A stretch of 33,707 nt of DNA, taken from the IMG/VR virus record IMGVR_UViG_3300034102_001213, positions 1-33,707 of that record; one strand, written 5' to 3'. Both the position numbers and the translations under genes were made by a program. Each line of letters starts with the position of its first letter. Within the stretch, counting starts at the first letter, position 1. Below the pieces are notes generated by a model. That model saw only the letters and a program-made list of their open reading frames with translations. It did no database searches and had not been told where the DNA came from. The DNA comes from a virus. Of the stretch, positions 1 through 33,707 are shown one piece after another.

Positions 1-32
1 AGTGTGTTGTGATGAAATGTACTACCGAACAT
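1..32 (-). CDS. gp15: gp15-like tail terminator / sheath stabiliser, first codons only (partial)
   Basis: An ATG at 32-30 lies one base beyond the gp14 stop and opens a frame that runs off the window edge. The ten visible residues read MFGSTFHHNT. T4 gp15 and its relatives begin with MFG followed by an aromatic, Asn/His-rich stretch. A GAAGGGA Shine-Dalgarno-like sequence inside the end of gp14 precedes it. In T4 the order is 13-14-15, and gp15 caps the finished tail tube and sheath before head joining. The identification rests on position and about ten residues, so the gene order carries most of the weight. Confidence 0.6.
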   Translation of the reverse strand, partial: MFGSTFHHNT

Positions 33-33
33 T

Positions 34-762
34 TTAAATTTTCCCTTCACTGAAAGGATCAATTTGTGACCAATCAAGAATTGCTTCGCCCTCGAGTTGG
101 AACTCAGTATTATCCTCGTACGAATCACCGGCTTGTGTTTCAAAATCATAACCACTCTGAATGATTTCAAACCCATCTTGATCTACGATAACAAAACCGT
201 CGTTTGTAAGGAGACCATATGTCTCCATAACAATACTGTTTTTCTTTTCAATACTATCGATTGCTTCAATGCCGGTATTTAGTTTTTCTGAACTGTACTC
301 AAAGATCTCACACGTAAGATCATACATTTGAATAGAACCCATCTGATAGAAGATAGGTGTCTTGTTCACATACTTAATTACCATGATACGATCGACCATA
401 GGAATATAGATTAGATCACCTTCCTGTGGGCGGATGATTCCTTCTAGACTGCCAACCTCGTTCATGAAGTTACGAACAGAGACAGTAAGTGTCATCTGGT
501 CTCTGATTTCTAGATTGAACTTTGAAAGGAACGTTCCATCACCCTCATAGGTATCATAGCTACGAATGTAAAGATCGATGTAGTAGGAGTTGTTATATTC
601 GGATAGTGCATCCTCGCCGTAGATATCATCTTTGGCTACCAACGTTCTAGGACAATAATACATGTCATGACCATAGATCTTGATAGATTCCATGACCAAG
701 TCTTCAATCAGGACCTGCTCCTGGCTGTTCTTGAAATTATTGAAATAGAAATTGGTGCCCAA
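34..762 (-). CDS. gp14: gp14-like neck protein (head completion, head-tail joining)
   Basis: This 242-residue protein is close in length to T4 gp14 (about 256). It has the family's features: an N-terminal NFYFNN stretch, an acidic helix around EDLVMESIKIYGHDMYY (residues ~20-37), the PRTLVAKD segment, and a C-terminal acidic tail with DWSQIDPFSEG. In T4, gp13 and gp14 form the neck ring that completes the filled head and accepts the tail. It lies 4 nt after gp13 and 1 nt before gp15, so it is probably co-transcribed. The start appears to be TTG at 762-760: no in-frame ATG lies between it and the in-frame upstream stop at 775-777, and a GGAT/AAG purine stretch precedes it. The family call is firm; the non-ATG start is less certain. 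Confidence 0.85.
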   Translation of the reverse strand: MGTNFYFNNFKNSQEQVLIEDLVMESIKIYGHDMYYCPRTLVAKDDIYGEDALSEYNNSYYIDLYIRSYDTYEGDGTFLSKFNLEIRDQMTLTVSVRNFMNEVGSLEGIIRPQEGDLIYIPMVDRIMVIKYVNKTPIFYQMGSIQMYDLTCEIFEYSSEKLNTGIEAIDSIEKKNSIVMETYGLLTNDGFVIVDQDGFEIIQSGYDFETQAGDSYEDNTEFQLEGEAILDWSQIDPFSEGKI

Positions 763-766
763 GATC

Positions 767-1510
767 TTATCCGATCATATCAAGAACCGGAAGGGAGAAG
801 CTAGAGATCATCTCCTGCTCCATCTTGGTTCTTGCGTCGACTGCATCGTTGTAAATCTTCTCACCATTGAACTGTACACCGCCAGGCAGATTCATGCCGG
901 TGAATTTGGTCAGATTCGATCCCCACTGTTCCTTGATAAGGACAGTAGCATAGTTCTGAAGCCAACGATCATTCCATGCATCAGTGTATATGTTCGGATC
1001 TATAACCTCGTACGCCTCTACCAGTAGGAACATTCCAACCTTAAGAGTGTTCCAATCCGTATCGACATAGAGTCTATTCTTATGACGAGTATAACGAATC
1101 GGTTGTTTACCGACAAGCATCTCAGTCAGAAGTGCCAGATGCTCCATGACCATATAGTATGGAACGATTGACACGTTTGTCAGGGTATAGAGATCGTTCA
1201 ATGCGATCTGGTATCTAATATTGAAAAGATCATCAGCACGGATAGATGGATCGCCAATTGCGAAGATACTAACGGCACCGATAATGTTCTCTGGAAGGGT
1301 GATATACTTATTGAGTACATCTGTCTCTGTTACAATATGCTTATAGTAGATCTTATCAGAACCATCAAAGTGATAGTCCCAGTAGTAGCGAATAGCCTCA
1401 TCGATACGATCATCTACTTGGTCATCGTCAACGTTGATTTCAATTACTGGAGCTCCGAGTTTACGAAGGCAATACTGTTTGAATGTTTCTTTTGTAGTTG
1501 GTGCTGCCAT
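767..1510 (-). CDS. gp13: gp13-like neck protein (head completion)
   Basis: This 247-residue protein matches the conserved core of T4-type gp13 neck proteins. It has an N-terminal FKQYCLRKLGAPVIEINVDD stretch, then DDRIDEAIRYYWDYHFDG (residues ~30-50), and a later WGSNLTKFTGMNLPGGVQFNG segment near the C-terminus. It is shorter than T4 gp13 (about 309), as in many environmental T4-like phages. The ATG at 1510 follows an AGAGG ribosome-binding site with good spacing. An exact late-promoter box lies about 20 nt upstream, so gp13-gp14-gp15 probably begin their own late transcript. The product acts in the assembled head, at the portal vertex, together with gp14. Confidence 0.9.
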   Translation of the reverse strand: MAAPTTKETFKQYCLRKLGAPVIEINVDDDQVDDRIDEAIRYYWDYHFDGSDKIYYKHIVTETDVLNKYITLPENIIGAVSIFAIGDPSIRADDLFNIRYQIALNDLYTLTNVSIVPYYMVMEHLALLTEMLVGKQPIRYTRHKNRLYVDTDWNTLKVGMFLLVEAYEVIDPNIYTDAWNDRWLQNYATVLIKEQWGSNLTKFTGMNLPGGVQFNGEKIYNDAVDARTKMEQEMISSFSLPVLDMIG

Positions 1511-1528
1511 GGTAACCTCTTTTGCTTA

Positions 1529-1536
1529 TATTTATA
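1529..1536 (-). promoter_or_regulatory. T4-type late promoter upstream of gp13
   Basis: The minus strand reads TATAAATA, the exact T4 late-promoter consensus, 19 nt before the gp13 ATG in the 120-nt gap between gp13 and the next upstream gene. In T4 this box is used by host core RNA polymerase with gp55 and gp33 and the sliding clamp. Its placement in the window's longest non-coding gap, directly before a late gene, supports function. The rest of the gap (1537-1630) shows no convincing terminator or gene. Confidence 0.75.
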
Positions 1537-1630
1537 ATACGCCCATGCTCATTATTAGATGTACAAAATCCCAGAAGTGTGTATAATGAATATATCAATT
1601 GTGAACAGATATCATGTTAGTGTATTACTA

Positions 1631-2086
1631 TTAAAACGATTCAAAATCTACTTGTATATCTGCGGATGCTGTAACACCTCCACTTGTCACAGTACAACGG
1701 TAGACACCTGACTTGTATTGCTCGGCAACTAAATTGGTAGTGAATGTGGTTGATGCAGATGTCGAACTGTTGATTGTATAACTGCTACCAGATACATATG
1801 TCCAAGCATATGTATATCCTCCAGCACCACCGGTACCACTACCTGTGGCAGCAGCACTAGTAACACTACCTGCGCCCGATCGCGTGGTATACAAACTTGA
1901 TGGGCTAATAGTTATAGCCAGTGCATTGGATTTACCGTACAGGTTTGACAAGGAAATAGTACCGGACGGTACACCAGCTAGCGTTCGAACGTTTGTCTGA
2001 TTCAAGGAGATATTCGTCGTCGACGATAGTCCAAGCTCAACATTGACGTTAGCTAGTGATATAGGTCCGGTACTAGGAAGAGTCAT
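1631..2086 (-). CDS. Small virion-associated protein with Ig-like domain
   Basis: This 151-residue protein has two parts. Residues 1-53 carry the motif LPSTGPISLANVNVELG, then NQTNVRTLAGVPSGTISL and NLYGKS. This segment recurs in phage tail and fibre proteins and ends where a fibre or adhesive domain begins. Residues ~55-151 look like an Ig/PKD-type beta-sandwich: a Ser/Thr/Gly-rich strand region, YTYAWTYVSG near residue 90, and YRCTVTSGGVTASADI near the end, which resembles the F-G strand region of Ig folds. Ig-like domains on phage virions are thought to bind surface glycans weakly. The exact role here is unknown. It is the last gene of the fibre cassette, 3 nt after the next small gene and before the gp13 promoter gap. 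Confidence 0.65.
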   Translation of the reverse strand: MTLPSTGPISLANVNVELGLSSTTNISLNQTNVRTLAGVPSGTISLSNLYGKSNALAITISPSSLYTTRSGAGSVTSAAATGSGTGGAGGYTYAWTYVSGSSYTINSSTSASTTFTTNLVAEQYKSGVYRCTVTSGGVTASADIQVDFESF

Positions 2087-2089
2087 GTG

Positions 2090-2284
2090 TTACTGTTGAA
2101 GCTGTGCTTGTGCCTGTTGAAACAGTTTCTTAAGAAGTGGATCAACTACGCGGTGTGGAAGTTCTTGTAGTCCACCCATCATAAGATTCAATTCATTGAT
2201 ATCAACTGTAAGAGTTACAGTAGGAACCGGTTGAGTCTGCTGATTTTCATCAAGCTTTGCATCTAGTTCTGGATTAGTAGCCAT
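2090..2284 (-). CDS. Small conserved fibre-region protein, function unknown
   Basis: The product has 64 residues. A strong AGGAG ribosome-binding site precedes the ATG at 2284. The N-terminal ~20 residues are polar and Gln/Pro-rich. They are followed by VTLTVDINELNLMMGGLQEL and an amphipathic C-terminal helix that is Gln- and Leu-rich (QQAQAQLQQ). Small proteins with this kind of short beta strand, DINELN segment and C-terminal helix are common beside fibre genes in marine T4-like phages, but I know of no assigned function. It is 15 nt from the preceding gene and 3 nt from the following one, so it is translated as part of the fibre operon. Confidence 0.65.
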   Translation of the reverse strand: MATNPELDAKLDENQQTQPVPTVTLTVDINELNLMMGGLQELPHRVVDPLLKKLFQQAQAQLQQ

Positions 2285-2299
2285 AATATATTCTCCTAA

Positions 2300-2698
2300 T
2301 TATGTATTTGCGATTGGGGTTGGTGGTATTACAGGTTCTTCACCTGGTTCTGCCCATGGTAGGGCACTTGAAGCAACATCGACCATTGGTCTTACGATTG
2401 CATCAATCTGTTTCTGGATCTGCTCATCAATATGAGTTTTGTATCCAGAGTTGTTATTTACTACATCTTGGATCCAACTAAGAACCTGAGTCTCTGTCAG
2501 ATCTTCGTATGTAGTAAAATTATCGGCATCCACCATATCTGGTTCAAAGGGCGTTGCGCCGCTGAATGTTCCGGCATTGCCGTATACATCGATCCCCTTG
2601 CATTCCCAGTATGTCTGGACGATGATATCATTAAGTTCTGCAGAAGGATCGTCCTGCTTCTTCAGACTTGTAATTTTCCACGTGTATGCGAATGTCAT
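2300..2698 (-). CDS. DUF7936-like small structural protein
   Basis: This 132-residue protein begins with an aromatic stretch containing YTWKITSLKK. It continues with NDIIVQTYWECKG (residues ~24-36), GNAGTFSGATPFEP (~41-54), and a helical region with DLTETQVLSWIQDVV. It ends in a Pro-rich tail after LPWAEP. This pattern matches a small protein family widespread in aquatic tailed phages, usually beside fibre genes and believed to be virion-associated. The ATG overlaps the stop of the 1409-residue fibre gene (ATGA), and an AGAGG site sits in the end of that gene. Function is unknown; a fibre connector or accessory role is inference from position. Confidence 0.65.
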   Translation of the reverse strand: MTFAYTWKITSLKKQDDPSAELNDIIVQTYWECKGIDVYGNAGTFSGATPFEPDMVDADNFTTYEDLTETQVLSWIQDVVNNNSGYKTHIDEQIQKQIDAIVRPMVDVASSALPWAEPGEEPVIPPTPIANT

Positions 2699-5600
2699 AT
2701 TAACCTCTGTTCGAATGAGTTGATTTTGGTTTCAAGTTTATTTATATGAGCTTGTTGTTCCTTGATTGCTTCAATTAGTACACCAACGATATTTCCATAT
2801 GCAACAGACATAGTGTCGTCATTACCAATACCCTGTTGTACTACTTCTGGAAGCACTTCGAGCATCTCTTGAGCAATGACGCCCACGCCTACTTGATCAG
2901 TATCAATACGTCTGAATCGTACACCACGCATACGACTTACCATATCTAAAGCATTTTCAATAGTTGTGATATCTTTTTTCTTACGAATATCTGAGTACGC
3001 TGTAACGTTACCCAACATAGTAAGGTTACCAGAACCATCCATTTGGAAAGCATTGGCAGCCGCCGACCAACCAGCAATTCTAAATATGTTATCAGAATCA
3101 AGACCCATATTAATAGCATATATGCCAGCTCTGTGGAAAGACATAATTGCACCACCAGAAGTTGAATATGCTTGTAACGGTGGGCTGTTACTTGTAGTAT
3201 CTCTATTGGATTGGAAATACTGTGTACCTGTCCACGTTATACCATTTGGACCTAAAGAAGTTGCTAGATGTGCTAATGATGACTTTCTATAAAATGCATC
3301 ACTATTATTAGTAGTAATAATTTGTGAGATAGTCGGGTTTTCATTAGTACCAGTGCTGCTATTGATATAGCTAAGGTAAGTATAATTACTTGCATCACGT
3401 GTCACAACTGTATTGACGCCAACTGCATCGGATGCATGTTTTCCATCGAGCAAGTCCGCGTCTAGACCAGATCCAGAGCCATCGTTTCCGTCATTCCAAT
3501 GTTTTTTCCATCCTTGCGGGGTACCGGCCGTAATGTTCTGGGTGTATATGTCCCCTAAACCAGCGCCGGTCATACGAATAGCTAATGTGCTGCTATAATA
3601 AGATAGCGGAGATCCATGTCCCATTCTTATTGTGTTATGCCAATCGCCGTTAGGTGCCTCAGTTGAACCAAGACCAGAAGCCTGCCAATATTGCAATGAA
3701 CTAGATGGAGTATCTCTAGTTGTACCTACGTAATTTGCAGATGTAGCGCTGGTGGCTGTTCCGGCATTACCAGTAATGCTTCCAGTAATTGTCGCGGCGA
3801 CAGTTAAACCATTTAAATTAGATGTGCTGGCAGCGTCAATATAATAAGTAGTATCGTTACTGTCGTAGAAGATAGGTGCATGAAAAGCAACAGCAGATGA
3901 AACAATATTACTGCCATTAGAGATGCTAAACTTTAAAGCACCATCATTAATATCATAAAATTGATGTCCACCATAACTAAGATGCGCTCTATATCGAATA
4001 CCCGTAAAGAAGTGAATCTCTAGCGGCTGTGTCCAGGCTCCTGCTGGCTTACCAATATAATAACTTCTATCGCCTACAGAGTGAAACTCAATACCCCTGA
4101 ACAACGTTGTCGCGATACTTTCTTGCCAACCATTAAGATTAAGGACGTTGCCCATTTGAACATCCCCAAGACGAGTAGTGCCGGCAGCGTCAATATAATA
4201 AGCAGTGTTATTACTGTCGTAGAAGATCGGCGCGCGGAACGAGCCAGTCACAGAATTGTTGAACGAATGGTCTAACCGCCAACCATTAGTGCCATTGTGA
4301 AACCCAATATCGTTTGTGCTCTCACTTCCAAAATAACCAAACGCCCAGTTACCAGCGTAACTTCCTCCTGGCCCATTGCGATACCAGCGCAAGCCACCCC
4401 AAGTCGCTTGAGTAGGCATATTGAAGGTAATGCCCTCGCCATAGGGTTCTGATTTCGGATTGATCCACAGATTACCATTGAGATAGGCAGCACGAGTTCC
4501 GTTGCCATTGGGATCGATGTAATACGTTGTATCGTCGCTATCGTAAAAGATAGGTGCTCTTACATCTAAGGCTGTAATTCGCCCATTTGATCCATCTAAT
4601 GCAATTACGTTTGTGCCATTATATGTACCGCCGTTGATGTATACACGAGAGCTTGTAGTGCCCCCGTTACTACCCCAACCAAAAATACCACTAGAGTTAA
4701 GAAAATTACTCGATCCTGTCCATATACCATTTGTAAATGAGGCACTTTGGTTAATACGAAGATAACCATCAGCAGTTTCGAGAGCTGTTTTACCGTTACC
4801 AGAAAGCGTGTTGATGTTGGTTGTGCTGGCTCCGTCAAAGAAAAAAGCAGTGTTGTCACTGTCTTTGAAGATAGGCGCGTGGATCGAACCGGTATGGGAC
4901 AATATAGTTGCATTGGCAGACATATAGTTAGTGGTACCGCCATACCACTTAAAACCGCCGGCGTCTGTAATCAGATTAGTAGAAAACCACATAGTGGAGT
5001 TGTCAATACCAATAGCATATCCAGTAGAACCGGCACTGACGCTATCATAAAGAACTAATTTAGTACCAGCACTATACGATGTAAGCGTGGGAGCAGCAAC
5101 ACCACCGGTGCCCCATGTTATACGATTTGAAGTTCCATTTGAAAGTGATACAGCACTACCACCAGAACTAATAGTCAGCTGAGAACTGTTAGCAATAAAA
5201 CTAGTACCAACTGTTAGCATTGCCGAATTAACACTAGTAGATACGTTAGCAAACCCGGTAATAGTGGTATTACCCATTGCTGCAGTTGTTACACCGGCTA
5301 GTGCGCCAGCAATTGTGAGACCGGCCCCACCTTGGATTGTAGATGTTACGTTAGCAAACCCGGTAATAGTGGTATTACCCATTGCAACCGTGCCAGCAAC
5401 GACCAACTTACTATTTGGAGCAGTATTGCCGATCCCAACGTTACCGGTAAGTGTAATACGCATACGCTCACCAAAAGTAATTGCACTCCCAGCTGTTCCG
5501 CTAGAAGCACTATACCAAATATGATTACCCCCAGTTGATGCGTACTTAGTGGCCGAAGACCCAGTATGAGTATAGTTGTACCCAGCGGTATAGCCACCAG

Positions 5601-6924
5601 CAGGAGGTAAAGCGTTATTTAGCAGTTCAAGATTTTGTAGGTCTGTGTCAACTGCTTGAAAAAGGAAAGTTCCAGTTGCACCAAAACTTTGTTTAAGTTG
5701 AATAGATTTACCATATCCAGCAACAGGTTCGACATTAATACCAAGATTTCCCGAGGAGTCAAGTCGCATTTGCTCAGCAGAAGTCCCCTGCCACACATAG
5801 TTACCACCTGCTGGCAGGTTGAACGTCATTTGCGGCACGGTTGCGCCGTACCCACCAGATATGGTGCCGTAGTTTGTACTAGCGGCAGTGAACTTGATTT
5901 GCGCCGCGGTGTCCGCGCCAGCCCCTGGATTACTGAGACGCAAGACTTCAATAGTGGCACCGGCAGACGTCGAGGAGACTTCCAACTTAGTACTCGGCGA
6001 ACTCGTCCCGATCCCGACGTTGCCAGAGGCGTCGAGGCGCATCTTCTCCAAGCCGGACACCATGAACCGCGTCAGCGACCCGCCAATTAGCAACGGCTGA
6101 TAGGTCGCTTCCGTGTTGTTGACCGCATCGACAACCGTGCCGGTAGCAGCAATCGACTGCACCCGCAAAGCGTAAGACGCGCCCGCAAAAAAGCTGCCCG
6201 TCACGCCATCTGCGGCCACAACATGAAGTCTATACGCTGGCGAACTCGTCCCGATACCAACATTACCATTCGCTACAATATAAGCAGCGGTACCAAATGT
6301 TGATGTATTTGTTCCGACTTGCAATGTTGTTGATACGTTAGCAAACCCGGTAATGGTAGTATTGCCTGCGGCTAGAGTTGTGATACCAGATGCTGCACCT
6401 GCTGCTACTAAAGAAGATATTGATATCGGCTGGCCATTAGTCGACCAACGATCGTTTGTTTCATCCCAGATAAACTGTGCATTAGCAGATGTACCACGCA
6501 TAATCTCAATGCCGGCATTCTCTGTAGGAGGGTTAGCTCCTAGATCAGCATTAAGTGTGACGATATTATCGCCGACCTCTAGTGTTGTCGTATTGATATA
6601 AGTTCTGGTACCAGAAACAGTCAAGTTACCTGTAAGTGCTAGGTCTGTAATTGATAGTGCCGAGTTAACATGAATGCCTGTAGTATTAACGGTCAGTGTT
6701 GAACCGGTTACAACACCGATCGTACCAGTCGTTGTAATAGGTCCACCAGAAAGTCCATTCGCAGTTGCAACAGAGGTAATTGTACCACCAGAATTATCGT
6801 CTAGTGCCCAATACGCAACAGATCCGTTACTATGAAGAATCTGTCCTACAGTCCCAATTTCACCATTGGCTATAATGCCTTTGACATTTAAATTATTAAA
6901 AACGTGAATAGTATCTTTAGACAT
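2695..6924 (-). CDS. Large tail fibre with C-terminal S74 intramolecular chaperone
   Basis: This 1409-residue protein is beta-rich and mosaic. Residues 1-110 are a thread-like N-terminus with a GQILHSNGS...YW module. Residues ~180-560 carry repeated GNVGIGTSSP-type segments and copies of NTTITGFANVST. Residues ~680-1050 hold four copies of an APIFYDS..T.YYID motif. The last ~100 residues are an S74 domain (YSDIRKKKDI, then GVGVIAQEMLEVLPEVV) that ends in a coiled coil. Ser1311 and Lys1316 fit the Ser-(x4)-Lys dyad that cuts the chaperone off after the fibre trimerises. The fibre should act in host recognition. A GC-rich patch covers residues ~228-368. It overlaps the upstream gene by 8 nt and the downstream gene by 4 nt. 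Confidence 0.9.
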   Translation of the reverse strand: MSKDTIHVFNNLNVKGIIANGEIGTVGQILHSNGSVAYWALDDNSGGTITSVATANGLSGGPITTTGTIGVVTGSTLTVNTTGIHVNSALSITDLALTGNLTVSGTRTYINTTTLEVGDNIVTLNADLGANPPTENAGIEIMRGTSANAQFIWDETNDRWSTNGQPISISSLVAAGAASGITTLAAGNTTITGFANVSTTLQVGTNTSTFGTAAYIVANGNVGIGTSSPAYRLHVVAADGVTGSFFAGASYALRVQSIAATGTVVDAVNNTEATYQPLLIGGSLTRFMVSGLEKMRLDASGNVGIGTSSPSTKLEVSSTSAGATIEVLRLSNPGAGADTAAQIKFTAASTNYGTISGGYGATVPQMTFNLPAGGNYVWQGTSAEQMRLDSSGNLGINVEPVAGYGKSIQLKQSFGATGTFLFQAVDTDLQNLELLNNALPPAGGYTAGYNYTHTGSSATKYASTGGNHIWYSASSGTAGSAITFGERMRITLTGNVGIGNTAPNSKLVVAGTVAMGNTTITGFANVTSTIQGGAGLTIAGALAGVTTAAMGNTTITGFANVSTSVNSAMLTVGTSFIANSSQLTISSGGSAVSLSNGTSNRITWGTGGVAAPTLTSYSAGTKLVLYDSVSAGSTGYAIGIDNSTMWFSTNLITDAGGFKWYGGTTNYMSANATILSHTGSIHAPIFKDSDNTAFFFDGASTTNINTLSGNGKTALETADGYLRINQSASFTNGIWTGSSNFLNSSGIFGWGSNGGTTSSRVYINGGTYNGTNVIALDGSNGRITALDVRAPIFYDSDDTTYYIDPNGNGTRAAYLNGNLWINPKSEPYGEGITFNMPTQATWGGLRWYRNGPGGSYAGNWAFGYFGSESTNDIGFHNGTNGWRLDHSFNNSVTGSFRAPIFYDSNNTAYYIDAAGTTRLGDVQMGNVLNLNGWQESIATTLFRGIEFHSVGDRSYYIGKPAGAWTQPLEIHFFTGIRYRAHLSYGGHQFYDINDGALKFSISNGSNIVSSAVAFHAPIFYDSNDTTYYIDAASTSNLNGLTVAATITGSITGNAGTATSATSANYVGTTRDTPSSSLQYWQASGLGSTEAPNGDWHNTIRMGHGSPLSYYSSTLAIRMTGAGLGDIYTQNITAGTPQGWKKHWNDGNDGSGSGLDADLLDGKHASDAVGVNTVVTRDASNYTYLSYINSSTGTNENPTISQIITTNNSDAFYRKSSLAHLATSLGPNGITWTGTQYFQSNRDTTSNSPPLQAYSTSGGAIMSFHRAGIYAINMGLDSDNIFRIAGWSAAANAFQMDGSGNLTMLGNVTAYSDIRKKKDITTIENALDMVSRMRGVRFRRIDTDQVGVGVIAQEMLEVLPEVVQQGIGNDDTMSVAYGNIVGVLIEAIKEQQAHINKLETKINSFEQRLI
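2739..2746 (-). promoter_or_regulatory. T4-type late promoter inside the fibre gene end
   Basis: TATAAATA on the minus strand, exact late consensus, lies in the last codons of the 1409-residue fibre gene, 40 nt before the ATG of the 132-residue gene. It could give extra late transcription of the three small genes that follow. The site is coding, where it translates through the Ile-Asn-Lys part of the C-terminal coiled coil, so a chance match is possible. Confidence 0.5.
5242..5280 (-). repeat. 39-bp direct repeat, copy 1 (fibre linker module)
   Basis: This stretch is identical over 39 bp to 5347-5385, in the same orientation. It encodes the fibre segment containing GNTTITGFANV. Near copies occur at about 6332-6363 in the same gene and at 11874-11910 in the 1807-residue adhesin gene. 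It is a recurring linker between beta modules and a possible substrate for recombination within and between fibre genes. Confidence 0.8.
5347..5385 (-). repeat. 39-bp direct repeat, copy 2 (fibre linker module)
   Basis: This is the second exact copy of the 39-bp linker at 5242-5280, offset by 105 bp (35 codons), so the reading frame is kept. The segment between the copies encodes a variant of the same module, which suggests an in-frame tandem duplication. Confidence 0.8.
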
Positions 6925-8146
6925 TGGACATTGCTACCATTATAGTATTTGAGATGGCACTTGACATATAAGCAAATTCGGTCGGAGTAGTAACAAATAC
7001 AGCATTAGAGATATACTTATTGAAAGTGTCAGTAGATGTGACTACTGCATTTCCATTTCTACTTGCAACGATTCCACTTGAATTATAAATCAAGGCTAGT
7101 TTGTTCGTAGGTTGTTGCGGTCCGCAGTTGAGTGTATTGATATAAACATTATTAGATGCATCTACATAGACACGATTATTGGCGGTTGTAGAGTTAAGAC
7201 TGAATACAGTAGCACCAGCAGACACTGCACTCCACTTAAGATACAAAGAACCTTCGTCCTGATCATATGTATAGAATGGAACATACTCATTCAGCTGAAG
7301 GTTCTTAAGATAGAGTCTGTTGCCAATGTCACCAAACCCAGTCGAGATAATAACAAGACCATCCGTTGTTGTTGAGAACACAATTGAGAATGCAGTCTCT
7401 ACACCGGTTGCAATATATCCACCAAGATCATTCTCGCCAAATAGTGTTCCTACTTCAATTCTAGAAGGTCCGGTGTCTCTTTCCGGAAGATATGACTCAA
7501 CATCAGAAGCAGTGTAATACGCATTCCCTGAAAGTATATATCTTTTACCGGCAGTAAGATTTAATTGATATGATTGGCAGTTATCCTTCTGTCCAGATGA
7601 CACGACTAGTTGATAGTCACCTTCAATCGACTTAACACTACCATTGATTGGCGTATCCAATAGCGTGACATTTCCATTTTTAATCGGACCCATCACACCA
7701 GATGTTACATAAACGTTTGCATCTGTAAAGATGTTGTTATTGGTCTGACGAACAGTAATATTATTAGAACCGTTAAAATAGATTCCAATGCCTTCGTCAG
7801 TCTTGATATTTCTTCCACTCAATGTATTCTCAGAGTATAGATTACATAAAGTTGCAGTTCTCTCAATATTGAATATCGTAGGTATAACGGTAGGCGCGAC
7901 ATTAACAGTACCGCTATTGTTTGCAATCGTTACTGTTAACTCAAGTGGAGTGATTCCGGATTTTGCAAGTGCATACTGTTGTTCAGATGATTGAATGCCA
8001 TCGTGATTGATATCAAGAGTAGAGTACCATGTTGTATTACCAGCAACTACCTGAATTTTATAGTTAATGACCTTCTCAGTCGGTAACACAAATGTATCTA
8101 TTACCTGAGAAGAAGTATTAGTAGATGTATATACTGTATTTGTCAT
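6917..8146 (-). CDS. Fibre-associated virion protein, possible carbohydrate-binding beta-sandwich
   Basis: This 409-residue protein starts with VIDTFVLPTEKVINYKIQV, followed by TLDINHDGIQSSEQQYAL. That N-terminus resembles conserved proteins beside fibre genes in aquatic T4-like phages. Residues ~165-300 read like a jelly-roll carbohydrate-binding-type fold: KRYILSGNAYY, then ETAFSIVFSTTTDGLVII and LYLKNLQLNEYVPFY. The C-terminus (GPQQPTNKLALIYNSSGIV onward) is another small beta domain. No catalytic motif is visible. Its ATG overlaps the stop of the assembly-chaperone gene (ATGA), and its end overlaps the 1409-residue fibre start by 8 nt, so all three should be translated together. A virion role is well supported by context; glycan binding is inference. 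Confidence 0.6.
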   Translation of the reverse strand: MTNTVYTSTNTSSQVIDTFVLPTEKVINYKIQVVAGNTTWYSTLDINHDGIQSSEQQYALAKSGITPLELTVTIANNSGTVNVAPTVIPTIFNIERTATLCNLYSENTLSGRNIKTDEGIGIYFNGSNNITVRQTNNNIFTDANVYVTSGVMGPIKNGNVTLLDTPINGSVKSIEGDYQLVVSSGQKDNCQSYQLNLTAGKRYILSGNAYYTASDVESYLPERDTGPSRIEVGTLFGENDLGGYIATGVETAFSIVFSTTTDGLVIISTGFGDIGNRLYLKNLQLNEYVPFYTYDQDEGSLYLKWSAVSAGATVFSLNSTTANNRVYVDASNNVYINTLNCGPQQPTNKLALIYNSSGIVASRNGNAVVTSTDTFNKYISNAVFVTTPTEFAYMSSAISNTIMVAMSNV

Positions 8147-8520
8147 TTAATCATATCTTCATTGGGCCATTCAACATAAAATGGAAACCCGCTTTGTTCT
8201 GTGACATCACGCAGTGCCTGTCGATACTCTGTCCACTTATTACTGGTTGTTTCTGGTACATCTCGCCCCTGAGTCCAGTCTGTGGCAGCTAGTCGCGTAT
8301 TGCGTTCTTTGCGAACATCAATCGACAATTGCCCATCGCTTATCGCAGGTTCGTTTATAGCAGGTTCAACTCCTGGAATCCAATCGCCTGCTTCCCAACG
8401 GTAACATCCTTCTGTCGGTGGCGGCAAATATGTCCAATTTGCGCTTACGCCTTCACTGGGTTCAATTTCTTTTACCGCACCTAAAAAACCGTTTAATTTG
8501 ATTTCATACACTTTGATCAT
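8143..8520 (-). CDS. Tail fibre assembly chaperone-like protein
   Basis: This 125-residue protein has the C-terminal signature of phage tail-fibre assembly proteins: RKERNTRLAATDWTQGRDVP, then WTEYRQALRDVT, GFPFYVEWP. The N-terminal half has a short strand (KVYEIKLNGFLGAV) and a Trp/Pro-rich linker. The frame is open to an ATG at 8625, but that would reach far into the giant adhesin gene. The ATG at 8520 has a good GGGAG site 6 nt upstream and follows the adhesin stop by 1 nt, so I use it. Chaperones of this type help fold or trimerise the tip of the fibre encoded directly upstream, here the 1807-residue adhesin. Confidence 0.8.
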   Translation of the reverse strand: MIKVYEIKLNGFLGAVKEIEPSEGVSANWTYLPPPTEGCYRWEAGDWIPGVEPAINEPAISDGQLSIDVRKERNTRLAATDWTQGRDVPETTSNKWTEYRQALRDVTEQSGFPFYVEWPNEDMIK

Positions 8521-8521
8521 T

Positions 8522-11500
8522 TTAAGCTCCCGCATAAATGTATTCATTAGTAGCCAAACCAACAACATGTTGTGGTACAAAGAATGTAGTTGAAGTGTTA
8601 TATGAAAACAGTGGATACTCAACAATTGCGTTAACGACCGTAGCGGCTGTACTAGCGAAAGAACCTAGCGTAAGTGCCCGTGTATCACTTGCGCGTACTG
8701 GAGTCTCTTTGGAATTTACAGTCAGTCCAATATTTCCAGGAATTGCCAAGCTAAGACGAGAATATGGAGTTATCATATTATCACTTGCCTTCCAAATAAG
8801 TCCGCTTGATCCATTAATGTTGAAGCCATAACCGTTGTAAGTTCCAAGTGCAGTAATGGTTTGTGACGGACCAGAAATGATATTAGAGGCATCTGGAGTA
8901 TGGAAAGATGACCAATACCAATATCCTCCAGTATACACTACAGATGTAGCAGTTTGTCCTATGCCGTAAATCGGCAACCAAGTGGCGCCGCCATCTGTTG
9001 TTTTATAAACTCCATAGTTTGCTGCACCAACAACCAGTGTTGTACCGTCAGTTCCAGAAGGTCCTACTGCCTGCTGTCCAGCAGGGAAGTTACCAGAAGA
9101 CCATGTCAGGCCACCATCAGATGAATAGTAAACGGTCTGCGTATTAAGTGCATCAGCAACAGCAGCGCTGCCAGTGAAAAATGTCAATTTGCCACTGGCA
9201 TACGCGATATCAGTAAGACTGCTGACCCGTTTAAATACTCGAGTAGTGCTAGTGTCGGTACTTTGACTGACATCGGCATAATGTGTCCAAGTGTCTCCAT
9301 CTGTAGACCTATATACCCCTACAGGTCCAGTGGAATTAATGTATACGTTAATATAAGCGGACCCATCATATGTTATATACCCATGCACAGCAGTGCGACT
9401 TGGTGTAAACGTAATACCATCGGATGATGTATATACAATCGGATAATTAGCAATCGCCGCGGCAAAATATTTATCGTTTATCTTTTGAAGAGTATTAAAA
9501 CTGCTTGTACGGTACGTAACTTGGTCTGCAGAACGCCAAGTTACTCCGTCAGATGATAATGAGATATAGTTTGGAGCTAGCCTGATATACTTACCACCGA
9601 GATACACGACCCTACTCATTGTTATCTCGTCTGGAAACGCCACTCGAACCCATGTAACTCCACTATTAATACTTTTAAAATACCCGCCACCGTTTTGCGT
9701 TAGTATAAAGGCTAGCCATTGAGTCCCGTCATATATGACATTCCCGAGAACAACTGTGTTAACGCCCAATGTGCGGTTAGTCCACGTTGTTCCATTAGTA
9801 GATGTATAGACTGTTCCAGATAAGCCTACCAACACTAAAACGTTATTAGTACTATCAAATGCAATATCACTGAATGTCGCCGATCCCGCGGACCTCGAGG
9901 TCCATGTTGTACCATCTGGAGATGTATACAACAGACCACCCACTCCTATGGCGACAAAAAGATTGATTGTCCCGGCTGCCCAAATTACCTTATAAAACTG
10001 GGTGCTGCCAGCAGAACGTGTTGTCCACGTCAGACCATCAGAAGAAGTATAACATGCACCCGCTGCTCCAACTGCAACAAACTGACCATTATCAAAAATC
10101 ACATCGCCAAACGCTTGTGCGCCTGCAGCACGGGATGTCCAAGTCGCAAGGTTAGGTGAGGAAAATATGTTTCCAGAGTTTCCAACAGCCACGTAGACAC
10201 CTGCACCATAAGCAAACTTATTGATGCCTGTCGTTGTCGGCGTGGTTCGAACAGTCCAGTCTATACCATTAGTAGATGTTGCAATGCTAGCTGTAGAATT
10301 GCCTCCACCAATTAGGTAGTTTCCATTTAGGTAAGCAATACAATTCCCTGATGAGAACGCACTAGTACCTGTGAGTGACGTAGCAGTCCAACTATTGCCA
10401 TCAGAAGAATATAACGGTAGGCCACGCGAACTAACCATAACATACTGATTACTGCCATTATACGCAACTTGTCTGCCACCAGTAGTAAGAGATACGTTAA
10501 AAGCTATGGTAAAGCCTGGCTGATAAGCTTCTCGAGTACCACCTGCAAGAACAACTATACCCATGTCCCCAATAGCAACGGCCTTGCCATTAACATCATG
10601 AAAAGCAAAAATACCGCCGCCACTGGCATCTCGTTTTAATGTCCAAGTGGTTCCGTCTGCAGAAGTTGCATAAAGTCCGTCAGTTGATCCTCCGGCATAG
10701 AAAGTCGAACCAACATACCCAACACTTAGTACCTGAGCATTTGGTATATTTGTTGCCCGCATCGCCCAAGTAAGACCGTCAGTAGAAGTATGTATCCCAA
10801 CTAAAGTTGCAGCAAGGAAAATCCCCCCGCCGTACACTACCTGAACGACGTTGCTTGCGCCGACAGAGCGAGATGTCCATGTGATACCATTTGGCGATGT
10901 AACCACGTTCCCAGTACTGATGTTGCCATAGGCTACATAGAGTGAGTTTGCGTATATAACATCTTGGTATGCGCAACTAATCGGGTTGGTTTGTGTGGTC
11001 CAGTTAATGCCATCCGGTGAAGTAATTATAGATCCTGCACCGGTGCTACTAACCGCGACAAATTGTCCTCCAGCATAGATAACTTTAAGATATACGGCTG
11101 TAAGTGTGGCCGGAGCAGCTTGAGTAAAGGTTATAAGATCAGTTGAATAAAGTATAGCACCAGAGTACGCGATTACATAAACACCAGCGCCATATGCAAT
11201 AGAATTGGCGGATGTAGTGCCGCCGGATGCTGAAGCTTGCATAGTCCTGGCCGACCAGTTTATACCATCAGGAGACACCAAAAGTGTTGCACCGTTATTA
11301 GATGGCGTAGTTGTTGCAACAAATTGATTGTTTACATACCGTATGCCAGTGATAGTAGATATTGATGCATTTGGTGGTACAGCAGAAAAAGACGTGCCGT
11401 CTGTTGTATAAATTATTCTTGGTGTTTGTGTAGTACCAAAAACCCATGCGGTGCCGCTAGTCGCCATAGAGTATAACGCCCTCCCGCCAGTGTTTGTGAA

Positions 11501-13945
11501 TGAACACGGAACAGGTATCTGGGCTTTTGGCATTGCTACCGGCGCGCCTATATCTGGTACATCTCCTAGCGCTGCGGCCAATGCTGAATATGATGCTTTG
11601 CTGTAATATTTACCTGTCTGAAGCCACGTGCCACTTGTTGGTGCCGTAGTTGATTGAACTACTTGACCAAGGGATGGTGTAAATCCGCCACCACCACCAC
11701 TTCCAGCGGCCCAATAAGCAGAACCAGATCCATTAGAAGTAAGTACGTCTCCAGAAGAACCAAATGTGCCATTTGCAACAATGCTTGATGTATTGCTTAG
11801 TATTAAATGATCCGCTGCACTTAGATTGACATTAGAATTGAATGTAGCAATTCCACCGACAGTGAGTGTAGTCGATACGTTAGCAAACCCAGTAATAGTT
11901 GTATTACCGGCATCTAATGTTCCTTGTATATTTGTAGATCCACCAACCGATAGTTTATCAGCCGGCGCAGTATTGGCTATACCGACATTTCTACTCGGGG
12001 CAATACGCATCGCCTCGTCGGCTATTAATGTTCCATTAGCATGGAATATAACTGGACGTGCAGCTTTTGTACCAATTGAAAGACTGGTATCTGATGCGTA
12101 AAGATATCCATCCCCGGCACCAACAACTGTATAGTTAGCATTACTATAATTAGTACTGTTAATACCAAGATCTATATAACCAAAAGTGTTATTACCCGAA
12201 TCGTTTGTAACAACAAGATCAGATGATGCATTAATGCCGGTATTGGCATTTTGAATTACAACCTGAACAAATGTATTCTGCTGACCATCAAGTTCAACAA
12301 GTGCAGTAGCACCAAAGTCAAATGCTACTGGATTTCCGACATTTAGTTTTGTCTGAACCTGTGCATTATTGACTGTTAATTTTGTTAGTGACTTGTCATA
12401 AACAAATGACGTAGAACCGTTTGCAGCGCCGGCATCATTAAATATGACTTGTTGATTTGTTCCAGCAACCGGTCCAGCAGAACCGGTATATCCAATTACA
12501 CCCTGACTTCCAGTAAAGCCAATAACTCCATTAGAACCGGTGAAACCAGTTACACCATTAGATCCAGTATAACCAATAACTCCTTGGCTACCTGTAAAAC
12601 CAATAACTCCATTGGATCCGGTGTAACCGGTTACACCATTAGAACCAGTATAACCAATAACTCCTTGGCTACCTGTAAACCCAGTTACACCATTGGATCC
12701 GGTGTAACCAATAACACCTTGTATGCCTTGAGAGCCAGTATATCCGATTGCGCCTTGTATACCTTGTGATCCAGTAAATCCAGTATCACCTTTATCACCA
12801 GTTCTAGTGAATGTTGCTACTGTTGAGAGGTTGTTTGCAAAAGAATAACCACCACTTAACCAGGCTATTGGAACTTCAAAATAGTTACCGGTATGACTGT
12901 GATTTCCAACAATGGAGAACTGTGAAAAGTTGAGACTATTGGCTGCTTCAACCACGTTGAAGTTGCCTTTAATAGCCGATGTAGAGTCATCGATTGTTGT
13001 CAGATAGTTATAAGAATTGGCACCCGTGCTATCAAGAAAACTGATATACATAACAGAAGCTGAAGCAAGATTTGCAGTATTAAATTTTACAACCCCACTA
13101 CCAGGATCTGTGTTTACAGTATTTGAAGAGAATGTATAGTCAAATGATGCACCACCGAATGATCCAGTATCACCCTTGGATCCAGTATAACCAAGGGAAC
13201 CAGCATATCCTGTAACACCATTAGAACCAGTATATCCAATTACGCCGTTGGAACCGGTAAAACCAATTATACCTTGGGAACCTGTATATCCAATTATGCC
13301 TTGACTACCAGTAAAACCAATAACTCCCTGGCTACCAGTATAACCAATTACACCTTGACTACCAGTAAAGCCAATAATACCTTGTATACCCTGGCTACCG
13401 GTAAAACCAATAACACCATTAGATCCAGTAAATCCAGTTACACCATTCGATCCGGTGAAACCGGTTATACCTTGTGAACCAGTATAACCTTGTATACCCT
13501 GAGATCCAACAAACCCAATAACACCAATTTCGCCCTTAGAACCGGTATACCCGATTACACCATTAGAACCAGTATACCCGATTACACCATTAGAACCAGT
13601 ATACCCGATTACACCATTAGAACCTGTATATCCTTTATCACCTTGGATACCTTGCGATCCGGTAAATCCAGCATTATCAGTCCAATAAATACTGCTGCCG
13701 TTTGATGACAGTGTTTGGCCTGGTGTACCTGGAGTACCATTGGCAACAAGTGTAGTAATAGAAGAAGTGGTTATATTTGCACCGATCTCGAATAGAACCG
13801 AGCCATTCGATGATATAACTTTCTTATCTGTGAGATTGATGGATAGCTCGCCGGGATTAATATACCGAGTATTTGCTGGGTTAGTTGACGGCAGTCGGCC
13901 GGAGACAAACGTTCTCTTATGGATAATCGGTGTCGTATTAGCCAT
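8522..13945 (-). CDS. Giant collagen-like and Asp-box repeat tail fibre/adhesin
   Basis: This 1807-residue protein has five regions. Residues 1-90 are an attachment-like N-terminus with a GQTLSSNGS..YW module. Residues ~92-262 and ~385-493 are collagen-like Gly-X-Y arrays built from GFTGSQGIQ or GYTGSNGVI units. Between them lies a beta domain with DPGSGVVKFN. Residues ~500-820 are linkers, including NTTITGFANVST and LQTGKYYSKASYSALAAALG. Residues ~845-1660 hold about 19 Asp-box-like repeats (TSPDGTTWTSRSAG, YSSDGLTW types) about 45 residues apart. These imply one or more beta-propellers as in sialidase, sortilin or BNR proteins. A C-terminal domain of ~110 residues follows. There is no S74 domain; the assembly chaperone follows at once. 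A strong AGGAGAG site precedes the ATG. The likely role is receptor binding. Confidence 0.85.
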   Translation of the reverse strand: MANTTPIIHKRTFVSGRLPSTNPANTRYINPGELSINLTDKKVISSNGSVLFEIGANITTSSITTLVANGTPGTPGQTLSSNGSSIYWTDNAGFTGSQGIQGDKGYTGSNGVIGYTGSNGVIGYTGSNGVIGYTGSKGEIGVIGFVGSQGIQGYTGSQGITGFTGSNGVTGFTGSNGVIGFTGSQGIQGIIGFTGSQGVIGYTGSQGVIGFTGSQGIIGYTGSQGIIGFTGSNGVIGYTGSNGVTGYAGSLGYTGSKGDTGSFGGASFDYTFSSNTVNTDPGSGVVKFNTANLASASVMYISFLDSTGANSYNYLTTIDDSTSAIKGNFNVVEAANSLNFSQFSIVGNHSHTGNYFEVPIAWLSGGYSFANNLSTVATFTRTGDKGDTGFTGSQGIQGAIGYTGSQGIQGVIGYTGSNGVTGFTGSQGVIGYTGSNGVTGYTGSNGVIGFTGSQGVIGYTGSNGVTGFTGSNGVIGFTGSQGVIGYTGSAGPVAGTNQQVIFNDAGAANGSTSFVYDKSLTKLTVNNAQVQTKLNVGNPVAFDFGATALVELDGQQNTFVQVVIQNANTGINASSDLVVTNDSGNNTFGYIDLGINSTNYSNANYTVVGAGDGYLYASDTSLSIGTKAARPVIFHANGTLIADEAMRIAPSRNVGIANTAPADKLSVGGSTNIQGTLDAGNTTITGFANVSTTLTVGGIATFNSNVNLSAADHLILSNTSSIVANGTFGSSGDVLTSNGSGSAYWAAGSGGGGGFTPSLGQVVQSTTAPTSGTWLQTGKYYSKASYSALAAALGDVPDIGAPVAMPKAQIPVPCSFTNTGGRALYSMATSGTAWVFGTTQTPRIIYTTDGTSFSAVPPNASISTITGIRYVNNQFVATTTPSNNGATLLVSPDGINWSARTMQASASGGTTSANSIAYGAGVYVIAYSGAILYSTDLITFTQAAPATLTAVYLKVIYAGGQFVAVSSTGAGSIITSPDGINWTTQTNPISCAYQDVIYANSLYVAYGNISTGNVVTSPNGITWTSRSVGASNVVQVVYGGGIFLAATLVGIHTSTDGLTWAMRATNIPNAQVLSVGYVGSTFYAGGSTDGLYATSADGTTWTLKRDASGGGIFAFHDVNGKAVAIGDMGIVVLAGGTREAYQPGFTIAFNVSLTTGGRQVAYNGSNQYVMVSSRGLPLYSSDGNSWTATSLTGTSAFSSGNCIAYLNGNYLIGGGNSTASIATSTNGIDWTVRTTPTTTGINKFAYGAGVYVAVGNSGNIFSSPNLATWTSRAAGAQAFGDVIFDNGQFVAVGAAGACYTSSDGLTWTTRSAGSTQFYKVIWAAGTINLFVAIGVGGLLYTSPDGTTWTSRSAGSATFSDIAFDSTNNVLVLVGLSGTVYTSTNGTTWTNRTLGVNTVVLGNVIYDGTQWLAFILTQNGGGYFKSINSGVTWVRVAFPDEITMSRVVYLGGKYIRLAPNYISLSSDGVTWRSADQVTYRTSSFNTLQKINDKYFAAAIANYPIVYTSSDGITFTPSRTAVHGYITYDGSAYINVYINSTGPVGVYRSTDGDTWTHYADVSQSTDTSTTRVFKRVSSLTDIAYASGKLTFFTGSAAVADALNTQTVYYSSDGGLTWSSGNFPAGQQAVGPSGTDGTTLVVGAANYGVYKTTDGGATWLPIYGIGQTATSVVYTGGYWYWSSFHTPDASNIISGPSQTITALGTYNGYGFNINGSSGLIWKASDNMITPYSRLSLAIPGNIGLTVNSKETPVRASDTRALTLGSFASTAATVVNAIVEYPLFSYNTSTTFFVPQHVVGLATNEYIYAGA
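11700..11910 (-). repeat. Shared fibre linker block (SNGS..YW and TITGFANVST modules)
   Basis: Inside the giant adhesin this block encodes a second GDVLTSNGS..YW module (about 11706-11775) and one GNTTITGFANVST module (11874-11910). Both also occur in the 1409-residue fibre, the first at 6803-6872 and the second at 5242-5280, 5347-5385 and 6332-6363. The order is the same in both genes, which suggests exchange of cassettes between fibre genes. Confidence 0.6.
12465..12790 (-). repeat. Collagen-like repeat array, second in the giant adhesin
   Basis: Degenerate 27-bp units encode nine-residue Gly-X-Y blocks such as GYTGSNGVT and GFTGSQGVI, about 11-12 units. Wobble positions vary while the amino acids are nearly fixed, so the protein repeat is under selection. 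A 27-bp stretch at 12543-12569 is identical to 20138-20164 in the other collagen-like fibre gene. Confidence 0.85.
13160..13670 (-). repeat. Collagen-like repeat array, first in the giant adhesin
   Basis: About 18 degenerate 27-bp units encode GYTGSNGVI, GFTGSQGII and similar blocks. Three nearly identical consecutive units at about 13545-13625 look like recent tandem duplication. A 27-bp stretch at 13413-13439 is identical to 20147-20173. Collagen-like triple helices in phage fibres form long flexible or rod-like shafts. Confidence 0.85.
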
Positions 13946-13961
13946 ATGGCTCTCCTGGCGT

Positions 13962-14010
13962 AGATATATATCTTTATGCGCACTATATAGTGTACATTAG
14001 TTCGGAACTA
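13962..14010. repeat. Cluster of three short palindromes in the divergent intergenic region
   Basis: Three perfect inverted repeats lie within 49 bp: a 12-bp palindrome at 13962-13973 (AGATATATATCT), a 12-bp palindrome at 13981-13992 (CACTATATAGTG), and 6-bp arms around one base at 13998-14010 (TAGTTC-G-GAACTA). They fall between the late promoter and the giant adhesin start, so the last two would be hairpins near the 5' end of that mRNA or binding sites for a dimeric regulator. The function is unknown. Confidence 0.5.
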
Positions 14011-14019
14011 TGATATATT
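13991..14019 (+). promoter_or_regulatory. Candidate sigma70-type promoter for the glycosyltransferase island
   Basis: On the plus strand TGTACA (13991-13996, 4 of 6 to the -35 consensus) is followed after 17 bp by TATATT (14014-14019, 5 of 6 to the -10), with an extended -10 TG at 14011-14012. Transcription would start near 14026, just before the GTGGAG ribosome-binding site at 14035-14040 and the ATG at 14046. There is no plus-strand TATAAATA. This is a pattern match only, in AT-rich DNA. Confidence 0.4.
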
Positions 14020-14023
14020 TATA
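14016..14023 (-). promoter_or_regulatory. T4-type late promoter for the giant adhesin gene
   Basis: The minus strand reads TATAAATA, exact late consensus, 70 nt before the adhesin ATG in the intergenic region shared with the glycosyltransferase island. The leader would include two of the three palindromes and a strong AGGAGAG site. The box overlaps the candidate plus-strand -10 element. Confidence 0.7.
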
Positions 14024-14045
14024 AGAATGGTTACGTGGAGATCTT

Positions 14046-16097
14046 ATGAAAATTGCATTTATTGACACTCTTGGTTTGACTTATGACGGATCAACACTAG
14101 AAAAACGCGGACTAGGTGGATCAGAATCCGCTGTTATCCGAATGTCACAGGAGTTGGCCAAGATAGGATTTCAGGTAACTGTCTATAATGACTGTACCTC
14201 TGACGACTCAGAACCTGGTTTTTATGATGGTGTAGAATATCGGCCAGTTTCTATTGCTCAAACTGTTCCGCGACAATTTGATGTTTGCATTGTCTCAAGA
14301 TCTATTAACCCCATTGCTGATAGTTGGGAAGTTCCTACAAATGCTAAACACGTGTGTCTTTGGATGCATGATACATTTTGCGAGGGTGATAATCAGATCG
14401 AGCATCTTATTAATCAAGGTAAGATTAATGAGATCTTTACATTGTCGGACTGGCATACTGGATATGTCACCCATTGCGACCATGGCTTTCGCCGTAACTT
14501 CGATGTCCTAAAGAACCATATCTTTCAGACTCGTAACGGTATCGGTAACATGAATCCTGGTTGGATCGACGTACGTGACAAAGATCCGAACCTATTTGTG
14601 TTCAACGCCTCTGTTACCAAAGGAATGGTTCCTCTAGTCAAGCAGATCTGGCCTGAGGTTAAACGACGTATTCCTGATGCTAAGTTAAAGATCATCGGTG
14701 GATACTATAAGTTCCGTGAAGCTGCAGGTCCAGATCAACAAGAAAAAGATTGGGCCGAGATGGCTCTTCAACATGGAGATAATATCGAGTTTACCGGTGT
14801 GATTACCCAGCAGGAGATCTCAAACATTTTGCATGATGCCAGTTATATGATTTATCCTGCAGGATTTCCTGAAACATTTGGTATCTCTACACTAGAGGCA
14901 TTAGCCCATAACGTTCCTTTGATTACATGTCGTTTCGGTGCTCTAGAGGAGACTGCAATAGATCTTGCATCATGGAAGATCAACTATCCGGTTGAACCAA
15001 ACTGGGCATTACCATGGCTTGATCAGAATATTCAAGTCGATATCTTTGTCAACACAGTTGTTGATGCATACAACAACAAGTATCTGCACCAGCAGAAGAT
15101 GTATGCATGCAACCAGGTCAAGGATATCTGCACCTGGGATACCGTCGCTCTTCAGTGGAAGCAGCATCTATATAAGAAACTTGGCAAGTTCATGGACATT
15201 ACTGAGTATCGTAGTGTACAGAAGATCAATAGCCGGGTTCGTAAGGTATTTGGTCGCCGGTTCATGAATCATGAAGAACTAGTAGAGCCGATACACCACA
15301 AACCACGATGGATTTCTATTGTTACTCCGGTATATAATGCCGAGAAGTATATTGCGCGGTGCATTGAATCGGTGGCACAGCAAGATTATAATGACTATAT
15401 GATGTATATCATCGACGACTGTTCTACTGATAATACCGTAGAAGTTATTAAGCAAACAATCAATGCTCTTCCTATCGACATTGCCGACAAATTTCAGTTG
15501 ATTACAAACACCAAGAATAAAGGTGCCGTGTGTAATCAGATTACAACTATCGAAGGCAATTGTTTAAAAAATGATATCATCATGCTTATTGATGGTGATG
15601 ATTGGCTAGTTAATAATCCTAACATATTTCATATGTACAACAATCTGTACCAGGATGGGGCAGAGTTTACCTATGGTTCGTGTTGGTCATTGGTCGATAA
15701 TATACCGTTAATTGCACAGGAATATCCACCTGAAGTCAAGGCTAGTAAGACGTATCGCGACTATAAGTTTAATTGGAATATGCCATACACCCATCTGCGC
15801 ACATTCAAGTGGGAACTGATGGATGGGTTTATTCATCAGTATGGCCGTGATTCATTCAAGGATGAAGAAGGCAACTGGCTGAAAGCAGGCGGTGATACAG
15901 CTGTATTCTATGCCATGATTGAACAGGCAAATCCTGATAACATTATCTGCATTCCAGATATCGTGTATAACTATAATGATGCCAATCCTATTAATGACTA
16001 TAAGGTCAATAGCGATGAGCAGACTAAGACTGCTACTAAAGTATTGAACACGACTTCGCCATTCACTCCTGGGCAGATTGATTTGAGACCACTATGA
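14046..16097 (+). CDS. Bifunctional glycosyltransferase: GT4-type plus GT2-type domains
   Basis: This 683-residue protein fuses two enzymes. Residues 1 to ~390 look like a GT-B fold, family 4. There is a glycine-rich GLGGSESAVIRMSQELAK near residue 22, CLWMHDTF, FTLSDWHTGYV, then KLKIIGG and IEFTGVITQQEISNIL. The E-x7-E motif lies in PETFGISTLEALA near residue 275. Residues ~420-640 are a GT-A, family 2 domain that starts WISIVTPVYNAEKYI, with IIDDCSTDNT and the metal-binding LIDGDDW near residue 515. Both should transfer sugars from nucleotide-sugar donors in the cytoplasm; donor and acceptor cannot be read from sequence. A GTGGAG site precedes the ATG. The stop overlaps the next ATG (ATGA). 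It is one of only two plus-strand genes. Confidence 0.88.
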   Translation: MKIAFIDTLGLTYDGSTLEKRGLGGSESAVIRMSQELAKIGFQVTVYNDCTSDDSEPGFYDGVEYRPVSIAQTVPRQFDVCIVSRSINPIADSWEVPTNAKHVCLWMHDTFCEGDNQIEHLINQGKINEIFTLSDWHTGYVTHCDHGFRRNFDVLKNHIFQTRNGIGNMNPGWIDVRDKDPNLFVFNASVTKGMVPLVKQIWPEVKRRIPDAKLKIIGGYYKFREAAGPDQQEKDWAEMALQHGDNIEFTGVITQQEISNILHDASYMIYPAGFPETFGISTLEALAHNVPLITCRFGALEETAIDLASWKINYPVEPNWALPWLDQNIQVDIFVNTVVDAYNNKYLHQQKMYACNQVKDICTWDTVALQWKQHLYKKLGKFMDITEYRSVQKINSRVRKVFGRRFMNHEELVEPIHHKPRWISIVTPVYNAEKYIARCIESVAQQDYNDYMMYIIDDCSTDNTVEVIKQTINALPIDIADKFQLITNTKNKGAVCNQITTIEGNCLKNDIIMLIDGDDWLVNNPNIFHMYNNLYQDGAEFTYGSCWSLVDNIPLIAQEYPPEVKASKTYRDYKFNWNMPYTHLRTFKWELMDGFIHQYGRDSFKDEEGNWLKAGGDTAVFYAMIEQANPDNIICIPDIVYNYNDANPINDYKVNSDEQTKTATKVLNTTSPFTPGQIDLRPL

Positions 16098-17953
16098 AAA
16101 ATTATGAAAACGATATTGCTGTAACCTATATTGATAGAGAATGGCCAGATATTGAGAAGGAAATACGTAACCATGTAACAGACTGGTCTGTGTGTATCCA
16201 AGCCGGTGGCCACCTTGGGTTATATCCTACACGTCTTTCGAAGTTGTTTGGCACAGTACATACATTTGAAGCTGATGCCGGTAACTATCAAAAGCTTGTT
16301 GAAAACTGCAGCGATGAAAATAACATCGTGTGTTATCATAATGCGTTAAGTGCATATTCTAGAGCAATGGGCATTTGGCGAATGCCTGGTGGAAATACCG
16401 GTCAGAATTTTGTTGTTCAAGGTAACGATGTTGATGCAATCACCATTGACTCTCTTAACTTACCATCGTGTGGTTTGATCCAACTTGATATTGAGAGGCA
16501 TGAACTGTTTGCGTTGATGGGTGCAATTGAAACCATTGAAAAGTTCCGGCCAGTTATTATTCTCGAGGGGCCGGAAACAACCAACAATGCATGCAATATT
16601 ATTTTAGAACAACTCGGCTATGAGTTTATTGCAAGAGCCGGACAAGATAGTGTATTTGTGTACACAAATTCAGCTGCACCAACTACAGAGTATAGAGATG
16701 TTAATATGAAAAAGATTCTAGTTGCTATTCCTACTGCTCGTTATATCGAACCGGATACATTTAAGTCGATCTATGATTTGGATGTTCCTGCTGGATACGA
16801 AATAACGTTTCAGCATTTCTACGGATATCGAGTTGACCAGGTACGTAATCTAATATGTGATTGGGTTGCACGCGGTTATGATTATTTGCTGGCAGTCGAT
16901 CATGACGTGACCTTTGCACCGGATACACTTAGGAAGTTACTGGATCACAATGTGGATCTGGTATCAGGTGTCTATAGGCAGCGACTAGAGCCACAGGCGA
17001 TTGAGATCTACGATTTAAATCAGCAGCGTATGACTATCGATCAGATCTATGGAAAAGATCTTGTTAGGATCGGCGCCTGTGGATTTGGTTGTGTTCTTGT
17101 CAAAAAGGAAGTTATCGTCGGAGTTGGATATCCACAGTTCGAATATCATCCAGCGCTCGATCACGGTAAAACTGTCAGCGAGGATACCGACTTCTGCAGA
17201 AAGGCAACAAACAACGGATTTGAACTATGGTGTGATCCATCCATTCTTTGTGGCCACATCGGTTCGACTACAATGTACGTTAAAACTCCTGAAGTTGCAA
17301 TCAACCCAGTTGAAACACGATTACGTGGATTATCTCTTCGTGATGATCTTCCAAGAGACCATGTCGATTATCTCAAGGGGATGGATATCAATCCAAAGGT
17401 GATCTATGACATCGGTGCATGCATTATGCACTGGACGAAGGAAGCCAATAGAATTTGGCCTGATTCTAAGATTGTTATGTTCGATGCTATGGACCATGCC
17501 GAGTTTCTTTACAAAGAATCAGGCCATGAGTATTACTGTGGCCAAGCTATCGGCGATGTGTCTGGTAAGTCTATCGATTTCTATGAGAAGCCAATGGATC
17601 CTGCAGGTAATAGTTACTATAAGGAAAACTCAGCACATTTTACTGAAGCTGATAAAGTAACAAAGACCATGATTACACTAGATGATTTGGTCACCAGCCG
17701 CCGTATACAACTGCCAGATCTTGTCAAGATTGATGTGCAGGGAGCTGAACTGGATGTTCTACGCGGTGCACAGTATACTTTAAAGGACTGTAACGATATC
17801 ATTATTGAGATGCAGCATGAAGAGTATAATCTTGGCGCGCCTCAGGTTGCAGAGGTTACAGAATATCTTAACATGTTAGGATTTAAGTTAGTAAGTGTAA
17901 TTCGTACTACAGGCGCAGATGGCGACTATCACTTTGCCCGGGCAAAGTTGTAA
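16094..17953 (+). CDS. FkbM methyltransferase - glycosyltransferase - FkbM methyltransferase fusion
   Basis: This 619-residue protein has three domains. Residues 1 to ~200 are an FkbM-like SAM-dependent methyltransferase (VCIQAGGHLGLYP near 35, HTFEAD, LIQLDIERHELFAL near 128). Residues ~208-410 resemble a GT-A glycosyltransferase (KKILVAIPTARYI; YLLAVDHDVTFAPDTLRKLL with a DHD metal motif near 270; LVSGVYRQR). Residues ~430-619 are a second FkbM domain (VIYDIGACIMHW; LVKIDVQGAELDVLRGA near 542; IIIEMQHEEYN). FkbM enzymes O-methylate sugars or other hydroxyls. In the first copy the usual Gly of the acidic motif is Arg (DIERHE), so activity is uncertain. An internal ATG at the second domain hints at fused genes. 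It ends 47 nt from the convergent minus-strand gene. Confidence 0.85.
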   Translation: MKNYENDIAVTYIDREWPDIEKEIRNHVTDWSVCIQAGGHLGLYPTRLSKLFGTVHTFEADAGNYQKLVENCSDENNIVCYHNALSAYSRAMGIWRMPGGNTGQNFVVQGNDVDAITIDSLNLPSCGLIQLDIERHELFALMGAIETIEKFRPVIILEGPETTNNACNIILEQLGYEFIARAGQDSVFVYTNSAAPTTEYRDVNMKKILVAIPTARYIEPDTFKSIYDLDVPAGYEITFQHFYGYRVDQVRNLICDWVARGYDYLLAVDHDVTFAPDTLRKLLDHNVDLVSGVYRQRLEPQAIEIYDLNQQRMTIDQIYGKDLVRIGACGFGCVLVKKEVIVGVGYPQFEYHPALDHGKTVSEDTDFCRKATNNGFELWCDPSILCGHIGSTTMYVKTPEVAINPVETRLRGLSLRDDLPRDHVDYLKGMDINPKVIYDIGACIMHWTKEANRIWPDSKIVMFDAMDHAEFLYKESGHEYYCGQAIGDVSGKSIDFYEKPMDPAGNSYYKENSAHFTEADKVTKTMITLDDLVTSRRIQLPDLVKIDVQGAELDVLRGAQYTLKDCNDIIIEMQHEEYNLGAPQVAEVTEYLNMLGFKLVSVIRTTGADGDYHFARAKL

Positions 17954-18000
17954 TTAATTACGACGATGAACTAGTATATGCGCCAACGTAAGTGTTCATT

Positions 18001-18267
18001 TTAGAACTCGCCGCCGTCAATAGCTCCAACAATGAATTGTTGAGTAAACTGTTTAATCTCATACTTGTCTGATGTTTGATTGTAGATTAATACGGCACCT
18101 TCGGTGACATTAACTTCATCAACATCGGGCAGATCTTCGATACTATTAATCTGATACTCACGAAACTGATTCTTGACAGTCAGAGTAGTTGGATTAAGAA
18201 TAGGTGTTGTATTGTCAACCTTAACGGTCAACTTTGTCTCTCTATTGATCTTGGCGTTTAATGTCAT
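18001..18267 (-). CDS. Small fibre-region protein, function unknown
   Basis: This 88-residue protein has a first half rich in Thr/Lys/Asn beta strands, followed by SIEDLPDVDEVNVTEGAVLI and YNQTSDKYEIKQF. The pattern 'LxDVDxxxxxxGAxLxYNxxTDKYxxK' is often seen in fibre and fibre-accessory proteins of marine phages, where it forms a short beta module. The start overlaps the preceding stop (ATGA), and AGGTGA upstream may act as ribosome-binding site. It is the last minus-strand gene before the convergent plus-strand island. The 47 nt between them hold no clear terminator. A virion role is inferred from context. Confidence 0.6.
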   Translation of the reverse strand: MTLNAKINRETKLTVKVDNTTPILNPTTLTVKNQFREYQINSIEDLPDVDEVNVTEGAVLIYNQTSDKYEIKQFTQQFIVGAIDGGEF

Positions 18268-18593
18268 CTTGTCACCTGTGGTGTAACCGTGACGATTCCC
18301 TCAAGCAATCTAGTAATAGCACCATTAGGATCCGTCAACTCACAGTCGTAGACATAACGGCCGGATGAAACATTTGCAGTAGTGTTAGCATTCATCGACA
18401 AAGTTACAGTGCCGATAGTTGGAGAGATGGACACTACAAATGCAACTGAATTAGAGGAGGTATAATGCTTACGCAGTTGCGCAGCACCAGAATACCCGGT
18501 CAGATTGACAATATCATCATTTTCGTCAGTGACGTTGATCGTTGTCTGGAACGTAGTTCCCTGATCGATATCTAAATTAGCTTTAATTGCCAT
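18264..18593 (-). CDS. Small beta-sandwich structural protein (BppU/fibre-base type)
   Basis: This 109-residue protein has the layout IDQGTTFQTTINVTDENDD, NLTGYSGAAQLRKHYTS, GTVTLSMNANTT, GRYVYDCELTDPNG and a closing EGIVTVTPQVTR. This small Ig-like beta-sandwich recurs in many phages as the N-terminal domain of baseplate upper proteins or as a separate protein near fibres, where it helps fix the fibre. GGAAGAG precedes the ATG. It lies 17 nt after the 196-residue gene and overlaps the 88-residue gene by 4 nt. The family pattern is recognisable; the attachment role is inference. Confidence 0.65.
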   Translation of the reverse strand: MAIKANLDIDQGTTFQTTINVTDENDDIVNLTGYSGAAQLRKHYTSSNSVAFVVSISPTIGTVTLSMNANTTANVSSGRYVYDCELTDPNGAITRLLEGIVTVTPQVTR

Positions 18594-18610
18594 TTACTCT
18601 TCCATTGTAG

Positions 18611-19201
18611 TTATGAAGTTGTATCTAACTGATAAGTTATAGTTGCAGCTGCCGCCGTAACACCAGTTGAAATTCTTCTTATAGTCACATAAAGATCGAT
18701 ATTGAAAGTTCGGTTAGCAACAGCGCTTAGTGTCCAACCAGCAGCAACGCCGCCTAATGTAACCCATGTATCAAGCGGTGAAACTGAACTTGACCAAGTC
18801 CCGAGAGCAACAGATCTGGTTGCAAATATCTCATAATAAGAAAGATTTGTTGAATCTAATGTGCCACCAACACCAATTAATGAAAATACATTTTCATAAA
18901 AAAATGCTGGATTGTTGTCTGCGTATTCGAATGCACGACCATCTGTAGAAACACCAAATGTCACTGAACCTGGCGAACCACCTGTAAAATTAGAGATGCC
19001 GCGCGCCGATAATCCAACATACGGAATCGATTTACCATTGAATGAGCTCATCGTCAAACCTGACGCAGTAGTACCGATTCCTGTCATTGCACCATCGTTT
19101 GGTACGTATGACCCACCTCTATTATAGCCGCTAAAGGCGTTGCCTCCACTAAATACAGATTTGATGGAAGATAATGATGGAGTAGAAACTATCCCAGGCA
19201 T
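18611..19201 (-). CDS. Fibre-region virion protein, function unknown
   Basis: This 196-residue protein has an N-terminus (FSGGNAFSGYNRGGSYVPND, then SGLTMSSFNGKSIPYVG) that is Gly/Ser/Asn-rich. The 'LTMSSFNGKS' segment resembles the 'ISLSNLYGKS' element in the 151-residue protein at the other end of the cassette. The rest alternates hydrophobic and Ser/Thr residues, as expected for a beta-sandwich with GTWSSSVSPLDTW and FNIDLYVTIRRISTG. No enzyme motif, signal peptide or membrane segment is visible. A GGAGA site lies in the end of the upstream fibre gene, and the stop and start overlap as TAATG, so translation is probably coupled to that fibre. Confidence 0.6.
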   Translation of the reverse strand: MPGIVSTPSLSSIKSVFSGGNAFSGYNRGGSYVPNDGAMTGIGTTASGLTMSSFNGKSIPYVGLSARGISNFTGGSPGSVTFGVSTDGRAFEYADNNPAFFYENVFSLIGVGGTLDSTNLSYYEIFATRSVALGTWSSSVSPLDTWVTLGGVAAGWTLSAVANRTFNIDLYVTIRRISTGVTAAAATITYQLDTTS

Positions 19202-20685
19202 TATCTATTCTCCAACTTCTCTACTTTAGCATTCAATTCTTTAATAGCTTCAATAAGTACAGCAGTTAACTTGTTATAGTTAACAAGTTTATACCCATTT
19301 TCGCGATTGGTGTGAACAAATTCTGGATATACTTGTTCAATTTCCTGGGCGATCAAACCAATTTCTTCATTAGATCCAAATCCCATATTTCTTGCAGTAT
19401 CGTTCCATGAATACCGCACGCCATTTATTTTAGTAACATTATTTAACGCATTTGTTATATTGCCGAATATGTTCTTTAAGTTCTTATCTGATGAAAGTAC
19501 AAAGTCGCCGGCGTATACAGTCGCAGAATAACCATCACTTAAAGTTGAGCCGGTTGATGCATAATAAGCTACTGCACCGGCACTAGTACCATTGTTAACA
19601 ATACCTACACCAGCAGATCCAGTATAACCAATAATGCCCTGTGATCCAGTATAACCAATAATACCTTGCGATCCAGTATATCCGACACCTTGTGAACCTT
19701 GTGATCCAGTATAACCAATAATACCTTGTGATCCAGTATATCCGACTCCTTGTGATCCTGTAAATCCAGCAGATCCATTAAATCCATTAGTACCAGCAGA
19801 TCCAGTATAACCAATAATACCTTGCGATCCTGTAAATCCAACAGACCCATTAAATCCATTAGTACCAGCAGATCCGGTGTATCCAATAATACCTTGTGAT
19901 CCAGTATATCCAATAATGCCCTGCGATCCTGTAAATCCAACAGACCCATTAAATCCATTAGTACCAGCAGATCCAGTATAACCAATAACACCCTGCGATC
20001 CGGTATAACCAATAATACCTTGTGATCCTGTAAATCCAACAGACCCATTAAATCCATTAGTACCAGCAGACCCGGTATAACCAATAATACCTTGTGATCC
20101 TGTGTATCCAACACCTTGTGGTCCAGCAGAACCAGTAAAACCAGTTACACCATTAGATCCAGTAAATCCAGTTGGTCCAACATTTAGTGCCCAAGATGAA
20201 TCGGTACCATTAGTTCTTAAGTAATACCCATTGACTGCAGTGTTCTGTGTTGGTAGGAGATTATTTAGTGCAGCATTTTGTGTTGTAGCATTAGTACCAC
20301 CTTGGCCGATGTTTAGAACACCATTCGAGATTGATGAAGCATTAACAGTAATACCTGTTGCATTTGCTATAATACCAGAGCCAGCTCTAATATTAATTGC
20401 TACGCCATTTGCAGTAACAATAGAGTTGGATATGTTGATATTGCCAGCCCAAATATCAAATGTTCTGGTTGTGTTACCTAACGCTTTGCCGTTGGCTGTA
20501 GGAATTAAACTACCATCGATCGATGTGTTGCTATATGTAAGATTTCCTACAACAAACACATCACCATTAACAGTAAGAGACTGTCTGACAATAACATGGG
20601 CATTAACAGTGGTGTTCGCCTGGAATAGCGAGTCACCTCCTGTTACTAAAAACCCGTTGTCTACTTTGAAATTAGTATTTGCCAT
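19201..20685 (-). CDS. Collagen-like tail fibre with S74 intramolecular chaperone
   Basis: This 494-residue protein has a beta N-terminus (residues 1-165, with SLTVNGDVFVVGNLTYSNTS). Residues ~168-358 form a collagen-like shaft of GFTGSQGII, GYTGSAGTN and GFNGSVGFT units. The C-terminus is an S74 chaperone (residues ~395-494: LSSDKNLKNIFG, IGLIAQEIEQVYPEFV, and a terminal coiled coil). Ser399 and Lys404 are spaced as in the S74 catalytic dyad, so autocleavage after trimerisation is expected. It is about a quarter the length of the giant adhesin but shares its collagen units at DNA level. AAGG precedes the ATG, and the stop overlaps the next start as TAATG. It is likely a short or side fibre. 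T4 gp12 occupies this general position, but the proteins are not recognisably related. Confidence 0.85.
   Translation of the reverse strand: MANTNFKVDNGFLVTGGDSLFQANTTVNAHVIVRQSLTVNGDVFVVGNLTYSNTSIDGSLIPTANGKALGNTTRTFDIWAGNINISNSIVTANGVAINIRAGSGIIANATGITVNASSISNGVLNIGQGGTNATTQNAALNNLLPTQNTAVNGYYLRTNGTDSSWALNVGPTGFTGSNGVTGFTGSAGPQGVGYTGSQGIIGYTGSAGTNGFNGSVGFTGSQGIIGYTGSQGVIGYTGSAGTNGFNGSVGFTGSQGIIGYTGSQGIIGYTGSAGTNGFNGSVGFTGSQGIIGYTGSAGTNGFNGSAGFTGSQGVGYTGSQGIIGYTGSQGSQGVGYTGSQGIIGYTGSQGIIGYTGSAGVGIVNNGTSAGAVAYYASTGSTLSDGYSATVYAGDFVLSSDKNLKNIFGNITNALNNVTKINGVRYSWNDTARNMGFGSNEEIGLIAQEIEQVYPEFVHTNRENGYKLVNYNKLTAVLIEAIKELNAKVEKLENR
19610..20185 (-). repeat. Collagen-like repeat array in the 494-residue fibre
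   Basis: Units of 27 bp encode Gly-X-Y blocks. Superimposed is a longer unit encoding GSAGTNGFNGSVGFTGSQG, present four times (about 19756, 19827, 19926 and 20026) with almost identical DNA. This implies recent duplication. The array points the same way as the arrays at 12465-12790 and 13160-13670. Confidence 0.85.
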
Positions 20686-20692
20686 GTCAACC

Positions 20693-22354
20693 TTACTTGA
20701 TTAGATGTGCTACAACTTTTACTGCTGAACTAGCCACTGTTTGCACAAGATATAGATTAACGTTAGCAGTATCGGTATTTGCTATAAATGTTCCTAGTGG
20801 AGATGATGCACCATTTGAGGCAACCGTGCCATACACAGTAATATAAGCATTGCTTGCGGCATCATGTGCTAGTACCATTTCTGAAAGTTGTGTCTGCCCG
20901 TTCTTAATCTGAATCTCGAACTTGCCAGATGAATAGGTTGCTTTAGGGAATCTATAAACTAACACAGCACCGATTGTAGCACCAATGTTACCATTAGCAA
21001 TTACATCCTGCACATAGTCGGTTTGGAATGTAACAGTGCCGCCAACTGATAGCGTATTTGATAGTGTAGTTACCCCAACAACACTTAGTGTTCCAGCTAC
21101 ATTAGCCGTGCTTTGAAGATTTGCTGCACCGACAACATTTAGTGTATTTGATAGCGTAGTTGCACCAGTTACTGTGATTGTATTTGATAATGTTGCCGCG
21201 CCGACAACTCCAATTGTTCCAGCCACATTAGCTGTACTCTGTAGATTTGCTGCGCCGACCACATTCAATGTGTTTGATAACAATACTGCACCAACAACAC
21301 CAAGTGTTCCAGCTACATTAGCCGTACTCTGTAGATTTGCAGAACCTACAACATTCAATGTGTTGGATAGTGTAGTAGCACCCGTGACACCGAGCGTGTT
21401 TGCTAGAGTGGTTACTCCAGTAACACCGAGCGTGCTTAATGCATTGGCTGCACCGGTGATACCAAATGTACTAAGTACGTTAGCCGCACCAGTCACACTT
21501 AACGTATTTGATAGTGTAGTATTTCCTGTCACCACGAGTGTATTTGCTAGTATGGTTGCTGCAGTAACACCAAGTGTACTTAGCAGATTGGCTGCTCCAG
21601 TCACACTTAACGTATTTGATAATGTAGCATTTCCTGTTACAGCAATTGTATTTGCAAAGGTAGCATTGCCAGATACATTCGCAGCACCTACAATTTTAAC
21701 ATAATTTACTGCAGTGATCGTAAGATTTGCTGCACTTGTCCATGTTCCATTGCCAATAGCGCTGTTGAATAAAGAGTTACCCACATACAAAGTAGTAGCA
21801 TTGGCAAAGATGTTGGCGCCGACTGCCATTGTAGTAGTGTTTCCGGTAAAGATCCCGGTAGTAAATGCCGTCGGGGTTATGTTTGCAGTTGATATATTAT
21901 TTGCAATTTGAATTAGCGTTGGGCTAATATTTGTGTTTACAACACTCGAAGATTGTGTTATAATAGCAATGCTATTCACAAACGAATTAGCAGTTCCTAC
22001 GCCAAGGTAAACACCAACTGGATTGATATAACTGTTTGATGCAGTGTTACCAACAAGGACTCTAATACCAGCATCTGCAGCAACATAGGCAGTAGCGTTT
22101 GTTGTGATTAAAAGGTTGGCCGATAGCCCATTGACATTACCACCACGAAGTGCAGTTGTTACTACAACATTGTTTGCCCCGAATGTACCATAAAGTTGTG
22201 CTGTACGACTTACAACTGAGTTACCAGTATTTGCATACGTGGTATTTGCAGTGATGATTTCAGTTGATAAAGCATTAAGCAGCTCATTGCTCTTGAGCAG
22301 CCATACTTCAAAACTGTCGGTAATGATATCAACATTAGCTACTTGTCTTGACAT
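20693..22354 (-). CDS. Tail fibre with hexapeptide-periodic shaft
   Basis: This 553-residue protein starts with a helical N-terminus (residues 1-40, DSFEVWLLKSNELLNALST). It is followed by Asn/Thr/Ala-rich beta segments (to ~215) and a shaft (~220-435) of 12- and 18-residue units such as TTLSNTLNVVGA and ANLQSTANVAGTLGVVGA. The 6-residue multiple suggests a beta-helical or triple-beta fibre shaft. The C-terminal ~110 residues (SGKFEIQIKNG, MVLAHDAASNAYITVYGTV, LGTFIAN, VKVVAHLIK) match a compact beta domain often found at the tip of marine phage fibres. It overlaps the 69-residue gene as TAATG and lies 7 nt before the S74 fibre. AGGA precedes the ATG. A fibre role is secure; the receptor is unknown. 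Confidence 0.8.
   Translation of the reverse strand: MSRQVANVDIITDSFEVWLLKSNELLNALSTEIITANTTYANTGNSVVSRTAQLYGTFGANNVVVTTALRGGNVNGLSANLLITTNATAYVAADAGIRVLVGNTASNSYINPVGVYLGVGTANSFVNSIAIITQSSSVVNTNISPTLIQIANNISTANITPTAFTTGIFTGNTTTMAVGANIFANATTLYVGNSLFNSAIGNGTWTSAANLTITAVNYVKIVGAANVSGNATFANTIAVTGNATLSNTLSVTGAANLLSTLGVTAATILANTLVVTGNTTLSNTLSVTGAANVLSTFGITGAANALSTLGVTGVTTLANTLGVTGATTLSNTLNVVGSANLQSTANVAGTLGVVGAVLLSNTLNVVGAANLQSTANVAGTIGVVGAATLSNTITVTGATTLSNTLNVVGAANLQSTANVAGTLSVVGVTTLSNTLSVGGTVTFQTDYVQDVIANGNIGATIGAVLVYRFPKATYSSGKFEIQIKNGQTQLSEMVLAHDAASNAYITVYGTVASNGASSPLGTFIANTDTANVNLYLVQTVASSAVKVVAHLIK
21060..21700 (-). repeat. 36/54-bp tandem repeats encoding the hexapeptide shaft
   Basis: Imperfect tandem units of 36 bp (12 codons) and 54 bp (18 codons) encode xTLSNTLxVxGA and ANLQSTANVAGTLxVVGx. 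Three 54-bp units lie near 21085-21125, 21205-21250 and 21300-21345. Wobble positions differ between copies, so the array is older than the collagen array at 19756-20070. Confidence 0.8.
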
Positions 22355-22563
22355 TAATTATTCCTGTGTACTAACTGTAGTAAAAGAGTTTTAATATCAC
22401 GCATCTCATTCTCTACTTCAGCCATCCTTTTGCAAAGATTATTATTTTTTTTATTTGATTCACGCGCAGCTAAGAACTTTTTATACTCTTCTTCATTGTT
22501 GTTTATAATGACACCGGTATCAGTATCTTTTACATAACCAACATGATTAGTCTGCGCCAACAT
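22354..22563 (-). CDS. Small coiled-coil protein, conserved in aquatic T4-like phages
   Basis: This 69-residue protein has an N-terminus NHVGYVKDTDTGVIINNNEE followed by a charged helix and a Leu-heptad region (MAEVENEMRDIKTLLLQLV) that should form a coiled coil. A small protein with the 'GYxKDxxTGVIIN' start and C-terminal coiled coil is found near baseplate and fibre genes in many marine T4-like phages. Its function is not known; a trimeric connector is one possibility. It is linked by 1-nt TAATG overlaps to the genes on both sides, so translation is coupled in a three-gene chain. The ribosome-binding site (GGGG, 13 nt upstream) is weak, consistent with coupling. Confidence 0.65.
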   Translation of the reverse strand: MLAQTNHVGYVKDTDTGVIINNNEEEYKKFLAARESNKKNNNLCKRMAEVENEMRDIKTLLLQLVHRNN

Positions 22564-24635
22564 TATGCAGAGACCCCAATAACTTGAATCTGCTCTACCT
22601 TTGGTACAACAAAAGTTGTTTCAGAGAGAAGAACGATTTTGATCTGCATTGTGTTATATGTATCAAACTCTGTATATGACGATGTCACATATCTGGCAAC
22701 GTTGTCATAGGCAATATTATTCCACGCTGCATTCTTATACTTGAGCTTGTCAATAGCTACATCACCAATAATATTTACATTGGTGATTGGTTTGAATGTA
22801 GTAATGGCAGTACTAGTGACCGTTGCCACGGGAAATACCTGATGGTTTTCAGGAGTAAGAACGCTGTACACTCTGATCAGATCACCAATAGCTATTGTAG
22901 ATGTTTGATCTACAGTAGTAGATATCGAGTTGCTGCCATTTGTTGTTAAGAATGCACCAGTCAGGCCTGCATGAATTTCAGGATACTGTGGAAGACCATA
23001 CGTATATTCCCAAAGATCGTTTGGATCCTCTGTGCTATAACGTTCGGTGTTATTCTTAAGTTCCAGCGGGCTCCATGCTTTGTCATCGAAAGATTCTTTA
23101 TCAGCCGAGTTATGTATTTTAGCATATAACTTGATCTGCGTACCAGCCGGGCGGTAACCTGCCAGATATACTACGACATCCTCAGCATACTTACCTTCGC
23201 CGAATGAGATCTTCTTGGAGACATACTTTGACTTGGCAAGTCCATTGCGATCAACTTCTGTATCATAGTTAGTAATTGTTCCGCGAGTACTCGTATACGT
23301 GTTATTGATATCATTCTGATAGAAGAAGAAATCAAGTTCACCAGAGTTAATATAAGGTACTGAGAATCGATTTGCTTCAGATACTGATACATTGAATGTA
23401 ATATTGGCTACAGCAGACTTTCTATTCGTACCGTAGATAGTGGTGTTATCAACCTCTAACGATCTTGAAAGAATATACGACTCACGTGGAGAATTGTTAA
23501 ACTGTAGCAACTCTAGATTAGTCGATGTTGTTGGCATCGCATTAGATGAGTTAGCAACGTTATATGTCATTGTGTAGTTAGAAGTAGTAGGATTACCAAC
23601 CAAGAAGGTTGGCTTGAAGTTATCTACTTGGAATCTATCGATCGACACAACATTTGCAGACGAACCAGATCTTACACCAATGATACGTGTACCAGCAACA
23701 AACTTGACACTGCTATTTGCATTTGAGTCTGATAGGATTACTTTGTTTTTGCTGTAGTCAGTAAAGTAAACAACGCCAACCGGCGGGACCTTGAAGCCGA
23801 TGCCCACAGCACTGAAACTTGGATATTTGTCAACTGTCATCGATGTAGCATTGGTAATATTAGTAATAGTCAGAATATCTCTGCTACTATTAGCTAATAC
23901 AATCTTATCATCAATAGCATAACTCGTAAATGATGTGGCTGATCCAACAATAGTATTACTAGATGATGTGAATGTTACAGTACCTGTGGCATTAGCAATG
24001 TTTTGATATACCCATTCACCACCTGTGAATGTTCCTGATACTGTGTTATCAATCGTAAAAAATTCATACTCTTTATTAACCAATGGAATGGTTACATTGT
24101 TAGAGATAAACTGTGCTACTCTGACCTTGAACTTAAGATCTTTATTGCTGAACTTGTCATAGGTATTGAAGTTTGTTGCCTTATAAAGGAAACCATCAAA
24201 TCTTGATTGCGAACCTGGCGATGCAACGTTAGTAACACCACCTGCACCAATGATACGGTCGCCTTGGACATTTGTCCAGATATCATATGCAGGATCATTG
24301 TACTTTACAACAATTCCATAATAACGACCTGTCTTAAGGAGAACAGGATTATTAAATCCAACTACGGTTGGAGTCTGTGCATCGTTACTAAGATTGACCG
24401 AATCATAATCAATAGCTCTTGTAGAATGCAAGAGTGTCAGATTTGGATTTGGATCGCCATTTTCTACTTCACAGATCCAGACATTAATTCCTGGCTTTGC
24501 AGTACCACTGACATTTGCATTCTCTAGCGGTTTAGCTTTAAAGAACAGATCTATAGATGTCAGCATGATTTCAGCTACATTTGCAACTGTATCAGGATTT
24601 ACGTAAAACGTTTGGATGTAGTCAAAATTCGACAT
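22563..24635 (-). CDS. Baseplate/fibre-connecting virion protein, unnamed family
   Basis: This 690-residue protein begins FDYIQTFYVNPDTV, then VAEIMLTSIDLFFKAKP, PGINVWICEVENG and NPVLLKTGRYYGIVV (residues ~85-115). The 'LTSIDLFFxxKP' and 'GxxVxIxExxNG' pattern is seen in large baseplate-periphery proteins of T4-like aquatic phages. The middle has beta segments such as YSRDILTI-like strands near GSATSFTSYAIDDKIVL, and the end is DTYNTMQIKIVLLSETTFVV. The ATG at 24635 is preferred over a TTG three bases earlier because the GAGG site sits 5 nt before it. It lies 40 nt after the DUF4815 gene, with a near-consensus late promoter in the gap. It occupies the place of T4 gp9-gp10, but homology to them is not visible. 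Confidence 0.6.
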   Translation of the reverse strand: MSNFDYIQTFYVNPDTVANVAEIMLTSIDLFFKAKPLENANVSGTAKPGINVWICEVENGDPNPNLTLLHSTRAIDYDSVNLSNDAQTPTVVGFNNPVLLKTGRYYGIVVKYNDPAYDIWTNVQGDRIIGAGGVTNVASPGSQSRFDGFLYKATNFNTYDKFSNKDLKFKVRVAQFISNNVTIPLVNKEYEFFTIDNTVSGTFTGGEWVYQNIANATGTVTFTSSSNTIVGSATSFTSYAIDDKIVLANSSRDILTITNITNATSMTVDKYPSFSAVGIGFKVPPVGVVYFTDYSKNKVILSDSNANSSVKFVAGTRIIGVRSGSSANVVSIDRFQVDNFKPTFLVGNPTTSNYTMTYNVANSSNAMPTTSTNLELLQFNNSPRESYILSRSLEVDNTTIYGTNRKSAVANITFNVSVSEANRFSVPYINSGELDFFFYQNDINNTYTSTRGTITNYDTEVDRNGLAKSKYVSKKISFGEGKYAEDVVVYLAGYRPAGTQIKLYAKIHNSADKESFDDKAWSPLELKNNTERYSTEDPNDLWEYTYGLPQYPEIHAGLTGAFLTTNGSNSISTTVDQTSTIAIGDLIRVYSVLTPENHQVFPVATVTSTAITTFKPITNVNIIGDVAIDKLKYKNAAWNNIAYDNVARYVTSSYTEFDTYNTMQIKIVLLSETTFVVPKVEQIQVIGVSA

Positions 24636-24657
24636 CAATTCCTCGTAATCTTTTGTT

Positions 24658-24665
24658 TATTTATG
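24658..24665 (-). promoter_or_regulatory. Variant late promoter (CATAAATA)
   Basis: The minus strand reads CATAAATA, one mismatch from the late consensus, 22 nt before the ATG of the 690-residue gene in a 40-nt gap. The spacing equals that of the exact box upstream of gp13. It could start a late transcript for the fibre block. Confidence 0.45.
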
Positions 24666-24675
24666 TTCATTTAAA

Positions 24676-27600
24676 TCAAACTTCCTGTTCATCGCCGTTA
24701 ATGTTTCTGTAATTGACAATTCTCACATTCTTTTTGTCAATTGCATCATTAACGGCTTGAGCAGTATACATATCAGTTTGAGATGACGATGGTCTGTCAG
24801 TCGACGTAGATGACATAGTAGCAGTCTGTGTTGTATTTAGACCGGATGCATTATTGTAGTCAAACGGTATATTTGTATAATACTTAAGACCGATAGATCC
24901 TGAAGATTTGGAGTTTCCATCATATGATTCTACACTGAAGATCTTTGTGCCAGCGGTTGCCGCCGCAAGTTTATTTCTCTGTTGTAGATCACTGGTAGCT
25001 TCATCGATTCCAGCATCGTAGTAGAAATCAAAGTTAAGAGTCCCGTTGGCATCAACAAGCAGTCCTGATGTATTCGTTGTTGAGGTTCTTGACTGCGAAC
25101 ACTTTGTTGTCTTATCTTCACCATCAAACACAAACTTATGATATGTATTCGGCTTCAGACCGGTGATTGAGATGCTAAACTTCTGCGCATCTGATACAAA
25201 CTCACCAAGATCAAACGATCCATAAAGCATATATGAATACTGCTTAGAAAGCATAATTGTAAAGTCGGCCGGCATAATCTGGTGAACGATGCCAGTGTAT
25301 CCGAAGTTGGCAGGATTTGGTACGATTTTTGTCTGTGTGCTCACGACATCTGATGGATAGTATAACTTGTACCCGAATGTACCAGCCTTGGCACTTTGCA
25401 GGAATCCACCACTCTTCTTGCCCTTATAAACACGGATCTTGTAGTACACACCATCATTTGGATTGTGTATCCACAGGAGTTTGAACTGATCTTCAATGAA
25501 TCCGCCCACTGGACCATTTGACTTGCGTTCAATTGTATCTGGGTGCTCAATCTTTCTTCCATCATTAAGAACAGATAGACCCTTCGAGGTAATGTCTGTA
25601 GTTGTTATTGGAAGCGCAGCTGCTGATGTATACGTTGTAGTAAACGTTCCACCAGATGTTTGTGCTTGGAACACTTCAACAGCTAGATTGTTATCACGAC
25701 CATTGATATAGAATTCCACTGGACCGGTTAGTGTGCTCAGAGTATAGTAGAAATCTTCGTATACCAGACCGCTGTCACTGTTCGATGTACTGCGCTGTGA
25801 TTGAATTGCAGTAGCCGTTGTTTGGTTGACTGTTGTTACCGTTATTGGACCTTCAACAGAACCATCGGTTGCATCATTCTGGCTAACAATAGTGAATTCA
25901 TTATATGGAAGTGTTACTACACCAGTCGACCCGTCATCTGGGCGGAATTCAAGATTCAACTCAGTCAGACGTGGTCCAAGTTGGTCATCTCTAATAGTTA
26001 CATAGAACTCAGGGTTACCAACATCGGCATAGTTGTAATCAGTGAATGGATCAACGAAGAAACCAAAGCGGAAGCGGTCGATCAACGAATCGGCAGACGA
26101 TGGGATGTAACGAGCCTTTGCAAGTGCTTCAGCCAACGTAAATGATACGTAGTATTCAAGATCTTTGATTCTCTTTTCAAGAGAAGCAATATCTGTCATC
26201 TTGTATCCCTTGACCTGGATACGTGCACGATCCTGAATACCAATCTGTGATGTCACAGTATAGGTTTTAATTCTCTTGCCATATACTTCATTGGCAACCT
26301 TAGTATCAATGATTTTTGCCATGTCATTGGACATTGCCTGTGACAATGAAGGATATGCCGGAATATTGAGGATCTGTAGAGTCAGACTGTTCTTGGGTTC
26401 AGGTGGGATATCATTAATGAATCCATTCTTACCTGTACGCACAATAAACTCACCAGTACTATCAACAACAACACGATCAGAACGACCAAGGTAGTATTCG
26501 ATACTTGCACTTAGATCTGTATCAGGTGCTGGGAAATACTTTTCAGAACTATCAAATCTTGCTGCAGAAGTTGGTTCTGATGGATTGATGATAGAAAGCG
26601 CATTGGCTCCTGCAGGTACAGTTGAAATATCTGTAATCAGAGCAATAGTATTTGCTGAACGTGGGCGGAAGTCATACTGATCGCGAAGATCATAGTATGT
26701 TCCACTCGTACCAAGAATCTCTGGGATCTCCATAGTGTGCACATTCGCCTGTGCTGAAAGTGCAGCAAAATCTAAAGTATCTGTGACACTATATGAAGTA
26801 ATTGTCTTCACACTTGCTGAACCGCCAGTAAATACGTCATACTGTACTAGAAGAACATCGTTGGATCCAAGTGTAGTTGCACGTGGCTTTCTGTATAGAT
26901 ACGATGTATCTAGATAGTCTTCCTTCTGATTGGTGTCAAGATAAAAATCATTAGTAACATCTGCCACACCATATGTGTTACCATTAAAGAATATTGGCTG
27001 TCCGGTAAGTGTGTGATTCTCTGATGTAGCCGATGCAGTAAGTGCTAGATTTGCACCTCCACGTGTAGAGGCCAAAGCCGTACCGAGAGTATTGGCATAC
27101 ACTGCATAGTATGTAGTACCATTGGTAAGACCGGTGATACCTGATGTCATACCAGTATTTGAATAGACTACCGAGTCGCCGTTGGCAAATACATTATTAG
27201 GAAGACTAACGAATGAACTAACAACCCCAGTATTAGCATTGAATGTCTTGGCTACAGATGCACCATTTGCCTGATATACTTTTCTCAGACGGAACCCATC
27301 TGATAATCCTAATACCCATGGACCGCGAACACTGCCGGCGTTATTTGAACAGACAAGGCGTGTATAAACAAAACGTGTTGCTGACTTAACTTCAGAAGAC
27401 ACCCCGGTTCTTGTAGCATTATATGTAACCATAACGTTAGCAGAGGAAGACGAGTTGCCGGTGTTAGAAATATTGCTACCAAGATATACTGTCATTACTT
27501 GGCTATTTGATGTGCTTACGTTTGCCCACCGTGTTGCTTTGCCAGTCAGCGAGATAGGTACATTCTTAGGGAAGTACAATGTAGCACTACCCCCTGTGTA

Positions 27601-29982
27601 TGTCTGACCTGCACCTGATGTAAGAACCAATGTGGTATTGCTTGTTACCTGCGCAACCTGCTTAATTACAACTGTTCCATTGATCGAGTTGGCGAATCGT
27701 ACAAAGTCTCCAGCAGTAAATGTAGCATAAAGATTTGCACCAGTTGCTGCAACAATCGTATTTGCTGTAGTACCAGCACCAATGGAGATAGTACCTGTTA
27801 TTGGCGCAGAAGATTGATAATTTTCTTTTGGAACGACAAGAAGGTCTCTTTCAGCCGATGTACTTAGTACACCAGTATATGGGAAAATAATATTTGACCC
27901 AAGGTCTAATGTGATATAACCAGAAGTATTGGCAATTTCTGCTTCATTTGTTGTTCTATACGTATATGAAATATTTGAAACAGCTTTCATAGCAGGAACT
28001 GAATTATATAGTAGTGAACTGCCTGATGAATCTTCAAGGATTGCAGTGCCTGCATCGCTTAGTACTACATCAGCAATACCGCCATTAGTTCCATCATAAA
28101 ATACTGAACGGACTGTCCCAAAGTTTTGACCGCTATTCATTACTACATCAAACAGATACAGTCTGTACACAGCGTTGGCTGTGCCGGGTTCGCCTGACTC
28201 TAAAGCCAATGAGCGCATGCGGGCTTCACCAATCTTAGTAGCAGGCGATGTAATTGTATTACCTGCAGATGATGTGATGTATGTTACCGCGGACGAGTGG
28301 AGTTCAATCAGACCGCCGATGTTGAATGCAAAGTTACCACCGACTTCTTTTACACGAACGTAGTTGCCATAACCAAGGCGGATTCTAGCATTTGTGTTTG
28401 TAGCCGTGGCAATACCCTTAGCTACGTTTGCACGGTATTGATCTGTCTCTACACGATATCCATTGATATATGCTTTACCCGGATCAATATTGATCTTGAA
28501 TGCTGTTGCTGTCTGAGAGAATGTCGTAGAATCTCTTGTCGAGACAATGAACTGATCTAGTACATAGTTACCAGATTCTTCATATGTTCTCTTGGCCATC
28601 TCATCGCCGATGACATTATATACCGTGCTTTGATTCTGCTTGTAAGGGCGGCCATCTGCAAACTCGATAATTGGCAGGAAGTCGGTGTTGGCATCTGCAA
28701 CATCTTTGTCAAGAACAATAAGTTCAGGAGTTAGTTTAAGACGATCTGCACCTGGAGCTGCATAGTTATATGTACCAGTTGCATTATCAAGTAGAGACGT
28801 ATCTTCATTGCTGTCAATAATATCTTCAGCTGTATAGAACCCAACCGACTTGTTGAAGTCTGTATTCGAATACTTGTTTACGACTACTAGTTGTGGAGAT
28901 ACTCTTGAGAAGAATCCCTTCTGATAGATAGTACCTTCATCAACGGTGACACCATATCCTGTACCGACTGGTATGAGCATCGAATTGGCAACCGAGATTG
29001 TTGCCATGTAGTTAAGAGCCGTAACATCCAAAACACCAATTTGAACATCAGTGAGAGAAGATGTTGTTTGTTTCATTACTGTTACGTGTGGAGTCACGTA
29101 GTAACCTGTTCCGCCACCTGTAACTGAGATGGATGTTACTTTACCGAGACCGTCAGTTACTAGAGATCCGGTTGCACCGCTACCAATAACAGCTACAACA
29201 CTTGCGATATTGGCTGTCGTTGCATTCTTAACACTATCACCGCCAGATACACGCCATTTAATTGTATTTGCAGTTAGAAGATCTGTAGCAAGTGGCTTGA
29301 CCTTAAGGATAAGAACTTGAGTATTTGTGACTGCATCTGTTGAAATAATTTCCAGATTTGCAACACCGTTTTGAATGATCTGGCCGGTAACCCATGCATT
29401 TAATGGGAATGTAGTACCGCCAGTTGTGTTCTGTACAGCGAGTGCAGAAACAATGACAACACCATCATTATTACTGATTAACGATGAACCATTGTTTACA
29501 AGTGTCTTAAATATAGGATACTGTTGACTGAATACTGTGAGATTTTCACCGGCCGCGTATGATGCCGTATTCGAATTAGAACCCGAAGAGTTATACTTAA
29601 CATAAAGTGTATTAAGATCAGGAGAGCGTGACTCAAACCCTGCTACTGTCTTGACAATATAACCTGTAAGATTTGCGCTATTACGAACCGACATACCTTC
29701 GTATGCTGTAACAGAAATCTGAGTTCCGTCTGTTTCAGTGTCCTTGACCTTTACGTATGGAAGAACTGAGTGACGGACAATATTACAACCTTCAATGATC
29801 GTACCGCGCTTGAAGATATTATCACCAAACTTCTCAACTTGGTTCTGCAAGATTGTTTGAAGTTGATTTAGCTCGCGAGCCTGTACTGCCACACCTGGCT
29901 TGAAAAGAATACGATAGAAATTCTTTGCCGGATCGTAATCGTCGTAGTATGGAAATACATTTAGGTCTGTTTGCAGAGCCAT
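24676..29982 (-). CDS. DUF4815-type giant baseplate protein
   Basis: This 1768-residue protein has the DUF4815 N-terminal signature: FPYYDDYDPAKNFYRILFKP, then VQARELNQLQTILQNQVEKF and FKRGTIIEGC (residues ~10-70). Later motifs are TGGGTGYYVTPHVTV near residue 290, an FANGDSVVY...TYYAVYAN module at ~930-995, and the conserved YYDLRDQYDFRPRSAN near 1107. The C-terminus includes TDRPSSSQTDMYTAQAVND. Proteins of this family lie directly after gp8 in T4-like cyanophages and relatives and are virion components. They are thought to form the outer baseplate where fibres attach. It lies 4 nt after gp8. GGAG is 11 nt from the ATG, slightly long. T4 itself has no equivalent of this size. Confidence 0.85.
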   Translation of the reverse strand: MALQTDLNVFPYYDDYDPAKNFYRILFKPGVAVQARELNQLQTILQNQVEKFGDNIFKRGTIIEGCNIVRHSVLPYVKVKDTETDGTQISVTAYEGMSVRNSANLTGYIVKTVAGFESRSPDLNTLYVKYNSSGSNSNTASYAAGENLTVFSQQYPIFKTLVNNGSSLISNNDGVVIVSALAVQNTTGGTTFPLNAWVTGQIIQNGVANLEIISTDAVTNTQVLILKVKPLATDLLTANTIKWRVSGGDSVKNATTANIASVVAVIGSGATGSLVTDGLGKVTSISVTGGGTGYYVTPHVTVMKQTTSSLTDVQIGVLDVTALNYMATISVANSMLIPVGTGYGVTVDEGTIYQKGFFSRVSPQLVVVNKYSNTDFNKSVGFYTAEDIIDSNEDTSLLDNATGTYNYAAPGADRLKLTPELIVLDKDVADANTDFLPIIEFADGRPYKQNQSTVYNVIGDEMAKRTYEESGNYVLDQFIVSTRDSTTFSQTATAFKINIDPGKAYINGYRVETDQYRANVAKGIATATNTNARIRLGYGNYVRVKEVGGNFAFNIGGLIELHSSAVTYITSSAGNTITSPATKIGEARMRSLALESGEPGTANAVYRLYLFDVVMNSGQNFGTVRSVFYDGTNGGIADVVLSDAGTAILEDSSGSSLLYNSVPAMKAVSNISYTYRTTNEAEIANTSGYITLDLGSNIIFPYTGVLSTSAERDLLVVPKENYQSSAPITGTISIGAGTTANTIVAATGANLYATFTAGDFVRFANSINGTVVIKQVAQVTSNTTLVLTSGAGQTYTGGSATLYFPKNVPISLTGKATRWANVSTSNSQVMTVYLGSNISNTGNSSSSANVMVTYNATRTGVSSEVKSATRFVYTRLVCSNNAGSVRGPWVLGLSDGFRLRKVYQANGASVAKTFNANTGVVSSFVSLPNNVFANGDSVVYSNTGMTSGITGLTNGTTYYAVYANTLGTALASTRGGANLALTASATSENHTLTGQPIFFNGNTYGVADVTNDFYLDTNQKEDYLDTSYLYRKPRATTLGSNDVLLVQYDVFTGGSASVKTITSYSVTDTLDFAALSAQANVHTMEIPEILGTSGTYYDLRDQYDFRPRSANTIALITDISTVPAGANALSIINPSEPTSAARFDSSEKYFPAPDTDLSASIEYYLGRSDRVVVDSTGEFIVRTGKNGFINDIPPEPKNSLTLQILNIPAYPSLSQAMSNDMAKIIDTKVANEVYGKRIKTYTVTSQIGIQDRARIQVKGYKMTDIASLEKRIKDLEYYVSFTLAEALAKARYIPSSADSLIDRFRFGFFVDPFTDYNYADVGNPEFYVTIRDDQLGPRLTELNLEFRPDDGSTGVVTLPYNEFTIVSQNDATDGSVEGPITVTTVNQTTATAIQSQRSTSNSDSGLVYEDFYYTLSTLTGPVEFYINGRDNNLAVEVFQAQTSGGTFTTTYTSAAALPITTTDITSKGLSVLNDGRKIEHPDTIERKSNGPVGGFIEDQFKLLWIHNPNDGVYYKIRVYKGKKSGGFLQSAKAGTFGYKLYYPSDVVSTQTKIVPNPANFGYTGIVHQIMPADFTIMLSKQYSYMLYGSFDLGEFVSDAQKFSISITGLKPNTYHKFVFDGEDKTTKCSQSRTSTTNTSGLLVDANGTLNFDFYYDAGIDEATSDLQQRNKLAAATAGTKIFSVESYDGNSKSSGSIGLKYYTNIPFDYNNASGLNTTQTATMSSTSTDRPSSSQTDMYTAQAVNDAIDKKNVRIVNYRNINGDEQEV

Positions 29983-29986
29983 TTAA

Positions 29987-32368
29987 TTAAAACTCCAAGA
30001 TTATTTTTATAATTTCTGATTTGTTGTCGGCACGAGTAATAGCATCTAGATTTTCAATATAGAGTACTTGACCGCTTCCAACAACAAAGTCTCCAGGATA
30101 TTTATCAGTTAGATTCTGGAGGACAGCACCAGAAGTCAAACCGGTAATCGGTCTTACACCACTCGGATCTAAATTATATGTGCTGAACTTATTACTAATA
30201 TACATTGTATCATCGTTTGAACCGCCGATCAGTTCAATATGATGGAATGCACCACGTGCCTCAGCGTAGGAGACAAGACCAGTTTGTTTAACTACTTCAT
30301 CGTCAATGAAACTTGTGCCGCCAGTTGGGAAGTTTCCTACTAGTCTGGTAAGTTGCGTAGCAGTCGCAAATCCAAGAGCAGATTTATCATTCACCTGAAT
30401 GCCAGATGTTTCAATAATACTTGTAGCATTTGATGATAAACCAATAACTCTTGAACTTTCAGTAAATACACCTGCAACATTTGATAGAGTAATCTGTCCT
30501 GTACTTATAGATGTAACTTTGCCAGATGCCTGCAGAATAAGTGCAGATATATCACAATCAGATGCAGTAAACAGCGAATCAGTAGTAGCAGCTATCTGAT
30601 AGTCATACTGTACACTACTTACTGTTGAAAGGAAAATGCTACTGCCCTTTGTGACTAGAACATAATCACCTGTCGAGAAGGCATCTTTGAATATAGGTGT
30701 CTGCGGATTAGCAAAGGAAGGTATTAATTGAGCAGCACTTCCAGTAGTAGCATTTACTTGGAGTACAGGAAGACTTGTATAATTGTTACCTTGATTTGAT
30801 ACAGTCACTGCAGTGACAACATTTGCTGTTAATGTAACGGTTGCAGCAAACCCAGATCCATCTGTTAAATAGTTATTTGAAAACACAGTTGCATCGGTAG
30901 AATAACTAGAACCACCATTAGCAATTGCAACAGATAGTGAAATACGCCCTTGATCTGTCTTTTTGATTACATTACTACTAGCAGTGACACTTACATTTCC
31001 ATGTAGTTTTAACTGTTTAAACTGACGAACTGTTTCGCCAATGGCGAAACTACCGATCGTGTTGGCAGTTCTTAGGATAAGATCTACATTTGTGTAGAGT
31101 GGATTCTTGATAAGACCGACTTGTCTAAAGTCGTTCGCCGTAGAAATTGTACCGCCTTCGTTATTGGTAAACTTAGTACTAACACAGATTCTCTTGGCAC
31201 CAAATTCAGTGATCGGATCAGATCCATGTCCACCTGGTGGAGAAATAATTGGTTGTAGGACGGCTGCTTGGAAAGCAGCTGCACTAGATACAGTTACTGG
31301 CAAATCGATGAATGCGCTATTAATTGTGATAGGAATAGTATCTGGTGTTTCACCGGCGTATGATTCGCCGTAACGATAATTTGCACCTACCTTAAGCATC
31401 TCAATTTCTATAATGCTATTTGATGATGTGCTACCAACAATAGCTCTTCCTTCAGCTGCTACTGTCTCTGTACCATCACCCCAAATATAAACATATGGAT
31501 ATACTTCATACGTATCACCAGCTGCCGGCGTAGTTGTAAATGCGCTATCAAGCAGAAAGATCTTTTGACCACCAACACCGCGATAATCAATAATACGACG
31601 ATGTTGTCCTGCAGCACCTGATGTAGAAGTTTTGATTTTAATTACGCCACCGCGATAGTAGTCATCTTCGGCTACTGCGGTATCCGGTGCACCATATATT
31701 GTGTTATCACCGCCAACACTGAGATCCGTTGTTCTGAAGGTTCCACTGTCGATATAGTTATCGTAACCGCGCCCGCCTTCAATAATATCAATAACCTCGA
31801 CTGACCCTGGAATGGCTGCAACCTGAATAGCAGAATTTGCAATAACTGGAATATAACTTGTTGTAGCAAACTTTTCATATTGTGTTTTAGTAATGCTATA
31901 CATGTATTTCCAAATGTATTCATCTCCGAGTGGAGTTGCCGATGTAGTCTTCCCATATGGTGAAACAGTAGAATTGACCGTTACACTTGAGTTGCTTGCA
32001 TTGAACAGGCACTTGTATACATTAAATTCGGTTGAGTCATCTACAACAGTATAGAAATTCTTGTTGTATAGATCACCGTCTGTGTGGTCATACTTGTGGA
32101 AGAAAGTATTAGAAGTCCACAGATACTTAGAAATAGAGTGAACAACATCACTAGATGTGACTCTCTTAGCAAAGATCATATCATTATAGACGTCTAAGTT
32201 AATTGACTTTAGACTATTATCAGGAGTCGTCAGGTTGGCATCACTACCTGGATATGGAGTGTGTTTGCCGGCAAAGATAAAGAAGTCATTATTAGCAAAA
32301 GAATCGACAAAGCTAGTCGCACTTTCAACATTAAAATTGGTTGTTACGAGTTTCTGTGTAACTGACAT
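29987..32368 (-). CDS. gp8: gp8-like baseplate wedge protein
   Basis: This 793-residue protein carries the gp8 N-terminal region typical of T4-like aquatic phages: FFIFAGKHTPYP, YNDMIFAKRVTSSDVV (residues ~50-75), DLYNKNFYTVVDDSTEFNVY, and GDEYIWKYMYSIT near 145. T4 gp8 is 334 residues, so this protein carries about 450 extra residues. These include beta modules with GGRGYDNYI (~193), NGGSSYSTDATV (~482) and NQGNNYTSLPVLQV (~522). In T4, gp8 joins gp7, gp10, gp6, gp53 and gp25 to make one of six wedges. A GAGGA site precedes the ATG. It lies in the expected order after gp7 and has an exact late promoter 72 nt upstream. Confidence 0.88.
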   Translation of the reverse strand: MSVTQKLVTTNFNVESATSFVDSFANNDFFIFAGKHTPYPGSDANLTTPDNSLKSINLDVYNDMIFAKRVTSSDVVHSISKYLWTSNTFFHKYDHTDGDLYNKNFYTVVDDSTEFNVYKCLFNASNSSVTVNSTVSPYGKTTSATPLGDEYIWKYMYSITKTQYEKFATTSYIPVIANSAIQVAAIPGSVEVIDIIEGGRGYDNYIDSGTFRTTDLSVGGDNTIYGAPDTAVAEDDYYRGGVIKIKTSTSGAAGQHRRIIDYRGVGGQKIFLLDSAFTTTPAAGDTYEVYPYVYIWGDGTETVAAEGRAIVGSTSSNSIIEIEMLKVGANYRYGESYAGETPDTIPITINSAFIDLPVTVSSAAAFQAAVLQPIISPPGGHGSDPITEFGAKRICVSTKFTNNEGGTISTANDFRQVGLIKNPLYTNVDLILRTANTIGSFAIGETVRQFKQLKLHGNVSVTASSNVIKKTDQGRISLSVAIANGGSSYSTDATVFSNNYLTDGSGFAATVTLTANVVTAVTVSNQGNNYTSLPVLQVNATTGSAAQLIPSFANPQTPIFKDAFSTGDYVLVTKGSSIFLSTVSSVQYDYQIAATTDSLFTASDCDISALILQASGKVTSISTGQITLSNVAGVFTESSRVIGLSSNATSIIETSGIQVNDKSALGFATATQLTRLVGNFPTGGTSFIDDEVVKQTGLVSYAEARGAFHHIELIGGSNDDTMYISNKFSTYNLDPSGVRPITGLTSGAVLQNLTDKYPGDFVVGSGQVLYIENLDAITRADNKSEIIKIILEF

Positions 32369-33707
32369 TTATTCCTCAATCGTCTTTGTTAGATAATGAC
32401 CGGCTGTGTTTGCGCCACTATCTGTTGTATTAGCTGTTATATTTATAGCGGTTCCATTGAGCGTTACTGATAATTTAACAGTAGTTGCATTTGTCCCTAC
32501 AATATAATACGGCGTATTGTTAGAAAGACCCTGTACGATAGTGTTACCAGTTTCTGTTGTGTATCTTACTAGATCGCCATTAGCAAACGGATTGGTTGTA
32601 CCAGTGCTGATTGTTTCATTGACAGAACTGACACCAGTATCAGATCTAAACTGAATCTCTTGCCCTGTCGCAATTGCTGTTAATGTAACTGGAAGAGATG
32701 CTTCCTCTACAATCAATGCAGAACCAAAGAACTTAGTACCAGCAGTATGCATAACCTTCTTGAACATGTCAGCATAACGATCTACCGAGATCTTAGATAG
32801 AATTTCATATGAATATTCTTGATAGTAATCACCATCATGAATGTACATATCTTCTGAGATGAAACCCTTTGAACTTCTATAGTATCCTTTACCGATACCG
32901 TGTCCGTCAACAACAACTTTAATTGTACCAGATCTTGCACCATCTTCTGATGTGTATTGAATAACATCACCATTCGAATATCCAATACCAGAGTCCACAA
33001 CCTGGAATGATGTAACCTGACCATTGGCAGTAATAACGTTTGCTTCAATAACAGCATTCAAACCAATCGGATATAATAGACTTGTGTCTTCGACCACTGC
33101 TGTTACATTAGCAGACAATCCTGAAAGATCACCTCTTAGAAGAGTATTTGCTGCAAATGTATTTTCGAATGTAAGTCTCTTTACCGATACAGATGTAGTG
33201 TTTGCAGACTTGACAATTCCCTTGGCCGTGGATGTAATCTGATAGAGAGCAAAACTCTCAATATTTGCACTAACATAAGGATTTGTATATGAATTCAGAA
33301 TGTTGGCTGTAAGTGTTCCAGTATTGCCGGATATTCTTACATATCCATTAGCTCCCACGGTGTAGACTGACTGGACGGTAACATTCACTATTGGCGAACT
33401 GTTGACATACAGCTTATCACCAGGAAGGAATCCAGGAACCGTAGAGAAGTTATGTGTTTCGGTAGTTACAGCTGCGGCATTGATTGCTTTAGCTGACCCG
33501 CCAAGTGTATCCGAAAGTTTGAAACCTACAGTATTAGCACTAACGATGTAATATGCAGTGTTATTTGCCAGTCCATCAATTACAGTATTTGATGTTGGTA
33601 CTCTATAAAGTACTCTCTGTGTATTAGCAAATTCGTTTGCATACTTGACAAGATTGTGACCATTGTAAGCAGCATTATAGTATCTTAGGAAGTGACCAGA
33701 GTCCCCT
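32369..33707 (-). CDS. gp7: gp7-like baseplate wedge protein, C-terminal part (partial)
   Basis: The frame is open from the stop at 32371-32369 to the window edge, about 445 residues. A GTG at 33388 is internal, not the start, because residues before it (for example FLPGDKLYVNSSPIVNVTV) continue the protein without a stop. The C-terminal part has YYQEYSYEILSKISVDRYAD and VMHTAGTKFFG, typical of gp7 in T4-like cyanophages. It is flanked by two copies of an 'NGDxVxY...GLxNNTxYYIV' module, at about 33440-33650 and 32375-32600. A DSGIGYSNGDVIQY element is near 32945-32995. T4 gp7 is about 1030 residues, so roughly half or more lies outside. It is the first protein of the wedge and the partner of gp8 and gp10. 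Confidence 0.8.
   Translation of the reverse strand, partial: GDSGHFLRYYNAAYNGHNLVKYANEFANTQRVLYRVPTSNTVIDGLANNTAYYIVSANTVGFKLSDTLGGSAKAINAAAVTTETHNFSTVPGFLPGDKLYVNSSPIVNVTVQSVYTVGANGYVRISGNTGTLTANILNSYTNPYVSANIESFALYQITSTAKGIVKSANTTSVSVKRLTFENTFAANTLLRGDLSGLSANVTAVVEDTSLLYPIGLNAVIEANVITANGQVTSFQVVDSGIGYSNGDVIQYTSEDGARSGTIKVVVDGHGIGKGYYRSSKGFISEDMYIHDGDYYQEYSYEILSKISVDRYADMFKKVMHTAGTKFFGSALIVEEASLPVTLTAIATGQEIQFRSDTGVSSVNETISTGTTNPFANGDLVRYTTETGNTIVQGLSNNTPYYIVGTNATTVKLSVTLNGTAINITANTTDSGANTAGHYLTKTIEE
32440..32447 (-). promoter_or_regulatory. T4-type late promoter upstream of gp8, inside gp7
   Basis: TATAAATA on the minus strand, exact consensus, lies in the last codons of gp7, 71 nt before the gp8 ATG. 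Transcription would begin about 65 nt before gp8. The codons read through Asn-Ile-Asn-Ile, so the box may have been kept for coding reasons instead. Confidence 0.5.

Follow-up and report, generated by a model that had tools for sequence, protein, structure and literature searches.

A recurrent module of gp7 and DUF4815 proteins in T4-like phages, predicted to form a small beta-barrel

The module and the genes that carry it

The window, by which we mean the whole stretch of DNA analyzed here (33,707 nt of IMG/VR virus record IMGVR_UViG_3300034102_001213), carries on its minus strand the 3′ part of the gene for the baseplate wedge protein gp7 (32369–33706), which is cut by the window end and encodes a 445-residue fragment (P0001, 32372–33706). 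Beside it on the same strand lie gp8 (29987–32368), a DUF4815/VrlC-like structural protein of 1768 residues (P0002, 24676–29982), and further structural genes. The DUF4815 protein passes the PF16075 cut-off (183.4 bits against 30, E 7.8e-54). The conserved core of gp7 (minus strand, 32675–33235, P0001 158–344) matches the phrog_17744 baseplate wedge subunit profile at E 4.8e-37, and PF23786 reaches only 14.1 bits on gp7, below its cut-off of 27. One published report describes gp7 as very divergent (PMC3037559). Another has pelagimyophages and cyanomyophages without T4 gp7 and with VrlC in its place (PMC7029224), whereas here the gp7 core and DUF4815/VrlC lie near each other in one record.

Several other features of the window are recorded for their own sake. 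The adjacent ORFs at 22563–24638 and 24676–29982 match separate parts of phrog_358 (1426–1588 and 162–1080, respectively), a pattern that looks, in sequence, as if one VrlC-like protein had been divided in two. Fibre genes at 8522–13945, 19201–20685, and 2695–6924 encode long collagen-repeat proteins and S74 endosialidase-chaperone domains, and glycosyltransferase and FkbM methyltransferase genes lie on the plus strand (14046–17953) within the minus-strand structural block. A 553-residue ORF at 20693–22354 consists mostly of repeats (TLSNTLNVVGAANLQSTANVAGTL) and has no Pfam match. Another short repeat, V.SI.V..GG.GY...P.V.V, can be seen by eye in gp7 (about 32951–33019), in the DUF4815 protein (29077–29142), and in gp8 (within 29987–32368).

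The module itself occurs three times in the window, always on the minus strand. The C-terminal copy of gp7 spans 32387–32665 as a full domain (P0001 348–440), with its motif part at 32390–32593 (P0001 372–439). The motif part of the internal gp7 copy lies at 33443–33634 (P0001 25–88), and with its flanks this copy covers 33431–33706 and reaches the window edge; the conserved core is situated between the two. In the DUF4815 protein, the full copy spans 26989–27267 (P0002 906–998) and its motif part 27007–27195 (P0002 930–992). The pairwise local scores of the three copies are 139, 118, and 99, and none of 2000 shuffles reaches any of them (maxima 62, 65, and 81), which rejects a chance repeat. 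Profiles built from two copies recover the third with E values of 6.8e-19, 8.9e-13, and 8.8e-8. These two-copy profiles find no fourth copy in the window, the sole other stretch with E below 1 being one in gp7 at E 0.41. By this sequence evidence, the three copies are one homologous family. The first-pass annotation had placed a module twice in the C-terminal part of gp7 and once in the DUF4815 protein, and the shuffles and leave-one-out profiles uphold all three places. Its estimate of about 65 residues suits the motif and falls short of the full domain, which has about 85–93 residues because a shared stretch, F-N-x-x-T-x-V...D-F-I-x-I, read in many copies, extends upstream of F-A-N-G-D; the domain starts about 25 residues upstream of that motif. 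Four positions of the module hardly vary: the leading F, the Y in V-x-Y, the L in G-L, and the first of the two Y residues in Y-Y.

Scans of Pfam and NCBIfam with the whole proteins and with the copies returned no family of the module's own. Searched against PDB sequences, three module profiles found unrelated proteins or nothing, with no copy convincingly matched, and a search with the gp7 alignment found no solved relative. A literature search that left subscription journals mostly outside its reach found no description of the module. When genome contigs were scanned, one marginal locus alone was obtained (Paenibacillus, 26 residues), and an E1_FCCH match at E ≤ 1e-4 occurs in none of 101 genomes of the phylum of that locus; therefore, no bacterial source was found.

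Spread, copy number, and insertion in relatives

A search of IMG/VR viral contigs with the three-copy profile led to 75 loci, which together with the window hold 2946 open frames. In these frames the profile finds 370 domains at i-E < 1e-3 and, after iteration, 379 domains in 84 frames at the same threshold; reversed or shuffled versions of the 2946 frames contain none. The 84 module-bearing frames comprise 56 with the gp7 core, 13 DUF4815 frames, and 15 others. Frames with a gp7 core hold between 1 and 10 copies, most commonly 5 (19 frames) or 7 (18 frames). As far as can be told, the four with only one or two copies are the edge-cut frames of the window, L055, and L075 and a short frame of L011; a further frame with the gp7 core (L051, 263 residues) has no copy and starts at the locus edge. 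Seven DUF4815 frames have no copy. Six of these are cut off by the locus edge no later than the place of the module, and the seventh, in L059, is a true absence. Among the other frames, PHROGs identify two as tail sheath proteins (L056 3895–6717 and L076 4798–6564), both of which have two modules, and two as gp8 homologues (L059 4161–6035 and L065 2–3160). The module sequences of L077 are the same as those of L076, and the module frames of L061, L062, and L063 have no protein assignment. Those of L007, L011, L022, L029, L069, L070, and L074 are presumably pieces of gp7, truncated where the locus ends or, for L011, at a frame break. The gp7 of L011 is read in two overlapping frames (2479–6447 and 6332–7123), either through a real frameshift or through an assembly error.

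For 12 named phages, fetched stretches were also searched with the module profile, which matches P-HM1, MED4-213, S-CAM7, DSL-LC01, and DSL-LC02, and ACG-2014f after iteration. The matches fall in gp7 and in further structural proteins, those of tail fibres among them, and related copies are present in cyanophage tail fibres. The fetched stretches of T4, phiM12, Cr30, DLP6, S-RIM44, and BUCT-ZZ01 give no match. T4 gp7 thus has no detectable copy, as had been asserted from the window alone. A two-module query from DSL-LC01 retrieves 133 phage records at E ≤ 1, of which 107 are named Synechococcus. Inside phrog_2885, a baseplate wedge subunit family of 4179 positions, 24 of 33 module copies find a match, but that family represents a whole huge protein and the module a domain family.

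The gp7 frame of L003 has 1564 residues and five copies and is identical to the gp7 of the window over all 445 residues, the two copies in the window being the fourth and fifth of its five. In a set of 12 distinct gp7s with five copies each, the best partner of a first, second, or last copy in another phage sits at the same position in 132, 132, and 123 of 132 comparisons, respectively, so that copies are largely kept and inherited in place. For the third and fourth copies this holds in only 67 and 69 of 132, probably because two layouts are mixed.

An alignment of the DUF4815/VrlC site in ten proteins bears on how the module came to be there. phiM12, Cr30, DLP6, and L059 have nothing at the site, and S-RIM44 has almost nothing; the module occupies it in the window and in L058, and another insert does so in P-HM1, ACG-2014f, and S-CAM7. 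On this alignment, the DUF4815 copy is a clean insertion. The insert of the three cyanophage VrlC proteins (L093, L097, and L098 for P-HM1, ACG-2014f, and S-CAM7) looks unrelated and reads GE.I.G..SG..A.V. In gp7, the last copy is placed after the conserved core, and the gp7s of phiM12 and Cr30 end at most 8 and 36 codons past the end of the core match. Compared with the gp7 of the window, those of L019, L004, and L030 have one more copy, set within the loop of the last copy, and therefore copies nest. The presence and absence at the DUF4815 site, the alternative cyanophage insert, the position after the core, the variable copy number, and the nesting together bear out the earlier suggestion of an add-on domain. 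Its restriction to outer baseplate proteins proved too narrow, since gp8 homologues and tail sheath proteins carry copies too, and cyanophage tail fibres carry related ones.

Predicted fold and relation to known barrels

AlphaFold2 was run on alignments of the window's own gp7 and DUF4815 proteins with their relatives. The mean pLDDT is 54.9 for gp7 and 66.2 for the DUF4815 protein, and the gp7 core is predicted badly (pLDDT < 50). The copies reach 74–90 for the C-terminal gp7 copy (over P0001 351–440), 63–81 for the internal gp7 copy (P0001 21–90), and 82–91 for the DUF4815 copy. The predicted order of strands (V.Y, YYV,.LS, H.L) is alike in all three.

Structures were compared with VIA-align on the best 1000 chains from Foldseek. 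The model of the C-terminal gp7 copy (347–445) resembles residues 180–261 of the E1 enzyme Uba1, which we take to be its FCCH domain (Z 7.3, 3.0 Å, 77 residues), and residues 255–339 of the phi92 endosialidase (Z 6.7, 2.5 Å, 73 residues). Residues 268–356 of the DUF4815 model, which hold its copy, resemble Uba1 180–259 (Z 7.0, 3.0 Å, 74 residues) and EndoNF 424–506 (Z 6.5, 2.2 Å, 69 residues). For these two modeled copies, Z values of 6.5–7.3 are of a size that a common arrangement can also produce. The internal gp7 copy has no structure match of its own among the best 1000 chains. Unrelated folds in the three places were thus not seen: the predicted strand order is the same throughout, and the C-terminal gp7 copy and the DUF4815 copy resemble the same solved folds. 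The Foldseek search with the DUF4815 model returned nothing at E ≤ 0.001, and a BFVD search with the gp7 model gave three matches at E ≤ 0.001, the best being a baseplate wedge subunit of an uncultured phage. Small barrels of the fold predicted for the module are found in tail tube and baseplate proteins such as those of JBD30, T1, and Mystique.

At the level of sequence, PF12195 (End_beta_barrel) alone among Pfam families finds more than two of the 29 copies, with four matches at E ≤ 10 and a best E of 0.001. Across records, it matches in 7 of 13, the best being G006 (E 1.3e-6, 23.6 bits) on a gp7 module; none of the 13 reaches its curated cut-off of 35 bits, and the window has no match at E ≤ 10. 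By coordinates, several of the other matches fall on DSL-LC01 modules and one on an ACG-2014f module. The match in L059 lies on a DUF4815 barrel equivalent to P0002 724–805, and the rest are outside mapped modules. With hhalign, 29 copies against seven endosialidase barrels score 25.9 over 31 columns, with a probability of only 44%; none of 150 column shuffles reaches this score (maximum 17.2), and the reversed profile gives 10.4. From these scores, with every PF12195 match below Pfam's cut-off, the module is probably homologous to the endosialidase barrels.

The DUF4815 protein contains a second small beta-barrel at 27568–27813 on the minus strand (P0002 724–805), with the motif GTGTxF...F.AGD and of a sequence family other than the module's. 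Its model resembles the E1 FCCH domain and a tail tube protein with Z up to 8.0. With hhalign, it scores 34.0 (84.6%) against the endosialidase barrels and 21.6 (12.9%) against the module, and in both cases none of 150 column shuffles reaches the score. From the hhalign scores of the module and of this second barrel, two sequence families in the DUF4815 protein therefore look related to endosialidase barrels.

The module and End_beta_barrel (K1F, phi92) share a length of about 83–93 residues, an opening motif [FL]..GD.V.[FY], the predicted fold match of two copies, and a profile–profile score above all shuffles. They differ in setting, the module being tandem or nested in baseplate and sheath proteins and the endosialidase barrel single in a tailspike enzyme, and all PF12195 scores of the module are under Pfam's cut-off. 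The E1_FCCH family (PF16190) and FCCH-like phage barrels give the highest Z of the two copies (7.3 and 7.0), but PF16190 has no match in the window at E ≤ 10, none in 33 copies at E ≤ 1, and no single match above its cut-off of 29.5 bits in 20 records. A module-rich DSL-LC01 protein of 2853 residues just passes PF16190 (29.8 against 29.5 bits), through a stretch at 1329–1357 that is outside its modules.

Possible roles of the module

We propose, with a probability of about one half, that the module is a small, mobile beta-barrel, distantly related to End_beta_barrel and to the E1 FCCH-like barrel, that serves virion proteins as a glycan binder. On this reading, T4-like phages have inserted the barrel repeatedly in loops and termini of gp7, DUF4815/VrlC, gp8, and the tail sheath, and the barrels would project from the baseplate wedge. 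By analogy, the many copies per virion may be weak glycan-binding sites that work together to hold the phage on the capsule or lipopolysaccharide of the host in reversible adsorption, and decisive receptor binding would be left to the fibres. According to PMC12632334, the K1F endosialidase binds polysialic acid at three sites, of which its beta-barrel is one, and the barrel is a hotspot of host discrimination, its loops telling hosts apart. Residues S460, S468, and G504 fall in the endosialidase region matched by the DUF4815 copy. The module and the sugar-binding barrel of such capsule-degrading tailspikes are probably related by descent, and because the K1F barrel binds polysialic acid, a multivalent glycan-binding role is the best, if unproven, reading by analogy. 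Carbohydrate-binding modules inserted in Dit proteins (evoDit) help adsorption, according to PMC9128512; they too are add-on domains in a baseplate protein, but they belong to other protein families and another host group, and their binding has been measured.

Further observations bear on glycan binding in both directions. The gp7 of the cyanophage P-HM1 (L093 3154–16494, 4446 residues) contains a YHYH domain (E 1.2e-26) and a CBM_5_12 match, which we count for the role as a sub-cut-off sequence match. Among 23 relatives, mean identity is 72% in the gp7 core against 62% and 54% in the gp7 modules, and such divergence fits a glycan role without proving it. The DUF4815 module, at 62% against 45–64% for its neighbors, is not less conserved than they are, which counts against that role, as do the tail-sheath copies, which are not at the host-facing end.

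It is quite possible that the barrels are instead purely structural, serving without a ligand as spacers, cement, or oligomerization units of a large baseplate, in the way that Ig-like domains may widen or stabilize other tails. Neighboring copies in tandem are most often spaced 80–84 residues apart (90 pairs), copies are present in the tail sheath, and small barrels of this fold, as in JBD30, T1, and Mystique, occur in tail tube and baseplate proteins, but copy-number change in close relatives and nested insertion are unlike a load-bearing part, and the module is linked by sequence to a known glycan-binding barrel. A selfish or neutral spread, in which recombination carries the module from one structural gene to another among co-infecting phages and exposed loops tolerate it, would account for the nested copies and for a DUF4815 site that alternates between module, empty, and unrelated insert; we hold it distinctly unlikely, given that the first, second, and last gp7 copies are largely inherited in place and that the four module residues named above are nearly invariant. 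That gp7 and the DUF4815 protein share the module as whole-protein paralogues is rejected as highly improbable: they are neighboring baseplate-region genes with a weak similarity just past the module (reached by 6 of 500 shuffles), but outside the module no convincing similarity was found between them, the gp7 core scores below the shuffle mean against the DUF4815 protein minus its module (318 of 500 shuffles reach it), and the DUF4815 site is empty in homologues.

The barrel proposed here as a mobile glycan binder is in any case a domain family that goes unrecognized as such in Pfam and NCBIfam. It explains part of the great size of gp7 in module-bearing phages, whose gp7s, compared with 1032 residues in T4, reach 1564 in the L003 frame, up to 2165 in relatives, and 4446 as annotated in P-HM1. 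A huge uncharacterized baseplate protein becomes a countable domain architecture for which the module suggests a role in adsorption, and DUF4815/VrlC gains a defined site of domain insertion. A bolder reading, which strikes us as rather unlikely, is that the baseplate and tail wear a coat of exchangeable domains that binds glycans multivalently, in which an insertion site in gp7, DUF4815, gp8, or the sheath may be empty or hold this barrel, nested barrels, or another domain. If true, avidity for the host surface would be tuned by swapping and multiplying domains, apart from the tail fibres.
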